This document shows, one piece after another, positions 1-64,000 of a DNA stretch of 64,000 bases. A program made the position numbers and the translations under genes. The notes under the pieces are model-generated. The model had not been told where the DNA came from, searched no databases, and saw nothing but the letters and a program-made list of their open reading frames with translations. The stretch is from positions 1 to 64,000 of the IMG/VR virus record IMGVR_UViG_3300015360_003300; one strand, 5' to 3'. Numbering within the stretch: the stretch's first letter is position 1; the number at the start of each line of letters is the position of its first letter. Source of the stretch: a virus.

Positions 1-147
1 ACTAGCTGGAGTAACTTTACTAGCTGGAGTTTTACTAGCTGGAGTAACTTTACTAGCTGGAGTTTTACTAGCTGGAGTAACTTTACTAGCTGGAGTTTTA
101 CTAGCTGGAGTAACTTTACTAGCCGGAGTTTTACTAGCTGGAGTTTT
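1..147. repeat. 33-bp tandem repeat (18+15 bp units) encoding PASK motifs
   Basis: An 18-base unit (actagctggagtaacttt) alternates with a 15-base unit (actagctggagtttt), making a 33-base composite repeated three times from base 1. After a fourth 18-base unit come two 15-base units (118-147), the first with a single change (agccgg). All units are multiples of three and keep the minus-strand reading frame. The array continues off the left edge, so its copy number is unknown. Confidence 0.95.
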
Positions 148-798
148 ACTAGCTGGAGCAACTTTTTTATCAACATTACTAGCCATTTTCTTTTTACTGA
201 CAATATTTTTTAATTCGTCAAGTCTTATATATGCTTCATTAACACCTTCCAAAATAACAAGTGTTTCAAGAAGAATATTTTCTTCAAAGTTTAAATTTAT
301 ATCTTGTTCTTTTATATTGTCTTTTTTTTGACGGAGCGCAATTTGTGTAAGTGCATTAAGAACTTGGTCAGCAATATTCTTTTTAGTTTCAGTATCAAGA
401 CTACCTAGTTTATCCCAAGATCCATTTGCTTTAAGCATTTTCAGAAACTCCACTACATTTTCACGAGTTTTTGGATTTATTTCTTCGTCAGTGTTAGTAT
501 CTACTGCTTTATTATCTACTGTTTTAATATCGGTACTTGCGACATTATTTGTATGTGCTGGCTTTCCGTTTATTATAACATCTCCAGTAACATCATCAAT
601 TTTTATCTGATCATAGTTAGCACCATAAACTGATCTTAAATCTGCTTCTGCTTTGTTGATAAATGGGCGCAAATCAACTCGTACCACATCATTAGGAGCA
701 ATGGCGAAATGTTCTTTATCATCTACTTCATATGCTTCACCAAAAACAATACCGTCCGTAATTATATCATTGATGAGGTTTTTATAATTGTTGTCCAT
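1..798 (-). CDS. Hypothetical protein with C-terminal PASK repeats, partial (runs off left edge)
   Basis: The frame is open on the minus strand from an ATG at 798 to base 1, giving 266 codons with no stop, so the C-terminus lies outside the window. The first ~200 residues are acidic and mixed, with no domain I recognise. The visible tail is a tandem array of K-T-P-A-S and K-V-T-P-A-S units: basic, proline/alanine/serine-rich and probably disordered. A T4-type late promoter octamer lies 16 bases upstream of the ATG, so late expression and a virion or assembly role are possible. It is divergent from uvsX. Function unknown; the reading frame is certain, the role is not. Confidence 0.8.
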   Translation of the reverse strand, partial: MDNNYKNLINDIITDGIVFGEAYEVDDKEHFAIAPNDVVRVDLRPFINKAEADLRSVYGANYDQIKIDDVTGDVIINGKPAHTNNVASTDIKTVDNKAVDTNTDEEINPKTRENVVEFLKMLKANGSWDKLGSLDTETKKNIADQVLNALTQIALRQKKDNIKEQDINLNFEENILLETLVILEGVNEAYIRLDELKNIVSKKKMASNVDKKVAPASKTPASKTPASKVTPASKTPASKVTPASKTPASKVTPASKTPASKVTPAS

Positions 799-813
799 AT
801 GATGCCTTTACTA

Positions 814-821
814 TATTTATA
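814..821 (-). promoter_or_regulatory. T4-type late promoter octamer
   Basis: The plus strand reads tatttata, so the minus strand reads TATAAATA, the T4 late -10 consensus. It ends 16 bases upstream of the minus-strand ATG at 798. No -35 is expected for this promoter class. Confidence 0.5.
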
Positions 822-849
822 CATAATAGAAAAATATTATATGATGTTG

Positions 850-855
850 TATAAT
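850..855 (+). promoter_or_regulatory. Possible -10 element for uvsX
   Basis: TATAAT lies 19 bases before the uvsX ATG and is followed by a strong Shine-Dalgarno sequence (aaggag, 861-866). I see no convincing -35, so the call rests on the -10 and its position in the divergent intergenic gap. Confidence 0.3.
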
Positions 856-874
856 GGATTAAGGAGAACGCATT

Positions 875-2071
875 ATGGCAATAACTCAAAAAACACCGAC
901 TGCTGCTGACGTAATTAAGGCACTTAAAGGTTCAGATAAGAAGCTTTTCGCTGATTTAGTTGTTTTATCAGATTCAAAAACATCTAGAGTTACAGAATGG
1001 ATTAGTACTGGAAGTTATGCTCTCAATAAGATAATTTCTGGCGACCCTCGTAAGGGTATTCCCGCCGGACTTATTACCGCATTTGCTGGTGAGGAATCAA
1101 CTGGTAAGTCATATCTTGGATGTAACATTACTAGAGAGGCACAAAAAGCTGGTTATATAGTAATCTATGTAGAAACAGAAAACTCACCAATTGGTGAAAT
1201 GCTTATAAAGGTTGGTGCTGACCCTGAGAACATTATTAAGTTAGAATTTTGTTATACCATTTCAGATATAAAAAATAATCTAGTTAAGGTACTCCGCGAA
1301 ACCCATAAACTGTTTCCAGATTCAAAACTCCTTGTAATATTTGATTCTCTCGGAAATGCAGTATCTGATAAGCAACTTTATGGTGATATTGAAAATGATA
1401 AGGTTGGTCATGATCAAGGTATGAAGGCTAAAGAACTTAAGGCACTTGCAGCAATTCTTACGGCTGAACTTGGTCGTTGTAACGGTACTATGGTTGTTAT
1501 TAACCATATTTACCTTAAACCAGGCCAAAACCCTGCTATACCACCAGAACAAGTATTCTCTGGCGGTTCTGGATTTCTTTACACAGCATCTGTCATTGTA
1601 TATATGCACAAGCGTCCAGAAAAAGAAGAGACAGAAAATCTAGCAACTGGAAAAACTGTAAAACGTACTATTGGTGTTATTCTTAAAGCTAGATCAAAGA
1701 AGAATCGTATAATTCCTGAAGGTAAAGAAGCCGAGTTTCAAATTTCATTTACTCGTGGTATGAATAAGTGGTATGGGCTTTTAGAGGACGCTCTTGTTCA
1801 TGGATTTATTATTGAATCTTCACCTGGCTGGTATATCATTAAACATACTGGTGAAAAAGTCAGAACTGGAAACTTATATACAGATGTTAATTGGGAACCA
1901 ACATTTAATGAATTATGTGATAAAATAGCGGAAGAAAATAGATATTCATCAGCGGCTGACGGTCTTATAGATGGCGTGGATGATATTAGTGCAGATAAAT
2001 CAGAAGAAACTACTGATGAAACGGAAAATGATGAAAATCCAAAAAAGCGTGGCCGTAAATCATTAAAGTAA
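875..2071 (+). CDS. uvsX: UvsX-like RecA-family recombinase
   Basis: This 398-residue strand-exchange protein would form filaments on ssDNA for recombination-dependent replication and repair, loaded with the gp32-type SSB encoded downstream. Walker A is GEESTGKS at residues 72-79; Walker B is the LLVIFDS segment near residue 150; the VVINHIYLKPG segment near 206 matches the RecA-core L2 neighbourhood. The C-terminus is acidic and ends in a basic KKRGRKS stretch. Length matches T4 UvsX (about 390). The start is supported by aaggag 8 bases upstream. The replicative helicase gene follows, as expected for a T4-like replication cluster. RecA proper is the alternative, but context favours UvsX. Confidence 0.93.
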   Translation: MAITQKTPTAADVIKALKGSDKKLFADLVVLSDSKTSRVTEWISTGSYALNKIISGDPRKGIPAGLITAFAGEESTGKSYLGCNITREAQKAGYIVIYVETENSPIGEMLIKVGADPENIIKLEFCYTISDIKNNLVKVLRETHKLFPDSKLLVIFDSLGNAVSDKQLYGDIENDKVGHDQGMKAKELKALAAILTAELGRCNGTMVVINHIYLKPGQNPAIPPEQVFSGGSGFLYTASVIVYMHKRPEKEETENLATGKTVKRTIGVILKARSKKNRIIPEGKEAEFQISFTRGMNKWYGLLEDALVHGFIIESSPGWYIIKHTGEKVRTGNLYTDVNWEPTFNELCDKIAEENRYSSAADGLIDGVDDISADKSEETTDETENDENPKKRGRKSLK

Positions 2072-2080
2072 ACTAACGTA

Positions 2081-2108
2081 TTGTAATATTTCTTCCTTCA
2101 TGTATACT
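2081..2108 (+). promoter_or_regulatory. Sigma70-like promoter for the helicase gene
   Basis: TTGTAA (2081-2086) and TATACT (2103-2108) are separated by 16 bases in the short gap between uvsX and the helicase gene. The helicase ATG at 2125 follows an aaggagc ribosome site. Confidence 0.45.
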
Positions 2109-2124
2109 TATTTAAGGAGCGTGC

Positions 2125-3552
2125 ATGATGGTAGATATAGACAAGAACGAACTTTATATACTTAAAGGACTTTTAAGACATTTAGATTTTGTTTGTAAAT
2201 TTTGTGATAAAATAAAACATAGTTATTTTTCGCCAGAAGTAGCACCAGTAGTTCTCACTATTAAAAAGTTTTTTTTAAAAACACAGAAGTTACCAACAGT
2301 AGAAATGATTTGTGATATATATCTAATAAAAATTTGTAATGGTGATGAACAACTAAAAGAAAAAGCAGTTAATGCCATTGAAAATGCTCTTGAAATACCA
2401 TTTGATCAAAAAGAGTATGAAGAACATTTTGATTGGCTTTGTTCAATGACTAAAGAATGGATTGTAGATAAATCTGTTGAAAATGCCCTAATGGAAGCAT
2501 CTGATCTTTTCTTAAAAGGTAAAAGACAAGAAGCGGTTCAGAAGATACTTGAAGCATCACACGTAAACTTTGATGATGATGTTGGACTTGAATATATAGC
2601 TGATATTGACCGGCGCATATCAAACCTAAAAGAAAAAACGCTAGTTATAGATACTGGAATCCCCACACTTAATGATCGTATTGGTGGTGGTTGGCGTCCA
2701 AAGTCTCTTATCATGTTTGGTGCTGCTACTAATGTAGGTAAAACATTAATTCTTGGTGCTATTTCAGCAAGTCTAATCCAACAAGGTTATAATGGACTTT
2801 ATGTGACTCTTGAAATAAACGATTTTATGTTAGCAAATAGAATAGATGCAAACATTGCCGATATTTCACTTGCAGACCTTCCTGCAAACGCTGATCGTTT
2901 AAAAGAAATTATCACAAACAAAGTAGAAGATGCAAAGAGGCGTGGAAAAGATATCGGAAGATTAATTATCAAAGAGTTTCCACCAGCTTCTATTTCAGCA
3001 CATAATATTCTTTCAATGATACGCGAATTTGAAATTAAACGCAACGGATTTAAACCAGATTTTATATGTGTTGATTATATTGGTCTTATGATTCCAAATG
3101 GTAAATCGTTTAGCGATAACTCATATGGAAAATTAAAAACAGTATCAGAAGAAGTTCGTGCTATAGGGTGTAAATTAGGAGTTCCTATGTTTTCTGCTGT
3201 ACAGGTAAATCGTGGTGGATTTAATCAAGAAAAATTAGGTCTTGAAAATACATCAGATTCAATGGGAATTCCCATGACTGCCGATCTTATGATTATGGTA
3301 AGTCGTAATGATGAATTAGACAAACAAAATAAAATGTGGTGGGAAATAGCCAAATCAAGGTGGTCTAAAAATGGTGGTGGATTAAAAATCCATGTTGACT
3401 TTGACCATATGAGAATTTCTGATGGTGAAGATCCACTTGTTGGTGCCGAATTGACAGATGAACAAAATTCTCTCTTAAAAGACATGAATAATAAATCTAT
3501 TATTTCAAAACAAGTGCCTTTTAAAAAGTCTAATAAAGATATTAATATTTAA
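2125..3552 (+). CDS. Replicative DNA helicase, T4 gp41-like (DnaB family)
   Basis: This 475-residue hexameric 5'-3' helicase would unwind the fork and partner with the gp61-like primase encoded at 14609. An N-terminal helical domain covers roughly residues 1-150. The RecA-like motor follows: a DnaB-type entry (GIPTLNDRIGGGW, near 179), Walker A GAATNVGKT at about 199-207, Walker B with DFICVDYIGLM near 312, and a Q-V-N sensor segment (SAVQVNRGG, near 355). Two ATGs are adjacent (2125 and 2128); either could initiate after aaggagc. Length agrees with T4 gp41 (475). No intein or truncation is seen. Confidence 0.93.
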   Translation: MMVDIDKNELYILKGLLRHLDFVCKFCDKIKHSYFSPEVAPVVLTIKKFFLKTQKLPTVEMICDIYLIKICNGDEQLKEKAVNAIENALEIPFDQKEYEEHFDWLCSMTKEWIVDKSVENALMEASDLFLKGKRQEAVQKILEASHVNFDDDVGLEYIADIDRRISNLKEKTLVIDTGIPTLNDRIGGGWRPKSLIMFGAATNVGKTLILGAISASLIQQGYNGLYVTLEINDFMLANRIDANIADISLADLPANADRLKEIITNKVEDAKRRGKDIGRLIIKEFPPASISAHNILSMIREFEIKRNGFKPDFICVDYIGLMIPNGKSFSDNSYGKLKTVSEEVRAIGCKLGVPMFSAVQVNRGGFNQEKLGLENTSDSMGIPMTADLMIMVSRNDELDKQNKMWWEIAKSRWSKNGGGLKIHVDFDHMRISDGEDPLVGAELTDEQNSLLKDMNNKSIISKQVPFKKSNKDINI

Positions 3553-3574
3553 ATTAAACCAACAGGAACACCAT

Positions 3575-3841
3575 ATGAAATCCTCACGCCAAAACCAACT
3601 TACTTTTGAACAAATATCAAATAGATGTAATATGCCGATATCAGAAGTTAATAGTGTTATAAATAATGCTTATAATAAGATGGTTAACAATTTAGTTGTT
3701 ATACATCGCTTTGATATTTGGGATGTTGTAGTAGAAATGAAGAATTATTTTAATATGACAGAAAAAGAAGCAGTTGATAAATTAACAATTGAACATAAAG
3801 AAATGCTAAAAGAATCCGCAAGAATGAGATCAATAAACTGA
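3575..3841 (+). CDS. Small protein with sigma region-4-like helix-turn-helix
   Basis: This 88-residue protein lies between the helicase and SSB genes, with a modest ribosome site (cagga) 9 bases upstream of its ATG. Residues 8-40 (LTFEQIS...MPISEV...AYNKM) resemble the sigma70 region 4 pattern of an HTH followed by a recognition helix and a terminal A-x-x-K-M/L helix. No other sigma domain is present. Its second half is a predicted amphipathic helix (NYFNMTEKEAVDKL). It could be a phage transcription accessory factor or an unrelated small helical DNA-binding protein. The gene is well supported; the function is a guess from pattern resemblance. Confidence 0.7.
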   Translation: MKSSRQNQLTFEQISNRCNMPISEVNSVINNAYNKMVNNLVVIHRFDIWDVVVEMKNYFNMTEKEAVDKLTIEHKEMLKESARMRSIN

Positions 3842-3851
3842 AATCAAATAT

Positions 3852-3877
3852 TAGGCTATTGTAATTACAATAACCTA
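3852..3877. repeat. 26-bp near-perfect palindrome upstream of the SSB gene
   Basis: TAGGcTATTGTAATTACAATAaCCTA is an inverted repeat whose central 16 bases are a perfect palindrome, with one mismatched pair flanking it. It sits 3 bases before a TATAAT (3880-3885) and would cover the -35 region. No T-run follows, so it is not a standard terminator. It could be an operator for a dimeric protein. Confidence 0.6.
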
Positions 3878-3885
3878 CGTATAAT
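3859..3885 (+). promoter_or_regulatory. Probable promoter of the SSB gene
   Basis: TATAAT at 3880-3885 is preceded by TTGTAA at 3859-3864 (15-base spacer, slightly short). The -35 is inside the 26-bp palindrome. Initiation about 7 bases downstream would leave a leader of roughly 50 bases before the ATG at 3943. Confidence 0.45.
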
Positions 3886-3909
3886 GAATATGTAGTTATA
3901 CGAAGAACA

Positions 3910-3932
3910 CTAAACCAAAACTAAAACCAAAA
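3910..3932 (+). promoter_or_regulatory. A-rich unstructured leader of the SSB mRNA, candidate autoregulatory site
   Basis: Two near-identical units, ctaaaccaaaa (3910-3920) and ctaaaaccaaaa (3921-3932), lie directly before the ribosome site (aagg, 3931-3934). T4 gp32 represses its own translation by binding an unstructured A/U-rich leader; this region has the right composition and position, but no pseudoknot was identified. Confidence 0.35.
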
Positions 3933-3942
3933 GGAAACCGTT

Positions 3943-4923
3943 ATGTCAGTATCACTTAAAAATCTAACCGTTAATGCAGACGAGCTTCGCGCTAAGCTCA
4001 AGGCAGAACAAGAAGCCAAGGAGCAGAAAACGGCTCCAAAACAAACATATGATGAAATCAAATTCAAATCAGAATTGGTTGGGTTGAAAACAACATATGT
4101 TCTCAGAATTCTTCCAAATACATTTGTAAATGGTGGACTTGATGAACCATGGGTTAAAACACTAGTTCATATTTTTCCAAATCCACAAGGAATAAAAAGA
4201 TTTGCATTATGTCCTTCTACGTTAGATAATAAAGCAAAGTGCCCTCTATGTGAAAAATCACGCGAACTTTTTAAGAAAGTTAATGATAAAACAGCATCAA
4301 AGGCCGAAGAGGACACTGCTCGTCGTTTCTATCACAAGCCACGTTATTTTGTTAATGTTCTTGTTGTAGAAGATCCTCGTCCTATTGATAAGGGAAATCA
4401 GAAAGGTAAGGTTCTTGTGTGGGAAATGGGTCCACAGGTACATGACCGCCTTAAGGAAGCTCTTGTTGAACAAGGTAAAAAGTTTTATGCGGTCCAAGAC
4501 GGATTTAATTTCCATCTTGTTATTAAAAAGAAAGGCGAACATCCTAATTACGAGTCTAGTTTCTTTGCATCTGAAGCAACTCCTATTACCAATGATGATA
4601 TAGAACTTGATCGTATTAGTAATGGAATTATTGATCTTAATAAATTCGCTCTTGGAAAAGGTCCAAAGTCATATGATGAACTTACGGATCTTATGGAAGG
4701 TAGAGAACCCGTAAAGACTGAGCGCGAATATGATTCAGCCACAGGACAGACCACAAGTCGTCCTATGAGTTCCCGTCCTTCGTTGAACGAAGCAGTGGAT
4801 CTTGATTCTCCAGTTGTTAATGTACCGAATAGTCAACCAGTTTTAAAAGAGAAACCTGCTCCTACAAAGCAGTTAACTGATGATGAGTTACTTGCACAAC
4901 TTGATGATCTTGATATGAAGTGA
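3943..4923 (+). CDS. Single-stranded DNA-binding protein, T4 gp32-like
   Basis: This 326-residue SSB would coat ssDNA at forks and recombination intermediates. The zinc site is visible as His76, Cys90, Cys100 and Cys103 (H-x13-C-x9-C-x2-C), nearly the spacing of T4 gp32 (His64, Cys77, Cys87, Cys90). The N-terminus is a basic/acidic helix, as expected for the cooperativity domain; the core is OB-fold-like; a proline-rich linker leads to an acidic tail (DDELLAQLDDLDMK) that in this family recruits partner proteins. Length is close to T4's 301. A GAAA-loop hairpin terminator follows. Identification is strong from the zinc site, the tail and the gene neighbourhood. Confidence 0.92.
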   Translation: MSVSLKNLTVNADELRAKLKAEQEAKEQKTAPKQTYDEIKFKSELVGLKTTYVLRILPNTFVNGGLDEPWVKTLVHIFPNPQGIKRFALCPSTLDNKAKCPLCEKSRELFKKVNDKTASKAEEDTARRFYHKPRYFVNVLVVEDPRPIDKGNQKGKVLVWEMGPQVHDRLKEALVEQGKKFYAVQDGFNFHLVIKKKGEHPNYESSFFASEATPITNDDIELDRISNGIIDLNKFALGKGPKSYDELTDLMEGREPVKTEREYDSATGQTTSRPMSSRPSLNEAVDLDSPVVNVPNSQPVLKEKPAPTKQLTDDELLAQLDDLDMK

Positions 4924-4953
4924 ATTTTTAAAGCATAAAGTACAAAATAACAA

Positions 4954-4985
4954 AAGGAAGAGTAGAAATACTCTTCCTTCTTGTT
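4954..4985 (+). terminator. Intrinsic terminator after the SSB gene
   Basis: An 11-bp stem (aaggaagagta / tactcttcctt) closes a GAAA tetraloop and is followed by a short T-rich stretch (cttgtt). A TATAAT at 4985-4990 for the next gene begins right after it. Confidence 0.75.
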
Positions 4986-5007
4986 ATAATAATATATAAG
5001 GAAACTT

Positions 5008-6000
5008 ATGAAAAATGGACTAATACTAACCGGAACAGCAGGCTTCATAGGAATTAATGTGCTTTTGAAAATGACTCCCGAGTTAAGAGCTAAATATGAT
5101 CGTGTTGTTAGTATTGATAAATTGGGATATGCAACATTATATAATCGTGAAATATACAAAGAATTATGTGATGGATTACAAATTGAACGATTAGATATTA
5201 ATATAAATGAAATGATAAATCATACTAGATTTTCTCCAAATTACGATTGGGATATTCTTGATTTAGCATCAAACAGTCATGTTGATAACAGCATATCTAA
5301 TCCATCAGCAAATTATGAAGAAAATTCTATTATTCCGTCACGACTACTTTTGTCGTTTGATGATTTAAATTCAATTCGTAGTTATTATCATATTTCAACC
5401 GATGAAGTATATGGTGATCTTCCTATAGAAGTTGATGAAAAGGATTGGTTTAATACAAATAGTAGTTTTAATCCAAGCAATCCATATAGTGCATCAAAAG
5501 TCGCTCAAGATGCTTATCTTATGGCGATGCGTCGTACATTTAATATTCCTGTACATTTTATAAGAATGGCTAATCAATTTGGAATGTTTCAACATCCAGA
5601 AAAGATGCTTCCTGCTTCTTGTTTACGTTCTTTTAGAGGAGAATCAATAAAAGTATATGGAACAGGTTTAAATATGCGCCAATGGACCCCTGTTGATATT
5701 ACAGCGAAGATAATTCTTGATAAGGTATCTATTCTTGATAACTTTGATGTTTTACATATTGCTAATAAAAATGGTCTTGTTTCAAATAATCATATAGCTG
5801 ATGTTCTCACTGATGCCATAGGTTTATGTACTGGCGTAACACCACAAATTGAATATGTACCAGATCGTCTAGGCCACGACCTTTGTTACGCACTAAAAAC
5901 AACTAAAGAAATTGACGAATATTTTAAAGATATAAAACTTGATAATGCCATTATCCACACCGCAGAATTTTATTTTATGAAGAAAGAGGATTATAGATAA
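5008..6000 (+). CDS. dTDP-glucose 4,6-dehydratase-like SDR enzyme (RmlB family)
   Basis: This 330-residue enzyme would convert dTDP-glucose to dTDP-4-keto-6-deoxyglucose using bound NAD+. The Rossmann glycine motif is TGTAGFIG (8-15). The RmlB catalytic set is visible: STDEVYG with Asp132-Glu133, and Y160-S-A-S-K164. A late D-R-L-G-H-D segment (near 287) matches the nucleotide-binding D-R-P-G-H-D of RmlB. Slightly shorter than bacterial RmlB (about 355). The next gene, 4 bases downstream, carries RmlC-like and RmlD-like domains, pointing to a dTDP-rhamnose-type pathway. No RmlA is seen, so dTDP-glucose would come from the host. Ribosome site aagg lies 7 bases before the ATG. Confidence 0.85.
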   Translation: MKNGLILTGTAGFIGINVLLKMTPELRAKYDRVVSIDKLGYATLYNREIYKELCDGLQIERLDININEMINHTRFSPNYDWDILDLASNSHVDNSISNPSANYEENSIIPSRLLLSFDDLNSIRSYYHISTDEVYGDLPIEVDEKDWFNTNSSFNPSNPYSASKVAQDAYLMAMRRTFNIPVHFIRMANQFGMFQHPEKMLPASCLRSFRGESIKVYGTGLNMRQWTPVDITAKIILDKVSILDNFDVLHIANKNGLVSNNHIADVLTDAIGLCTGVTPQIEYVPDRLGHDLCYALKTTKEIDEYFKDIKLDNAIIHTAEFYFMKKEDYR

Positions 6001-6004
6001 TTAT

Positions 6005-7249
6005 ATGGATAAAACAATAAATTACCAAACAGTTTGTGATTTTTTTGATGGTAAGGTAAAAATTAGATGCTTAAAAACGTACAATGATACAAGAGGAATG
6101 GTATCTGAAGTTTTCCGAACAGATTCCGACATAACACATAACTCAAAAATGTGTTATATAAGTGAAACAAACTCTTTAGTTCTGCGTGGACCACATGAAC
6201 ATGTTTCACAAACTGATGAATTTGTTACTTGGAATTCAAGAATGGTATATCAGTTATATAATCCAAAAACAGGAGAAATGAAATACCATATAACAGATCC
6301 AAATAAAATAACTAATGTTTCTGTTTCTACTGGTATTGTTCATTCATATAGAAATTTGGAAAATAATTCAATAAAAACTATGAATTTTCCAGATGCACTA
6401 TTTATGGGCGAAAATAAGAAAAGTCCAATTGATGAAATTAGACACGAAGAGAAAATTAGCGATGATTTAACAACATATGTTATATTAGGTGCTGATGGTA
6501 GACTAGGTAAAGCTATTGTTGAAAATCTTTTTAATAACATGGGATACCATAATTATCACGTTATTCCCATATTTCAGAGATTAAATTGTGATGAAGATGT
6601 TAAGAAATTATTTATCGAACTAACAAAAATAAATCCAGTTATATGTCAACCCGAAAAAATGATTGTTATAAATTGTATAGCACTTACAGATGTTCAAAAA
6701 TTAGTTAATTATAATAATGAAGTACGTTGGTGTAATGTTGAATTACCAGTTGCTCTTGCGAAAAAATCAAAAATGATTGGTTGTAAATTTTACCAAATTA
6801 GTACAGATTATGTTTTCAGAGAAAATGACAAATCTGTTTACACACAATCTAAAAAAGATATGGAATATCATTTAAAAGGACTTAATGTAAACATAATACG
6901 TGTTGCTAATCTCTTTTCAAATGACAAAAACGATACACAAAATATTGTAAGTAAGTTGAAAAATAAGGCAAAAAATAAAGAAACTATGCTTGCTGACCCT
7001 GATCAATATATTTTTCCTACAGATGTTGGAAAACTTACAGAATATATAATTAAATATATTAATGAAAGTGATGAAAATGAAATAAGTTTTTTTGGAACAC
7101 CTATAAAACTTATTGATTTTTTTGAAACTGTTGGTGGGAAAAATGTAACAGAAATAAAATCATCAATTATTTTTAACACTGAAAAATTTATAAATAATGG
7201 TTATGTAATAGATTGTAAAGATCAACTACTTCAAAAAATAAAAGAATAA
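6005..7249 (+). CDS. RmlC-like cupin fused to RmlD-like reductase
   Basis: In this 414-residue two-domain protein, residues ~15-140 look like a dTDP-4-keto-6-deoxyglucose 3,5-epimerase cupin (L-R-G-P-H-E-H at the RmlC L-R-G-x-H position). Residues ~155-414 are an SDR reductase of RmlD type: glycine motif GADGRLG (162-168), STDYVF, and Y279-T-Q-S-K283. Together they would epimerise and reduce the RmlB product to dTDP-L-rhamnose. Most bacteria encode RmlC and RmlD separately. The cupin might instead be a 3,4-ketoisomerase (FdtA/QdtA type), which would change the sugar made. Codon use is AT-rich like its neighbours. Confidence 0.75.
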   Translation: MDKTINYQTVCDFFDGKVKIRCLKTYNDTRGMVSEVFRTDSDITHNSKMCYISETNSLVLRGPHEHVSQTDEFVTWNSRMVYQLYNPKTGEMKYHITDPNKITNVSVSTGIVHSYRNLENNSIKTMNFPDALFMGENKKSPIDEIRHEEKISDDLTTYVILGADGRLGKAIVENLFNNMGYHNYHVIPIFQRLNCDEDVKKLFIELTKINPVICQPEKMIVINCIALTDVQKLVNYNNEVRWCNVELPVALAKKSKMIGCKFYQISTDYVFRENDKSVYTQSKKDMEYHLKGLNVNIIRVANLFSNDKNDTQNIVSKLKNKAKNKETMLADPDQYIFPTDVGKLTEYIIKYINESDENEISFFGTPIKLIDFFETVGGKNVTEIKSSIIFNTEKFINNGYVIDCKDQLLQKIKE

Positions 7250-7256
7250 TGTTCTA

Positions 7257-7284
7257 TTGACTATAGTAAACAGTGACATATAAT
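7257..7284 (+). promoter_or_regulatory. Sigma70-type promoter for the sliding clamp operon
   Basis: TTGACT (7257-7262) and a perfect TATAAT (7279-7284) are separated by 16 bases in the gap before the clamp gene. A ribosome site (aagga) follows at 7291-7295. This is one of the best -35/-10 pairs in the window. Confidence 0.6.
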
Positions 7285-7305
7285 GGATAGAAGGAAACTC
7301 CATAT

Positions 7306-8055
7306 ATGTCTATTGCGAATACATCAATTCCAACCCTTTCTGGAACGTTTACAGAAGAAAACGCCAAAGCATTTATTACAGCATTAAATTCACTTACAAA
7401 AGTCGGCGTTGAAAAATTAATTCTTGAGTTTAAAACAGGTGAAAAGAAATCACTTTCTATAAATTCACTTAATAGTATTGGTACCGTTTGTGCAAGAATT
7501 AATTTTGATTCAAGTATTCTTGACGGATTCACTATTAATAATGATTTTAAATACGGTATTTCAAAACTTCAAGATTTTGTAGGGTTAATAGAAATTTTTA
7601 AGAGTGGGTTTGAAATAAAGATGGCACCTGAAATAGCATCAATAAGTTCAAATGAAAATTACCTTGATTATTACGGAGCAGATATATCAAAAATAAAGCG
7701 AGGCGAAGATGGCGATGTTGACTCACCTATTCTTTCAACTCTAACTTGTGATTCGTCGTTTAAAGAATTTTTAATTGCTGCTGGAAAACTTGACCATAAA
7801 CATATAATATTTAAAAGCAACACATCACAAAATTTTATAACTCTTACGGTAGCAGATAAAGATGTTCGTGGTAATAGTTTTATAAAGAAAATACCTGTTC
7901 AAGTTACATCGGATTTTAAGGTAGTAATTAATAAGGAACACTTTGGAAATGTTCTTTCAGTAGGAACATTATTCAATATTTATCACGAAGTAATACAACT
8001 TAAAAAAACCGAAAATCTTTATAACATAGAATATTTTATTCGTACCCTCATATAA
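7306..8055 (+). CDS. Sliding clamp, T4 gp45-like
   Basis: This 249-residue protein has the length and all-alpha/beta character of a processivity clamp and stands immediately upstream of a clear clamp-loader ATPase, a small loader subunit and RegA, which is the T4 order 45-44-62-regA. Sequence motifs in gp45 are weak, so the call relies mainly on size (T4 gp45 is 228) and synteny. The N-terminal segment (FTEENAKAFITALNSL) fits the first helix of a clamp domain. It would encircle DNA as a trimer, tether the polymerase and, in T4, also activate late transcription. That link matters here because late-type promoters are present. Confidence 0.75.
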   Translation: MSIANTSIPTLSGTFTEENAKAFITALNSLTKVGVEKLILEFKTGEKKSLSINSLNSIGTVCARINFDSSILDGFTINNDFKYGISKLQDFVGLIEIFKSGFEIKMAPEIASISSNENYLDYYGADISKIKRGEDGDVDSPILSTLTCDSSFKEFLIAAGKLDHKHIIFKSNTSQNFITLTVADKDVRGNSFIKKIPVQVTSDFKVVINKEHFGNVLSVGTLFNIYHEVIQLKKTENLYNIEYFIRTLI

Positions 8056-8066
8056 GGAATCTGTTC

Positions 8067-8990
8067 ATGACAATTAGTGATAGCCCATGGGTCCAAAAAT
8101 ACAAACCAAAAAATTTAGATGATGTTATCGGTGATCCGATAATGCTCGCTAAGTTTAAGGAATTTATAGATAATAAAACACTACAACATTTACTTTTTTG
8201 TGGTCGTCCAGGCACAGGAAAAAGTACATGTGCTAAATTGATTGCCAAAGCAATCACAGACGAAGGAAATATACTTTATATAAATGCATCACAAGAAAAA
8301 GGTGTTGATGTAATTCGTAATAAAGTTGATTCGTTTTGTTCGATGGCATCGTTTGGAGGACTTCGGGTTGTTATCTTTGATGAGTTTGATGGTATGACGT
8401 GGCAAGCAATGGAAACTATGCGTAACACCATGGAAGAATATATTGATAACAGTAGATTCATTCTTACATGTAACTACGAAAAGAAAATAATTGAACCAAT
8501 CAAGTCACGATGTCAGACGTTTACTTTTACAGCAGATGAAAAAACACTTAAATTATCTGTTATAAGGCGGTGTGCCGAGATTCTCAGACAAGAAGGTATA
8601 ACTTCACCAAATTTAAAAAATGATTTACTTAAATTAATAAACAAATATCATCCAGATATTCGTCGCACTATCAACGCATTACAAAAACTTACTATTGGTG
8701 GCATCTTTCAATATAAAGATGATCTTGAAGGAGATGCAATTGAAAATAAGTTAATTCAATATATACAAGAAATGAATGTTAAGGCAATTAGGCAAGAAAT
8801 AGTTGGTAATGCAGACTATAATGATTTATATAAAATACTATTTAATAGAGCATCTGATATAAAAAATGAAAAGAAGTTGAATATTATGCTGGCGGTAGGA
8901 GATGCCGCCCGATGGCATTCAATTGTTATTGATCCTGAAATAAACTTTATTACATGTGTAATTTCTATTTGCAAGGAGATTTGTGAATAA
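8067..8990 (+). CDS. Clamp loader large subunit, T4 gp44-like AAA+ ATPase
   Basis: This 307-residue RFC/DnaX-type ATPase would open and load the gp45-like clamp. It begins with the RFC-like W-V-x-K-Y-x-P-K segment (8-15), followed by Walker A GRPGTGKST (46-54), Walker B DEFD (105-108), sensor 1 (LTCNYEKKI) and the SRC arginine-finger motif near 148. Length is close to T4 gp44 (319). It lies 11 bases after the clamp gene, and its TAA overlaps the next ATG (TAATG), indicating translational coupling. Confidence 0.95.
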   Translation: MTISDSPWVQKYKPKNLDDVIGDPIMLAKFKEFIDNKTLQHLLFCGRPGTGKSTCAKLIAKAITDEGNILYINASQEKGVDVIRNKVDSFCSMASFGGLRVVIFDEFDGMTWQAMETMRNTMEEYIDNSRFILTCNYEKKIIEPIKSRCQTFTFTADEKTLKLSVIRRCAEILRQEGITSPNLKNDLLKLINKYHPDIRRTINALQKLTIGGIFQYKDDLEGDAIENKLIQYIQEMNVKAIRQEIVGNADYNDLYKILFNRASDIKNEKKLNIMLAVGDAARWHSIVIDPEINFITCVISICKEICE

Positions 8991-9898
8991 TGTTAGACTT
9001 TTTTAAAGTATTATTTGGTTCAAAGAAACTTATAATTCCTCTTAAAGATAAAGACGAAGACGAAGAAAAATCGTTGGTAAATTTATCATCAAATGATAAT
9101 ATAAACTTGCCAATAATCCCACCAAAACCAAATATTATATCTAAACCACAAAAACCATTAGCGGTTACAAAGAAAACTGATATAATAGATACAACAATAA
9201 AGGATATCATTATGTCGGAAATATTTCTTGTGGTTATTGATACAACAGGTAGAGTTGAAGCCAAAAACTTTCAACCTGGTGTTCAGAACTTTTACTTTGT
9301 TTTTGCTACAGACGAACAAACTGCTAAACATATTGTTCTTTCAACATTTAATAAACGCCCAGGTATGATGGACCAATTAGTTAATGGAACAAAAGCAACA
9401 AGACTACAATCTATTGTTAAAAATATGGGTCAAGGGTCTAATTTTTGGACATATGTACCGTTTGGTGGTCAACGTCAACCAGGGCAACAAGGTATCCCAC
9501 CTTCTCCCGATAAACTTTTACGAAACAACGAATACGGGTCACCATCATCACAAGCGTATGTTCCATCAGCACCAGTTGGTGGCGAAGAAATAACAGCGGA
9601 CGATCTTCGTGGTGTTCAATTTAGTGGAGCAGATGGAAAGATTATGAACAAGTTACGATCAGGAACGGGTGTATCCATTGACGAGGAAGCCCCACCGTTG
9701 AATCCTGAACAGCAAATAATGATGGGTGCTGTACAAGAGCAAAATAAGATGCTTGCTGATCAGAATAAAGCCATGATGGAACAAATGACTACTATGATGG
9801 CACTCGTTAAAGCAACAGCATCACAAGTCGCTGTTGCTCCAAAGGGACGAAAAGCAAAAGTAATAGTTGAAGATCAATCAGATCAATCAGATCAATAA
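8990..9898 (+). CDS. Uncharacterised protein between the clamp loader genes
   Basis: This 302-residue protein is coupled to gp44 by TAATG overlap. Residues 1-74 are charged and low in complexity; from residue 75 (MSEIFLVVIDTTG) a compact alpha/beta domain begins, followed by a Gly/Gln/Pro-rich linker (~155-185), and then a Met/Gln-rich coiled-coil segment (~238-285) and a DQSDQSDQ end. An in-frame ATG at 9212 has its own ribosome site (aagga at 9199-9203 and spacing of about 8), so a shorter 228-residue product is also possible. T4 has no gene here. It could be a replication or late-transcription accessory; no family recognised. Confidence 0.75.
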   Translation: MLDFFKVLFGSKKLIIPLKDKDEDEEKSLVNLSSNDNINLPIIPPKPNIISKPQKPLAVTKKTDIIDTTIKDIIMSEIFLVVIDTTGRVEAKNFQPGVQNFYFVFATDEQTAKHIVLSTFNKRPGMMDQLVNGTKATRLQSIVKNMGQGSNFWTYVPFGGQRQPGQQGIPPSPDKLLRNNEYGSPSSQAYVPSAPVGGEEITADDLRGVQFSGADGKIMNKLRSGTGVSIDEEAPPLNPEQQIMMGAVQEQNKMLADQNKAMMEQMTTMMALVKATASQVAVAPKGRKAKVIVEDQSDQSDQ

Positions 9899-9920
9899 CA
9901 AAATAACTAGTGAGGTTTAA

Positions 9921-10352
9921 GTGGAAAAACGTGAAGGGTTAAAGAAAAAAGATAAGCCTAAATCTACTGCTTTGTTTGATGTATTAAGAGATATAAAAAC
10001 AAAGAAACAGGGTAATTTGTTGGATGTTGAAGGAAGCGAATGTGAATCTGTATATAATAACTTTATAGCCTCTCGCTTTTTGTCTATGAATAATGATTTA
10101 TGTCCATTAGTTAACTGTGTTAATCACTTACAAGATGTTTTTGATAAGAAAAACTTTTATAAATTATTAATTGAGTTAATTCCACAAACAACATCATTTG
10201 ATCCATATATAAAACAACAAATTGCTGGGGAGGAATATGAAGAGGATGTATCACAATATTACGAATGCTCTTTAAAAGAAGCTAGAGAATACATAAAACT
10301 TATGGGCATTGAATGGGCAAACCAAGTTCACAAATCTTTTGGAGGCAGGTAA
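9921..10352 (+). CDS. Clamp loader small subunit, probable T4 gp62-like
   Basis: This 143-residue ORF starts at GTG, with gagg 7 bases upstream. The segment around residues 43-60 (NNFIASRFLSMNNDLCPL) and the later LLIELIP...FDPYIK resemble the pattern of gp62-like proteins (N-x-x-x-S/N-R-x-L-S, later K-R-F-x-K-y-x-K). Length is shorter than T4 gp62 (187) but normal for divergent relatives. Gene order (44, insertion, 62, regA) supports the call. It would act as the single non-ATPase subunit of the clamp-loader pentamer. Its stop overlaps the regA start (TAATG). Confidence 0.7.
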   Translation: MEKREGLKKKDKPKSTALFDVLRDIKTKKQGNLLDVEGSECESVYNNFIASRFLSMNNDLCPLVNCVNHLQDVFDKKNFYKLLIELIPQTTSFDPYIKQQIAGEEYEEDVSQYYECSLKEAREYIKLMGIEWANQVHKSFGGR

Positions 10353-10768
10353 TGATTACAGTTGCAGATATGGGTATTAAAGTTGAATTGTTAACCGAAT
10401 ATTCGGTTATATGCGAAACATTAGAGCGAGTTGGTATCATTAACCATGACAGTAAAAAGATTTACCCCTCGTGTTATTGTTTTAAAGTTGAAAAAGATGG
10501 AAATATAGAGTATCGTATTTGTCACTTTAAGGAGTTGTTTGTTCTCCAAGGTAAACCAAGTACATATAGTAAAATTGATCAACTTCGTTTAAAAACAATT
10601 GTATATTTTTTAAAGAAATGGAATTTAATTACTATTGAAGGCTCTATTGACGAGATTCTAAAAGAGAAGATTGATGTAGTGAAATATAGCGAGAAGCGTA
10701 ATTACAAAATCGTTCATAAATTTCGGCACGATTTAAATAATACAACAACTACAGAAATACCTGCTTGA
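10352..10768 (+). CDS. regA: RegA-like translational repressor
   Basis: The ATG at 10352 is chosen over an in-frame ATG at 10313 because ggaggcagg lies directly before it and it overlaps the upstream stop as TAATG; the product is 138 residues (T4 RegA 122). Features shared with T4 RegA include H-F-K-E-L/M near residue 54, the aliphatic/W helix with W-x-L-I-x-I (FLKKWNLITI), and a C-terminal basic strand (KRNYKIVHKFRH). RegA binds ribosome-binding regions of early phage mRNAs and represses them. The gene sits at the end of the clamp-loader operon exactly as in T4, but no gp43 polymerase gene follows. Confidence 0.88.
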   Translation: MITVADMGIKVELLTEYSVICETLERVGIINHDSKKIYPSCYCFKVEKDGNIEYRICHFKELFVLQGKPSTYSKIDQLRLKTIVYFLKKWNLITIEGSIDEILKEKIDVVKYSEKRNYKIVHKFRHDLNNTTTTEIPA

Positions 10769-10811
10769 TTTTTTTATCTGTTCTCATATAATATATTAAC
10801 AAGGAGGAATC

Positions 10812-11147
10812 ATGGGAAGAAAAGAACGCGACCCGTCAACGGATGTGCCCGCCGACGAAGCAACAAAACCACAGAAGCCGAAGAAGGCTTACGAAATTAC
10901 AATAACTGTATGGGATGATGGTGAAATATCAAATAAACTCGTAGAATTCGTTAAAAAGGAACGTGGCGCACCTGAAAAATGGCTACGTACTCCTGACAAA
11001 TTTAACGAATCAATCAAGAAGAACATTTCAGAAAACCCAATTGTTCTTTTAGATAAACTTGCAGAGTGCCTTAACATCAACCTTTCAGTTTTGCTCTCAT
11101 CTCGTAAGGATTCAACTCCAAAGATTGAAGACTCTACAAAGAACTAA
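10812..11147 (+). CDS. Small hypothetical protein
   Basis: This 111-residue gene has an excellent ribosome site (aaggagg) 6 bases before its ATG, and TATAAT at 10785-10790 upstream. The first 25 residues are charged, Pro/Lys-rich and likely disordered; the rest is a mixed alpha/beta sequence (ITITVWDDGEIS..., then a leucine-rich helix LLDKLAECLNINLSVLL). No family recognised. It begins a run of tightly packed small genes. Confidence 0.75.
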   Translation: MGRKERDPSTDVPADEATKPQKPKKAYEITITVWDDGEISNKLVEFVKKERGAPEKWLRTPDKFNESIKKNISENPIVLLDKLAECLNINLSVLLSSRKDSTPKIEDSTKN

Positions 11148-11149
11148 TT

Positions 11150-11539
11150 ATGGAAATTTACGTAGACTTTGACGGAACTATTACTGATCCTAATTTAGAA
11201 TTTTCTGAAGCAATTCAAAAAGATCCACAACCTGGTTGTGTTGAAGTTCTACGTAAGTTATATGATGCGGGACATACTATAACTATTTATAGTTGTCGTT
11301 CAAATCCAGAAGTAGTAGGAACTGTTAAACGTCAGTTATTAGCGTTCCACCCAACTGCCCTTGAGAAACAATGGGCATCACAAACTCTTGAAGAGGAAAT
11401 GGTTGGCTACCTTAAATTTTATAATATTCCATATAATAACATAATTAATAATAAACCACATTACCATATTATCATTGATGATCGGGCGATGAATCCAAAA
11501 GATGGTTGGAATAATATTCTAAACTCAATACCCCACTAA
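11150..11539 (+). CDS. HAD-like phosphatase
   Basis: In this 129-residue protein, residues 1-11 (MEIYVDFDGTI) contain the HAD motif I D-x-D-G-T, with Asp6 as predicted nucleophile and Asp8 as general acid. Motif II is the Y-S-C-R-S segment near 46, and motif IV the IIIDDRA segment near residue 110. The small size indicates a capless HAD core acting on small phosphorylated substrates or nucleic-acid ends; the substrate cannot be told from sequence. It starts 3 bases after the previous stop, with no clear ribosome site, so translation is probably coupled. Confidence 0.8.
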   Translation: MEIYVDFDGTITDPNLEFSEAIQKDPQPGCVEVLRKLYDAGHTITIYSCRSNPEVVGTVKRQLLAFHPTALEKQWASQTLEEEMVGYLKFYNIPYNNIINNKPHYHIIIDDRAMNPKDGWNNILNSIPH

Positions 11540-11543
11540 AAAT

Positions 11544-11813
11544 ATGAAAAAGAAAATTACCAAGAAAAAGACTCTTAATATTGAAACTACACAATTGCGG
11601 AATATTGTTCTCCGACTTTTGGAGAATTTTGCTCACCAAGGAAAATCTATTGGATTTGCTGATTCAGTAGAAATTACGGAATTGGTAAGTAGCCTTGAAG
11701 CTGATCCAACTCAATGGTTTATTATTGGTATGCAACTTATGCAAGTTGGTTTAATTTCCAAACAGCATTGGGAAATACTTCAAGGTATCCAGACGAAAGT
11801 TACAAGTAAATGA
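11544..11813 (+). CDS. Small hypothetical protein
   Basis: This 89-residue protein has a basic N-terminus (MKKKITKKK), then amphipathic helices. It starts 4 bases after the HAD gene and its stop overlaps the next start (ATGA at 11810-11813). No motif or family recognised; retained for its packing between coupled genes and AT-rich codon use like the neighbours. Confidence 0.7.
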   Translation: MKKKITKKKTLNIETTQLRNIVLRLLENFAHQGKSIGFADSVEITELVSSLEADPTQWFIIGMQLMQVGLISKQHWEILQGIQTKVTSK

Positions 11814-12343
11814 TAATTAGATCACCCAACTATCTTCCACATCAACGGGTGAATAGTATAGTTCCCCGTTCAGTTTTTCTAGCCGGTTCAATTGAACAAG
11901 GTGTTTGTGAAAACTGGCAATCCAAATTTGAAAGATATCTCGATGAGCGCAATGTAATTGTATTCAATCCGCGTAGAGATGATTGGGATTCGTCATGGAA
12001 ACAAGAAGTATCTGATCCTCGTTTTAACGAACAAGTGTCTTGGGAAATGATAGCATTAGAAATTGCAGAAGTCATTATTATGTATCTTGATCCGCTTACT
12101 AAGTCACCTATAAGTCTGTTAGAACTCGGTTTACACGCAAACTCTAAAAAGATTATTGTTGGTTGCCCGGATGGATTCTATCGTAAGGGTAACGTTGAAA
12201 TGGTGTGTAATCGCTTTGAGATACCATTTTTCACTGGCCCAAAAGATATAGTACATAAAAACCTTATTAACTCTATATCAAGCCGACTTCCTTATATTCA
12301 AATAGCAAAACCACCGAAAAAGACTAGTACCTTAAATTTCTAA
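11810..12343 (+). CDS. Nucleoside 2-deoxyribosyltransferase-like protein
   Basis: This 177-residue protein shows the pattern of the deoxyribosyltransferase-like superfamily: an early V-F-L-A-G-S-I-E strand-loop (22-29), N-P-R-R-x-D-W (54-59), a Q-V-S-W-E-M helix (~75), and then the I-I-M-Y-L-D-P strand and S-P-I-S-L-L-E-L-G segment with a catalytic-type Glu. Such enzymes cleave or transfer N-glycosidic bonds of nucleosides; some relatives act on nucleotide or NAD-type substrates. The C-terminal ~30 residues are not part of the core. The start overlaps the preceding stop (ATGA). Confidence 0.75.
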   Translation: MIIRSPNYLPHQRVNSIVPRSVFLAGSIEQGVCENWQSKFERYLDERNVIVFNPRRDDWDSSWKQEVSDPRFNEQVSWEMIALEIAEVIIMYLDPLTKSPISLLELGLHANSKKIIVGCPDGFYRKGNVEMVCNRFEIPFFTGPKDIVHKNLINSISSRLPYIQIAKPPKKTSTLNF

Positions 12344-12366
12344 TTATATTTTTAGACGGTATTTAT

Positions 12367-12374
12367 TATAAATA
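12367..12374 (+). promoter_or_regulatory. T4-type late promoter octamer
   Basis: TATAAATA ends 20 bases before the lipoprotein ATG at 12394, in a 50-base gap. It matches the T4 late consensus exactly. Confidence 0.5.
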
Positions 12375-12393
12375 TACATATGAGGAATCTCCT

Positions 12394-13203
12394 ATGTTTA
12401 AAAAAATACTACTGACTTGTATCATACTACTTGCATTCGGTGGCTGCGCAAATAGAGAGGATTCAAAGACATCCAGCACCGATAATAAGGTTACTGAAAA
12501 TGTTCCTAAACCAGTAGCCGAGAAGTCACCACAAGAACAAAAAATTGCGGATATTCAGAAAAAACTTGAGATAGTTGATAAAAAAATTATTGATTCACCC
12601 GGCAGTGTAGTAACACGACTAACTTATGAAAAAGAATCTCTGTCGCTTAAAGTTCAACTTGCAGAGGCGTATTCCCAGCAGTGGAAGGCAAACGCGATTG
12701 CGTATATGTCGCAGGTAAAAGATAAAGAAGTTGAACTTAAAAACGCTAAAATTGAAGCATGGCAAGTAAAGTTATGGGTGATGGCAGGGATATGTGGACT
12801 TATAGCAATAATCGCTGGTGGAGTAGCGATAGGATTTCCGCTTCTTCGACCTGTGGCTGTTAAAGCTTCTGCAATAGTTGGTGGAGTTGCCGTAATAATG
12901 CTTATAGTCGCACAGTGCCTTCCAACTGTCGCATGGATGCTCGGAATAGTTCCTTATATACTTGGAGTTGCAGGTGTAGTAGTATTAATCTACTGTATAT
13001 TTGCTTTACGAGAATGGTATCGTGACCACGTTGGGTTAGAACAAACAGTTGAGGGAATTGAAACAATTAAAGGTAAAATGTCTGGCTTTGGTGATCACAT
13101 GCTTAAGTACGTGGACGGAGGAATGGTTGATCATATAAAAAATATCCGTGGTAAATTAAATAGTAAGAATAAACTTAAAGAAATTAGTAAACCAAAAAAA
13201 TAA
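12394..13203 (+). CDS. Predicted lipoprotein with three membrane segments
   Basis: This 269-residue protein has a classical signal peptide (MFKKILLTCIILLAFGG) before Cys18, so lipidation there is likely although Phe occupies the -3 position. A Ser/Thr/Glu-rich linker and a coiled coil (~45-120) follow. Three hydrophobic segments lie at about 127-150, 158-177 and 183-205, with a basic C-terminus. It has its own late promoter and its own terminator. A role in lysis, superinfection exclusion or envelope modification is possible; no family recognised. Confidence 0.8.
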   Translation: MFKKILLTCIILLAFGGCANREDSKTSSTDNKVTENVPKPVAEKSPQEQKIADIQKKLEIVDKKIIDSPGSVVTRLTYEKESLSLKVQLAEAYSQQWKANAIAYMSQVKDKEVELKNAKIEAWQVKLWVMAGICGLIAIIAGGVAIGFPLLRPVAVKASAIVGGVAVIMLIVAQCLPTVAWMLGIVPYILGVAGVVVLIYCIFALREWYRDHVGLEQTVEGIETIKGKMSGFGDHMLKYVDGGMVDHIKNIRGKLNSKNKLKEISKPKK

Positions 13204-13221
13204 CTTAATTAATATTTTTAT

Positions 13222-13257
13222 AAACTCTACTAACGTTAGTGTTAGTAGAGTTTTTTT
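13222..13257 (+). terminator. Intrinsic terminator after the lipoprotein gene
   Basis: A perfect 13-bp stem, aaactctactaac / gttagtagagttt, closes a 6-base loop and runs into seven T residues. It isolates the lipoprotein gene from thyA. Confidence 0.9.
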
Positions 13258-13270
13258 CGTTTATTGGCAA

Positions 13271-13298
13271 TTGACTTTGTTATGTTATTAAATATAAT
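13271..13298 (+). promoter_or_regulatory. Sigma70-type promoter of thyA, probably leaderless
   Basis: TTGACT (13271-13276) and TATAAT (13293-13298) are separated by 16 bases. The thyA ATG begins 7 bases after the -10, where transcription would start, and no Shine-Dalgarno sequence is present. Confidence 0.6.
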
Positions 13299-13304
13299 AA
13301 TGAT

Positions 13305-14279
13305 ATGAACAAAATTACCGATGAAGAATTTTCAGTTATTGAAAGACTTCGCAAGGAAAAGCAACATGAAGAATACCAATATCTTCATCTTCTTCAAAAT
13401 ATACTTAATGATGGTACAGTTAAAGGTGATAGAACTGGTGTGGGCACTAAGAGTATATTTGGTACACACCTTAAATTTGATTTATCAAAGTCAATTCCCG
13501 TATTAACAACGAAAAAAGTTTATTGGAAAGGTGTTGTTGAGGAACTGTTGTGGTTCATTAGGGGAGAAACAGATTCAAAGAAACTTGAAGTTAATGGTGT
13601 GAATATCTGGAAGGGAAATACATCAAGAGAATTTTTAGATAAGAAGGGATTAGATTATTATCCAGAAGGTGAGATTGGACCAGGGTACGGATTTCAATGG
13701 AGACATTGGGGGGCTGATTACGAGGGAGTAAAAAGGTCACTTAAAGTCACTCCAAATGATTATTTTTATAGAATATCAAAGTGTCAGTTTAACAACGGTA
13801 TAGATCAACTATCCAAAGTAGTTGACACAATTAATAATAACCCAAATGATCGGCGTATTATTGTATCTGCGTGGAACGTTGCTGAAATTGATATGATGGC
13901 ACTTCCACCATGTCACCTTTTGATGCAATTTGACGTAACAGATAGAAAACTTAATTGTCAATGGTATCAACGTAGCGTAGATTCTTTTCTTGGATTACCA
14001 TTCAATATTAGCTCGTATGCCCTTCTAGTTTGCCTTTTAGCCAAGATTACTAAATTACAACCGGGAACATTGACTTTTTCTGGTGGCGACACACATGTAT
14101 ATACTAATCATATTGACCAATGTAAAGAACAGATTTCACGAACACCCTTTGCATTTCCACAACTTAACATCACAAAAGATATTAAGACACTTGAAGATAT
14201 TGAAAACCTCCAATTTGAAGATATTGAATTAATTGGATATCAATGTCACCCAGCTATTAAAGCATCCATGGCAGTTTAA
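13305..14279 (+). CDS. thyA: Thymidylate synthase
   Basis: This 324-residue enzyme would make dTMP from dUMP with methylene-tetrahydrofolate. Visible are the early D-R-T-G-V-G-T segment (~43), the substrate loop, the catalytic Cys203 in L-P-P-C-H, the S-x-D-x-F-L-G-L-P-F-N-I-S-S-Y-A block with the Asn that selects dUMP over dCMP, the T-x-G-D-x-H-V-Y-x-N-H motif, and an H-P-A-I-K terminus. The retained Asn argues against a dCMP hydroxymethylase. An N-terminal ~22-residue helix precedes the core. Within-window neighbours include primase and, further on, RNR, consistent with phage control of dNTP supply. Confidence 0.95.
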   Translation: MNKITDEEFSVIERLRKEKQHEEYQYLHLLQNILNDGTVKGDRTGVGTKSIFGTHLKFDLSKSIPVLTTKKVYWKGVVEELLWFIRGETDSKKLEVNGVNIWKGNTSREFLDKKGLDYYPEGEIGPGYGFQWRHWGADYEGVKRSLKVTPNDYFYRISKCQFNNGIDQLSKVVDTINNNPNDRRIIVSAWNVAEIDMMALPPCHLLMQFDVTDRKLNCQWYQRSVDSFLGLPFNISSYALLVCLLAKITKLQPGTLTFSGGDTHVYTNHIDQCKEQISRTPFAFPQLNITKDIKTLEDIENLQFEDIELIGYQCHPAIKASMAV

Positions 14280-14291
14280 CAAAGGAAAAAA

Positions 14292-14561
14292 ATGAGATAC
14301 GACCCAATAAATATAAAACACCGTGATCTTCTCCTAGCACATGCTTCGCTTGATGGCGATGATTGCCCAGTTGATGATTTGATTGACTCTATACCTAACA
14401 TAATATCGTATATACGGTCCCTAGAAGAGTCTGTTAGAGTATATAAAAGCAATAATCAGCAACTATCTTCTGAACTTGCTGATGCTCGTCGGAAGATTAA
14501 TAACATCAAGAGTCAAAAATTCCGTATTGCTAAAAAGCGCGGAAAGACATTACATAACTAA
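14292..14561 (+). CDS. Small coiled-coil hypothetical protein
   Basis: This 89-residue protein follows thyA by 12 bases, with aagga 4 bases before the ATG. Residues ~38-75 form a probable coiled coil (SLEESVRVYKS...LADARRKINNIKS), ending in a basic tail (KFRIAKKRGKTL). No family recognised. Confidence 0.7.
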   Translation: MRYDPINIKHRDLLLAHASLDGDDCPVDDLIDSIPNIISYIRSLEESVRVYKSNNQQLSSELADARRKINNIKSQKFRIAKKRGKTLHN

Positions 14562-14594
14562 TATTAATTAGCTGCTTCCCAAATTGACAATTGA

Positions 14595-14603
14595 TGATAA
14601 AAT
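14595..14603 (+). promoter_or_regulatory. Extended -10 element of the primase gene
   Basis: TGATAAAAT is an extended -10 (TGn plus TAAAAT) ending 5 bases before the primase ATG at 14609, with no Shine-Dalgarno sequence. A TTGACA at 14584-14589 is too close to serve as -35 for it. Confidence 0.3.
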
Positions 14604-14608
14604 AGTAC

Positions 14609-15667
14609 ATGAAGCTTCCACAACACATTATTAAAGAAATATTTTACAGAACTGCTAAAGCATGTGAAGTTGTAAAGACAAGTCATTTATTTTTACATCG
14701 TGGATGTTGTCCTTTGTGTAATGATCATACAAAACGGTTATATCTTAAAGAGTATACAGACCATTATCTAGTATATTGCCATAATTGTGGATACTCACAT
14801 AAATTTGAAATATTTTTAAAGCAGAATTTTCCAGACGAGTATAAGAATCTTCGTCCATATGTTTTAAAATCAATGAGTGATGGGTCTGCGTTTAAAAGAA
14901 CATCATTTAGACCACAAGTTATTAAAAACATGTCCGATACAGAGGTTAATGCTAAACTCTCTATTTATCTTCCTAATGTTTCATTTAATGTTATGGACGA
15001 ACAAGAAAATCAACGTCATGAGAAATATAGAGCATATTGTTTAAAGTATCTTATAGACCGTCGTATACCAGAAAGTATCTTTAAAGATTTTTTGTGTATG
15101 CATGCTGGGCCACTTGCTGGATATGTTGGTATTCCATTCTATGATAAGACAAAATCTAATATTATCCATGTTCAAGGTAGACTTGTACTTGCACGTAAGG
15201 GACAACATAAACAACAAAAGTATATGTTTATAAAAGATGAGAAATACGGAATAGAACTAGAAAATAAGCCAATATGGGGAACATGGCGTATTATAAAAGA
15301 TTCACCGACTATCATATGTGAAGGAACATTAGATGCATGTGCATTTGAGAACAGTGTATCTACTTGTGGTGCTACAATGAGTGAATTCTTCATTAATAAT
15401 GTTATTGACCAATTTCCACACCGCATATGGTGTGTTGATAATTATTGGACAGATGAATCTGGACGAGATTTAACGAATAGGTTACTTGAACGCGGAGAAT
15501 CTTGTTTTATCATTCCAAAAGATTTGATTGATATGAAGGATGCTAATGATCTTATAAAAAAAGTATTTAAACATGAAACATATATACCATTAACATGGAT
15601 TAATGCTAATATCTATGTAGGTAAACCTGGCCTAACTAAATTAAGAGTGCAACTTAAATCGCTTTAA
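14609..15667 (+). CDS. DNA primase, T4 gp61-like
   Basis: This 352-residue primase would lay down RNA primers for lagging-strand synthesis with the gp41-like helicase. The zinc ribbon is Cys34-P-L-Cys37 ... Cys57-H-N-Cys60, as in T7/T4-type primases. The TOPRIM core has I-I-C-E-G with Glu238 and the acidic W-C-V-D-N strand with Asp277. Length matches T4 gp61 (342). It is separated from the helicase gene by 11 kb and has its own -10. The ATG is fixed by the zinc ribbon lying close to the N-terminus. Confidence 0.9.
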   Translation: MKLPQHIIKEIFYRTAKACEVVKTSHLFLHRGCCPLCNDHTKRLYLKEYTDHYLVYCHNCGYSHKFEIFLKQNFPDEYKNLRPYVLKSMSDGSAFKRTSFRPQVIKNMSDTEVNAKLSIYLPNVSFNVMDEQENQRHEKYRAYCLKYLIDRRIPESIFKDFLCMHAGPLAGYVGIPFYDKTKSNIIHVQGRLVLARKGQHKQQKYMFIKDEKYGIELENKPIWGTWRIIKDSPTIICEGTLDACAFENSVSTCGATMSEFFINNVIDQFPHRIWCVDNYWTDESGRDLTNRLLERGESCFIIPKDLIDMKDANDLIKKVFKHETYIPLTWINANIYVGKPGLTKLRVQLKSL

Positions 15668-15708
15668 TTTTTTCTATTAAAATATTATATAATTAAATAG
15701 GAGAAATT

Positions 15709-16764
15709 ATGAAAAAGGCTTTTTTATCTGGCACAAATGGACAAGACGGATCATATCTTGTAGAATTACTATTAGAAAAAGGATATGAAGTTCATGGAAT
15801 TGTACGAAGATCATCAGTTTTTAATACACAACGAATAGATCATTTGATAAATAATCCTAAAATTTTTAATAAAACGTTTTTTACTCATTATAGTGATGTA
15901 ACTGATCCCGTAAGTTTAAATAACTTAATGTCTACAATAAAACCCGACGAAGTTTATAATCTTGCGGCACAAAGCCACGTTAAAGTGAGTTTTGAGATTC
16001 CATATTATACTGGTCAAGTTGATGCCATAGGAACACTTAATATTCTTGAAGCGGTTAAAACAAACTGTCAAAATGCTAAAATATATCAAGCATCTACTTC
16101 GGAACTATATGGCGGGCTAGAGTATAATATGCCAAAGGGTGGATATACAGAAGAGTCACCATTTCATCCACGATCACCTTATGGTGTTGCTAAAATTTAT
16201 GCATTTTGGATAACCAAGAATTATAGAGAAGCATATAATATGTTTGCGTGTAATGGAATATTATTTAATCACGAATCACCTCGTCGTGGTGACACTTTTG
16301 TAACAAAAAAGATAACTAATTGGTGTCAGCAACAGTTTTCAAACATTAGAGATAATAAAGAAGTTATACCATTAGAACTTGGAAATCTTGATGCATATCG
16401 TGACTGGGGTCATGCTAAAGATTACGTAGATGCAATGTATCGTATTCTACAACAAGAAAAACCAGATGATTATGTTATAGCAACAGGAGAAACTCACACA
16501 GTAAAAGAATTTATTGAAAAATGTTTCCAAATTGGCAACAAAGATTATAAAACAGATACTAAAATTGAATGGCAAGGTATTGGTGATAATCAAAAAGGTT
16601 ATTTAGATAACAAATTAGTCATTAAAGTAAACCCTAAATATTATCGTCCATCAGAAGTAGAATATCTTTTAGGAAATCCAAAAAAATCTAATGAGAAACT
16701 TGGTTGGATTCCTAGTTACACCTTTGAGACACTTGTCGAAGACATGATGAAAATAACTTTATGA
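15709..16764 (+). CDS. gmd: GDP-mannose 4,6-dehydratase
   Basis: This 351-residue SDR enzyme would convert GDP-mannose to GDP-4-keto-6-deoxymannose, the branch point to fucose, colitose and perosamine. The glycine motif is GTNGQDG (8-14); the catalytic set is S129-T130-S131-E132 followed by L-Y-G-G, and Y158-G-V-A-K162. Family signatures R-R-S-S-x-F-N-T, F-H-P-R-S-P-Y and H-E-S-P-R-R-G are all present. Length is typical (about 345-370). It starts the deoxysugar island with a good ribosome site (aggaga). Its stop overlaps the next start (ATGA). Confidence 0.95.
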   Translation: MKKAFLSGTNGQDGSYLVELLLEKGYEVHGIVRRSSVFNTQRIDHLINNPKIFNKTFFTHYSDVTDPVSLNNLMSTIKPDEVYNLAAQSHVKVSFEIPYYTGQVDAIGTLNILEAVKTNCQNAKIYQASTSELYGGLEYNMPKGGYTEESPFHPRSPYGVAKIYAFWITKNYREAYNMFACNGILFNHESPRRGDTFVTKKITNWCQQQFSNIRDNKEVIPLELGNLDAYRDWGHAKDYVDAMYRILQQEKPDDYVIATGETHTVKEFIEKCFQIGNKDYKTDTKIEWQGIGDNQKGYLDNKLVIKVNPKYYRPSEVEYLLGNPKKSNEKLGWIPSYTFETLVEDMMKITL

Positions 16765-17372
16765 AATATACAAACGAAGAACTTGAACAAATTTATAGTA
16801 AAGGTATGGACTATAAAATACAACAAAAAAAACCAGAATGGATGTGTTTATTAAATCTTCTAAATTTAAAAAATATAGACAATATTTTGGAAATAGGTGC
16901 CAATACGGGAGGTAGTACAGTAACTTTATCACACTTTGCGAAGAAACTTGTAACAATTGACGTTATAAACCCACCATTATTTGATACTAACTCTATTAAT
17001 AAATGCGAGTACAAATATTTGGCTGGAAATAGTCAGAGTGAAGATATGTTTGAACAAGTTAAAAAAGAATTTAACCAAGTTGATTTTCTTATGATAGATG
17101 GTGATCATTCACACCAAGGATCATATAATGATTATCTCATGTATAAAAATTTAGTAAGACCTGGTGGTATGATAGCATTTCATGATATTATTGATTCTCC
17201 AAACCATCATATGCTCAGATGCTTTGTTGCAGATACATGGAAACTTGTTAAAAATGACCATAAAAATTTTAAAGAATTCATATATACCAATGATTTAACT
17301 CCACAAACACTTTCTGAAGCATATCATGAACCGTATTCGTGGGCTGGTGTTGGTGTGGTATATGTGGATTAA
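16761..17372 (+). CDS. Class I SAM-dependent methyltransferase (Methyltransf_24/CmcI-like)
   Basis: In this 203-residue protein, motif I is L-E-I-G-A-N-T-G-G (43-51), the SAM-binding glycine loop with Glu44; an acidic strand ends with T-I-D (~66); the F-L-M-I-D-G-D-H-S-H-Q-G segment (~107) is characteristic of the CmcI/rhamnosyl O-methyltransferase group, in which Asp and His residues bind a metal. The location in a sugar operon, overlapping gmd, suggests O-methylation of a sugar or glycan. The acceptor is unknown. Confidence 0.85.
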   Translation: MKYTNEELEQIYSKGMDYKIQQKKPEWMCLLNLLNLKNIDNILEIGANTGGSTVTLSHFAKKLVTIDVINPPLFDTNSINKCEYKYLAGNSQSEDMFEQVKKEFNQVDFLMIDGDHSHQGSYNDYLMYKNLVRPGGMIAFHDIIDSPNHHMLRCFVADTWKLVKNDHKNFKEFIYTNDLTPQTLSEAYHEPYSWAGVGVVYVD

Positions 17373-17375
17373 ACT

Positions 17376-18122
17376 ATGAAGGACTGTGTAATATATGCTG
17401 CGTGGTTAAATGATGACAGTTTAAATGAACTTTATATATCAACTATATCACGACTTAATGATTGTGATTTTTATGTTGGATTTAATCATTCTACAAGTAA
17501 AAAATTCATAGAATTGTGTCATAAAACATTACCAATTATTTCATCAAAAATATGCGATGTCGAATTAGAGGTTAATTCAGATGCATCTGCATATCAAGCC
17601 GCCTTACAGTGTTATAAAGATACGTGCAAGGAAAAATACAGGAATGTGTATTTTATACACAATAAGGGGGCGTCACATTTCCATGTAAATTACATAAATG
17701 AATATCTTGTTAAATTTATTAATTTACGTAATGAAGTTAATGAGAAACTAGAAACATATGGTGGTTTCTGTATATATGGAAGCATTAACCATGATATGTC
17801 AAAAGCATGGAATGATTTAATAAAAGACACGGCAAAGTTTACATATGAAAAACCATTGGATATAATATGGTGGTGTACTATATATGCTATAAAAGCTGAA
17901 ATAGTTGATTTATACATTAATAATATAAAAGATGATTTTTTTAAAACAAAATTAGACAGGTATTTTTTTGAAGCATCTTTTCCACTTATTGTAGATAAAT
18001 TTGGATTTACTAGATATACGCAAATTTTTTGGGATGTTCCAGTAAAGTTTTCAATCGAACTCTTACAACAAAAATTAAAAGAATATAACGACATTAATAA
18101 ACTTTCTTGTATAATTAATTGA
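17376..18122 (+). CDS. Hypothetical protein, possible glycosyltransferase
   Basis: This 248-residue protein lies between the methyltransferase and the GDP-fucose synthase family gene, 3 bases after the former. Weak features include an N-terminal strand pattern (DCVIYAAWLND), a central Y-F-I-H-N-K-G-A-S-H segment and many aromatic residues, as found in capsule and rhamnan biosynthesis glycosyltransferases. I see no DxD or clear nucleotide-binding motif, so the assignment rests on the neighbourhood. AT content is at least as high as in the flanking genes. Confidence 0.6.
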   Translation: MKDCVIYAAWLNDDSLNELYISTISRLNDCDFYVGFNHSTSKKFIELCHKTLPIISSKICDVELEVNSDASAYQAALQCYKDTCKEKYRNVYFIHNKGASHFHVNYINEYLVKFINLRNEVNEKLETYGGFCIYGSINHDMSKAWNDLIKDTAKFTYEKPLDIIWWCTIYAIKAEIVDLYINNIKDDFFKTKLDRYFFEASFPLIVDKFGFTRYTQIFWDVPVKFSIELLQQKLKEYNDINKLSCIIN

Positions 18123-18123
18123 T

Positions 18124-19056
18124 ATGAACAAAGACGCTAAAATAGCAGTAATGGGTGCATTAGGACTTGTTGGTAAAGCACTATCAGATAATCTAAAAAA
18201 AAGTGGTTATACATCTGTTTTACAGATAACACGAAAAGATGTAGATTTAACAAATCAATTAGATGTTGATAATTGGTTCAAAAATAATAAACCAGAATAT
18301 GTTTTTTTAGCGGCAGCAAAAGTCGGTGGTATTTTTGCAAATAACGCATATCCAGTAGATTTTGGATATATAAACGGCATGATAGAATTAAATGTTCTTC
18401 ACTGTGCCCATAAATATGAAATAAAAAAATTATTATTTCTTGGAAGCTCATGTATCTATCCTAAATTTTCACAACAACCAATTAAAGAAGAATATTTAAT
18501 GTCTGGTTCATTGGAACCAACAAATGAAATGTATGCTTTAGCCAAAATATATGGATTAAAATTATGTCAATCGTATAAAAAACAGTATGGATGTAACTTT
18601 ATAAGTTGCATGCCTACAAATTTATATGGTCCACATGATAATTTTTCTCAAGAAAGCGGACATGTAATACCATCTTTAATTAATAAATTTCATTTTGCAA
18701 AAAATAATAACACAAATGTTACATGTTTTGGAACAGGATCTGCTTGTCGGGAATTTTTATATATAGACGATATGGCAGATGCTTGTATTTTTTTAATGAA
18801 TGTATATAATGAACATGATACTATAAATGTCGGATACGGTACTGATATATCTATATCTGAACTTTCAAATTTAGTTAAACATATTACTAAATTTACAGGC
18901 GATATAAAATGGGACACTACAAAACCTGATGGTATGGCAAAAAAACTTCTAGACTCATCAAAAATAAATAGTCTTGGATGGCACGCAACCACTACGCTTG
19001 TAGATGGTCTAACAAAAACATATAATTGGTTCGTTAATAACAAGGCATCCTCATGA
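18124..19056 (+). CDS. GDP-L-fucose synthase family (Fcl; or GDP-colitose synthase ColC)
   Basis: This 310-residue SDR epimerase-reductase has glycine motif GALGLVG (11-17), the catalytic serine in G-S-S-C-I-Y-P (S108/S109, Cys110) and Y137-A-L-A-K141. The family stretches L-E-P-T-N-E, N-L-Y-G-P-x-D-N-F and H-V-I-P-S-L-I are all kept. Fcl makes GDP-L-fucose from the Gmd product; the homologous ColC does the same two steps on the ColD product to give GDP-L-colitose. Because a ColD homologue is encoded 1 kb downstream, either role is possible. The stop overlaps the next start (ATGA). Confidence 0.88.
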   Translation: MNKDAKIAVMGALGLVGKALSDNLKKSGYTSVLQITRKDVDLTNQLDVDNWFKNNKPEYVFLAAAKVGGIFANNAYPVDFGYINGMIELNVLHCAHKYEIKKLLFLGSSCIYPKFSQQPIKEEYLMSGSLEPTNEMYALAKIYGLKLCQSYKKQYGCNFISCMPTNLYGPHDNFSQESGHVIPSLINKFHFAKNNNTNVTCFGTGSACREFLYIDDMADACIFLMNVYNEHDTINVGYGTDISISELSNLVKHITKFTGDIKWDTTKPDGMAKKLLDSSKINSLGWHATTTLVDGLTKTYNWFVNNKASS

Positions 19057-19859
19057 TAAATATATTATTATGGTCTAAAGATAGGGCTGCCCAACTAGAT
19101 TTAACACTTCAGTCATATAAGAAATATTTTAAAGATTGGGATAAGCAAACGTTAAATATTTTATATAAATGTTCATCTGATGACTTCATAAAATCTTATG
19201 ATATTTTGATGAAGTATCATCCAGAGTTTAATTGGGTTAATGAAAAAGATTTAGTAAAACAAACAAAAGAACTTATATTTAACACAGACCACTTATATGT
19301 ATCATTTATTGTAGATGATGATGTATTCATTGATTATTTTTCAACATCAGATTATGAATTTAAAGAATTCACTACTAACAATGACATAGCATGTTTGTCA
19401 TGTAGGTTGGCACCATATATTAATTATTGCTATACGGCAGGAATGCCCCAACCAGCACCTGATATTAAAGATGGAATATGGGAATGGTGTAATAAACCAT
19501 ATGATTGGGGATACCCAGCCTCATTATCAGCCTTTCATGTCTTCAGAAAACAAGACGTATCTTTTTTAAAAGATATAAATTTTAGAGGTGTTAATACATT
19601 TGAAGCTCAGTTTGATAGTATGTTTTCTCGTAATAGAACAAAAATGATATGTTATAATCAAGCTAAGTGTATATGTGCAACAAATAACAGAGTTCAAATG
19701 GAAAATGCCAATAAAAACGAAAACTCACACGACATATATGTATTAAATAATGCCTTCTTGTTGGGAAAAAGGTTAAGTACTAATGTTAACGACAAGGCTA
19801 CTATTAACATGTGTCATTCACCGATGAAGTATATATTTGAGGAAAATTATGGAAATTAA
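19053..19859 (+). CDS. Probable GT-A glycosyltransferase
   Basis: This 268-residue protein begins with I-L-L-W-S-K-D-R-A-A-Q-L-D-L-T-L, the start of a GT-A fold in which the D-R/A-x-Q helix follows strand 1, and has a V-D-D-D-V-F segment (~89-94) as the DxD metal/nucleotide site. C-terminal residues are rich in Asn/Lys. It overlaps fcl at its start and the ColD-like gene at its end, so it is part of the same operon. The donor could be one of the GDP-deoxysugars made here; this is inferred from context only. Confidence 0.7.
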   Translation: MINILLWSKDRAAQLDLTLQSYKKYFKDWDKQTLNILYKCSSDDFIKSYDILMKYHPEFNWVNEKDLVKQTKELIFNTDHLYVSFIVDDDVFIDYFSTSDYEFKEFTTNNDIACLSCRLAPYINYCYTAGMPQPAPDIKDGIWEWCNKPYDWGYPASLSAFHVFRKQDVSFLKDINFRGVNTFEAQFDSMFSRNRTKMICYNQAKCICATNNRVQMENANKNENSHDIYVLNNAFLLGKRLSTNVNDKATINMCHSPMKYIFEENYGN

Positions 19860-21024
19860 ATATCCGTTAGCAACATCTACGTGGTCTGATGATGAAAAAC
19901 TTGCCGCTAAATACGTCATTGATACAGGTAACTGTACAATGGGAAAAATAACACAAGAACTTGAAATTAAATTTGCAAATAAAATGGGAGTTAAGTATTC
20001 CGTGTTTTCTAACTCTGGAAGCTCTGCAAATCTTCTAGCAGTTGCTGCAATGTTTTATAAAAAAGATAATCCACTTAAACAAGGTGATGAAATACTCGTT
20101 CCGGCCATATCATGGGCCACTACTTATTATCCACTTCAACAGTATGGTTTAAAATTAAAGTTTATTGATGTATCAAAAGAAGATTTTAATATTAACATAT
20201 CAGATATAGAAGATGCAATAACTGAAAAAACTAAAGGAATTTTTGCTGTTAACTTACTTGGTATGCCATGTAATTACAAAGCGTTAACCGATATATGTAA
20301 AAAACATAATCTTGTTCTACTTGAAGATAATTGTGAAGCAATGGGTGGAACTTATAATGGCAAACAATTAGGTACATATGGTGATATTGGTACATATAGT
20401 ACGTTTTTTTCGCATCATATTTGTACAGTAGAAGGTGGCTTTTGTACAACTAATAACGAAGAATTGTATCATATTATGATATCATTGCGGGCACATGGAT
20501 GGATTAGAAATCTACCAGATATTAATCATGTTTATAATAAGTCAAAAAATAACTTTGAGGATACATTTAAATTTGTTTTACCTGGATATAATCTTAGACC
20601 AAATGATATATTTGCAGCCATAGGTCTATTACAGATAGATAAACTAAATACGTTTGTAGATAGCCGTCGTAAAAATTATAGATATTTAAAACAAAAGCTT
20701 GATGATTTAAAATTAGATTGGATTAGTATTCAAGATAACCAATTATGTAATGATGAGTCATCGTGGTTTGGATTTGGGTTTACTACAAAAGATAATATGC
20801 TTAAACCAATTATTGATGCTCTTTCGTTTGCTAATATTGAATTTCGACCTATAGTTGCTGGTAACTTTACAAAAAATCCAGTTATAAAATATATGAACTA
20901 TACTATACACGGTGATTTACCAAACACACAATTTATTGATAAAGGCGGATTCTTTATTGGTAATAATGGAGAAGATATTAGCCCTCAAATTGATCACTTT
21001 ATTAATATACTAAGGAAAATATAA
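19849..21024 (+). CDS. ColD-like GDP-4-keto-6-deoxymannose 3-dehydratase (PLP enzyme)
   Basis: This PLP protein (391 residues) is of the DegT/DnrJ/EryC1 fold. The start at 19849 is preferred to 19837 because gagg lies 6 bases upstream. The internal-aldimine lysine of aminotransferases is replaced by histidine: the segment S-H-H-I-C-T-V-E-G-G has His189/His190 where ColD has His188. Further ColD-like stretches include L-R-A-H-G-W-x-R-N-L-P, F-K-F-V-L-P-G-Y-N, S-S-W-F-G-F and E-x-R-P-I-V-A-G-N-F. ColD removes the 3-hydroxyl of GDP-4-keto-6-deoxymannose using PLP and glutamate, on the way to GDP-colitose. RfbH-type CDP-sugar dehydratases share the His, but gmd alongside favours ColD. Confidence 0.85.
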   Translation: MEIKYPLATSTWSDDEKLAAKYVIDTGNCTMGKITQELEIKFANKMGVKYSVFSNSGSSANLLAVAAMFYKKDNPLKQGDEILVPAISWATTYYPLQQYGLKLKFIDVSKEDFNINISDIEDAITEKTKGIFAVNLLGMPCNYKALTDICKKHNLVLLEDNCEAMGGTYNGKQLGTYGDIGTYSTFFSHHICTVEGGFCTTNNEELYHIMISLRAHGWIRNLPDINHVYNKSKNNFEDTFKFVLPGYNLRPNDIFAAIGLLQIDKLNTFVDSRRKNYRYLKQKLDDLKLDWISIQDNQLCNDESSWFGFGFTTKDNMLKPIIDALSFANIEFRPIVAGNFTKNPVIKYMNYTIHGDLPNTQFIDKGGFFIGNNGEDISPQIDHFINILRKI

Positions 21025-21710
21025 TGAGAATATTAACGTGTATTTTTTCATATAATACAAAAAGTTTTACAGAAAGAATTCTTAACGAGTTTAGTAAGTC
21101 GGATGATCATGACATTATAGTTGTAGATAATAGCTCAATAAAAGAACAGATTCCTCTATGTGAAAACTTAAGATATTTAGGCGAAATAAATGTTGAATTT
21201 GGTGGCATGATGGATTCTGTTCTAACTGATACTGAACTATTAAATAAATATGAATTTATTGGGTTCTTAAATAATGATACTTTTGGTTGGAGTAACGATC
21301 ATATTATAAAAATGCGACAAATAGTAAATGAATCAATTGGAATTTATCATCATTCAATATCACCGGAATATGATAAAAGTGCTAGAACACTTTGGCCACA
21401 TACTAATACGCTAAGATATGTTAATGAAATAGAAAACGTGGCTCCATATTATAATACAAATCTTCTCAAAACTTTTAGTAAATATTGTCCTGTTCAGAAA
21501 CATGGTTTAATTGATGTTGCTATTTCTGGTGTGTGTAGGGACATAAATCTAAAACAAGTTATAGACGATAGAATATCTATACACCATATGCGTAGTGGAA
21601 CCAGAAAAGAAGTTGGAAGTTACAATAATTATATTAATACTGCGGGTATTGACCTTGAACGTTGGCAAGTTCAGTTTCCAGAACTTAGAAAATATAATTT
21701 ACATCAATAA
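21024..21710 (+). CDS. Probable glycosyltransferase
   Basis: This 228-residue protein is coupled to the ColD-like gene by TAATG overlap. It opens with a strand I-L-T-C-I-F-S-Y-N as in GT2 enzymes, has I-I-V-V-D-N-S-S (~32-39) and a late acidic F-L-N-N-D-T (~84-89) at the DxD position. This is the last plus-strand gene of the island and ends 1 base before the end of the converging minus-strand gene. Acceptor and donor are unknown. Confidence 0.65.
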   Translation: MRILTCIFSYNTKSFTERILNEFSKSDDHDIIVVDNSSIKEQIPLCENLRYLGEINVEFGGMMDSVLTDTELLNKYEFIGFLNNDTFGWSNDHIIKMRQIVNESIGIYHHSISPEYDKSARTLWPHTNTLRYVNEIENVAPYYNTNLLKTFSKYCPVQKHGLIDVAISGVCRDINLKQVIDDRISIHHMRSGTRKEVGSYNNYINTAGIDLERWQVQFPELRKYNLHQ

Positions 21711-21711
21711 T

Positions 21712-22512
21712 TCATAAATCCACTAAAATTCTACTTATATTTTGATAAAAATCAGAATAATATAATGCTTTATTGAAATTATATTCTATTATATCTTTAT
21801 ATGTAGCATATGATTCATTAGTTAGTGTATTTAATTTTTCTTTCAATATATCTATATTATCATCATCCAAAATAATCCATCCTGTAGTATTAAAAACATT
21901 ACTTATTGACGGATCGCCATAATATACAGGTATAGTTCTACAAATTAAACAATCAATTATTTTTTCAGTAAACCAATTATCACATCTATTATTTTCTATT
22001 ACTAATGAATATTGATATTCAGAAAATAATTTTACTTTTGAACCAAATAGAACCTCGTTGTGATATTGGTTAATACCTCCTTCGTTACCACTTCTATAAC
22101 AACACAAAAAAGGTATTTCTTTTTGTGTATGTAAAATTTTCTGTCTAAATGAATGACCTGGAGCAAAGTTTTTTTGACCTATTAAAGTAGACATTTTAAA
22201 TTTTTTCATAAGAACATTTATATTGTTATATTCGTTTTGGTTTATCCAAGACGATCCAAAATAATACATTCTAGAATTTTTACATTCTCTCAATAATTGA
22301 GGATCGTAAGTAAAAACAAAATCGTATTTTTTCCAATTACTAAGTAAATAGTCTTTATCATTATATATACAATCTGGTTCAATGCTAATGTATATGTTTA
22401 AACCACCATCTTTTAATGGTGCATTAATATCATCACATATAAAATGTATTTTTTTTCCGATGTTTTTAAATTTTGAAATGTCCATCCAACTATTGGTGGT
22501 ATAATTATCCAT
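21712..22512 (-). CDS. GT10 family fucosyltransferase-like protein
   Basis: This 266-residue protein carries the C-terminal GT10 alpha-fucosyltransferase signature: Y-S-L-V-I-E-N-N-R-C-D-N-W-F-T-E-K (~168-184), followed by a leucine-rich helix and I-P-V-Y-Y-G-D-P (~194-201). In this family the E-N and T-E-K residues bind GDP-fucose. The N-terminal half corresponds to the acceptor domain and is divergent. It fits the GDP-fucose/GDP-colitose enzymes encoded opposite. It overlaps the upstream minus-strand gene by 8 bases, so these form an operon. Confidence 0.85.
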   Translation of the reverse strand: MDNYTTNSWMDISKFKNIGKKIHFICDDINAPLKDGGLNIYISIEPDCIYNDKDYLLSNWKKYDFVFTYDPQLLRECKNSRMYYFGSSWINQNEYNNINVLMKKFKMSTLIGQKNFAPGHSFRQKILHTQKEIPFLCCYRSGNEGGINQYHNEVLFGSKVKLFSEYQYSLVIENNRCDNWFTEKIIDCLICRTIPVYYGDPSISNVFNTTGWIILDDDNIDILKEKLNTLTNESYATYKDIIEYNFNKALYYSDFYQNISRILVDL

Positions 22513-23275
22513 TATTACACCATTCCCATGTTTGTATATATTTAATTAAATCACCAGAACTCATTGCAGATACCTTATCAAATTCTAATTTATTTAAATT
22601 TGTATTGATATTTGGCGAACTATTTATTAGTCTGTCATGACTAATATGATATAAATGACCATCACTTCTACCAATTCTTCCGCCTAGTTTACTAGTTCTG
22701 TTTACTCTTTCATTATCTTCATATCCCCACGACAAGAAATTTTCATTTTCCATTCCTAAAGAAATAAATTTATTTCTATTCCAAAATATAGCACCACCAA
22801 CAGATGAAGGATGGTTTATATTGCAATCTTTTAATAGTATTTGATCAAAATTATAGTTACTAGTGTACATAATATCTATATATTTTTTTGGTACCTCATA
22901 AAAAATACCAGCATATGGAAAAACCATGTCAAATTTATCATCACGAAGAAGTTGCACCGCTTCAAATATATGTTTTTGTTTAAATAATACATCACAATCA
23001 TAATTGGCGATATATGGTGTTGTGCTATTTTTAGCACACACATTTAAACATTTTGTTCTATGAAACATCACATTAGATGACGGTATGTGAATATATTGTG
23101 TTCTCGGATAATCTTTCACATATTCAAATTTTTTATCTTCAGATTCTTCACACACAACTATATTTATTTTAAAATGAGATGTAAAATATTTTAATACACA
23201 ATTCATATTATTAATACGATCATCTGTATCATATCTAACTGGTATATTCAGAGTTACATCCATTAAATCTATCAT
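22505..23275 (-). CDS. GT2-like glycosyltransferase
   Basis: This 256-residue protein has a Y-D-C-D-V-L-F segment (~92-98) giving the DxD site, S-V-G-G-A-I-F-W (~159), and then a G-M-E-N-E-N-F-L-S-W-G-Y-E-D segment (~172-185) typical of GT-A enzymes with a galactosyltransferase-type C-terminal region (acceptor/catalytic acid E-D). Second in the minus-strand trio. The first residue pair could be M1 or M5 (MIDLMDV). Confidence 0.8.
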   Translation of the reverse strand: MIDLMDVTLNIPVRYDTDDRINNMNCVLKYFTSHFKINIVVCEESEDKKFEYVKDYPRTQYIHIPSSNVMFHRTKCLNVCAKNSTTPYIANYDCDVLFKQKHIFEAVQLLRDDKFDMVFPYAGIFYEVPKKYIDIMYTSNYNFDQILLKDCNINHPSSVGGAIFWNRNKFISLGMENENFLSWGYEDNERVNRTSKLGGRIGRSDGHLYHISHDRLINSSPNINTNLNKLEFDKVSAMSSGDLIKYIQTWEWCNNG

Positions 23276-23301
23276 AATAAAGTTCCTTAATTATATTTTA
23301 G

Positions 23302-24123
23302 TTATTTATGATTTTTCCAAAAATTTTCTGCTTCTTCTATTTTTGAATCAAGATTATCCCGTACAACACCACCAACAGAATCTCGCTGACATACCATATG
23401 TTTCCATTTAGCATATAATTCATCATTTTCTTCGGGATGTATGATTGCAATTGAATCAGACATCTGATGACTAAATCCCTTTGTATAAGCATCAACTAAT
23501 AGATAAGCATCATCACCGGCATATATTGATAATTGACGATATCCACCAACAGATTCCCAGCAATTTTTTGATATGAATAAGCAACCGCCTGCTATACCAC
23601 TAGGTGCGTTCGGGTAAACAATATTTTCAGTTTGTCCAAGTCCGTTATCATATGTAAATTGATTTTCATAACATATTTTCCAGTGACAATTAGCACCCAA
23701 TTGATTTAAAGAAACCATACCAAAAGGTTTTCTTGTATATGTTGGAGATTCGGTTGCTAATTTTTCAAGTCGTTCAACCATTCTAGTTGTATCACTAGGA
23801 AAAAGAATATCAGAGTCACATGTCAATATATACTTATATTGTACATTTTTTTCTCTTACTGTATTGTAGAGTTTATTAACAACAACAGCTTTTCCGTAAT
23901 TTCTCTCAAATCTTAATAATGTTATCTTATTTTTAGAGTCTCTTGAATTAACTAAATTAACAAACTGATTCCAATACTCATCTGGACACCAACCACCAAT
24001 AGCGAATTTGATATCGTATTTATAGGTATCACAATACTTAAAGAAACTAGTCAATGACTCCCAGTTTCTCTCAAAACGCTTCTTATCTGGTGCAAATATA
24101 GGCTGAATGAAAATAGTGTCCAT
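23302..24123 (-). CDS. GT2 family glycosyltransferase
   Basis: This 273-residue GT-A enzyme has T-C-D-S-D-I-L-F-P (DxD, ~101), P-S-G-I-A-G-G-C-L-F-I (~169-179), and Y-A-G-D-D-A-Y-L at the usual E/D-D catalytic position. It is the first gene of the minus-strand trio, with aggag 10 bases upstream and TATAAT further up. It faces a late-promoter-driven gene on the other strand. Donor unknown. Confidence 0.85.
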   Translation of the reverse strand: MDTIFIQPIFAPDKKRFERNWESLTSFFKYCDTYKYDIKFAIGGWCPDEYWNQFVNLVNSRDSKNKITLLRFERNYGKAVVVNKLYNTVREKNVQYKYILTCDSDILFPSDTTRMVERLEKLATESPTYTRKPFGMVSLNQLGANCHWKICYENQFTYDNGLGQTENIVYPNAPSGIAGGCLFISKNCWESVGGYRQLSIYAGDDAYLLVDAYTKGFSHQMSDSIAIIHPEENDELYAKWKHMVCQRDSVGGVVRDNLDSKIEEAENFWKNHK

Positions 24124-24146
24124 TTGTAAAAAAATCTCCTACTTTA

Positions 24147-24152
24147 ATTATA
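24147..24152 (-). promoter_or_regulatory. -10 element for the minus-strand glycosyltransferase trio
   Basis: The minus strand reads TATAAT 24 bases upstream of the ATG at 24123, followed by AGGAG (24140-24136). No clear -35. Confidence 0.35.
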
Positions 24153-24173
24153 CAAGTTTTCGGATATAATTAT

Positions 24174-24181
24174 TATAAATA
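24174..24181 (+). promoter_or_regulatory. T4-type late promoter octamer
   Basis: TATAAATA ends 29 bases before the ATG at 24210; an aaggag ribosome site follows at 24199-24204. It would drive the 24-30 kb block. Confidence 0.5.
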
Positions 24182-24209
24182 TACTAAAAGTCTACTTCAA
24201 GGAGCCTAT

Positions 24210-24617
24210 ATGTCATTTAAACATTTTTATAAAGTAACTTTTACCGAATCAGAAGTTAAAATTATCCTTGAAACACTCAATGAATCCCGCTGGTGGGGGA
24301 AGTTTAAGGAAGAAGCATCTATTGTTGCGTATAAAACCGAAGATAATAAGATGAGACAATTTAGAGCATGGAAAATGCAAGAAGATGGAGGCCCAACATA
24401 CGTCGTTGAGGCACGTAAGGGTCTTAGATATGGACTTTACCGCACTACAGACGATAAATTTATATGTGCTCGGCTCAAGCCTGGTAAAAAGAACATTATT
24501 AAACCAAAGGGTATATTCCAAGAAGTAGATGGGAAACTTGTATTTGAACTTTTTAAACTTCCTACAATAATAGCACAAAATGCTTCTAAAGGTGTTCAAC
24601 GGGACGCCCAGGCATAA
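24210..24617 (+). CDS. Hypothetical late protein with candidate capsid-targeting N-terminus
   Basis: This 135-residue basic protein is the first gene behind a T4-type late promoter. It starts MSFKHFYK and has I-L-E21 and L-N-E25 followed by Ser, compatible with the (L/I)-x-E cleavage rule of the T4 gp21 prohead protease. Similar short N-termini occur on later genes of the block. The rest (RQFRAWKM...TYVVEARKGLRYGLYRTTDDK) is a strand-rich basic domain with no family recognised. If processed, about 110 residues would stay in the head. Confidence 0.7.
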   Translation: MSFKHFYKVTFTESEVKIILETLNESRWWGKFKEEASIVAYKTEDNKMRQFRAWKMQEDGGPTYVVEARKGLRYGLYRTTDDKFICARLKPGKKNIIKPKGIFQEVDGKLVFELFKLPTIIAQNASKGVQRDAQA

Positions 24618-24622
24618 ATACA

Positions 24623-25708
24623 ATGAGTCTTTTACAGAGTCATAAATTTCTTATTGAAGGTGGTAAGGCGGCTGAAAAGTTGCTTCCACAGTTACAGAAA
24701 CATTCTAAAGTACCACTCACATATACAAAAATATCTCAAAAAGATATTGGTACCGTTTTTGACACTACGGTAGATGAAATTCTTAACACTCTTAAAGCTA
24801 ATAAACTTATTGCGCATGATTATCAACCTAAATATACATTAGGTTCAACTCGTTTGGCAGCTGATATAGCAGGAAAACCAGTATCTCGTTATGCACACGA
24901 GGATCCAAATATAGTAGCAGCTGCTACTATAGCCAAGAATGAATTTGGTGACTTGGATATAGATATTGAATTGATTAATAATAAAACTATGAAGGATGTA
25001 GTAGCAGTTATTTCTAAACTAGATCCAACTAGAATGGCAGTTAATGATGCTGGTATAGAAGCTAATGTTGCCGCCCGTATTAACGATAAAATTATTCAAA
25101 TTGATATTGTTAACATGGGTAATAATCGTCAACACATGGAATTTCAACAGTCTAGTAGTTATGTTGATACTGCACAGAATATTAAGGGAATTATCCATAA
25201 GATATTCATATCATGTATAGTACAGACTCTCCCGTTCACACAAGATGATAAGATTAAACTTGCAGACATAATTAAGAATCATTCAGATATTCAAAAGTGG
25301 ACATCAAAAGGATACATACTTACTAACATGGGTCGATTTCTCCTTGGACCAAAAGGACTTCGTATTGTAGTTGATATGGAGAAAGACGAAGTTAAAGGAC
25401 GTAAAACGATTGACCTTGAAGATACAAATCGTGTATCATCCGATGATCTTGATAAGCTTGCACAAGTCATCATGCAAGACAAATCGGTTACGAAAGATGT
25501 TATGTTTAGTGCTGTAAAAATGGCCGAGTTTGAACAACAAAAGCATCCCGAACGAGTTAAAGATATATGGTCTATGTTTGTTGATAAATTACAATATGCT
25601 ACACAAACTGGTGGAGTAGGTAATAAAGATGCTATAAATGCATTCAACGTTATCGGAAAACATCTTGGTATAAAACCAGAACTAATTCAAAAAGCTATTA
25701 AAGGATAA
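24623..25708 (+). CDS. Possible nucleotidyltransferase-fold protein
   Basis: In this 361-residue protein, L-G-S-T-R at 73-77, G-D-L-D-I-D-I-E at 109-116 and I-Q-I-D-I at 159-163 match the order of the polymerase-beta-type nucleotidyltransferase core (GS, DxD, third Asp), though the gap between GS and DxD is long. The second half is helical and uncharacterised. The N-terminus MSLLQSHKFLIE followed by Gly matches an L-x-E protease site. It lies 5 bases after the previous gene and 2 before the large fusion protein. The substrate is unknown and the fold assignment tentative. Confidence 0.6.
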   Translation: MSLLQSHKFLIEGGKAAEKLLPQLQKHSKVPLTYTKISQKDIGTVFDTTVDEILNTLKANKLIAHDYQPKYTLGSTRLAADIAGKPVSRYAHEDPNIVAAATIAKNEFGDLDIDIELINNKTMKDVVAVISKLDPTRMAVNDAGIEANVAARINDKIIQIDIVNMGNNRQHMEFQQSSSYVDTAQNIKGIIHKIFISCIVQTLPFTQDDKIKLADIIKNHSDIQKWTSKGYILTNMGRFLLGPKGLRIVVDMEKDEVKGRKTIDLEDTNRVSSDDLDKLAQVIMQDKSVTKDVMFSAVKMAEFEQQKHPERVKDIWSMFVDKLQYATQTGGVGNKDAINAFNVIGKHLGIKPELIQKAIKG

Positions 25709-25710
25709 TT

Positions 25711-28700
25711 ATGTCATTTAACGAATTTTATGATTCAACGATAAGCGAAAAGAAGTTGTCAATTCAACGTTTTAGTGGTTCTAATGAAATGTCAGACACT
25801 CAACTACTTAAGTTTCTTCATCAGTTACAAGGCATAGCCGCTAAAGGTACTATTGATTTAAGTACAAATGATAAAGTTTCTATGACAGAAAAGTTTGATG
25901 GTTCGCCCGCAAATTGGGGTCTTAACCCAGAATTCTTTATGGAATCTGCCAATTCTGGAGAAGTAACTTCGTCTAATATTGAAAAATTTAACAATCCATA
26001 TACAATTCATTTTTATAAAGCATTCAAGTTCTTATCTGAATACAAACCATTCCTTGATAGACTCAAAAAGGCACAAAGTTACGCTGATGAGCCTGTTAAG
26101 TTCACGTCAGAAATGTTTCCAGTATTAACACATAAAGGTAATGATTGTGGTGATTTTATTTTCTGTTCAACAAAATATAATAAGAGTAAGCTAGGTAACT
26201 CTGGTGCCTTTATGATATTTGATGTGAGTGTTAAACATGGAGATTCGTGGGTGGAAGCCAATGAAGATATTCACGAAATACTTATTGATATTGTACGTAC
26301 TCCCGAAGATCCTGAATGGAAGGTCTATTATGCTGATCGTGATGGTAAACTCAACGGTACTTTACAATTTGAATTCTCTGGAATCAATGATTGGATTTCT
26401 AGTCCAACGAAACTTGCATCATCTGTTGCTCTTTTAAAGAATAAAAACGATCCTAATACAAAGAACCTTAAGGATCTTATTCAAAAGATACGACCAGGAC
26501 TTCAACAGCAACTTGATGCATATGCTGAAAATACATCATCTAGTCTTGGTAATGCTACAGGCAAGTCTCCGATTGAAGGAGTGGTTCTAAAAGTTAACCT
26601 ACCCACGGGTCCAACGTTCATCAAAGGAACCTCACAAATATTTCATGATATAGCATCTGGTACATGGGGAACTCGCAAGGAACTTGGCGCAATTGAAAAG
26701 ACATTGACCGGTCAGTTCCTTAAAGATGTTATTGGTTTAAGAACAGATCAACCAGCTGCATTGAATAGAGCAATTGCAGAAATTGGTAAGACGTTTCAAA
26801 GTGATAAGCAAGGTGAAGAAAGAACTAATGTTTTTGTAGACGAGCTTCGTAAAAAATTACAAACTGATGGCTCATCAACGACAGATATTATTGCTCGTAC
26901 AAAAGCCAAGCAGTATCTTGATGTTGCTAATAAGCAACTTAATGATATTGAACAGAAATGGCAACAGACACTTACTACTGTAGATCCAGATACTATTGAT
27001 AAGACCGAAAATCAAATGGCTTATACAAAGGAAATGTTAAAGAAACTTCAAAGTCGCATAGTAGATACCGAATATATTGGTGATGCATATATGGTCTATT
27101 TGCTTCGGATGATCATCGGTAGGCGCATTGAAAATTATATCAATAACGACTCTAATGTCGGTGAAATTGATGAACTTAATAATAGTATTGGTGAAGAAGA
27201 ACTTAACGAACTTAATGTGACGGCTCTTACTACCAATCTTATAACAAAATTAAAAGATTTAATAGTTAAAAAACCACAACCACAACTTCCAAGCAAACGT
27301 CCAACTGATGATGATCTTAGTGATATAGATTTACAAATTCATCCATCTACACATGCAGTAAACGATATAGATTTCGCGAATATTCAAGACCAAGATCCAG
27401 AATGGAATCAAAAGGTAAAAGGTTACGTTGTAAAAATTCTAAAACTTAATAATATATCAGATGAAAGTATTAACAATTTATTAGTTAAGTTTGATAAAGA
27501 TCCTGATTCTGTTGCGAAAAGAGTATTAGATAAATTTGGCGGTAATTTACGAGATATTCGTGATCAACTACGCGGACATGATGAGACAGATAAAAATATA
27601 AGAGATGCAAAAAAAGGGAAATTGCGAGCATATTTACGCGGGGATACCGACGAATTAGACGAAGAAGCAAGTGAAGAATTCGACGAATATGAGATTCTTG
27701 ATGAGCGCAAATTTGAAAAAGTAAAAATGGCTCGTAATGTTCTTTCAAAACTAGGACATCCTAAAGCATATGATCGCAATGATGATGGTAAGTATATTCT
27801 TCGTTCCAAACATATTAAAAAGTTAATGAAAAAACTTAACTATATATTTAGTGATGAAAAATCGAGGTGGATTATGGATACACAAGAACCAATATCTAAA
27901 CCAGAAAAAACTTCTGTAGAGCCAATAATTACAGAACCGTCTGTTGATAAAACTCCAAATGTTATTACATCTGAAAAGAATGCTATAATTTGGATTGGTC
28001 GCGCTCAGCCTTGGCATAAGGGACATGATGTTCTTATACAAAAAGGACTTGAAAAACTTAAAGAAGTCGGTGCTAACATGATATTTATTATGCTTGTTAA
28101 AGGATCAATTACAAGTATGGATGTAAACAAGAATCCTATGGATTTTGATGCCCAAATAAAGTTAATTGGTGATGTATATGAGAAAGAACAAGCAGTTGAT
28201 ATTAGTAGCTTACCAGTAGCCACCGGATCAATTGTTGATATTCTTGTAACTGCATCAAAACAAGGAATTATTGTTAAGGGTTGGCTTGCTGGAAGTGATC
28301 GTATTGCTGGTTATCAGGAACAGTTTAAAACCTTCAAAACAGATAAATATAAAGCAGAATTTCAACAAAAAACTTCTCTTGCTGCGCAATATCCGCTTGA
28401 CGGTGATATCACATTTATTGATGTGGGACGTGAGGAAGAATCTACTCCTAAACCAACAACAAAAGACGCCAAAGAACTAGCTAATGCTGATAAAGTTGCT
28501 AAACATGATGCTATGGCAGTTAAAGCCAAATCAGTAGACACTCCAACAATTTCTACTGAACATATGAGTGGCTCGCTCGCAAGATCATTAGTTACTAAAC
28601 TTGACTTTGATCATTGGTTTAAAGAAGTATGTCCCCTAAAATATACTTCTTCAAAGTCTGCTAAGTTAGGATACCAAGAAACATATGATATACTTGGAGG

Positions 28701-28785
28701 GAAAGAAAAAAATGAAGTACTTGAGACATATTTTGAAACAAAATCACTTAGAGAAAGTTTATCAAATATATTCTTTAGAGAGTAA
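25711..28785 (+). CDS. Ligase-like nucleotidyltransferase fused to NMNAT-like domain (1024 aa)
   Basis: The N-terminal region has the covalent nucleotidyltransferase motifs of ATP ligases and capping enzymes: K61-F-D-G64 (motif I), S-E-M-F (~133), G-A-F-M-I-F-D-V (~165), E-G-V-V-L-K (289-294, motif IV) and F-I-K-G (303-306, motif V). A long charged helical middle (~380-740) follows. The C-terminal region (~750-1000) is HIGH-type: G-R-A-Q-P-W-H-K-G-H (~763-772) and a late S-G-S-L-A-R at the I-S-x-x-x-x-R position, as in nicotinamide-nucleotide adenylyltransferases. The start MSFNEFYDSTISE resembles a capsid-targeting peptide with an I-S-E site. Two NTP-using activities in one late protein is unusual. 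Confidence 0.75.
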   Translation: MSFNEFYDSTISEKKLSIQRFSGSNEMSDTQLLKFLHQLQGIAAKGTIDLSTNDKVSMTEKFDGSPANWGLNPEFFMESANSGEVTSSNIEKFNNPYTIHFYKAFKFLSEYKPFLDRLKKAQSYADEPVKFTSEMFPVLTHKGNDCGDFIFCSTKYNKSKLGNSGAFMIFDVSVKHGDSWVEANEDIHEILIDIVRTPEDPEWKVYYADRDGKLNGTLQFEFSGINDWISSPTKLASSVALLKNKNDPNTKNLKDLIQKIRPGLQQQLDAYAENTSSSLGNATGKSPIEGVVLKVNLPTGPTFIKGTSQIFHDIASGTWGTRKELGAIEKTLTGQFLKDVIGLRTDQPAALNRAIAEIGKTFQSDKQGEERTNVFVDELRKKLQTDGSSTTDIIARTKAKQYLDVANKQLNDIEQKWQQTLTTVDPDTIDKTENQMAYTKEMLKKLQSRIVDTEYIGDAYMVYLLRMIIGRRIENYINNDSNVGEIDELNNSIGEEELNELNVTALTTNLITKLKDLIVKKPQPQLPSKRPTDDDLSDIDLQIHPSTHAVNDIDFANIQDQDPEWNQKVKGYVVKILKLNNISDESINNLLVKFDKDPDSVAKRVLDKFGGNLRDIRDQLRGHDETDKNIRDAKKGKLRAYLRGDTDELDEEASEEFDEYEILDERKFEKVKMARNVLSKLGHPKAYDRNDDGKYILRSKHIKKLMKKLNYIFSDEKSRWIMDTQEPISKPEKTSVEPIITEPSVDKTPNVITSEKNAIIWIGRAQPWHKGHDVLIQKGLEKLKEVGANMIFIMLVKGSITSMDVNKNPMDFDAQIKLIGDVYEKEQAVDISSLPVATGSIVDILVTASKQGIIVKGWLAGSDRIAGYQEQFKTFKTDKYKAEFQQKTSLAAQYPLDGDITFIDVGREEESTPKPTTKDAKELANADKVAKHDAMAVKAKSVDTPTISTEHMSGSLARSLVTKLDFDHWFKEVCPLKYTSSKSAKLGYQETYDILGGKEKNEVLETYFETKSLRESLSNIFFRE

Positions 28786-28787
28786 AC

Positions 28788-28994
28788 ATGGCATTCATTA
28801 AGAAATTTAGAAACGGGAAGATAGTGGATTCAACTGTGTCTGCTCCTATACAACAGCCACTTCCAGTGCCTATACCTATACCGGTTCCCCAACCACCAAC
28901 ACCAACAGTGCCTCCACATCAAATTACATCACCTACACCACCATTACCGAAAGTAGTACCTCGGCGTGGTGGTTGTGGGTGTGGAAAGAAATAA
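28788..28994 (+). CDS. Small proline-rich protein with Cys-Gly tail
   Basis: This 68-residue protein starts 2 bases after the fusion gene and its stop overlaps or abuts the next start. Residues ~20-58 are alternating Pro/Val/Ile/Thr (PVPIPIPVPQPP and similar), extended and disordered; the C-terminus is R-R-G-G-C-G-C-G-K-K. No family recognised. The Cys pair could bind metal or form a disulfide. Confidence 0.65.
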   Translation: MAFIKKFRNGKIVDSTVSAPIQQPLPVPIPIPVPQPPTPTVPPHQITSPTPPLPKVVPRRGGCGCGKK

Positions 28995-28995
28995 T

Positions 28996-30270
28996 ATGAG
29001 TTTTTACAATTTTTTCTCAGAATCGTTAGCTCTTTCTGAAGCATCAAAGTTCAATGCTGGCGATGCTATGGAAGGCATTTTTGCTATTGGTGTGGCTTTA
29101 TATATTGCTGATGGTAAAATTAATAAAGATAAATTAAACACGATTCGTAAGCAAGTTATTATTTCTTCTAAAGAATCTTTCACACAAACTATAGATTCAA
29201 ACATTGCGGATGATGGGTGGATAGCTAACAAACTACCACACATTCAACCTGGTAATAAACTTGCGGTCAAAGTCATCATTAATTTAAAAGCAACTGCTAA
29301 AGATGCATTTGGTCCAAAATCAAAACAAATTCCTGATATTGAAAATACAATTCATCAGATGGTAAATCAGATTGCTAATACAAGTGCAATTAAGCGCATT
29401 GAAAAGTTCATTGTCCAAATTCTAACAAATCACACACCTGATAATGTAATATTCTATGTGGTGGCTGACGGTTCTCAAACAGGACAAACTGGCGACCAGA
29501 TTAAAGGTGATGTTATGTTGCGTGTTGAAGCAAAAACTAATACACCAATTCCCATCGATATAGAAAAATCTATTAAATTCTCTGTCAAGACTGACACATC
29601 AACAACATCTGGTCTTGGAATTTTTACTGGTGTACTTCGTATCGGAAACTTTTTTGGATTACCATTTACAAAAGGTCTTGAGAAAATGACTTCATTTCCT
29701 AGAGTTGGTGGGTCTGCGACTAATAAAGTCGTTGATATGATTAGGACTAGTTATCGAACGCAATCAGAAGACCCAAATCATCTTATATTTTATGTTCAAA
29801 GATACATAAATTTACAAAACAAAGTATATAATTTTAATCCATCAGATGATATACCAAATATAGATGTTGCTAAGCAAAAAGTTATGGAAGCTGGATGGGT
29901 TATTATTCATAGAGCAACAGAAGAACTTGAAAATCAACTTAAAGTAAAAGATGCTACATATGACTTTACAACCCGTACATTTAATTTTTTAGAAAAAGAA
30001 ATTTTTGGATCAGATGATGCTGAAGTTATTCGTTTGCTTCCCGGGTCAATAAGTGAAATTTCAAAAGAAGATTTTGCTGTGATTAAAAATAGATATATCA
30101 CAGAATTCGCAGTAGTGGGTGACGATATGAAGTTCATCGGTGTAGATAAAGAAACTAATAAACGCGATCTTTTATTTTCTCTTATTCCAGAAAATAGAAT
30201 AACTCCTTCAGAAACAGTATTTAGATTTGATGTCAAGCTTGGACCTATTTTTTACAAACAAGTAACATAA
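28996..30270 (+). CDS. Hypothetical late protein with candidate capsid-targeting N-terminus
   Basis: The ATG at 28996 is preferred over the in-frame ATG at 28966, which lies inside the preceding gene; the product is 424 residues. It starts MSFYNFFSESLALSE followed by Ala, an exact L-x-E site, and resembles the other N-termini of this block. The body alternates strands and helices with no motif I recognise; a Ser/Thr-rich segment (TDTSTTSGLG) lies near 205. It is the last gene of the block; the RNR promoter follows. Confidence 0.7.
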   Translation: MSFYNFFSESLALSEASKFNAGDAMEGIFAIGVALYIADGKINKDKLNTIRKQVIISSKESFTQTIDSNIADDGWIANKLPHIQPGNKLAVKVIINLKATAKDAFGPKSKQIPDIENTIHQMVNQIANTSAIKRIEKFIVQILTNHTPDNVIFYVVADGSQTGQTGDQIKGDVMLRVEAKTNTPIPIDIEKSIKFSVKTDTSTTSGLGIFTGVLRIGNFFGLPFTKGLEKMTSFPRVGGSATNKVVDMIRTSYRTQSEDPNHLIFYVQRYINLQNKVYNFNPSDDIPNIDVAKQKVMEAGWVIIHRATEELENQLKVKDATYDFTTRTFNFLEKEIFGSDDAEVIRLLPGSISEISKEDFAVIKNRYITEFAVVGDDMKFIGVDKETNKRDLLFSLIPENRITPSETVFRFDVKLGPIFYKQVT

Positions 30271-30292
30271 ATATCACGTTTTAAATAAACTA

Positions 30293-30320
30293 TTGAAGAT
30301 GTTATTAACTGATGTACAAT
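30293..30320 (+). promoter_or_regulatory. Probable promoter of the RNR gene
   Basis: TTGAAG (30293-30298) and TACAAT (30315-30320) are 16 bases apart. A GATAAATA variant of the late octamer (30334-30341) and aaggag (30361-30366) follow before the ATG at 30372. gatgtta/taacatc (30299-30331) could pair around the -10. Confidence 0.4.
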
Positions 30321-30371
30321 ATTAACATCAAGTGATAAATAACAATCACACAATTCATCCAAGGAGTTAGA

Positions 30372-32834
30372 ATGACATATACGTTTGAAGAATCTTTTAA
30401 AGCATCAACAGAATATTTTAGTGGTGACGAACTTGCAGCCAAAGTATTTTTAGATAAATATGCATTAAGAGATAATGAGGGTCTAATACACGAAAAGACC
30501 CCAACCGATATGTTTAAAAGAGTAGCAAGCGAATTTGCTCGTATTGAAAAGAAAAAGTTTAAAACTCCATTTGATGAACAGAAAATTTTTGACTTGATGG
30601 AAAACTTCAAATACATCATTCCACAAGGATCGCCTTTATTTGGTATAGGTAATAACTATCAATATGTTACTTTAAGTAATTGTTATCTACTTGATGTTCC
30701 CGAAGATTCGTATTCAAGTATCTTGCTTGTAGATCACCAATTAGTAAACATTTCTAAGCGTCGTGGCGGTGTTGGTATTGATTTGAGTAATTTACGTCCT
30801 ACTGGTTCTATGACACGCAATGCGGCACGCTCAAGTACTGGTATTACTAGTTGGATGGAACGGTACAGTAACTCTATTCGCGAAGTTGGTCAATCTGGTA
30901 GACGTGGTGCATTGATGTTAACACTATCAATACATCATCCAGATGTATTGAAGTTCGCTACTATAAAAAATGATCCAACAAAAGTTACAGGTGCAAATAT
31001 TTCACTACGTCTCACAAAAGAATTTATGACAGCAGTTGAAAACGATACCGAATACGAATTACGTTTTCCTGTTGATTATAAGGAAAAGGGTATTAAACCA
31101 AAAATTACAAAAATGATAAAAGCTACTGAAGTTTGGAAAGCAATTATTAACTCGGCTTGGATGCGAGCAGAACCAGGTCTACTTATGTGGGATAATGTGA
31201 CGGAGAATACACCCGCTGATTATTATGAAGAATATAAATCACGCGGTACTAACCCATGTTCTGAAATTAATTTAAGTCCTCTTGATAGTTGCCGTCTTAT
31301 GGTTTTAAATCTTTTCTCTTATGTTACCAATCCATTTACTGATAAATCAGAATTTAATTTCAGTTTATTTGCTGAACACACTAAGATTACTCAGCGTCTC
31401 ATGGACGACCTTGTAGATTTAGAATCGGAAAAGATTGAACAGATTATTGCTAAGATTAAGACTGATCCTGAGTCAGATGATATTAAGGGAGAAGAATTAA
31501 AACTTTGGTTACGTATTAAGAAAAATAATGATGAAGGACGACGTACAGGAACTGGAATCACCGCCCTTGGTGATACACTTGCTGCTCTTGGTATAAAGTA
31601 TGGAACGCCAGAATCTATTTTGATGACAGAACGTATCTATAAAGTTCTCAAACTTTCTGCATACGAATCATCTGTAGATATGGCAGAGGAACTTGGTAAG
31701 TTTAAAGTATATGATAATGAAAAGGAAAAGAATTGCCCATTCATCATGAGAATAGCCGAAGAATCCCCCCTACTCTATGAGAGAATGGTAAAAAGTGGTC
31801 GTCGTAATATTTCATTAACTACAACTGCGCCAGTTGGTTCAATTTCATTGATGACTAGAACATCATCGGGCGTGGAGCCTTTGTTTACTCTAGAAACATA
31901 TACTCGTCGTAAGAAAGTTAATCCGACTGACAAAAACTCCCGCGTTGACTTTACTGATGCAATGGGTGATAAGTGGCAGAACTATACTATCATGCATCCT
32001 AAAGCCCAAATGTGGACAGAAGTTACTGGTAATAGTGACTTGAGCCAGTCTCCTTGGGCTGGTGCAACATCAGCAGAAATTAACTGGACAGCTAGAGTAG
32101 AATTACAAGCTGCAGCACAGAAACATGTATGTCATGCTATTAGTAGTACTATTAATCTTCCAGAATCAGCAACCGAAGAGCAAATAGCATCTATTTATGA
32201 AACTGCTTTTAGAAGTGGGTGTAAGGGAATAACTGTGTATCGTGATAAGTGTCGTGATGGTGTCATGATTAAAAATGAAAAAGAAAAGAAACCAACGGAA
32301 GTAAAGATGGATGATGTCATAATTAAGACACATGCTCCTAAACGTCCTAAATCATTAAAGTGTGATGTTCACCATATAAAAGTGACTGGCCAGGAATATT
32401 TTGTAATAGTTGGTTTATGGAATGATGGTACTCCATATGAAATTTTTGCGGGTAAGAACGGACACTTACCAAAAGAAATTAAACACGGCGAAGTTATTAA
32501 ACAAAAACGTGGCGAGTATACATTCAATGATGAACATGGCGATAAAGCTGATAATATTTCAAAACACGTAACAGATGATCAAGAAGCAATAACTCGTATG
32601 TTATCTATGAATCTTCGCCATGGTTGTGATATTAGTTTTGCTGTACAACAACTTGAAAAAGTTAAAGGTCGTCTTGATGGATTCTCAAAGGCACTAGCTC
32701 GCGCACTTAAAAAGTATATACAAAACGGAACTAAAGTACATGGATCAGTATGTGTTGAGTGTGGGTCAACCAATATTGTTAGAGAAAATGGATGTTGTAT
32801 ATGTAAAGACTGCGGATATTCAACATGTGCATAA
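30372..32834 (+). CDS. nrdJ: Adenosylcobalamin-dependent (class II) ribonucleotide reductase
   Basis: This 820-residue monomeric-type RNR would reduce ribonucleotides to deoxyribonucleotides with B12. Cys104 and Cys307 fit the redox pair and Cys296 the thiyl radical: N294-P-C296-S-E298 and the 11-residue spacing of 296/307 match Lactobacillus leichmannii C408/C419. Also seen are S-N-C-Y-L-L-D, the R-R-G-x-G-I-D-L segment, and T-T-A-P-V-G-S-I-S (~489). The C-terminus has a C-x-x-C-G...C-x-x-C-G zinc-ribbon-like end (CVECGSTN and CKDCGYSTC). No class I nrdA/nrdB is in the window. AdoCbl would have to come from host or medium. Confidence 0.93.
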   Translation: MTYTFEESFKASTEYFSGDELAAKVFLDKYALRDNEGLIHEKTPTDMFKRVASEFARIEKKKFKTPFDEQKIFDLMENFKYIIPQGSPLFGIGNNYQYVTLSNCYLLDVPEDSYSSILLVDHQLVNISKRRGGVGIDLSNLRPTGSMTRNAARSSTGITSWMERYSNSIREVGQSGRRGALMLTLSIHHPDVLKFATIKNDPTKVTGANISLRLTKEFMTAVENDTEYELRFPVDYKEKGIKPKITKMIKATEVWKAIINSAWMRAEPGLLMWDNVTENTPADYYEEYKSRGTNPCSEINLSPLDSCRLMVLNLFSYVTNPFTDKSEFNFSLFAEHTKITQRLMDDLVDLESEKIEQIIAKIKTDPESDDIKGEELKLWLRIKKNNDEGRRTGTGITALGDTLAALGIKYGTPESILMTERIYKVLKLSAYESSVDMAEELGKFKVYDNEKEKNCPFIMRIAEESPLLYERMVKSGRRNISLTTTAPVGSISLMTRTSSGVEPLFTLETYTRRKKVNPTDKNSRVDFTDAMGDKWQNYTIMHPKAQMWTEVTGNSDLSQSPWAGATSAEINWTARVELQAAAQKHVCHAISSTINLPESATEEQIASIYETAFRSGCKGITVYRDKCRDGVMIKNEKEKKPTEVKMDDVIIKTHAPKRPKSLKCDVHHIKVTGQEYFVIVGLWNDGTPYEIFAGKNGHLPKEIKHGEVIKQKRGEYTFNDEHGDKADNISKHVTDDQEAITRMLSMNLRHGCDISFAVQQLEKVKGRLDGFSKALARALKKYIQNGTKVHGSVCVECGSTNIVRENGCCICKDCGYSTCA

Positions 32835-32844
32835 AAAACTTCTG

Positions 32845-32872
32845 ATAAATAGCTTTTAAAGGAGCTATTTAT
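32845..32872 (+). promoter_or_regulatory. Hairpin sequestering the patatin ribosome site and start
   Basis: ATAAATAGCT (32845-32854) is perfectly complementary to AGCTATTTAT (32863-32872), with an 8-base loop TTTAAAGG. The Shine-Dalgarno sequence aaaggag (32858-32864) and AUG at 32871-32873 lie in the loop and 3' arm. The 5' arm begins within GATAAATA (32844-32851), a one-base variant of the T4 late promoter; a transcript starting downstream would lack the 5' arm. T4 gene e uses this scheme. Confidence 0.55.
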
Positions 32873-33743
32873 GAGACTTTTATCATTAAACGGTGGCGGC
32901 AGTTGTGGTTACATGACTGCCGTCATCCTTAGTAAAATTGAAGAAGAAACCGGTAAATCCTCGGCAGAATTATTTGATTTGATTGCTGGGGTATCTACTG
33001 GATCTATTCTTGCGGCAGCCATCGGTAAAGGCATTCCAGCAAAAATGATAGCAAGTTTTTATAAAGAACTTGCTTCTGATATTTTTAAAAAGAAATGCTG
33101 GCTTCCTTGGAAAGCATGGTATAGTGCAGATAAACTTAATAAGATCACAAAAGAAATTATTGGGTATCAATATAATAGTTCAAAAACTAAGATTATGATT
33201 CATGCTGCCGCTATAAATGGTCCAGATGTATTTCGCCCAAAATTTTGGAAGTCTTGGGAAGAGTGTGATACAGTAATGGCTAATGAAATAGTTGTTGCAT
33301 CGTGTAGCGCACCAATATACTTTGCACCTAATAAAATAGGCTCTGATGTGTATATAGATGGTGGATTTGTTGCTAATAATCCATCTATGTGCGCTATAGT
33401 AGAAGCCTTACGGTTAAAACATGATCTTACAGAGATTTATAACCTTAATATTAACTGTGGTGAAACAAAAGGATTTGACAATGCACATAAACTTGTTAGT
33501 ATTATAAAATGGATACCTAATATATCCTCTTTACCAACCTTAGCAATTAAAACAGGAGAACGATCTGTTTCTTATCAAGCTCACCAACTTTTAGGCAATC
33601 GTCACCTTGTCATCGGCCCATCTATTGATTTACCAATGGATACCTTAGATTTTGATAAAATGAACAGAGAAGCTAACAGAGTTTGGAGCATAAACAAAGA
33701 AGTTATCCTCTACAACTTACAAATAAAGAAAGATTTGGTGTAA
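32871..33743 (+). CDS. Patatin-like phospholipase
   Basis: This 290-residue protein has G-G-G-S-C-G (8-13, oxyanion hole), nucleophile elbow G40-V-S42-T-G44 and catalytic Asp163 in D-G-G-F-V-A-N-N-P. Ser42 and Asp163 form the patatin dyad. It is shorter than bacterial effector patatins such as CapV but complete. No signal peptide or membrane segment is apparent, so it would act in the cytoplasm or on the inner membrane surface, releasing fatty acids from phospholipids. The lone gene with a sequestered ribosome site suggests timed expression, possibly in lysis or lipid remodelling; this is inference. Confidence 0.85.
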   Translation: MRLLSLNGGGSCGYMTAVILSKIEEETGKSSAELFDLIAGVSTGSILAAAIGKGIPAKMIASFYKELASDIFKKKCWLPWKAWYSADKLNKITKEIIGYQYNSSKTKIMIHAAAINGPDVFRPKFWKSWEECDTVMANEIVVASCSAPIYFAPNKIGSDVYIDGGFVANNPSMCAIVEALRLKHDLTEIYNLNINCGETKGFDNAHKLVSIIKWIPNISSLPTLAIKTGERSVSYQAHQLLGNRHLVIGPSIDLPMDTLDFDKMNREANRVWSINKEVILYNLQIKKDLV

Positions 33744-33744
33744 T

Positions 33745-34302
33745 ATGGCTCTATGTCGTTGTTTAGTTCTTAACAGTTCCTATGAGTTCTTGGATATTTC
33801 TCCATGGTTTGATAGTATCTGTTTACTCGTTGAAAACAAGGCAGTTGTTATGGCAGAATACAATGACATTGTCCATTCACAATATCAGTCATGGAAGATT
33901 CCTTCCGTTCTAATAATGAAGTATTATGTCAAAACAAAGAAACATAAGAACACATTTAGCGTCACTAACAAGCGTAATCTCTTAGTGAGAGACGGTTTTC
34001 GCTGTCAATACTGTAATGCGGTATTATCATTCCGTAATGGAACTATCGACCACGTTAAACCACGTAGTCGTGGTGGACTTCACACGCTTGACAACACGGT
34101 AGCAAGTTGTAAATGTTGTAATAACATGAAGGGTGATATGCATCTTGCCGAATTTGAGAAAAAGTCAGGTATGGAACTTAAATGTGTTCCCCGTCAATTA
34201 ACAGACGCTGAAAAGATTGACTGTCTTCTCAAGACTGTTAAAAGCAAGGAACGTAATGCTTGGTTATCATGCCTTGATCAAAATGGAATTAGTTTATATT
34301 AA
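33745..34302 (+). CDS. HNH endonuclease-like protein
   Basis: In this 185-residue protein, the C-terminal half has a zinc-HNH core: C-Q-Y-C (~89-92), T-I-D-H (~100-103), R-G-G...L-D-N-x-V-A-S-C-K-x-C-N (~110-126). These residues would bind Zn and Mg and cut DNA or RNA. The N-terminal ~70 residues (a W-F-D segment and M-A-E-Y-N-D) form a domain often seen with 5-methylcytosine-type McrA/HNH proteins. It could be a homing-type or repair nuclease. It starts 1 base after patatin, and its stop overlaps the next start. Confidence 0.85.
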   Translation: MALCRCLVLNSSYEFLDISPWFDSICLLVENKAVVMAEYNDIVHSQYQSWKIPSVLIMKYYVKTKKHKNTFSVTNKRNLLVRDGFRCQYCNAVLSFRNGTIDHVKPRSRGGLHTLDNTVASCKCCNNMKGDMHLAEFEKKSGMELKCVPRQLTDAEKIDCLLKTVKSKERNAWLSCLDQNGISLY

Positions 34303-34556
34303 TGTTCAGTAAAAGATTCCATCTTGTTGATTTAGTTGGGTTAAATAAGCGGGCAATCGCTATATTAGCTCACTATAACAACAAGATGGTTCTTGTTGAA
34401 TATGACGATTTCGGTCGCCCCCTTAATATTGCACCAAACGGAAAGCAAGGAATTTTTTGCACTAGTCCAGACGGATTTTGGAACGGATGGTTTGTTTTAG
34501 ATGATGATGTTAGATTTAGTGAAGAAAATAAAATTTTAAATGATATAATTAAATAA
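34302..34556 (+). CDS. Small hypothetical protein
   Basis: This 84-residue protein is coupled by TAATG overlap with the HNH gene. It is strand-rich (VDLVGLNKRAIAILAHYNNK, then a W-x-G-W-F segment) with an acidic end. No family recognised. Confidence 0.65.
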   Translation: MFSKRFHLVDLVGLNKRAIAILAHYNNKMVLVEYDDFGRPLNIAPNGKQGIFCTSPDGFWNGWFVLDDDVRFSEENKILNDIIK

Positions 34557-34569
34557 AGGTCCTACCACT

Positions 34570-34815
34570 ATGCTATACCATTTAAGCGACGATGATAATA
34601 CTATTGGTTTTTTTCAAGTAGATCAAGATCCAGTAAAAGTAGCTAAAAAAATAAGTGTGATAACTGGCACCACGTTTGATGTGATAAAATCAGATAAATA
34701 TGAAGATATTGGTAGTTTTGAAATTGATACTATTATTATTAGATCAAATGTTTTTTGTGAAGATTTTATAGATTTGCTTGATTATGGTATAGCAGTCTAT
34801 ATAATTGATTATTAA
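34570..34815 (+). CDS. Small hypothetical protein
   Basis: This 81-residue acidic protein has a GATATAAT-type sequence and aaagg just upstream of the ATG. It reads as a small alpha/beta protein (TGTTFDVIKSDKYED, then a hydrophobic strand IDTIIIRS). It ends 1 base before the nuclease gene. No family recognised. Confidence 0.6.
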   Translation: MLYHLSDDDNTIGFFQVDQDPVKVAKKISVITGTTFDVIKSDKYEDIGSFEIDTIIIRSNVFCEDFIDLLDYGIAVYIIDY

Positions 34816-34816
34816 T

Positions 34817-35608
34817 ATGACCCTCACAACAAAAACCACTACATCACTCGTTTATAATAAAAACGAACATATAAAACTTAGTACCTCAAGTGTATCCACA
34901 TTTGAGCAATGTCCTAGACGATGGTTTTACCGATATGTCCGTAAACTTTATCCCGATGTTGAAGAATCTGAATGGACCGCCTTTGGTAATTTCATTCATG
35001 ATATTGCAGAAAATTTTAAAGATGATTGTACTCTAAAAGAGTTTAAAGAACTTGTTGCTTCTAGAATAAAAAACTATGAGTTTTCTGAAAAATACCGCAA
35101 TAAGGTACTTCCAGCTATTAAGAATCTTTTTATATACTGTAAACAAAATTTTAAAAAAGATGATATAGTTCTTCGCGAAAAGAAAATTGACTTTCATTAT
35201 AAAGGAAAGTTTTTTCTTACGGGAAAAATTGATATCATACATATGAGTGGCAATAAGGTTAAAGTAATTGACTGGAAAACTTCAAAAGAAGAAAAAGATA
35301 GCTCATTCCAACTTTCTTTTTATAAGTTTCTTCTTGAGATAATTGATTTGGTTAAAGTAGAAAGTCTTGAATGCGAAATTGTTTATTTGTGTGCTGACCA
35401 GAAAGATGAATTGCTATATGTTTCTAAGTATAACATTGAAAAAGATGATGTTATGTCAGCCATAGCAAGAATTGAAGCTCTTATAAAAACGTATGAAGTA
35501 CTCGGTACTGAAAATATTGAGAAATGGCGCATGAAAACTGGTCCTTTGTGTAATTATTGTGATTATTTCAAATCAAAAGATTGCCCTGGCCGCACTACAT
35601 GCAATTAA
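34817..35608 (+). CDS. PD-(D/E)xK nuclease of the RecB/Cas4 type with probable Fe-S cluster
   Basis: The ATG at 34817 gives 263 residues; the in-frame ATG at 34805 lies inside the preceding gene. Signature: S-x-x-x-F-E-Q-C32-P-R-R-W-F-Y-R-Y, then H61 in F-I-H-D, G-K-I-D-I-I with the metal Asp (~135), V-I-D-W-K-T with the motif K (~150), and a Q-x-x-x-Y helix. The C-terminus C-N-Y-C-D-Y-F...C-P supplies three further cysteines, so with Cys32 a four-Cys iron-sulfur cluster is likely. This family acts as exonuclease in recombination and end processing. In T4-like phages related proteins are common. Confidence 0.88.
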   Translation: MTLTTKTTTSLVYNKNEHIKLSTSSVSTFEQCPRRWFYRYVRKLYPDVEESEWTAFGNFIHDIAENFKDDCTLKEFKELVASRIKNYEFSEKYRNKVLPAIKNLFIYCKQNFKKDDIVLREKKIDFHYKGKFFLTGKIDIIHMSGNKVKVIDWKTSKEEKDSSFQLSFYKFLLEIIDLVKVESLECEIVYLCADQKDELLYVSKYNIEKDDVMSAIARIEALIKTYEVLGTENIEKWRMKTGPLCNYCDYFKSKDCPGRTTCN

Positions 35609-35612
35609 GATA

Positions 35613-35639
35613 TTGACTATTTCTAATATTGAATATAAT
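35613..35639 (+). promoter_or_regulatory. Possible promoter for the 64-residue gene
   Basis: TTGACT (35613-35618) and TATAAT (35634-35639) are 15 bases apart in a 76-base gap. Spacing is a little short. Confidence 0.35.
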
Positions 35640-35684
35640 AGATATATAAGAACTCAATAAACCAAGAGTTCAAGGAAAATAAAA

Positions 35685-35879
35685 ATGAGAAAAAATTCAA
35701 AAAATAAGTTCATCGTATACGCCCGCAATAGCGGTGGTACATATCTCACCGAGCGTGCTGTTCGCATTCCCGGTGCTAATTTCCGTTGGGCCAAGGATCG
35801 TAGCATCGCAACCAAACTTCCAAAGGAAGTTGCTGACAAGGTTGCTTACCGTTACGGTGGAGTAGTAATTCGCGCCTAA
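35685..35879 (+). CDS. Small basic hypothetical protein
   Basis: This 64-residue, strongly basic protein (start MRKNSKNKF) has many Arg/Lys and a small strand core (TYLTERAVRIPGANFRW). It has its own promoter-like element upstream and a strong terminator downstream, so it is transcribed as a single gene. Its ribosome site is aagg, 11 bases upstream. Codon use includes GC-rich choices (cgc, ggc) compared with neighbours. Such small basic genes often encode DNA- or RNA-binding host-takeover proteins; no family recognised. Confidence 0.7.
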   Translation: MRKNSKNKFIVYARNSGGTYLTERAVRIPGANFRWAKDRSIATKLPKEVADKVAYRYGGVVIRA

Positions 35880-35902
35880 GTTCTAATTGATTTAGTATAT
35901 GT

Positions 35903-35933
35903 AAAGCCTCCCTTAAAAAAGGGAGGCTTTTTT
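35903..35933 (+). terminator. Intrinsic terminator after the 64-residue gene
   Basis: A 10-bp stem (aaagcctccc / gggaggcttt) with an 8-base loop (ttaaaaaa) runs into six T residues. Confidence 0.9.
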
Positions 35934-35935
35934 GT

Positions 35936-35941
35936 TATAAT
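35936..35941 (+). promoter_or_regulatory. -10 element of the 97-residue membrane protein gene
   Basis: TATAAT lies immediately after the terminator and ends 6 bases before the ATG at 35948, leaving no room for a Shine-Dalgarno sequence. The spacing is the same as at thyA. Confidence 0.4.
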
Positions 35942-35947
35942 AGATAT

Positions 35948-36241
35948 ATGGAATTAATTTATCTAATTATATTTTTATTGATTTCAGTTGCATCATCGCA
36001 ACTTTGGAGTAATTCAAAAATTTGTGGTTATATAAGAAGATTTATAGTTAAAATACCATTTATACGAGATGTATTACTCTGTCCGTCATGTTCATCATTT
36101 TGGATAGCTATGTTTGTCAGTTTATTTTTTAATCCACTCATTGGATTAATGCCATATATAGTGTCTAATATTGCTATAAGTATTATAAATTATGCAATAT
36201 GTGGTATACTATTTAAAAGAAATATATTAACAAGTGACTAA
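35948..36241 (+). CDS. Small membrane protein with CPSCSSFW motif
   Basis: This 97-residue protein has a hydrophobic helix at 1-19, then C-P-S-C-S-S-F-W near 45-53 before a second hydrophobic helix (~52-72) and a third (~73-92). The C-x-x-C-x-S-x-W pattern recalls DUF1360-type small integral membrane proteins of bacteria and phages. No function is established for that group. It has no Shine-Dalgarno sequence, consistent with a leaderless start. Confidence 0.7.
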   Translation: MELIYLIIFLLISVASSQLWSNSKICGYIRRFIVKIPFIRDVLLCPSCSSFWIAMFVSLFFNPLIGLMPYIVSNIAISIINYAICGILFKRNILTSD

Positions 36242-36259
36242 ATAGAAGGAATATTTAAT

Positions 36260-36742
36260 ATGCCATTTACACAAGAAGAGTTAGCTCTTATACTTAAAGC
36301 AATTAGTGAAGATAAGCCGTTTCGTAGCGAATTTGGAAAAATAGCAGAAAATATTATAGACAAAATATATTCATACTATACTAATCCAAATTGTTCATGT
36401 AAGGGTGGTATTTTAGAATGGGTTAATAAAAACGAAGACAAGACCCGTCAACTTATAAATACATTTAAAGATACTTTTGACAAACTAAAAAATACAACAC
36501 AAACAACTACTGAAGCAACTACTCAATCAACTAACCCCAACATAGCAAAACTTTTAATTACACCAAATAATGTTAAACCAACTAATGTTAAAATTGGCGA
36601 AACTATGACTATTGAGCCGACAACAGACGCATATCGTAAGCTTTTTAATACGATTAATCAAGAACATTGGGTATTCCGAGGTATACAAGTTATTCCTGGG
36701 GAAGACGACGGTAAAGATGTCTGGTTTATTCTTTTTTATTAA
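36260..36742 (+). CDS. Hypothetical protein with Thr-rich linker
   Basis: This 160-residue protein has helical N-terminal and compact C-terminal parts joined by a Thr/Gln-rich stretch (~77-95). It starts 18 bases after the membrane protein gene and ends 3 bases before the baseplate spike gene. The ribosome site agaagga is 12 bases from the ATG. It may be a baseplate-associated protein by position; no family recognised. Confidence 0.65.
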   Translation: MPFTQEELALILKAISEDKPFRSEFGKIAENIIDKIYSYYTNPNCSCKGGILEWVNKNEDKTRQLINTFKDTFDKLKNTTQTTTEATTQSTNPNIAKLLITPNNVKPTNVKIGETMTIEPTTDAYRKLFNTINQEHWVFRGIQVIPGEDDGKDVWFILFY

Positions 36743-36745
36743 ATT

Positions 36746-38221
36746 ATGGACTATCAACTAATTGATACTAATAAATTTGATTTCCCGGGAAACTACCGAG
36801 CAATCGTGGAAGATAACGAAGATCCATTGGATCTTGGTCGTGTTCGTATTCGTATTTTTGGTATACACTCATTAGATCCAACTGAAACACCTGTAGGACA
36901 TTTACCGTGGGCGGAACCAGCACTATCAATTTATTATTCTGGTGGACAAAATCTTAAGTCAAAATCTTCAAAGTCTACAACAAGATATTCAGCCGGCAAC
37001 GATAAATTTGTTCCACCAAAACGCTCTACAGAAACTATAACACAAGAATTCCAAGATAGTGTTATGGTTAATGAAGGTAGTGGTGCTCACTTTGTTGTTC
37101 CACGTAAGGGTACACAAGTTTGGGTATTTTTTGATTGTAATTATCATGGACGCCCACAATATTGGGCGGCGGCGCTTAAAGGGAAAGATTGGACCGAACA
37201 AAAGAAAAAACTTGAGAATGACATCAAATTAAAAGCTGCTGAAATATCAAGTATTCGCAATATTTTTACACCAGATACAAATGTTCATTCTGGAAAAAGT
37301 TGTGCGAGTGAAGCAAAAGTTGCTACAGCCATTAATAAACCAAGACTGACATTACAAAATGTTAGCGACACTAGAAATTATCACATTTCTAGTTATACGA
37401 GTCCTGGTGGTGTAACCTTTATAAGTGTCAATGAAGATGGGCGTGAACGTACATATATCATGCATAAGGGATATATGGAGTATACAGATGATAAAGGACA
37501 ACGCAAAGTTGTTGTTGGTTTTACTGATGGTAAAGCCAATGATTTGGAACAAGCAGTTGCTAATAATTTTGAACTTCATATTGGTGGTGACTTTGATGTA
37601 TATGTTAAAAAAAGTCATTACATACAAGTAGATGGTGATGCTCAAATAAATGTTTTAGGTAATGTTGGTATTCGTGCTGGTAAGGATATTGATCTTGTAT
37701 CAGATGCTAGTATCAATATTGATGCTAAGAAAAATATTAATATACATGCTGGTGGATCATTACAATATCATATTGAAGGCAACTTATTAACTAAAATAGA
37801 TGGTAACTATGATGTTGATATTAAAGGATCATATAACGTATCGGTTAAGATGGCTGCTAAGTTTAAATCTTTAGAGTTACACATGAAAGCTAAAACTAGT
37901 CAAGTTTTTGAAGCAGCCCTTCAACAAACTATGCTTAGCACAACTTTTATAGGTAAAGCTAAATCTGTGTATAGTATCGCCAGTGATGCTGTAACAAGAA
38001 TTAATGCATCAGCCGGACTCCAACAGACAGCCCCCGTAATTGATTTAGCGGGAATGTCAGTAAACGTTGGTGGTGCTGTTATGTTAGGAAGTGCATCATC
38101 ACAACCAGCACCACAAGTTCAGTCTCCCACAACCGATGCTGAAAGTATTGTTAGTAAAAAACAGTTCATTAAGGGTGGAACTACAAAAGAATTTAAAGAG
38201 AATGCATCTAATACCAATTAA
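36746..38221 (+). CDS. Baseplate central spike protein, T4 gp5-like without lysozyme domain
   Basis: The N-terminal ~150 residues of this 491-residue protein form the gp5/VgrG-type OB domain: F-P-G-N-Y-R-A-I-V-E-D-N-x-D-P-L-x-L-G-R-V-R-I-R (from ~13), then P-W-A-E-P, V-P-R-K-G-T-Q-V-W-V-F-F-x-N/D and G-R-P-Q-Y-W (~130-143). Residues ~240-430 are repeated short beta-strand segments (V-D-G-D-A-Q-I-N-V, I-D-L-V-S-D-A-S-I, I-D-A-K-K-N-I-N-I), consistent with the gp5 beta-helix. T4 gp5 carries a lysozyme domain between these; nothing of lysozyme type (E-D-T triad) is visible here. It would form the tail-tip puncturing trimer. Confidence 0.9.
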   Translation: MDYQLIDTNKFDFPGNYRAIVEDNEDPLDLGRVRIRIFGIHSLDPTETPVGHLPWAEPALSIYYSGGQNLKSKSSKSTTRYSAGNDKFVPPKRSTETITQEFQDSVMVNEGSGAHFVVPRKGTQVWVFFDCNYHGRPQYWAAALKGKDWTEQKKKLENDIKLKAAEISSIRNIFTPDTNVHSGKSCASEAKVATAINKPRLTLQNVSDTRNYHISSYTSPGGVTFISVNEDGRERTYIMHKGYMEYTDDKGQRKVVVGFTDGKANDLEQAVANNFELHIGGDFDVYVKKSHYIQVDGDAQINVLGNVGIRAGKDIDLVSDASINIDAKKNINIHAGGSLQYHIEGNLLTKIDGNYDVDIKGSYNVSVKMAAKFKSLELHMKAKTSQVFEAALQQTMLSTTFIGKAKSVYSIASDAVTRINASAGLQQTAPVIDLAGMSVNVGGAVMLGSASSQPAPQVQSPTTDAESIVSKKQFIKGGTTKEFKENASNTN

Positions 38222-38254
38222 TATGTTTAATATGCTGTTAGTACGATAAAATAT

Positions 38255-38262
38255 TATAAATA
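38255..38262 (+). promoter_or_regulatory. T4-type late promoter octamer
   Basis: TATAAATA ends 32 bases before the gp25-like ATG (38294) in the 72-base gap after the spike gene. It probably drives the baseplate/fibre operon. Confidence 0.55.
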
Positions 38263-38293
38263 ACAGATATAGTCTTTAGAGGGTTTTTAAAAG

Positions 38294-38680
38294 ATGGCAA
38301 CACTCGCCAAAATATATTCTGATCTTGCGTTTTCGCCACTTTTAAACAATGAAGGTGATATTTCGCAAGTATATGATACTGTGGCTATTAATCAATCACT
38401 TTTTAATATATTAAATACTCGTAAAGGCTCCCGTGTCATGGATCCACTGTTTGGATGTAATTTCCAATCTTATCTTTTTGAAATCTTTGATACCGAAACA
38501 TTAAAAAATATTACTGACGATATTCAGAGAAACTTTTCAATTTACGAACCTCGTATCATAATTGAGTCAATAGATAAGAATCTTAACTATGATACACTTG
38601 AATATACTCTTTACATAAACTATCGGTTTTCTAGAAAAAATGAAAGAGGTAAGTTTGAAGTGGTACTCCAAAAACTTTAA
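38294..38680 (+). CDS. Baseplate wedge protein, T4 gp25-like
   Basis: This 128-residue protein matches the gp25/GpW family in length and pattern: F-S-P-L/D-L-L...G-D-I near the start, V-x-D-P-L-F-G-C...F near 49-55 (family R-G-x-R-P-F-x-P-x-F-G), and I-x-x-x-I-x-x-R/N-F-x-x-Y-E-P-R-I (~73-88). The protein sits at the centre of the wedge in contractile tails. Gene order spike, gp25, gp6-like is the usual one. Confidence 0.9.
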   Translation: MATLAKIYSDLAFSPLLNNEGDISQVYDTVAINQSLFNILNTRKGSRVMDPLFGCNFQSYLFEIFDTETLKNITDDIQRNFSIYEPRIIIESIDKNLNYDTLEYTLYINYRFSRKNERGKFEVVLQKL

Positions 38681-38689
38681 GGATATGAA

Positions 38690-41600
38690 ATGACAGATCA
38701 GAGCAGAACCATTAATTATGTAAACTATGATTTTGAAGCGATGAAGAATGACGTTCTTCAACAGCTTACCGAAACTGGTGTTTTCAAAGATATTAACATC
38801 AAAGGTTCAAATATTAACAATTTGGCTGATCTTCTTGTATATATTGGATCGCTTAATGGTTACTACATCAATTCTGCTGCTAATGAGGTATTTCTTCCAA
38901 CTGCGAAACGTTATAATAACCTTAACAAAATTGGACAGTTACTTAGATATGATGCTAGAGGAATAGTTTCTGCGATGGTTGATGTAGTCGGCTCTCTGAC
39001 ACCAGAATATGTTTACGGAAAACAAGGTGAATATATTGAAATTCCAGCATATTCTATATTTCCATCAACAAAACAAACAACTACAAATAAGAATTTTATT
39101 TTCACCAATCCGCTTCCAATAATTTATATAACAAAAGGTTTTGGACTAAATAAGGTTGAACAATCTGACTTTAAATATAAAGGATACAATCTTCCATTTA
39201 CTGCACCCAAAGCATTCTTTCAAGAGACTATAAATGGTCCAGTAACTATTAATCCACTTTTCATTGAATTACCATTAAGTTTAAACAAACCGCTTGAAAT
39301 AATTAAAAGAAATACTATAGATAATTATCGTGGATTTGATACAGTTAATTATCCGAAAGAAAACCCAGCAGACACATCAAGTGTCGGCTTGCCATTTATT
39401 TCAACTATATCATGCTTATCATTTTCATCAACTCTTGTTGTAGGAGTTGAATATCCAGTATTAATGAAATTTGACATAGGAACATCCACACCGAATCTTG
39501 AAATTGTTACAGACATAAATATTCTTAATGATAGAGTTGATGATATATACGGAAAAATAATAGTTGAAGTAGCAGATCCAGTACAACAAACATATACAAT
39601 ATCAATGAAAGAAATGTCAACAGACAAACGCTTCTATCTTGGTAAGACTGGAATGGAAAATTTAACAAGTGTAAATGTAACTTATTCAACCATTCCCGGA
39701 AAGGGACAATCGGTTGAACAAATTAATCTTGTCATTAATGAAAATGGAAATGGTTCACCATTCACTGTTCTTGTAAATGGAAATTATTATACATTTACAT
39801 CGGGAACTATAAGCTCTCCTAAATTTAAAGAAAATTTCTTTGATAGTGGTATTGATTCTTATAATGTTATCTTAACAATAAACGACACAACAAAACCAGA
39901 ACTTGGTTATTTGGCGACACTAGATGTATCTACGAAAGATCCAACAAACAACCAAGTTATTGTTGCAAAAATTTCTACACGTAATGTGGATGCTACTTCT
40001 AATACTAAAAGTTTACAAACAGGTCCTGGTGCCAAATATGGAAACTTGCAAGTAACAGAAAAAGTAACATTCAAGACAACACACCAGAAAGCTGGTCGCA
40101 TCTATTTTAATACTGGAAAAACATCGCAACAAGTTATTTTCAATAATATATTTGTTCCTGGCTCTGGTGAAACAACCGCTCGCTATCAAGTACAATTAAC
40201 TCCCGATAACAATATTCGTACATGGGTTGCTGATGCTAACGATGGCGGATTCAAAATATACGTAGAACCCGATACCGAATTTGAAGGATACATTGACTGG
40301 ATAGCGACTCAGATTATTCAGAACAAGACAAAGACAATTCCTGTTAAGTTTAGTAAACCACTTTCCCCTGTGATGACTGTTGATGGTGCAATTTCCAACT
40401 ATATGGTTCAGCTTACACCTAATGATAATGTACAAGTTTGGTATGAAAATATGACACCAAATGGTTTTGATATAAAAACCGAAAAAGATTTTGAAGGTAA
40501 AGTAAGTTGGTCTGTATATAACTTTTTTGACAACCAATCTACGCCATATGATGTTGAAAGCACATATCGTCAATCTAATAAAAAGGTTATTGCTATTGCT
40601 CAAGAAACTGCTGAAGTTACGTTAGATATACCGTTTATTGATGACCAATATGCAATTCAACTTGTTCCTAACAAAAATGTTGCAGTTTGGTATACTTCAA
40701 AAGAAGCTGGAAAGTTTACTATACAGAAAGAATCAGGAATTGATACAGATTTAATTGTTGACTGGTATGTCGACGGAACAAATTTATATCAGTTTCAGAG
40801 ACACGGTGAAGTTGACTTTACGGGACGAACAGTAGTATCAAGAGAAATACCAGGATTTAGATTTGTAGATATTCCAGAAACATTTAATATTCGCGGACTT
40901 TTACAAGGATCTGTTGGATTCACTTATGTAAATGTTAATAATGTAGTTGATGCTACAAATAATTTCTTAAATATTGCAATAGATCCAACAAAATTACATG
41001 AAAAAAGCCTTTCTTTTATTATAAAAAATAGTGATATTTCTACTAATTCTATTCGCATATTTGCTAAAAATACTCAAGGTAAATGGGATGAATGGAGTCG
41101 TGCGGGGACGGGACACGACGAACCAGACTATCCAGGTAATAAAGTATTTAGAGTTTATGTTAACCAAGATAAACTTGCTAAAATAGAATTTGGAGATGGA
41201 ATCAACTGGGGAACTTCAATAAATAATAAAGAAATGTTTATTCTTGGACTTTCCTCAATAGGAGCCGAAGGTAATATAGGAAAAAATGTAATTTCTTCAG
41301 AAGTAATTGTATCACAATACATACTTGGTAATGATAAAACAGATATAGAATTTGAACGTTCTCTCGTATCAATAATTGGTTTAAAAACACAAGTATTTTT
41401 CCAAGGAAATTCGCCATCAACAATAATAATAGATTCAGAAAATACTAGAATTTCAAACAAGGATCTAATAATATCACAAAATCAATTAGCTTCTGGTGGT
41501 GCTAACGTAGAATCTGTAGATGAACTACGAGCTAATATTTCAAATACATTTGTTAGACAGAATCGTAATGTATCATCAAACGATCTTAGTCGCTACATAA

Positions 41601-42298
41601 TTGAAGTTTTTCCTGATTATATTATAAAGTGTCGTGTATTAAATTATGATGAACTTGTTAAGTCTAAAATTATTCCCACACTAGAACTAGAAAAATACTG
41701 GTTCAACTATGTTTTTGTTATTGGATTGAATAAAGATGGAAGTAATATTATTCCAAAAAACTTAAGAGATGTAATTATCAACAAGCTTGATAGTTCACCT
41801 ATAAAAATGATTGGTAAAGAACACGAGATTCTTCCCGCTACATGGATACCAATTGATATACTTATTAGATATAGTAAGGAGAGGACTGCAAATGCCTCAA
41901 CTATAGAAACCGAAATGAAAAAGAATATTCTTAACTACTTTAATTATACTAACCACGAACTAGGTGATCGTATACCTCATTCTGATATGGTAGCTTCTGT
42001 AAAAGTAGATGGAGTAACTGAAGTAGAAATAATGATGAATAAAGATCCTGGAAACAAATTTAATGCAAGTGATTATGTTGTTGATATTCGTGGGGTGGGT
42101 GCAGATGCTGATATGCTTCAACGCAATAAGCTTATGGAACTAATTCGTCGTGACCCTTCGTTAGTTAAGATTTTTCAACCGTTATTTAGTACAACATACA
42201 CTAACGGTACAACCGAATGGAATTATTCATTAGATATTCAGTTAAATACATATGAATTTCCTAAACTTGGCGATATAATAATTCAGAGGGCTAATTAA
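38690..42298 (+). CDS. Baseplate wedge protein, T4 gp6-like, with inserted lectin-like repeats
   Basis: This 1202-residue protein is about twice T4 gp6 (660). The N-terminal region (L-T-E-T-G-V-F-K-D-I-N, then A-D-L-L-V-Y-I-G-S-L-N-G-Y-Y-I-N-S-A-A-N-E) and the C-terminal J-like half (~930-1200, including R-N-V-S-S-N-D-L) follow gp6/baseplate J. The middle carries three tandem modules (about 40069-40320, 40320-40550 and 40585-40790) with the pattern Y-x-V/I-Q-L-x-P-N/D-x-N-V-x-x-W...G-F-x-I...V/I-D/S-W, as in H-type-lectin-like beta domains. Directly downstream of gp25-like with the gp7-like gene after it (TAATG overlap). Confidence 0.85.
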   Translation: MTDQSRTINYVNYDFEAMKNDVLQQLTETGVFKDINIKGSNINNLADLLVYIGSLNGYYINSAANEVFLPTAKRYNNLNKIGQLLRYDARGIVSAMVDVVGSLTPEYVYGKQGEYIEIPAYSIFPSTKQTTTNKNFIFTNPLPIIYITKGFGLNKVEQSDFKYKGYNLPFTAPKAFFQETINGPVTINPLFIELPLSLNKPLEIIKRNTIDNYRGFDTVNYPKENPADTSSVGLPFISTISCLSFSSTLVVGVEYPVLMKFDIGTSTPNLEIVTDINILNDRVDDIYGKIIVEVADPVQQTYTISMKEMSTDKRFYLGKTGMENLTSVNVTYSTIPGKGQSVEQINLVINENGNGSPFTVLVNGNYYTFTSGTISSPKFKENFFDSGIDSYNVILTINDTTKPELGYLATLDVSTKDPTNNQVIVAKISTRNVDATSNTKSLQTGPGAKYGNLQVTEKVTFKTTHQKAGRIYFNTGKTSQQVIFNNIFVPGSGETTARYQVQLTPDNNIRTWVADANDGGFKIYVEPDTEFEGYIDWIATQIIQNKTKTIPVKFSKPLSPVMTVDGAISNYMVQLTPNDNVQVWYENMTPNGFDIKTEKDFEGKVSWSVYNFFDNQSTPYDVESTYRQSNKKVIAIAQETAEVTLDIPFIDDQYAIQLVPNKNVAVWYTSKEAGKFTIQKESGIDTDLIVDWYVDGTNLYQFQRHGEVDFTGRTVVSREIPGFRFVDIPETFNIRGLLQGSVGFTYVNVNNVVDATNNFLNIAIDPTKLHEKSLSFIIKNSDISTNSIRIFAKNTQGKWDEWSRAGTGHDEPDYPGNKVFRVYVNQDKLAKIEFGDGINWGTSINNKEMFILGLSSIGAEGNIGKNVISSEVIVSQYILGNDKTDIEFERSLVSIIGLKTQVFFQGNSPSTIIIDSENTRISNKDLIISQNQLASGGANVESVDELRANISNTFVRQNRNVSSNDLSRYIIEVFPDYIIKCRVLNYDELVKSKIIPTLELEKYWFNYVFVIGLNKDGSNIIPKNLRDVIINKLDSSPIKMIGKEHEILPATWIPIDILIRYSKERTANASTIETEMKKNILNYFNYTNHELGDRIPHSDMVASVKVDGVTEVEIMMNKDPGNKFNASDYVVDIRGVGADADMLQRNKLMELIRRDPSLVKIFQPLFSTTYTNGTTEWNYSLDIQLNTYEFPKLGDIIIQRAN

Positions 42299-45200
42299 TG
42301 TCATTTGCCGCAAATTTTATAATAAATGGTGATGGTGCATATGCCAACGAACAAATTGATTTTTCAGATAACAGTACCATTGGTGCTGTTATTGATTCCG
42401 ATAGTCTCCATATTGAAGGCAATGTAGATAAAGCCGATCTTGTTTTATCTGACTATACTATAACTAATATCACTAAATATCAGTGGCATTTTAACGATGG
42501 TAATTATTATTATGATCCTACAGTTTCACATAAATTTCTTGAGCCAGGGTTTGTACAAGTAAAATTAACGGTATGGTCGGAAAGTTTTATTCATTCTGGC
42601 CAAACATTTTATTTTAAATATACATTTACTAAAGAAGTAACTGTTCAAGGTCGCTTTTATAAGTTTCTAATTGATAATTTTCCAACATGGGAATACATTA
42701 AGAACCCACAAATGGATGCTTTGTTTAAAGTTGCTGGTAATTTTTTTGATAAACTTCACACTAAGATATCTGGTATATACAATCTTGTTAGTATTGAAAA
42801 AGTTGACCCTACATACTTTGAAGTTCTCGCACAAACACTAGGTCATGATGAATATTATCGTAAAGTTGGATACACACTTAATCAAGGCGATTTTAGTAAA
42901 TACGATATTATTGATCGTATAACTGCTAATACGGCATCATCTGATGAAATAAATAGTTTCCGTCAATTTCTTTCAAGATCCTCTGATGTATTTAAGAAAA
43001 AAGGAACACCACAAGATATTATTAAGTTTCTTGAATTTTTCTCACTAGATGGTGAACCTATTGATCTTTGGACAGTAAATTTTGGAAAGACCTCAAAGGG
43101 TATAACCGAAGAAACATTTTCTGAAAAAACGTTTGATGAAAATAAACTCGCTTTGGCGTGGGACAATGTTAAGATTATAGGAAATGTTAATGATCGCGGT
43201 CACCTTATCAAGAACGAAGGAAGTATCACTATAGATTCTTACTATAAAGTACAGAAATATGAACAAGATGCTGGCGCATTTACTCTTGCTAATGTTATAA
43301 ATCGTAAACATCCAAGTTGGGATATTTATGAACTTTCAAGATATGTAAAACAAGTAAGATATGGATCTGATACGTATTATACGCCAGTAGAAATGTGGAT
43401 GACACCAAACGAAATCAGTGATCTTTTAGCAACGTTATATGTAACTACACCTTGGCAATCATTAGACATTGAAGCCGAACAACACAGAATCGTATTTGAT
43501 GAATTAAAAACAGTAGTAACAAATACAAGCACATCAGCGTGTAATAGTTCACATAAAGACACAATAAGCGAGATAAAGTATATTCATTCGTTTCTTATTC
43601 GTGATATTCGCCTCAATAACGGCACAGAAATCTCTAATTTTACAGAAAATAACGATATTAACCCATATACAGTTGATTGGCGTTCTGCTCTTCCTTCTGG
43701 TGGAGGTCTTATTGTTAATGTATCAGCAATGCCATTGAATGATTATTTTCAATATTATCCATATATACAAGTTGAAAACTTCATTGAACTTAATCATTTA
43801 CTTGATCAAGGTCAACGAATGTCTATATCTTATTTGGTAGCTAACGAGAAGGCAATAGAATCTTCGGTAGTTGCTAAAGATGATGCTATAAAAGATTTTG
43901 ATGCATCAGTAACTTTTTCGTTTGAAGAACCAGAGAAGTTAACATATAATATGAGACTTCCAGACAATCAGATACATGTTATTTTTCGCGGTATAAAAAA
44001 TGATCCAAAAGAAAAATTTGCAATAAATCAGTACTATAAAGCAACTATATGTGCTAAAGAAAACACATTTAGTATATCAAAAGTCTTAACAAATACCGAT
44101 GGTTCTGTAATTCAACAAAAAATAAACCTCACGGGCAATCATGATAATATTGTATTTGATAGTTTAATAAAAGAATTACAATCTGAAGAGTTGTTTACTT
44201 TTGATTATAACCAACTTTATGAATTAAAGATTACAGTAACTGGATCATTAATTTCAGCATGGATACGCAGATTAAGTATTGAAACACAAATGGTTAGTGA
44301 TATTAAAACTGGACTTGGTAATAATAACTTTGGTAAAGATATTGTATCAGACCCATGGATTTTACTTGTTGAGAATCTTGATATGAATGTTGGTCAAGAA
44401 AACGTAACTAGTTACAATATAAAGAACCAAGTTATTAATAACATGGAGTATGTGTATCTTGGAGATGCTGGATCTATAGGATTTGGTTGTAAAAATACTA
44501 TTATAAATGTTTCTAAGCTTATAATAAACAATAGAGATTTAGACACAACACTTTATATACCAGTAGAAAAACAAATATACTTAAAACCAAAATATCTTGA
44601 ATGGCAACGCCAGCGTGATATTATATTCAGTAGTTATGATAATACTATTCCGTATTTTGATGCTACTATTGTTAATAAATTTAACCCACAAACATCTCAA
44701 TACCAACTTTCATCTGAGAAAGCATCGTCTACTCAAGCAATTTATTTTAATAATATTTCAGTTAGTGATAAATTAGCGACTAGATATACTGTTTGGTTTG
44801 ATAAGTTGTGGCTTAATAATAACTATTCAATTGATGGCAATCTTGATAGAAAATTCTATGATAATATTATTATCCCGTTTGGTAGCCAGAAATCTCCATT
44901 TATTTCAGAAAATACAGTATATAACAAGGATATATATAAAGATAATTTAGGAGGAACTACATCTGGCTCAGTTGGATTATTCATAGCTAACAATTCACCA
45001 ATTTTAGATGACTACGAAGTAAAACCAGGGGATGCATTTTCATCTACTACAAGAGATGGTTCTGGTTATGGAAAAACTCTCTATACAAATGAGCGTATAG
45101 CTCAATATAAACTATCTAGTCGTATTCCTGGTTTCATTGGTGTGTATGAAGAAATATTTCCATTATCTAACTTTTTCCCAGAACTTAATGGACGATTAGT

Positions 45201-48200
45201 TCTTAACGACCAGTCAGTATTTAAAAATAATTTTTTTAATCCAGTTATAGTAGATACTGAATGTGGAAAACGCACTATAGGTGTTCGTTTCCGTAATTGT
45301 AAAGATATTCTTACAACAATCAAAAGATACTCTACAGAATTACAAAATGAAATATACATTTATGGTCATTTTACATTTCATGTTCCGCGATATGCTGTAC
45401 AATTTGCTCCAGATAATAATTTTGAAACATCAGAACTTTATAGTGACTATGTAAAGTACGATTTATGTGTACCCCTTGGAATTCTCAACGAACATATTAA
45501 GACATATAATCTTAGCAAACAGTATATTAAAGAGTATGGTGGGATGATGATTAATCTTAATGGTGTTTATGTGAGACTATCACAAGATCAAGTATCATAT
45601 TCAAATACCAGCGGAGCAATAACACTTAAGACATTAAATCAATACGAGAACTCATATAATGAATTACAATGTCGTTACTGGTTATCGGCTAACCTTGATT
45701 TTAAATCTAATATATATCGTGATGCTGAACCAAATCTATCAACCACAGAAAAAGGAATAAATTTCTTTTTTAACGAAGATGTACGAAAGCTTTTAACATC
45801 TCTTGAACAAACTTCAACATATGATATATCAAGTGATTATAGATGGTGGCTCCCAGAATCATCAAATACCCAATGGAGCGGTGCTTTCAGAAAAAGAGAG
45901 TTTGATATAATAACTGTTGATTTAACTAATGATCTTACAACAAACCTTAATTATTTTGGATATGACCAAAATCCCATTGTTAACTGCAATGAACAAAGAG
46001 ATAGAGCAGCCCTAAAGGTTCTTTTTGGGAATAAAGTTGGTGGCTTTACGTTTAATCTTACAGCATCTCTTATATCAAACGCCCAATGTATAACCGCCGA
46101 TAAACCATTTAATGCTTTACAAATTAGATTAACAGATGGTGATATTAATGATATTATTCAAGCAAATACCACATATTATGCTAAAGTAACAGTTCGTATC
46201 AACAATTCTGGATTTGACCAAGAAGATGTAGACATTCTTTCAGAAAACGAAAGAATGAAATTAAAAATACTAGGTACCAATAAGAAAGAAAAGTTTAAGA
46301 AAGCACCTGTTGTTAAGTGTCATACATTCTATTTACCATTCGCTTGGTATGATGAAGCACATAAACCAAATGGTAATACTATCCAATATGCTGACTTTAT
46401 TCGCGGATCTTATGGTCGCGGTGAGGTTCCAAGTATAACACTAGTTCCATTTGGTCTGCTTACCGAACTTCTCAATAAAATGGATGCCGTTGATCGCCAA
46501 AACGTTCTTAATGAAGGAATAGATTTTTCATTATGGAATAAGTATCTTTTAGATAATATGTCAATTGATGGTGTATATGAACCAATACCAAGTTCTGTTT
46601 GTAAGCTATATAAGGACTATGGTATTTTTAATAAAATTAATCTTAATATTGGCTCATATGTAGAAATAAACTACAATAAATCTGATCAAATTGCATGGGA
46701 TGTTATTGACCAGTTCCGTTATTTCTTTGATGGGACAAAAGAAAATTTCTTTGCTCTTCCTGATCAAATTAATACTATGCAATCATGGATAGAAAATATA
46801 CGCGATGTAAAATTAAATAATTATGTTGTTGACACATCACTTTATACAATAAGTAATGATAATGTTCTTACATTGTCTGATGATTCATCATATCAATATC
46901 TTAATGGATCGGATATGGTTGGTAAATATATGTTAAATTTATATCTTGATGTTTTTAATACATCACAGAACAATTTTACATTTGAGGAATATACTCAAAA
47001 CTTCAATAATAAAAACCAGATTTCGTTTATTCCATATGAAGCAACGTCTCTAACACCATATAAAGTTGTAGAACGTACTCCATCGGAAAATCTCGTATTT
47101 AATAACAATGATGTTCTTTATGATATTATTAGTGTGGGTGGAGCACACGCAATGCGCGTCAATACTAGTAATACTTTAATTGATACAGACCGTGGCAAAG
47201 TTGGTTCTACAAATGTTATTAAAGATATAAACCTAAATCTATCGGTAATGCCTGATGTTCAAAAACTTTTTATAATAGACGAAACCAGCCCCGTATTTGA
47301 TATGGAAACTTCAGTATATTTTGATGAGGCTCTTGATTACATCGGAGATTATCGTGGCAAGAGACTTGAATTTGTTATTAAAGCTAATAATACATACAGC
47401 TACAAAACAAAAACATATAATTTAAGTGAATATTACTTTGTTGGTATTGGAACATATGAATTTGATGTCGGACTTGGAATTGCTAAATATGACGCGACTA
47501 CAGACACCTTGAAAAAATCATTTCTTGTGGGGTTTGGAGATAATAATACCAAAAATATTAAATCAAATACGTGGTATAAGCTTCGTGTTATTGCAACAAA
47601 AGATTATATAAGAGTAATATTTAACGAAAGAGCCGAATCAGAACGTTTAGTAATTAATTATAATATATCTTCAAAAAACTCTAATATATCAGATATCAAC
47701 CAAGGTAATTATGAGGAACTATCATATATTGTTAAAGGATTAAATAACCTTGATATTACATATCTTGATAAAATTGGCGAAAAGACCGGAAGAGAATTCG
47801 TGAGTGGAAACGTCAATACCGATCTAGCAATGTCCAAGCGTCCATCAGGTTATATGTCAGGCATTGTCGTGTTCAACCAATATACTTATATTACGGATAT
47901 TATGTATCGTATTCAAAAACCAAAACTTCGCAATTTTGCAAGTGTTAATGATTGCTCCGATACATCAACATTTATCACCGCTATAAAACATTATTTTGGC
48001 GAATTTCAAACTGTTAATTTCGTTGGAAAGACTCTTAACAATACTCTCGTAGTTCATGTTGATGATATTCTTTACTATAGTGATAGTAATATGAATCCTG
48101 TGAAGTTTTTAGAGAAGGATGTTATTGAAACAGCAATATTTCAAAATCTTGTTATCATTACATCAAAATTAAATGGTTCTACAAATGTGACCATTGTTCC

Positions 48201-48348
48201 CGAGACATTTAAGGACCAATATAGTGTATTTGTGAAAGACAATAACTTCAATGTTGATCATATTTATCGTTATTTAATGTTTACTAACCGAACAATAGAT
48301 AAGGTTTATACAAATGAAGGACAGATAAGTATAGTATTAAATTCTTGA
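42298..48348 (+). CDS. Very large baseplate wedge protein, T4 gp7-like
   Basis: This 2016-residue protein lies in the T4 gp7 position and is about twice its length. Residues ~45-100 form a PKD-like beta domain (Y-Q-W-H-F-N-D-G-N...Y-Y-D-P...H-K-F). The region ~115-260 resembles phage tail protein I (P2 gpI): F-x-V-L-A-Q-T-L-G-H, then F-R-Q-F-L-S-R-S...K-K-K-G-T-P-Q-D-I-I-K. The rest is beta-rich, with no catalytic motif seen; several Y/N-rich domains repeat similar lengths. It overlaps gp6-like by TAATG. Assignment of the N-terminal part is good; the C-terminal part is uncharacterised. Confidence 0.78.
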   Translation: MSFAANFIINGDGAYANEQIDFSDNSTIGAVIDSDSLHIEGNVDKADLVLSDYTITNITKYQWHFNDGNYYYDPTVSHKFLEPGFVQVKLTVWSESFIHSGQTFYFKYTFTKEVTVQGRFYKFLIDNFPTWEYIKNPQMDALFKVAGNFFDKLHTKISGIYNLVSIEKVDPTYFEVLAQTLGHDEYYRKVGYTLNQGDFSKYDIIDRITANTASSDEINSFRQFLSRSSDVFKKKGTPQDIIKFLEFFSLDGEPIDLWTVNFGKTSKGITEETFSEKTFDENKLALAWDNVKIIGNVNDRGHLIKNEGSITIDSYYKVQKYEQDAGAFTLANVINRKHPSWDIYELSRYVKQVRYGSDTYYTPVEMWMTPNEISDLLATLYVTTPWQSLDIEAEQHRIVFDELKTVVTNTSTSACNSSHKDTISEIKYIHSFLIRDIRLNNGTEISNFTENNDINPYTVDWRSALPSGGGLIVNVSAMPLNDYFQYYPYIQVENFIELNHLLDQGQRMSISYLVANEKAIESSVVAKDDAIKDFDASVTFSFEEPEKLTYNMRLPDNQIHVIFRGIKNDPKEKFAINQYYKATICAKENTFSISKVLTNTDGSVIQQKINLTGNHDNIVFDSLIKELQSEELFTFDYNQLYELKITVTGSLISAWIRRLSIETQMVSDIKTGLGNNNFGKDIVSDPWILLVENLDMNVGQENVTSYNIKNQVINNMEYVYLGDAGSIGFGCKNTIINVSKLIINNRDLDTTLYIPVEKQIYLKPKYLEWQRQRDIIFSSYDNTIPYFDATIVNKFNPQTSQYQLSSEKASSTQAIYFNNISVSDKLATRYTVWFDKLWLNNNYSIDGNLDRKFYDNIIIPFGSQKSPFISENTVYNKDIYKDNLGGTTSGSVGLFIANNSPILDDYEVKPGDAFSSTTRDGSGYGKTLYTNERIAQYKLSSRIPGFIGVYEEIFPLSNFFPELNGRLVLNDQSVFKNNFFNPVIVDTECGKRTIGVRFRNCKDILTTIKRYSTELQNEIYIYGHFTFHVPRYAVQFAPDNNFETSELYSDYVKYDLCVPLGILNEHIKTYNLSKQYIKEYGGMMINLNGVYVRLSQDQVSYSNTSGAITLKTLNQYENSYNELQCRYWLSANLDFKSNIYRDAEPNLSTTEKGINFFFNEDVRKLLTSLEQTSTYDISSDYRWWLPESSNTQWSGAFRKREFDIITVDLTNDLTTNLNYFGYDQNPIVNCNEQRDRAALKVLFGNKVGGFTFNLTASLISNAQCITADKPFNALQIRLTDGDINDIIQANTTYYAKVTVRINNSGFDQEDVDILSENERMKLKILGTNKKEKFKKAPVVKCHTFYLPFAWYDEAHKPNGNTIQYADFIRGSYGRGEVPSITLVPFGLLTELLNKMDAVDRQNVLNEGIDFSLWNKYLLDNMSIDGVYEPIPSSVCKLYKDYGIFNKINLNIGSYVEINYNKSDQIAWDVIDQFRYFFDGTKENFFALPDQINTMQSWIENIRDVKLNNYVVDTSLYTISNDNVLTLSDDSSYQYLNGSDMVGKYMLNLYLDVFNTSQNNFTFEEYTQNFNNKNQISFIPYEATSLTPYKVVERTPSENLVFNNNDVLYDIISVGGAHAMRVNTSNTLIDTDRGKVGSTNVIKDINLNLSVMPDVQKLFIIDETSPVFDMETSVYFDEALDYIGDYRGKRLEFVIKANNTYSYKTKTYNLSEYYFVGIGTYEFDVGLGIAKYDATTDTLKKSFLVGFGDNNTKNIKSNTWYKLRVIATKDYIRVIFNERAESERLVINYNISSKNSNISDINQGNYEELSYIVKGLNNLDITYLDKIGEKTGREFVSGNVNTDLAMSKRPSGYMSGIVVFNQYTYITDIMYRIQKPKLRNFASVNDCSDTSTFITAIKHYFGEFQTVNFVGKTLNNTLVVHVDDILYYSDSNMNPVKFLEKDVIETAIFQNLVIITSKLNGSTNVTIVPETFKDQYSVFVKDNNFNVDHIYRYLMFTNRTIDKVYTNEGQISIVLNS

Positions 48349-48362
48349 ATCTGTATAATTTA

Positions 48363-48370
48363 GATAAATA
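48363..48370 (+). promoter_or_regulatory. Late-promoter-like octamer (GATAAATA)
   Basis: GATAAATA ends 16 bases before the ATG at 48386 and differs from the T4 late consensus only at position 1. A TATAAT at 48354-48359 precedes it without a usable -35. Confidence 0.3.
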
Positions 48371-48385
48371 GGTATAAGGTGATTA

Positions 48386-51300
48386 ATGATTGTATATAGA
48401 CCATCCCGTGGCAATGATTCAGTAACGCTTACGTACACAGGTGATTGGACTGGTCAGTCATTAGGTAGAGAAGTTATAATAAAAGATAAATTTGGTCCCG
48501 CTGATTATTTCTTATGGTATCCAAGTGACCTTTCAACAGATTCTACTTGGTTTTTTAAACCAGTAACTAATATTGACTTTAGTACTGGATTAACATATTA
48601 TCGTACATTATATATTGGGCCAAATGAGCGTGAGAATCTCCAAGAGTATCTTGGAACAATTTCGTCATCCGTATCTACTTGTACCAATAGTCCAACTACT
48701 GAAGTTCAAGTATCTTTATGGTCTGAAGGAATTATTAGAGATCGTGATTCTAAAAACAGCATACTTTTAGACGACGAATCTGATAGTACGGGCAAATTAC
48801 TTATTGCTGGTGCTATTTTTACACCATCAATTGTCATTAACCAATCTCTTTCTGTAAGTCAATGGTTAAAAGTGTGGATAAAAGTTCAAGTTCCTGTAAA
48901 TGTGCCTCTCATAAATGCTGATCTTTGCTACATTGTTACAATAGGTTCTTTGTCTATAAGAATAAACAAAGATATTTCGAGGCTGTCGCTTTCTAGAGTA
49001 TTTCATGGATCTTTAACATCTGGTGATATCGTAATAAAAGAACTCATTCCGACGATTAATGAAATTGGAAAGATTCATAAAGTTATCAATATTGATCCCA
49101 ACCAGACACATATTTTTTATAGTAACATAGATAATCAATTTCATGACCTTATTGTTGAAAGACATAATAATGCATATGATAATAAATTCATTGATGTTGA
49201 TGCGTCTCATATAACTGGTCCCATTACTGGATTTGATATTACATCACAATCATCGTTGAGAGCAGTTCAAGATGTGTTTAGTTGTATGATATCTGGAGAA
49301 ATAAATAAAAAGTATATAGTTGATATATTTGCATCACATTTACCAGAACGTAGTTACTTTTATGTATTTTATAATCAGATAAGTAAATTTGATGATGGTC
49401 AAACTCTTTCTACATCTGCCGATACCTTTTCAAAATATAAAGCTAATTACGGGCACGAAAAATATCAATGGTCATGTGGAGTCATATCATTAGATTTAAA
49501 TATGTTCCGTAATGAAACATTTGATGAAACTTTACCTGGTTATAACAATAAAGTTATATCAAATAACTGGACAGGACAAGATCATAAAATTCGCGATGAT
49601 TTTTTTCTCACATCAATTTCAATGCAAGATGATTTGTTTACTACTATAGGATATAATACAGAGAACTCATATCAAACTGCACCAAGTGCATCTCCTGATT
49701 TTGTTCTATCGGGTAAGAATTATTTTACAGAATTAGCACTTATTTGGGAAAAAGATATACTTCTTAATAAAATATCACCACAAGTACTTAAAACGCCATC
49801 AATAGCCGCCATCAACACAATATCTGAACGTAGTTTAAATAAAGTACAACTTGTCGTTGATAATTGGAACGGAATTGACAATTTTAATCTTTCACATACT
49901 AGAAATACATATAATCTTTATAATAATGTTTTTTCACCAATATCTTATTGTGACCTTGGCCCACCACAAGGTACTAAATTGAAGCATTATAATGATGCAT
50001 CTATATGGTTTGATACTGAAGATAATCACGACGAATGGTCAGCGACATTTGCTTTTCGTTTAGCAACATCATCAATTACTATTTCATCTGGTACACTAGG
50101 ACCATATAATGACAGTAATGCTACTCATCACCATATTATAAAAGAAAATGATCACCAAAATATAATTAATGGTAGTACTATTACTAATCCTCTATTTACA
50201 ATACCACCATCAATTTCTGGAAATATTAGCATATTTTCTATAAATGTTAAAAATAGTAACTATAAAACAATAGAAGTTATTTACAACACACAATCAAATA
50301 TACTTAGTGTTTATACAATAAACACTACAGGAGGATTTGATATTGCTGTGGTTAGTCCAGTAATTTATCTTGGCCAAGAAAATGTAGTAACTGTTAATAC
50401 GTGTAAATTACAAGTGGCTGATTTGATTAGTTGTGATAGTAAGGTTCTTGTAAATTATGAATTATATTTAAATGGTGAGCATATGGCACAAGGATCATCG
50501 TATGTATTCAATTCATTAGATCCACTTATCCTTAAATATAATCCAGAAAAGAAGTTTGGTGGTTCGTTATCGTATTTTGAAATAAAAGAATATCTTGATG
50601 ATGCGGAAGAATACGCTAAAACGATGTTTAAAATTCATTCTAATATTGCTTGGGCACATCCTCTCTATGATACCCCAAATATATCAACTTCTGTTAAAGA
50701 ACTTCAAATTTTCCAAAACAAAAGAATTATAAATTTTAATAATCTACCTATTACAAAACAAGAATTAGTTGTTCCTATTATGTTACAAGGTTCTGGTTAC
50801 TTATTAAGTAACGCAGAACAGTATAATAATGAAACACTTAGAGTAAGTGACTCTCTTATTACAGCACCAATAACATTTGATTTTAAGAAAATAAATCTTA
50901 ATAATATTGACATTGCATTCACTATGATAGGAGATACCAAGTTACTTGAATGGAGTGCTGATGAATATGATGTTTCATCTGATAGTCTTGTACTTTGGGT
51001 AAGAATACCACGTTACTCTGGCCAGCAAGTTGTGATGTATTATAATGCTCAAAGAATATCGTCACTTGGTTCCAATGAGCGACCAAACGCATTTAGTAAA
51101 TGTATTGGTGCTTGGACAATGAACAAATTTACAACAACATACGGATATCGTTTTGTAGATCAGAAAATTTATAATGCTGGAGAAAATATACTATTCCTTC
51201 AACATGATAATCAGAAATATCTTGTTCAGATTGATTATCAGTACATGTATGGTTTTAAAAATGTTTATAAAAGCAATAAATTTGACGTAGCATTTGATGA

Positions 51301-51451
51301 CCGTCAAATTGGTCAGACACAGATGCCTATATGGGAAAGTTTTATCAATGAATATGTTGGACAATTTAAACCCGATTTTATGACAATAAATAAGATTAGA
51401 AGCAAGTTTGACTATCGCCTTGAAATAGATAACTATATACCAAAGGAATAA
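48386..51451 (+). CDS. Large structural protein with DUF2341-like domain, baseplate/fibre
   Basis: This 1021-residue protein sits in the gp8 position but lacks visible similarity to T4 gp8. The N-terminal half is beta-rich, with a Ser/Thr/Cys segment (~95-108). Residues ~555-740 look like a LamG/concanavalin-type sandwich (W-S-A-T-F-A-F-R-L, I-E-V-I-Y-N-T-Q-S-N-I). Residues ~845-905 match DUF2341: L-E-W-S-A-D-E-Y-D...L-V-L-W-V-R-I-P-R-Y-S-G-Q-Q-V-V-M-Y-Y-N. DUF2341 with LamG is typical of surface glycan-binding proteins. It ends 1 base before the next gene. Confidence 0.75.
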   Translation: MIVYRPSRGNDSVTLTYTGDWTGQSLGREVIIKDKFGPADYFLWYPSDLSTDSTWFFKPVTNIDFSTGLTYYRTLYIGPNERENLQEYLGTISSSVSTCTNSPTTEVQVSLWSEGIIRDRDSKNSILLDDESDSTGKLLIAGAIFTPSIVINQSLSVSQWLKVWIKVQVPVNVPLINADLCYIVTIGSLSIRINKDISRLSLSRVFHGSLTSGDIVIKELIPTINEIGKIHKVINIDPNQTHIFYSNIDNQFHDLIVERHNNAYDNKFIDVDASHITGPITGFDITSQSSLRAVQDVFSCMISGEINKKYIVDIFASHLPERSYFYVFYNQISKFDDGQTLSTSADTFSKYKANYGHEKYQWSCGVISLDLNMFRNETFDETLPGYNNKVISNNWTGQDHKIRDDFFLTSISMQDDLFTTIGYNTENSYQTAPSASPDFVLSGKNYFTELALIWEKDILLNKISPQVLKTPSIAAINTISERSLNKVQLVVDNWNGIDNFNLSHTRNTYNLYNNVFSPISYCDLGPPQGTKLKHYNDASIWFDTEDNHDEWSATFAFRLATSSITISSGTLGPYNDSNATHHHIIKENDHQNIINGSTITNPLFTIPPSISGNISIFSINVKNSNYKTIEVIYNTQSNILSVYTINTTGGFDIAVVSPVIYLGQENVVTVNTCKLQVADLISCDSKVLVNYELYLNGEHMAQGSSYVFNSLDPLILKYNPEKKFGGSLSYFEIKEYLDDAEEYAKTMFKIHSNIAWAHPLYDTPNISTSVKELQIFQNKRIINFNNLPITKQELVVPIMLQGSGYLLSNAEQYNNETLRVSDSLITAPITFDFKKINLNNIDIAFTMIGDTKLLEWSADEYDVSSDSLVLWVRIPRYSGQQVVMYYNAQRISSLGSNERPNAFSKCIGAWTMNKFTTTYGYRFVDQKIYNAGENILFLQHDNQKYLVQIDYQYMYGFKNVYKSNKFDVAFDDRQIGQTQMPIWESFINEYVGQFKPDFMTINKIRSKFDYRLEIDNYIPKE

Positions 51452-51452
51452 A

Positions 51453-52292
51453 ATGAGTGTTCTCGTTAATCAGAATAAAGTAAGTGGTGGTGTAGTAGCT
51501 TCCCCTGGTCGTAATGTAGCGGTGTGGTATACTCGCCAACCCACCGATAAGTTTAATATTAATGGTTCATTTAATGGTCTTGAAACACCATATGATTGGG
51601 TATTAGTTAAAGATACAGATTCAAAGTGGATAAAATCTGGAGTTATCTCTTTTAATTCTGAAAGAAAATCAACTATTATAAAATTTTCGTCACCGTTTGT
51701 TAATGATGATTACTATATATTTTTCCTTTCAAATAATAATACAAGCCTCTATTGGAGCGATAAAAAAGTTAATCAAGTAGTTATTCATGGTGGATTTTCT
51801 CTTGGATCTGAAGTATCTTGGCTTGCTATCCATAAGAAGATTGGTCAACAAACAGGTATTAGAACGCCAAAATCAATATATGTTGGTCAGCGCACACTAA
51901 TCAATGATTATGTAAAATGGGACGGGACAAATTTTATTGCAGGAGACGAGCCTACTAACCCATCATTACTTCCATTACCAGCCGATTCAATCGGTCCAGC
52001 TATTGTACCCCCACCAGGAACTTATGATTCTGCATGTAATTTAAATGGATGGTATAAAAATGAACTTATTATTCGTCCAAATGCGCTAGTAGATGGGATA
52101 TCAACTGTTAATCTTATGAATTTTAAAACATCATCTGACTATTCTGTTGTGATTTCTACTAACACTAATATAAATACCTATTGGTCTGATAAACGTACTG
52201 ATCGTGTAAAAATTCGTACAAGTTATCCGATTAAGTGTATAATTAATTATCTGTTTATAAAAACAGGTCTTAACTGGTGGAACGAAATTTAA
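51453..52292 (+). CDS. Tail protein of three lectin-like modules
   Basis: This 279-residue protein consists mostly of the same module seen in the gp6-like protein: N-V-A-V-W-Y (~26-31), N-N-N-T-S-L-Y-W-S-D-K-K (~96-107) and T-N-I-N-T-Y-W-S-D-K-R-T (~236-247), each followed by a hydrophobic strand and W/I-containing strand. A proline-rich linker (PPPG) lies near 187-190. It is tightly packed between structural genes, so it is probably a baseplate or fibre component that binds host glycan. Confidence 0.7.
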   Translation: MSVLVNQNKVSGGVVASPGRNVAVWYTRQPTDKFNINGSFNGLETPYDWVLVKDTDSKWIKSGVISFNSERKSTIIKFSSPFVNDDYYIFFLSNNNTSLYWSDKKVNQVVIHGGFSLGSEVSWLAIHKKIGQQTGIRTPKSIYVGQRTLINDYVKWDGTNFIAGDEPTNPSLLPLPADSIGPAIVPPPGTYDSACNLNGWYKNELIIRPNALVDGISTVNLMNFKTSSDYSVVISTNTNINTYWSDKRTDRVKIRTSYPIKCIINYLFIKTGLNWWNEI

Positions 52293-52304
52293 GAGGAATC
52301 ATCA

Positions 52305-53651
52305 ATGTATAACGAAACCCTATCATTACTGAATCCCACGTTAAGTGTTAACGACCACAATGTTAATCGTCCATTGGCAGAATTAAAAGAAAATACAGAC
52401 TATTTATTATCATTCAATAATGGTAATAGACATCTTCTCCCTCTTATTTTTGGTAATATATGGGACTATAAAAAAGATGGTAAGCGGTTTCTTTCAAATG
52501 GTGGAAAATTTGACACATATAAAAAATGTCAAGTATGGGCAGCTCTTAATCAATTTAGAGTAGTAAATGATTCACGTATTATATTTGATTCGGTAGGAGA
52601 ACGTCTAGTATACATTGAAACAGATGGTGTGGATACTAACACCAATCCAGCATGGCTTGAGCGCGAAATATACATTCCAGAGTCGCTTCGTGGTCAGCAA
52701 CTAATATTTTCTTTAAAAGCATCTGGATCAACTTCTTTATCATCATGGACTAAAAACAATGCTCTTACTGAGAAAATTGGTGTTGAAATTATAGGAACTA
52801 CGGAAATAATTCAGAAGTTCTTTAATGTCGGCGCAGTGTCTAATTTTTATTATTATAACGGGTCTAGAAATGCTCCAGAAATGACTTCTATTTATATACC
52901 ATTTAATACCACATTAAATACTACAACAGTAAAGGTTAAAATTTATAGAACATCCAATGTTGGATTTCTTCATATTGATAAAGTTTTTGTAGGTGGTCTT
53001 ACTCTTCCTTATGATTCTTATAAAATTCAAGATATTGATATTAATGAATTTTATGATTTTGATAAAAGTGAATCAAAGATTAATGCAACTACTATTCTCG
53101 GTCATTCAATAAGCGAACTTCCAACTATTTATGGTGGAACATTTACTATTTCTGGTACTAATAAATCAGACATTGTTACATATGAGGGTCTTGTACATTT
53201 CATTCGTGAAGTTCTTGATATGAACTCTGTTATCAATGTTCCGGTTGCTTCAATAACTGCAACAAACAACTTCAATTATCTTAATTTATCACAAGGTTAT
53301 GAATCTCTTGTTCCTGGTCAGAAAATTTATCAGATTAATCACGGAACTATGCGAACGGGTGCGATTTCAAAGCCGATGGCTAATATTGTTGCTTCAAATA
53401 TTCCAGTTGGTGACATAACAGGATCAAGTAATGTATTCTTTGTACACTCAATTTTTGATATTCAACAAAGTTCGTTTAAAGTTATACTTTCCGATTCCCC
53501 AACGATTACTGGATATAAGTTAAGTTGGTCTATTGGTAATACATTCTCACCACTTGACGCTGTTGGATATATACCAGTAACTAATACGGTAAACACCGAA
53601 ACATCTGGATATAATGTTGTATTCGCATATGAGCAACTTTACGGGGGTTAA
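52305..53651 (+). CDS. Tail/baseplate protein, uncharacterised
   Basis: This 448-residue protein has an N-terminus (N-R-P-L-A-E-L-K-E-N-T-D-Y-L-L-S, ~21-36) resembling the attachment helix of baseplate-anchored tail proteins such as gp9/gp10. Residues ~100-210 contain an I-P-E-S-L-R-G-Q-Q-L-I-F-S-L-K-A segment like jelly-roll fibre domains. The C-terminal ~60 residues (S-F-K-V-I-L-S-D...T-G-Y-K-L-S-W) partly fit the recurring lectin-like pattern. Ribosome site agagg 11 bases upstream. Family not certain. Confidence 0.68.
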   Translation: MYNETLSLLNPTLSVNDHNVNRPLAELKENTDYLLSFNNGNRHLLPLIFGNIWDYKKDGKRFLSNGGKFDTYKKCQVWAALNQFRVVNDSRIIFDSVGERLVYIETDGVDTNTNPAWLEREIYIPESLRGQQLIFSLKASGSTSLSSWTKNNALTEKIGVEIIGTTEIIQKFFNVGAVSNFYYYNGSRNAPEMTSIYIPFNTTLNTTTVKVKIYRTSNVGFLHIDKVFVGGLTLPYDSYKIQDIDINEFYDFDKSESKINATTILGHSISELPTIYGGTFTISGTNKSDIVTYEGLVHFIREVLDMNSVINVPVASITATNNFNYLNLSQGYESLVPGQKIYQINHGTMRTGAISKPMANIVASNIPVGDITGSSNVFFVHSIFDIQQSSFKVILSDSPTITGYKLSWSIGNTFSPLDAVGYIPVTNTVNTETSGYNVVFAYEQLYGG

Positions 53652-53654
53652 TGA

Positions 53655-56600
53655 ATGAGTAATGCTAAAGAATTCATCGCAACGAATTCTATTCAGTTCG
53701 TAAACGACGCAAATAAAAACCTTATAGGCACTACTTCTATTGATGCTAGTGGTCAACTTGTTTTTACAGATGAATTTACAACAAATACTTATAAATTTGA
53801 TCAGCCAGATTCAAAAATAAAAAACCTTACTCTAAAAGAGTTAGCAGATTTTCCACAAGGAATTACAGTTGATGATCTTGGACAGATTTCATTTACAGAC
53901 ACAAAAACAGCTGCATATCTTAATAACATAGTAACTGATATTGACGTTGTTCAACTACTTGATAAGTTGAATACTATTGGATCTATATATGATTTCCGTA
54001 TAAAACAAATGACATTTGGTGATTACAAATATGCCAATGTAAAATTTTGTACAGATATAGCCAACACTTTTGGATACTTCTCAATAGATAAATTACTAAA
54101 CGACGAACGTTCCCGTCAAATATTTCAAAATGATCAAGCCGCTATCTATAAAGGAACTGCACAAGAAGCTTTATTTCCACCATATGCTGGCATGCTCGCA
54201 GATCAGAATTATCAAGTTAATGGTTGGGTTAATATAGATTATTTAGTTCACTTAGCACTAGCGAATGACTTTGGATATGACGATGCTGCTTCTTTTTCTG
54301 TTAGAACCAAACCATTTCAAGATTCAAAACGTGTTATTATCATGATGGTTCTTAACTATGTTAATGATATGTTCTCACTTGGATCGTTTAATAAACTTTC
54401 CGACTTTGGTGTTCGTATTGTTGATCGCAACACTGATCAAGAAATAGATTTGTCCTATGTGCAGACAAATATTATTGGACAAGTAGGAACAAATATTCTA
54501 TCAACATATGTTGGTCCACTTAAGTATGATTTGACACGAATATATGATGTAAATGTTCCTCATGAAAAAGCACTCGATGTTAATAAATGTGATAAAAAAT
54601 ATATAAACAAATGTGATGGTGTTATCTTTACACTTAAAAATGAACCAGAGAAAGAAGATGCCGGATGTCCAGAGTGTTATCGGCATGAAATTGCGGTAGA
54701 AGTTCGTATAAATCCACATGCAGACCTTCGTATTAATAAACTTGATATTCAAAATACTATAGATCCTATTCATTGGACAACTGGACTTGTTACCGAAACG
54801 TGTTATACATCTGGTGAGCGTACATCGCATTATAAAAGTACAAACTATGATACTTTTAAAAATTTAGTTGATGAGTTTGGTGAAAAATCATATACTGTTG
54901 GTAGACTAAATGAAAGCAGGGCTTTTGCTGCCGGAGCGGGTGATATATTATATGGTTTGATTGCTGGTGGATTTTCTCATGAAGAAAATCAAGCAACTCG
55001 TCAAGTTTCATCAACTGAAGGCTGGAATGGAACTTCGTGGTGTACGATTCAGAACGCAGAAATGCCCCAAGGAAGGTCGCTTGGTTTAATGGGTGGAAGC
55101 TACAAACAAGCAGTTTATGCGTTTGGTACTTCAAATCTCCCACCCAGCACTTCATTACATAACGAAACATCAACAATCATATGGAATGGTTCGTCTTGGT
55201 TTACAGCATCTCCTTATACAATAACACAACCAAACATACCACGCCATAGTGCTGGTGGAAAATTGGACGTACAAATAATTATAACGGATGAAAATAAATC
55301 ACCTATAAAGAGCAAAGAAGAATTTATGCCTCATACGTTGTTTAACGACAACTTCTTGATGCGTGATACTGATTTTTATAAATTAGTTGCTGTACAGAAT
55401 CCTAATCAAGATACGAATTGGTACGCTCTAACACGTTTTGATGGGTTTGTATTTGGTGGCCGAACTGACACATCTGTTGATTTATTCAATGCAACAAACT
55501 CAACGGTAACTGATATTTTTGAATTCGTATCGTGGGGTGGTTTGACAAGATATACATATAATATTTCCGGATCTTCAACTGCATCAGATCAAGCTGGAAC
55601 GTGGATGGTTGATAGTACACGTAACTATCCAGTAAAAGCATATGGTGTATGTTATGTAGGAAATACAGTAAAAGGGTTGGCTACTGGTGGTAAAACTGGT
55701 AAGAGTCCAAGCGAATTATTAAATGCATACATATATCCAGTTACATATGAAGAATTTGAATCTCCTATTCTTAATTTATCATATGAATACAATGGCATAA
55801 CATGGATCAGACGTGACAATCTTCCTGAAGCTGTATATTATCATGCTGGTGTAGGTGATATTAATAATTCAATATATTGGGGTGGTATCCACGGATCAAC
55901 TGAGCAACCACATATTTATGATTCACTAGAAACTTTTGAAGATTGGGAAGTAATAGTCAGTCGTTTTGGTGGATCAAATCATCGCAGTGGAACGTTTGGT
56001 CTTGATGGATCATTGCGTTATTCTTTGTTTCCTACCCGTCTATCAGATGGAAAAAATGAATGGTTTCAGCTTGGTGATCCACGGGACTATACATCTGTTA
56101 ATAAACCACTTCTTTGCACAACAGATATTAGTGCCACATACGCATCATTTAATCCAGCACTTGTAAATACCATTATTGGAAATGATCACACCATCAAGAT
56201 TTCTAAATTAATTGATTCTGCAACTATTCAATCAACTACATATTTTGACGGAGAAGCGTGGAAATCAAAAGTAATTTATGCTGGTAATGAGAAACTAAAG
56301 GCATATGGGGAAAGTAACGATTATGTTGGTAAATTTGATTATATAAATGAGCACGATACAACAGAAACTTATCGTGGTAACTATATTAAAAAGCCAGATG
56401 GAACTATATCTGACGCATTTGTTCCGACTAGTGTTTTTGCTGAACGATATAATATTACTAACAGTTTAAACTCAGACTATGCGGGTCATACAGTTAAGGG
56501 TGGAATGTGGTTATGGTCACGTCCTACCGTTGGTGAAAATTTGTTTCATCCAGACAACTTATTAAAACCTACGGGCACAGATGTTACATCACATGATGTT

Positions 56601-59600
56601 GTTTATGACTATATATCACATTCTTTTAACCCAACAGTATTTGGTGAAGTTTCTGGTAACACACTTCATAGTTTCTTTGTAGATTATGATCTAGACCACG
56701 TAATTGGTCTTGATCAAATGGTCTGGGAAAAGAAAATTTTAGTTAACGAATTAACGTTTATTGAAAAGTGGTCAATGCCTAATAAGTTTGAACAATTTTT
56801 TACTACTGGATCATCTATATCTGGATTAAATTTACTTATCAATGGAAGTATCGTTCCTGCTACAAGTTTTCCATATCGTAAATCAACAAGTTATAATCGG
56901 TTTATAACACCACTTAATGATATGGTTGCTGTTAATTCAGTAACTAATGTATCAGAATTACATAAATTTATTGATGTGCAGTTTCGCACACTAGAAACTG
57001 ATCCAACTGAGAATACATTTGTATACAACCTACAACCATTCATTACATGGACAAATAATCCTAGTGGAAAGAATTTTCATCCCGTATCATATGATGGATT
57101 TAAACAATTTTTTACAGAAAATGATGGAGAAAAAATTACCGTTAGTAATGCTATAAGAAGTAGTTCTGTGCGCGATAAAGCAACTCTCTTTCCGTGGGCT
57201 GATCTGTTAGGTGGTGATGCTACTGGTCGTGCCAAAAAAGGATCTGTTACGTGGAATTGGATTCGGGAACTTGTATCAGAAAGCGGGCTTGCCAAATATG
57301 CAACAATGTTTATAGTAGCAGAAACTATATTTGCTGGATTAATATATCCTGGTAGATATATAAAACCCGATGGAACACATGCTCAGTCAACATCAACGTT
57401 TTGGAGAGAAATATTTAAGATTTCTAAATTTGATAAGAATGGTACTGAAATATGGTCATATGAAATAACATATGATGAGAGTGATTCTATGCCAGAAATT
57501 AATGAGCAACCATATTGGATAAACTCAACGTTACCAATCATTGGTACCTTATTTGGAACAAGTATTAATAACCGCGATCTTAATGATGGTCTTTCTACTA
57601 ACGAAACATACGATTCTGATGGTAATAAAATATTAAGAACTGTGAGTTTGTGGAATTCAAAAACTATTAATGTAGTGAATTCTCCTATTGATATTGTAGC
57701 CAATGAACAATACGATATGACATATATTGACTGGAAAAAAACTGTAGATAATACCATACCGTTAAATATGTACGGTTATAAGCGTAGTGATTTGATATCT
57801 ATGATGAATGATGAATATAATATGCCGACAACCGCTGTATCTATTGCAGCACCATCAGGTACACTTTCTAATTGGTTCTTATGTTTACCAGGCCAAACAT
57901 TTGAAGGTATGTTAATTGCTGATTCAAATTTAGCATTTAATCCATCTACTAGAAGAGAATACAATTTAGATGGTTCATATATTGTTTATAATGACGTATC
58001 CGTGCCTGTAACTGGTGCATCTGTTGGTCTTGTTAAAGAATTTATATCATCATATTCTTATAATGTTTCTGGTACATGGAAAATAACTAAAGCATTCATT
58101 GCATCACCAAGTTCACATGGTTATATTTCTAAAGATTATGGTAAATCAACATATACACTGCCACCAGTGACAAATGCTCCTATAGATTCTGGTATTAATC
58201 CAGATATAGTCAAGAATCAAATTAATAACGTATTTCCATGGAATTACCTAAGCATAGATCCAGCAATGTTTGTTGAAATGATTGATAGTACTGGTTATTG
58301 GTTTGCATATGGTGATAACACAAATAAACTTATTACTAGTCCATCAGATACACATACTAATATATTTCATATAGGCCACGTTCCTGTTGCTAATTACCCA
58401 GCACTTAAAAAACTTCCGTTAGGGAATAACATTCATTCCAATATTGCTAATATAATTGCTAATGGTAGTTCAAGTACATATCGTCACAAGGAAGCTCTAC
58501 TTGAATTAGTTAATACCCAACATGGTGAGTTATTATTTGATATATTTGTTACTATGACCGAAGGTAATGAGAATAAACCATATGGTAATAGTGTAAAATA
58601 CTATCCACCACCAACAATAGTAACAGTTGTCGTCCCTTCTAGTGGTTCATCAATAGCATCAATAGCATCATTTCCTTTTTCTTCATCTTCTTCATCTTCT
58701 TCGTCCGCCCAACCAATCCCAGAAACATTCTGTTGCACCATACCACCGCCTGATGGTGGATGTGTAGTTGAATGTAATGGTTCCGGTACTCCGTGTGTAA
58801 TATCTCTTCTAACCGGTGCAAGCATAGAAGAGTTAGATTCTAGTAGTTTATTATGTTATACGAATGGTATTACTGCTAATGGAATGCCTTTATGGGAATT
58901 ACATAACCATGAAGAATGGTCAATTCCATTTATAGAATCTCCATTCTCTGGTCCGTTTGGAAATTCGGATTTTAATGTGTGGGTATCATCAGGAAAATCG
59001 GATACAACCAGGTGGGGAAATCTAATATTCAATCAAGTTCCACAAGACGGGGATCTAATTGCTAATTTTAAGGCACATCGTATAGGCACAGATACTGAAA
59101 ATAATAAAGTATATCTTTCTGTTTTGACAGCTTCTATCAATACAGACGAATTTAATAAAGTTGCTGACGATGATATTAATATTCCTTGCCGTGTAGTATA
59201 TGATGAATATATATTTCCAACACAGTTTGCAACTGATACAATATCTGCGTCTGGTTATGCAACTTTACCATTTATTAATGACATAATTCGTAAAAAAATA
59301 TCATTTAAAAAAGATCCAGCAATATTCAGTACAGAACCATTGATGGTTTATATTCCTGAAAAGAAAGGCTGTGGAGTTACTGAACAGAATTACTATACTG
59401 AATGGGGAACAAATTTTATCCAAGAATTTAAAGATAAAACTACTGCACCAACTGATCCAGTAGCTCATAAGTATTTCTTTAAACACGATAATGGGTTTAC
59501 GGGATCATCAACACATAAAATACTTCCAGACCCAAACAGTTACAAAATTATTGAAACAGATTGGAGAAGATATCAAGACGGTGTTGGACTTGGTGGTGAT

Positions 59601-60236
59601 ATACCTAATATTGATGCTACAAACTGTTTACCACTTAAGCAATGGTTTATTGGTCAAACTGCTATAGGAAACGTGAATAAAGCTATCATTGTTGGTGGAT
59701 ATATCATAAATAGTGGAGAAAGTACTCTTGCACCCGATGATTCGTCTTCATGGTGGAATCTGTTTACTACAAATAAAACATTTAAATGGGATAAGGGAAT
59801 TATTAATCCAGAAGATATGTATAATAAAAATTATACAAAGCGTAATTTTAGCCCATTCTTTAGTAATGGGGAAAACTCCTTTTCAAATTCGTCATTAAGT
59901 TATGTAATGTTTGATCTCGGTAAGAATGTTAATACTGAGAGACGAGGAACTGTAGAATTTTTCGGAGATACTAATATAGTATCTGTAATTTTTGATGAAC
60001 CTATATCAGAAATATTCACTAATCGTAACATGTATAGTATCAGTATGACACCTAACAATAATGTTAAAGTATGGTGGGATAATAAAACAGAAAAAGGATT
60101 TGATATATATTGTGAGATAAAAAATTGGACAGGAAAAGTTGACTGGAGTATATTTTACACAGAGAATCTTTCAAAGGATGCCGTAGAAACGTCACTTAAT
60201 GAGCAAGATACATACGATCAATTTAGGAATCTATAA
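53655..60236 (+). CDS. Giant tail fibre/adhesin with kelch-like and lectin-like regions
   Basis: This 2193-residue protein is the longest in the window. Residues ~20-90 contain I-D-A-S-G-Q-L-V-F-T-D and D-D-L-G-Q-I-S-F-T-D, a motif shared with the next two genes. Around 415-560 and 590-755 are kelch-like segments (A-G-G...G-W-N-G-T-S-W, F-G-G-R-T, A-T-G-G-K, Y-N-G-I-T-W-I-R-R). A polyserine/serine-alanine stretch sits near 58660-58712. The last ~90 residues form the lectin-like module (S-I-S-M-T-P-N-N-N-V-K-V-W-W). It should be a host-recognition fibre; no enzymatic motif was recognised. Confidence 0.78.
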   Translation: MSNAKEFIATNSIQFVNDANKNLIGTTSIDASGQLVFTDEFTTNTYKFDQPDSKIKNLTLKELADFPQGITVDDLGQISFTDTKTAAYLNNIVTDIDVVQLLDKLNTIGSIYDFRIKQMTFGDYKYANVKFCTDIANTFGYFSIDKLLNDERSRQIFQNDQAAIYKGTAQEALFPPYAGMLADQNYQVNGWVNIDYLVHLALANDFGYDDAASFSVRTKPFQDSKRVIIMMVLNYVNDMFSLGSFNKLSDFGVRIVDRNTDQEIDLSYVQTNIIGQVGTNILSTYVGPLKYDLTRIYDVNVPHEKALDVNKCDKKYINKCDGVIFTLKNEPEKEDAGCPECYRHEIAVEVRINPHADLRINKLDIQNTIDPIHWTTGLVTETCYTSGERTSHYKSTNYDTFKNLVDEFGEKSYTVGRLNESRAFAAGAGDILYGLIAGGFSHEENQATRQVSSTEGWNGTSWCTIQNAEMPQGRSLGLMGGSYKQAVYAFGTSNLPPSTSLHNETSTIIWNGSSWFTASPYTITQPNIPRHSAGGKLDVQIIITDENKSPIKSKEEFMPHTLFNDNFLMRDTDFYKLVAVQNPNQDTNWYALTRFDGFVFGGRTDTSVDLFNATNSTVTDIFEFVSWGGLTRYTYNISGSSTASDQAGTWMVDSTRNYPVKAYGVCYVGNTVKGLATGGKTGKSPSELLNAYIYPVTYEEFESPILNLSYEYNGITWIRRDNLPEAVYYHAGVGDINNSIYWGGIHGSTEQPHIYDSLETFEDWEVIVSRFGGSNHRSGTFGLDGSLRYSLFPTRLSDGKNEWFQLGDPRDYTSVNKPLLCTTDISATYASFNPALVNTIIGNDHTIKISKLIDSATIQSTTYFDGEAWKSKVIYAGNEKLKAYGESNDYVGKFDYINEHDTTETYRGNYIKKPDGTISDAFVPTSVFAERYNITNSLNSDYAGHTVKGGMWLWSRPTVGENLFHPDNLLKPTGTDVTSHDVVYDYISHSFNPTVFGEVSGNTLHSFFVDYDLDHVIGLDQMVWEKKILVNELTFIEKWSMPNKFEQFFTTGSSISGLNLLINGSIVPATSFPYRKSTSYNRFITPLNDMVAVNSVTNVSELHKFIDVQFRTLETDPTENTFVYNLQPFITWTNNPSGKNFHPVSYDGFKQFFTENDGEKITVSNAIRSSSVRDKATLFPWADLLGGDATGRAKKGSVTWNWIRELVSESGLAKYATMFIVAETIFAGLIYPGRYIKPDGTHAQSTSTFWREIFKISKFDKNGTEIWSYEITYDESDSMPEINEQPYWINSTLPIIGTLFGTSINNRDLNDGLSTNETYDSDGNKILRTVSLWNSKTINVVNSPIDIVANEQYDMTYIDWKKTVDNTIPLNMYGYKRSDLISMMNDEYNMPTTAVSIAAPSGTLSNWFLCLPGQTFEGMLIADSNLAFNPSTRREYNLDGSYIVYNDVSVPVTGASVGLVKEFISSYSYNVSGTWKITKAFIASPSSHGYISKDYGKSTYTLPPVTNAPIDSGINPDIVKNQINNVFPWNYLSIDPAMFVEMIDSTGYWFAYGDNTNKLITSPSDTHTNIFHIGHVPVANYPALKKLPLGNNIHSNIANIIANGSSSTYRHKEALLELVNTQHGELLFDIFVTMTEGNENKPYGNSVKYYPPPTIVTVVVPSSGSSIASIASFPFSSSSSSSSSAQPIPETFCCTIPPPDGGCVVECNGSGTPCVISLLTGASIEELDSSSLLCYTNGITANGMPLWELHNHEEWSIPFIESPFSGPFGNSDFNVWVSSGKSDTTRWGNLIFNQVPQDGDLIANFKAHRIGTDTENNKVYLSVLTASINTDEFNKVADDDINIPCRVVYDEYIFPTQFATDTISASGYATLPFINDIIRKKISFKKDPAIFSTEPLMVYIPEKKGCGVTEQNYYTEWGTNFIQEFKDKTTAPTDPVAHKYFFKHDNGFTGSSTHKILPDPNSYKIIETDWRRYQDGVGLGGDIPNIDATNCLPLKQWFIGQTAIGNVNKAIIVGGYIINSGESTLAPDDSSSWWNLFTTNKTFKWDKGIINPEDMYNKNYTKRNFSPFFSNGENSFSNSSLSYVMFDLGKNVNTERRGTVEFFGDTNIVSVIFDEPISEIFTNRNMYSISMTPNNNVKVWWDNKTEKGFDIYCEIKNWTGKVDWSIFYTENLSKDAVETSLNEQDTYDQFRNL

Positions 60237-60244
60237 GGAAACAT

Positions 60245-61516
60245 ATGGCTACCGAACCACTGTATATCCCAGGAGTTGTTTTTCAAAAACCAGCTAATCC
60301 TCGTTCAGATGGAACAATGTCTGACATTGATGTTGGAATGTCGTTTGATAGTAAAGGAAATATTCTTTTTAAAGACTCATATGTAACAAAATTTCTTAAT
60401 AAAGAATCAATCTCACTTGCAGAACTTTACAGTCGTACTAAAGCCATTACATATCGTGATGGCCAAATTTACTTTAAAGACGCATCATTACAACGTGAAT
60501 ATTCACTACAAGAAATCGTTAATAGTTGCTCGCAGTGGCGTCGTAATCTCATTGCAGGTTCTCTGTGGTGGTCTGGACGATCAGAAACAGATCATCGTAG
60601 TTGTGCAAACATTCCAAAAACTAATAATAGTAGTGATCAATTAAATGTTTATTGGTCAGTTGATAAATTTTTTACAGATACTACTGGAATTTCTATATGT
60701 GATGCAGTTAAACCTCTTTCATTCTATGAAAAAACAGTTAATCCAGACACGGGTTCTTGGAAATGGTATGATGTACAAAACTTAGAAATTGTCGTTCCTC
60801 CAATTGAAGATACATACAAGCTCGCAATAATTATTGCTAAACTTGCATATACACAAAGAAAAGGGACCGAACCTATTATTTTTCGCCTATATGATGCAAC
60901 TGTTGGTGTTGAACTTGCAAGAGCAACAGTAGTCAACAATGGTTCTGATTATGTTAATTACCCAGTTCCCCTTGTTTATGTTGGAAATATACCAGTAGCT
61001 AGTTTCACCGCAATTAACCTAGCAAAAAATAATCCAGCATCTATAGTTTGTGTAACAGACGAAGATTGTGGTTGTATTGATACAACATGTGTTGAAGGAG
61101 AAACTGCATGTTTAAATCCAAATATTTCATATGTTGATAAAAAATACGCACCAAATTCACATCTTATAAAAGTTCAGTTTCATATTGCTAATTTTCACAC
61201 AGATTATCATGATCGTTACTTTGGTAATGACCTTGATAACGTATCCGCTGCTATATCATCAATAAATACGATGATATTTGACGCATCACCCGTTAATAAA
61301 TATATACACCATCAAGGAACAGCAACTTTCAATAAAGTAAATACTATTGATGTAATATTTGAAAAACCACTATCCACTAGTAATTATTCTATTTCATTAA
61401 GTTGTAATAAAAATATTAATATATGGTACTCTAATAAGACAACTAAGGGATTTACTTTAAATGCAGAACTTGAATTCCAGGGTTATGTTGACTGGACTAT
61501 CATTAACATCACATAA
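60245..61516 (+). CDS. Tail protein with shared N-terminal and C-terminal lectin-like modules
   Basis: In this 423-residue protein, F-D-S-K-G-N-I-L-F-K-D-S-Y-V (~36-49) and Y-R-D-G-Q-I-Y-F-K-D (~69-78) repeat the motif of the preceding protein. The middle contains a Cys-rich loop (V-C-V-T-D-E-D-C-G-C-I-D-T-T-C, ~268-282). The last ~70 residues fit the lectin-like module (S-I-S-L-S-C-N-K-N-I-N-I-W-Y...G-F-T-L...V-D-W-T-I). It has a ribosome site (aagga) 6 bases from the start. Role presumed in receptor recognition. Confidence 0.72.
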   Translation: MATEPLYIPGVVFQKPANPRSDGTMSDIDVGMSFDSKGNILFKDSYVTKFLNKESISLAELYSRTKAITYRDGQIYFKDASLQREYSLQEIVNSCSQWRRNLIAGSLWWSGRSETDHRSCANIPKTNNSSDQLNVYWSVDKFFTDTTGISICDAVKPLSFYEKTVNPDTGSWKWYDVQNLEIVVPPIEDTYKLAIIIAKLAYTQRKGTEPIIFRLYDATVGVELARATVVNNGSDYVNYPVPLVYVGNIPVASFTAINLAKNNPASIVCVTDEDCGCIDTTCVEGETACLNPNISYVDKKYAPNSHLIKVQFHIANFHTDYHDRYFGNDLDNVSAAISSINTMIFDASPVNKYIHHQGTATFNKVNTIDVIFEKPLSTSNYSISLSCNKNINIWYSNKTTKGFTLNAELEFQGYVDWTIINIT

Positions 61517-61527
61517 ATACTATTACT

Positions 61528-61956
61528 ATGTCACAAGAACCATTCCAAATAACTGAATGTCAGATAGGTCGTGTTGGTAACAAAATCACTTATGATGATG
61601 ACGGTAGTATGATATTTACTGATCGCTTTGTCTCTCGCGTTAGGCTCATTGATTTATTAAATGGTGGTAGTGGAGGTAGTTCATCATCATATACAAAAGA
61701 ACTCCTTATTACAGACTGGATATTTGAGAGACATGATAATGTTTATGATAGAGATTTTTGGAGTGCTAGTATTTATTATGCAGTAGTTGGTATAACGATC
61801 ACAGACATAACAAAAATAATAGTTAATTCTAAATTGTATGTAAGTTCAACAGTTTCAGAGAATATAGAATTTGAAGATATACTTATCATGAGTGATCATA
61901 TAAAAATAGTAAGTACAGATAAGGTTCGTTGTTATATAAACATAAGTACAACATGA
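61528..61956 (+). CDS. Short tail-associated protein with shared N-terminal module
   Basis: This 142-residue protein opens with Y-D-D-D-G-S-M-I-F-T-D-R-F-V (~21-34), the same motif as the two proteins before it, then a Gly/Ser linker (G-G-S-G-G-S-S-S-S, ~47-55) and a small strand-rich domain with I-T-D-I-T-K-I-I-V. The start lies after a C-ATAAATA sequence (61515-61522) that resembles a late octamer. Its stop overlaps the next start (ATGA). Confidence 0.65.
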   Translation: MSQEPFQITECQIGRVGNKITYDDDGSMIFTDRFVSRVRLIDLLNGGSGGSSSSYTKELLITDWIFERHDNVYDRDFWSASIYYAVVGITITDITKIIVNSKLYVSSTVSENIEFEDILIMSDHIKIVSTDKVRCYINISTT

Positions 61957-63452
61957 ATGCACTGAAGTATAAAATTTATAATGTAAAAACAGTAGGAACC
62001 GAAAACGATGTGTATTTGGGTAGAGCAACTATCCAAAGTTTTCGCCATTCTGATAAATCTTATTATTATTGGCACTTCAACAAGAATGTCAAAGATTCTT
62101 TTCTGTTTGCGAGCTTAACCGCCTCCAAAAATGTTCGTATCAAGCCACCAACCATAACCGAACCATTTGTACAATTAGATACACGGTTTTATAATTTTTA
62201 TAATACAGATGAAAGTAATCCTTCAAAAATATTTGCAGGAACTTCTAAAACTGGAGAAATACTGAGTGTATATTTCCGATCAATCTCAACCGATGGATCT
62301 CTTTTTTTAAAACAGACTAGAAATGATAAATTTATATGGAATGGTCAAACAAATATTATTGATAATACAGTAACAGAAAGTTTGGGTGGAAATGGCGTAT
62401 GTACAGATGGTGTCTTACGTGTATTATCGCCAGACTATCGTTTTAAAGATAATACAGTAGATGCTCCAGTAGAACCAAAGTCAGTTTCGTTAATTAGAAA
62501 TAAAATATTAGGTTCTTCCAGTAATATATCAATGGCACTGAAGAAAATAGCAGGAAGTAAATGTATAAAAATTAGGTCATATGATAATAAAATAAGAATT
62601 GATTTTGATAAAGTAAATTGTCCATGTGGAAACGTTATGTTTTCTAGTAGCAGTTCAAGTTCACAATCTAGTTCCTCTTCTAGTAGTAGTTCAAGTAGCT
62701 CGTCAAGTAGTAGTTCTAGTTCCTCTTCAAGTTCCTCATCAAGCGACTCTTCTAGTAGTTCATCTGATTATATATCACAGACATCTCAATCATCCTTATC
62801 TCAAATGAGTCAATCATCCTTATCTCAAATGAGTAATAACAATATTCCATTCCCCGTATGCGACACAATTAACGCATATAGACCAGCCAAAGTAATTGGT
62901 GTTACATGTGGACTTGCCACTGATTATGATAATATATCTTTATCAGATACTGGTGGATTGTGGACAGGAAATACAGGAAATATAACTATTTCTAGGGATC
63001 AAGATAATGGTAATTGGCATGTGCTACTTACAACAAACACATCTTATGTTTATGAAACTACAGTTCCTCCCGAATCTATTTCGTGTGCAACTGGTTGGAT
63101 AACAGGTGTAGTTTCTCTTGACCTATTCAATACAAACTCGTCAAGTAGTAGTTCAAGTGATTTAAGTAATTCATCATTAAGTAACTCTTCTAGTAGTAGT
63201 AGTAATCTTGAAAATCTTTATAAACAATATTTCCAAAATTGTGATGGCCCAGCATGTACTAGTGAATATTATTGTTATTATGAAGTAATTGAAGAGTGGG
63301 TGTGTAGTTCGGTTTCGTCTAGCAATACATTATATTCATCAGTTAGTCAATCATCACAGTCATCAAGTAGCCAGTCCTCAAGTAGTCAATCCAGTAACAA
63401 TCCACCCGCTCCGTGTATTATGGCTTCTACAGTGGTTATTGTTTTTGGTTAA
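61953..63452 (+). CDS. Serine-rich tail protein
   Basis: The ATG at 61953 overlaps the previous stop (ATGA) and is preferred over the in-frame ATG at 61929; the product is 499 residues. The N-terminal ~220 residues are strand-rich, followed by a low-complexity Ser tract (~229-285) with Q/D interruptions, a beta domain (~290-400), another Ser-rich linker (~395-415), a Cys-containing segment (C-D-G-P-A-C...Y-Y-C-Y-Y) and a third Ser/Gln tract before the C-terminus. Such proteins are common in large myoviruses; Ser tracts can be glycosylation targets. The gene converges on a minus-strand gene with 17 bases of overlap. Confidence 0.7.
   Translation: MNALKYKIYNVKTVGTENDVYLGRATIQSFRHSDKSYYYWHFNKNVKDSFLFASLTASKNVRIKPPTITEPFVQLDTRFYNFYNTDESNPSKIFAGTSKTGEILSVYFRSISTDGSLFLKQTRNDKFIWNGQTNIIDNTVTESLGGNGVCTDGVLRVLSPDYRFKDNTVDAPVEPKSVSLIRNKILGSSSNISMALKKIAGSKCIKIRSYDNKIRIDFDKVNCPCGNVMFSSSSSSSQSSSSSSSSSSSSSSSSSSSSSSSSSSDSSSSSSDYISQTSQSSLSQMSQSSLSQMSNNNIPFPVCDTINAYRPAKVIGVTCGLATDYDNISLSDTGGLWTGNTGNITISRDQDNGNWHVLLTTNTSYVYETTVPPESISCATGWITGVVSLDLFNTNSSSSSSSDLSNSSLSNSSSSSSNLENLYKQYFQNCDGPACTSEYYCYYEVIEEWVCSSVSSSNTLYSSVSQSSQSSSSQSSSSQSSNNPPAPCIMASTVVIVFG
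62641..62767. repeat. Low-complexity serine-codon tract
   Basis: About 40 consecutive codons are almost all Ser, using a mix of agt, agc, tca, tcg, tct and tcc with a few caa/gac. The codon mixture argues for protein-level selection more than simple slippage of one codon. Smaller tracts occur at 63139-63210 and 63345-63400. Confidence 0.9.
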
Positions 63453-64000
63453 TACCAAATTCCAATAGTAACCGTTTAAGGGTCGCTAACTGGGCCGAAT
63501 AATTACGTTTGGCACCATCATCTTGGCTACTGTTAATATCTATTTCAAGTTTCTTATAAAGATTCTCAGCGATGTGTGCATTATAATCTTTTGTATCATA
63601 CTTACATGCATTTTTCAGCGAATCTGAAATAGCTGCCCATTCTACAACTTCTTGAATACGATATTTAATTGACTTTTCCACAATTTTCATATTAAATATA
63701 TATTCATCTCTTTTTATTTTAAGTCTCTTAATTTCAAATCCCAACTTAATTGGATCTATGTCTATGGTATCGCTTTCAATTTTTCTTTCAGATGACGCAA
63801 TAACATAATCCATTTCTTCAATATCAACCATTCCTCGCTCATACTTATATATTTCAGATACCATCTGATTAAAATGTACTTCTGCTTCTTTTTTGCATTG
63901 CCAAAATTTTGAGTCTGGTGTTGGGAATTGTCCATCATTAAGAACTGAACTTAATTTAATAACTAGTGGTCTATACTCTGGAACATCTGTATATGTTGAT
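63436..64000 (-). CDS. Hypothetical protein, partial (continues beyond right edge)
   Basis: The minus-strand frame ending at a TAA at 63436 stays open to base 63999, so at least 187 codons are visible and the start lies outside; an internal Met at 63864 is not the start. The visible part is largely helical, charged and without a signal peptide: E-Y-R-P-L-V-I-K-L near the left end, then F-P-T-P-D-S-K-F-W-Q-C-K-K-E-A-E-V-H-F, a long helix ending in S-D-S-L-K-N-A-C-K-Y-D. No family recognised. Converges with the Ser-rich protein gene. Confidence 0.75.
   Translation of the reverse strand, partial: STYTDVPEYRPLVIKLSSVLNDGQFPTPDSKFWQCKKEAEVHFNQMVSEIYKYERGMVDIEEMDYVIASSERKIESDTIDIDPIKLGFEIKRLKIKRDEYIFNMKIVEKSIKYRIQEVVEWAAISDSLKNACKYDTKDYNAHIAENLYKKLEIDINSSQDDGAKRNYSAQLATLKRLLLEFGINQKQ

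What the first reader, a model, noticed from the sequence alone, without database searches (positions are those of the whole stretch)
25711..28785. 1024-residue fusion of a ligase/capping-type nucleotidyltransferase and an NMNAT-like domain
Seen: K-x-D-G at 61-64, E-G-V-V-L-K and a later F-I-K-G in the N-terminal third; H-K-G-H and a terminal S-G-x-x-x-R in the C-terminal third. Established: the first set marks covalent adenylyl- or guanylyltransferases, the second NMN adenylyltransferases; phage NMNATs can restore NAD+ depleted by host defence (NARP2). Inference: nucleic acid end repair coupled to NAD+ chemistry, possibly counter-defence, active from the moment of injection if packaged.
Basis: partly seen in the sequence, partly recalled or inferred. 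Interest (0 to 1): 0.75.

Follow-up and report, generated by a model that had tools for sequence, protein, structure and literature searches.

The report
Virion-targeted phage ligase–NMNAT-like fusion protein
A marine T4-like virus of bacteria makes one protein that joins a nucleic-acid-ligase-like enzyme to an NAD-making-type enzyme; it belongs to a set of three nucleotide-transferring enzymes that these viruses probably load into their heads, trim with their head protease and inject into the host cell, perhaps to repair broken RNA at once.

Summary
The ORF and every motif cited are present, are rarely or never reproduced by residue shuffling, and recur in a close relative (L013) with the same architecture. 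Residues 15–345 are an Rnl2/capping-type covalent nucleotidyltransferase domain (motifs conserved in nine members; weak but family-specific RNA_ligase hits). Residues 753–1024 are an NMNAT-like HIGH domain.

The upstream gene 24623–25708 has the motif pattern of a pol-β nucleotidyltransferase. In other phages the three domains are fused as polβ–ligase–HIGH (L033) or HIGH–polβ–ligase (six loci), or lie as adjacent genes (Stenotrophomonas and Xanthomonas phages); cyanophages have DUF6267 next to 'cytidyltransferase'.

In seven fused proteins, 15 of 17 T4-type head-protease sites ([LI]xE|[AGS]) fall at domain borders or the N-terminus. The polβ gene starts with such a leader, relatives encode the protease, and the cyanophage HIGH homologue is a virion protein by published mass spectrometry. 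Packaging, cleavage and injection are therefore likely but inferred.

Most likely role: injected nucleic-acid (RNA) end repair with NAD+ or adenylyl supply. NARP2 is not supported: no NAMPT in eight records. Activity is untested; AlphaFold models were low-confidence.

The parts
24210..24617 (+). Small gene of unknown function (135 aa) at the head of the operon; leader-like N-terminus MSFKHFYKVTFTE|SEVK
   Evidence: ORF; orthologue in L013 7335-7997 has the canonical MSFKHFFSTHLTE|S. The window copy has F at P3, so its site is non-canonical.
24623..25708 (+). Pol-beta-superfamily-like nucleotidyltransferase gene (P0003, 361 aa), partner of the fusion
   Evidence: GDLDI (109-113) and QID (159-161) are invariant or nearly so in an alignment of seven proteins from marine, Stenotrophomonas and Xanthomonas phages; fused to the ligase and HIGH domains in L033 and in the C-type loci. 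No Pfam NTase or RlaP hit: assigned by motif and synteny.
24623..24658 (+). Leader of P0003 ending in a T4-type head-protease site: MSLLQSHKFLIE|GGKAAE
   Evidence: The only ORF of 54 in the window with [LI]xE[AGS] in its first 25 aa; same place in L013 (LLLE|GGN), L033 (LLLE|GGK), and at the HIGH/polB border of six fused proteins.
25711..28785 (+). The finding: 1024-aa ligase-like + NMNAT-like fusion (P0001)
   Evidence: orthologue L013 9088-12354.
25711..25749 (+). Leader-like N-terminus MSFNEFYDSTISE|KK (I-x-E but Lys after it)
   Evidence: Equivalent border in the relatives: IGE|A, LEE|A, INE|G, LGE|A, LTE|D, VYE|K, LNE|G.
25753..26745 (+). Ligase/capping-type covalent nucleotidyltransferase domain, residues 15-345; Lys61 at 25891-25893
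   Evidence: Motifs I, III, IIIa, IV and V conserved in 9 members; PF09414 RNA_ligase weakly hit by 6 of 9 and at 5.8e-4 in a six-frame search of a relative; fold matches.
26746..27150 (+). Conserved helical domain C-terminal to the ligase (residues 346-480)
   Evidence: Present in window, L013 and the C-type loci; helices with pLDDT about 80 in the model.
27151..27966 (+). Linker (481-752): 481-640 poorly conserved (31% to L013); 641-725 a small conserved domain (76%) with ...LDERKFEKVKMARN...SRWI
   Evidence: Not seen in L033 or the C-type loci.
27967..28782 (+). NMNAT-like HIGH-superfamily adenylyltransferase domain (753-1024); HKGH 28015-28026, SGSLAR 28567-28584
   Evidence: phrog_3041 E 5e-11; profile vs PDB 2qjt NMNAT 4.1e-7; homologues in Stenotrophomonas and Xanthomonas phages.
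28999..30270 (+). Downstream gene (423 aa; ATG 28999 is the likelier start than GTG 28966), leader MSFYNFFSESLALSE|A, possible D...SxK nuclease-like protein
   Evidence: L013 orthologue starts MGFKSFFTEAMLIDE|A. The nuclease idea rests only on a D..SxK pattern shared with neighbour genes in S-SM1, Ps15 and X1; no family hit.

Best explanation
P0001 is one piece of a three-enzyme nucleotidyltransferase module of T4-like phages: a pol-beta-like NTase (gene upstream), a ligase-type covalent nucleotidyltransferase (residues 15-345) and an NMNAT-like HIGH adenylyltransferase (residues 753-1024). Step 1 (inferred, about 0.7): the proteins enter the prohead through N-terminal leaders and the head maturation protease cuts after (L/I)-x-E, releasing the leader and, in the all-in-one versions, separating domains. 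Step 2 (inferred): the enzymes are injected with the DNA, as T4 internal proteins are. Step 3 (inferred, about 0.3): in the cell they repair nucleic-acid ends, most likely RNA such as host-cleaved tRNA. The pol-beta enzyme would restore lost nucleotides, the ligase would form an AMP adduct on Lys61 and seal, and the HIGH domain would make NAD+ from NMN and ATP, or do a related adenylyl transfer. The module and its domain make-up are shown; packaging is supported; the substrates are a proposal.
For: Three-part module: upstream polB, one-protein fusions in two orders, four adjacent genes in Stenotrophomonas phage Ps15 and Xanthomonas phage X1, DUF6267-cytidyltransferase neighbours in cyanophages. 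Ligase. HIGH. Processing: 15 of 17 [LI]xE[AGS] sites at the N-terminus or domain borders of seven fused proteins, each protein P<=0.011 by shuffling; L005, L008, L015 and L033 have exactly two sites each, all at the N-terminus or borders. The residue between L/I and E varies while L/I and E stay. The protease (phrog_207 5e-55; Peptidase_S77) is encoded in three related records, and major capsid proteins there carry the same motif before the mature part. T4 ipII/III, gp22, gp23 and gp24 show it too. Cyanophage HIGH homologues start MKKFSxF[LI]xE|A, and T4-GC190 is in S-SM1 virions (PMC3037559); S-SCSM1 and S-CREM2 likewise. PolB-RNA-ligase teamwork in phage RNA repair is a described theme (RlaP, PMC7824862).
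Against: No activity data. Both AlphaFold models of the ligase domain are low-confidence (pLDDT 62 and 55), and PDB fold matches are above E 0.2. PF09414 scores stay below its cut-off. P0001's own leader site is followed by Lys (ISE|K) and its closest relative has VYE|K, both off the consensus; no canonical cut site separates ligase from HIGH in the window version. The seven fused proteins are related, so the site statistics are not independent. The window record is a 71.5-kb fragment without the protease gene. DUF6267 itself was not reported in the virion data I could read. HxGH is degenerate (GPHH) in C-type loci and L033 has KxDA in place of KxDG, so not all copies need be active. No KptA or RlaP family member in the records.
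Confidence: 0.5

Rival explanations
1. NAD+ restoration as counter-defence: the HIGH domain is an NMNAT that refills NAD+ drained by host NADases (NARP2-like), and the ligase part is secondary.
For: Closest solved relatives are NMNATs; intact GRxQPxHKGH and SGxxxR; NMNAT-like virion proteins are proposed to raise NAD+ early in infection (PMC9602691).
Against: No NAMPT/NAPRTase in eight records, including a 168-kb one, whereas PMC9503650 states that every phage with NadM also has NadV. It does not explain the constant company of polB and ligase domains.
Confidence: 0.15
2. DNA-end or nick repair: the injected set acts on phage DNA (polymerase + ligase + possible nuclease, NHEJ-like), with the NMNAT-like domain recycling NMN if the ligase uses NAD+.
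For: PolB + ligase + possible nuclease neighbours; PDB fold matches include DNA ligases at the top ranks, though not significant; the module belongs to DNA-injecting virions.
Against: Pfam and BFVD matches point to RNA ligases rather than DNA ligases; no Ia (NMN-binding) domain was recognised; the fourth gene's nuclease nature is unproven.
Confidence: 0.15
3. Host-protein or metabolite modification: polB and ligase-like domains act as injected effectors that nucleotidylate host proteins, as suggested for polB NTases in polyvalent proteins.
For: Injected multi-domain 'polyvalent proteins' with polB NTases are described as protein-modifying (PMC5512222); T4 Alt is an injected modifier.
Against: No protein target known; the full set of ligase motifs is conserved, including SEMFP and EGVV.
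Confidence: 0.12
4. Nucleotide-sugar metabolism: the HIGH domain is a cytidylyltransferase for phosphosugars, linked to the glycosyltransferase cluster next door.
For: PMC7824862 reads cyanophage HIGH enzymes that way; the window has a sugar cluster at 5-24 kb.
Against: The HIGH profile matches NMNATs better than other solved transferases; in other loci the module sits by terminase or baseplate genes; virion presence is odd for a sugar enzyme.
Confidence: 0.08

Closest known systems
T4 RNA ligase 2 (Rnl2, gp24.1) / Pfam PF09414 RNA_ligase
   Same: Order of motifs I (KxDG), III, IIIa, IV (EGVVLK vs Rnl2 EGYVLK) and V (IKGTSQIF vs IKCKNSKF); weak Pfam hits in 6 of 9 members.
   Different: Below the Pfam cut-off; no hhalign match to Rnl2 as a single sequence; insertions between motifs; second Lys of motif V missing; fused to an NMNAT-like domain.
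DUF6267 (PF19782), T4-GC 71 of cyanophages
   Same: KxDGxPA..G.NP..FF context (hhalign pairwise E 1.8e-4 over 27 columns); EGxV and K motifs; gene lies directly before the HIGH 'cytidyltransferase'.
   Different: P0001 does not hit PF19782; the rest of the domain does not align; separate gene, no fusion.
Cyanophage 'cytidyltransferase' T4-GC190 / phrog_395, phrog_3041
   Same: HIGH domain; leader MKKFSxF[LI]xE|A; found in virions by MS (PMC3037559, PMC9602691, PMC10665884).
   Different: Not fused to the ligase; TxGH/TVGH-type instead of HKGH in those read.
Archaeal-type NMNAT (NadM), PDB 2qjt, 1f9a, 2qjo
   Same: GRxQPxHxGH, NP motif, SGxxxR.
   Different: VKGxxTSxDxxKNP in place of the archaeal GSAQxSHTxxNP; no Nudix domain; long insert before SGSLAR.
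T4 internal head proteins (IPI-III, Alt) with capsid targeting sequences
   Same: N-terminal leader ending (L/I)xE|(A/G/S), cut by the head protease, protein injected (PMC9026906; sequences).
   Different: Here enzymes, several in one chain, with additional sites at the domain borders.
Polyvalent proteins (PMC5512222)
   Same: Several unrelated enzyme domains in one phage protein, thought to be packaged and injected.
   Different: No combination of ligase, polB and HIGH domains is described in the passages read; processing here would be by the T4-type head protease.
RlaP-RNA ligase repair pairs (PMC7824862)
   Same: PolB NTase working with an RNA ligase.
   Different: PF10127 does not match any of the eight records.

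Membership tests
PF09414 RNA_ligase / Rnl2-like ligases | Motif I KxDG with nucleotidyl-accepting lysine | tested here: met
   Lys61; K invariant, KxDG in 8 of 9 members, KMDA in L033.
PF09414 RNA_ligase / Rnl2-like ligases | Motif III glutamate, motif IV EGxVxK, motif V lysine | tested here: met
   SEMFP, EGVV(L/M)(K/R) and KGTS invariant or nearly so; the second K of KxK in motif V is absent.
PF09414 RNA_ligase / Rnl2-like ligases | Score above the curated cut-off | tested here: not met
   Window member: no hit; 6 of 9 members hit at E 0.011 or weaker; G002 15.5 bits, 5.8e-4, against a 27-bit cut-off.
PF09414 RNA_ligase / Rnl2-like ligases | ATP-grasp/RAGNYA fold | tested here: inconclusive
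   Low-confidence models; first model's fold search uninformative; second model: 4 of the top 9 BFVD matches are RNA ligases, plus LEF-4; ligases rank high but not significantly in the PDB.
PF09414 RNA_ligase / Rnl2-like ligases | Adenylylation of Lys and strand joining | not testable with these tools
   Needs enzymology.
NMNAT (NadM-type HIGH adenylyltransferase) | GRxQPxHxGH and C-terminal SxTxxR-like motif | tested here: met
   GRAQPWHKGH and SGSLAR; G, R, Q, P, H, G, H and the S...R pair invariant in 5 relatives.
NMNAT (NadM-type HIGH adenylyltransferase) | Closest solved relatives are NMNATs | tested here: met
   2qjt 4.1e-7, 1f9a 5.9e-5, 2qjo 8e-5; PPAT only from 0.005.
NMNAT (NadM-type HIGH adenylyltransferase) | NAD+ synthesis from NMN + ATP | not testable with these tools
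   Substrate not deducible from HIGH motifs alone.
NARP2 (NAMPT + NMNAT) | Partner nicotinamide phosphoribosyltransferase | tested here: not met
   PF04095 absent from the window record and seven related records; most are fragments.
DUF6267 (PF19782) | Pfam match | tested here: not met
   No hit for P0001, while S-SM1 gp189 scores 1.6e-91; only a 27-column profile match.
T4-type internal head proteins | N-terminal targeting leader ending in (L/I)xE|(A/G/S) | tested here: inconclusive
   Met for P0003, gene 28999-30270, L013 neighbours and L033; P0001 itself has ISE|K.
T4-type internal head proteins | Head maturation protease in the same phage | tested here: inconclusive
   Present in three relatives; window record is a fragment without the head genes.
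T4-type internal head proteins | Presence in purified virions | not tested
   Only for the HIGH homologue, from papers.
RlaP polB NTase (PF10127), for gene 24623-25708 | Pfam match | tested here: not met
   No match in eight records at E<=10.

The most novel reading that the evidence does not exclude
A head-protease-processed polyprotein: T4-like phages pack a pre-assembled three-nucleotidyltransferase repair kit (polB-like NTase, ligase, NMNAT-like) into the capsid, use the same protease that matures the capsid to cut it into separate enzymes, and inject it so that repair of host-cleaved RNA and NAD+ supply begin before any phage gene is expressed.
Probability: 0.35. Interest if true: 0.8.

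Novelty: new variant of a known kind. Interest (0 to 1): 0.62.

Why it matters
Known injected T4 proteins modify or shield host targets; an injected multi-enzyme nucleotidyltransferase set would be a different strategy. The finding would give a function-linked context to DUF6267 (similar genes in 470 phage records) and to the cyanophage 'cytidyltransferase', a long-known virion protein without an established role. The border cut sites make the idea testable by one virion proteomics run.

Tried and rejected
Sequence searches of P0001 and of its ligase part against INPHARED phages gave nothing; likewise the 423-aa downstream protein, and P0003 gave only one chance-level hit. Genome collection: no relative. 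Two AlphaFold runs gave low confidence; fold search with the first was uninformative. Direct hhalign of the ligase family to T4 Rnl2 failed. PDB profile searches for the ligase and polB parts gave only chance hits. NARP2 was considered and set aside for lack of NAMPT; KptA- and RlaP-type RNA repair partners were not found. Hits to RB43-, Cronobacter- and Citrobacter-type NMNAT/Nudix proteins were above E 0.5 and are not claimed as homologues by that test.
Full report
Observation. The window is bases 1-64000 of a 71,549-base virus record. Its other genes are those of a T4-like myovirus: UvsX, DnaB-like helicase, SSB, clamp loader, primase, ribonucleotide reductase and baseplate proteins. Residue shuffles reproduce the ligase motif set 6 times in 20,000 and the HIGH set never.

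Independent copies. The first relative found by protein search (L001) already showed the surprise: a 950-aa protein carrying the same ligase region (44% identity over 475 residues) but at the C-terminus, with a HIGH domain at the N-terminus and a third domain between. Profile searches brought more loci. L013 encodes the same architecture as the window, with 81% identity in the ligase, 61% in the HIGH part and only 31% in the first linker segment. L033 encodes polB-ligase-HIGH as one 1067-aa protein, in the order of the window's two genes. Six loci (L001, L004, L005/L006, L008, L015, L016) have HIGH-polB-ligase.

Domains. (a) Residues 15-345: nine members conserve E-K-x-D, SEMFP, EWK, EGVV and KGTS, which is the motif order of Rnl2-like ligases and capping enzymes. 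PF09414 RNA_ligase is the only Pfam family hit by more than one member (6 of 9, best 0.011); a six-frame search hits this very ORF in L001's record at 5.8e-4. All are below the curated cut-off. AlphaFold models are weak. Even so, four of the nine best BFVD fold matches are RNA ligases, with the capping subunit LEF-4 also listed, and DNA or RNA ligases rank high, though not significantly, in the PDB. (b) Residues 753-1024: PHROG cytidyltransferase families (5e-11, 7e-8) and solved NMNATs (4e-7). (c) The gene 24623-25708: GDxDI, then Q-x-D and G-x-R, invariant in seven proteins, the pattern of pol-beta NTases. No Pfam model recognises it, so this assignment rests on motif and synteny.

The module. 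Stenotrophomonas phage Ps15 and Xanthomonas phage X1 have four adjacent genes: polB, an unknown (D..SxK pattern), a KxDG protein and an NMNAT-like protein. Ps15's KxDG protein matches the ligase profile around KxDG...FxE..SG (E 0.003). In cyanophages DUF6267 (KxDGxPA...EGxV...K) directly precedes the 'cytidyltransferase'; DUF6267 and the window's ligase family share the KxDGxPA..G.NP..FF stretch (E 1.8e-4). Repeated fusion and adjacency of the same parts in different orders is strong evidence for joint function.

Virion targeting. T4's internal and head proteins end their propeptides in (L/I)xE| before A or S (ipII/III MKTYQEFIAE|A, gp22 LIAE|A, gp24 LLRE|S, gp23 FLTE|A), and the leader of IPIII suffices for packaging (PMC9026906). 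P0003 starts MSLLQSHKFLIE|GGK; L013 and L033 have LLLE|GG. In the HIGH-polB-ligase proteins the same LxE|GG stands exactly between HIGH and polB, and a second site stands just before the ligase in most of them. Ps15 and X1, which have no leader, begin with MGGN, so the same mature N-terminus would result. Over seven fused proteins 15 of 17 such sites fall in N-terminal or border windows that make up 5-8% of the length. The sequences are related, so the P values (each <=0.011) are not independent. However, the residue between L and E varies (K, N, Q, E, I, L) while L/I and E stay. The head protease is encoded in three of the relatives, and the major capsid proteins of two of them carry the same motif directly before the mature part. 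The cyanophage HIGH homologue (T4-GC190) has the leader MKKFSAFLNE|A and was found in purified S-SM1 virions (PMC3037559); NMNAT-like or cytidyltransferase proteins were found in S-SCSM1, S-CBWM1 and S-CREM2 virions (PMC9602691, PMC10665884). P0001's own N-terminus (ISE|K) is less canonical, and no canonical cut site lies between its two enzymes.

Function. No activity was tested. The most economical reading is injected end repair: polB NTases and RNA ligases work together in phage RNA repair (RlaP theme, PMC7824862), and NAD+ is another currency of these conflicts (PMC9503650). P0003 is not an RlaP member by Pfam. NARP2 needs NAMPT, which none of eight records encodes. Some members may be inactive: GPHH replaces HxGH in the C-type loci and L033 has KxDA.

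Novelty. Components are of known kinds; the ligase-NMNAT-like fusion, the three-way module and the border cut sites were not described in the passages read (a text search for DUF6267 found no paper). I file it as a new variant of the injected-internal-protein strategy.

Noticed in passing
window 5008-24123: Long cluster of nucleotide-sugar epimerase-like, aminotransferase and glycosyltransferase genes (phrog_540 three times, phrog_3139, phrog_1721), as in phages that make their own glycans.
   Followed up: no
window 28966-30270: The mechanical ORF starts at GTG 28966, but the relative's start and the leader point to ATG 28999.
   Followed up: partly
L033 4702-7905: Ligase motif I reads KMDAS (Gly replaced by Ala) while motifs III-V are intact: possibly altered or lost activity.
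   Followed up: no
L001, L004, L005, L008 N-terminal HIGH domains: HxGH has become xPHH or xLHH (GRFHPAGPHH), though SGTEIR is kept.
   Followed up: no
phage records H30, H32, H119, H13: The cyanophage cytidyltransferase region is annotated as ribonucleotide reductase in several records and the Stenotrophomonas one as 'ADP ribosyltransferase' in phage Marzo: probable annotation errors.
   Followed up: no
L039 1147-1653 (record of L001): A protein with IFGSNSTGFHGAGSAG, resembling macro-like ADP-ribose-binding proteins, near the capsid genes.
   Followed up: no
window 53655-60236 and L001 1532-8131: Very long proteins at the end of the tail region; the L001 one is built of Ser/Thr/Asn-rich repeats (NSSSxAxxIT...).
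   Followed up: no
L009 4616-5062, L012 5582-5998: ParB/sulfiredoxin-like protein with DGHHR downstream of the module and just before the baseplate hub gene in Ps15 and X1.
   Followed up: no
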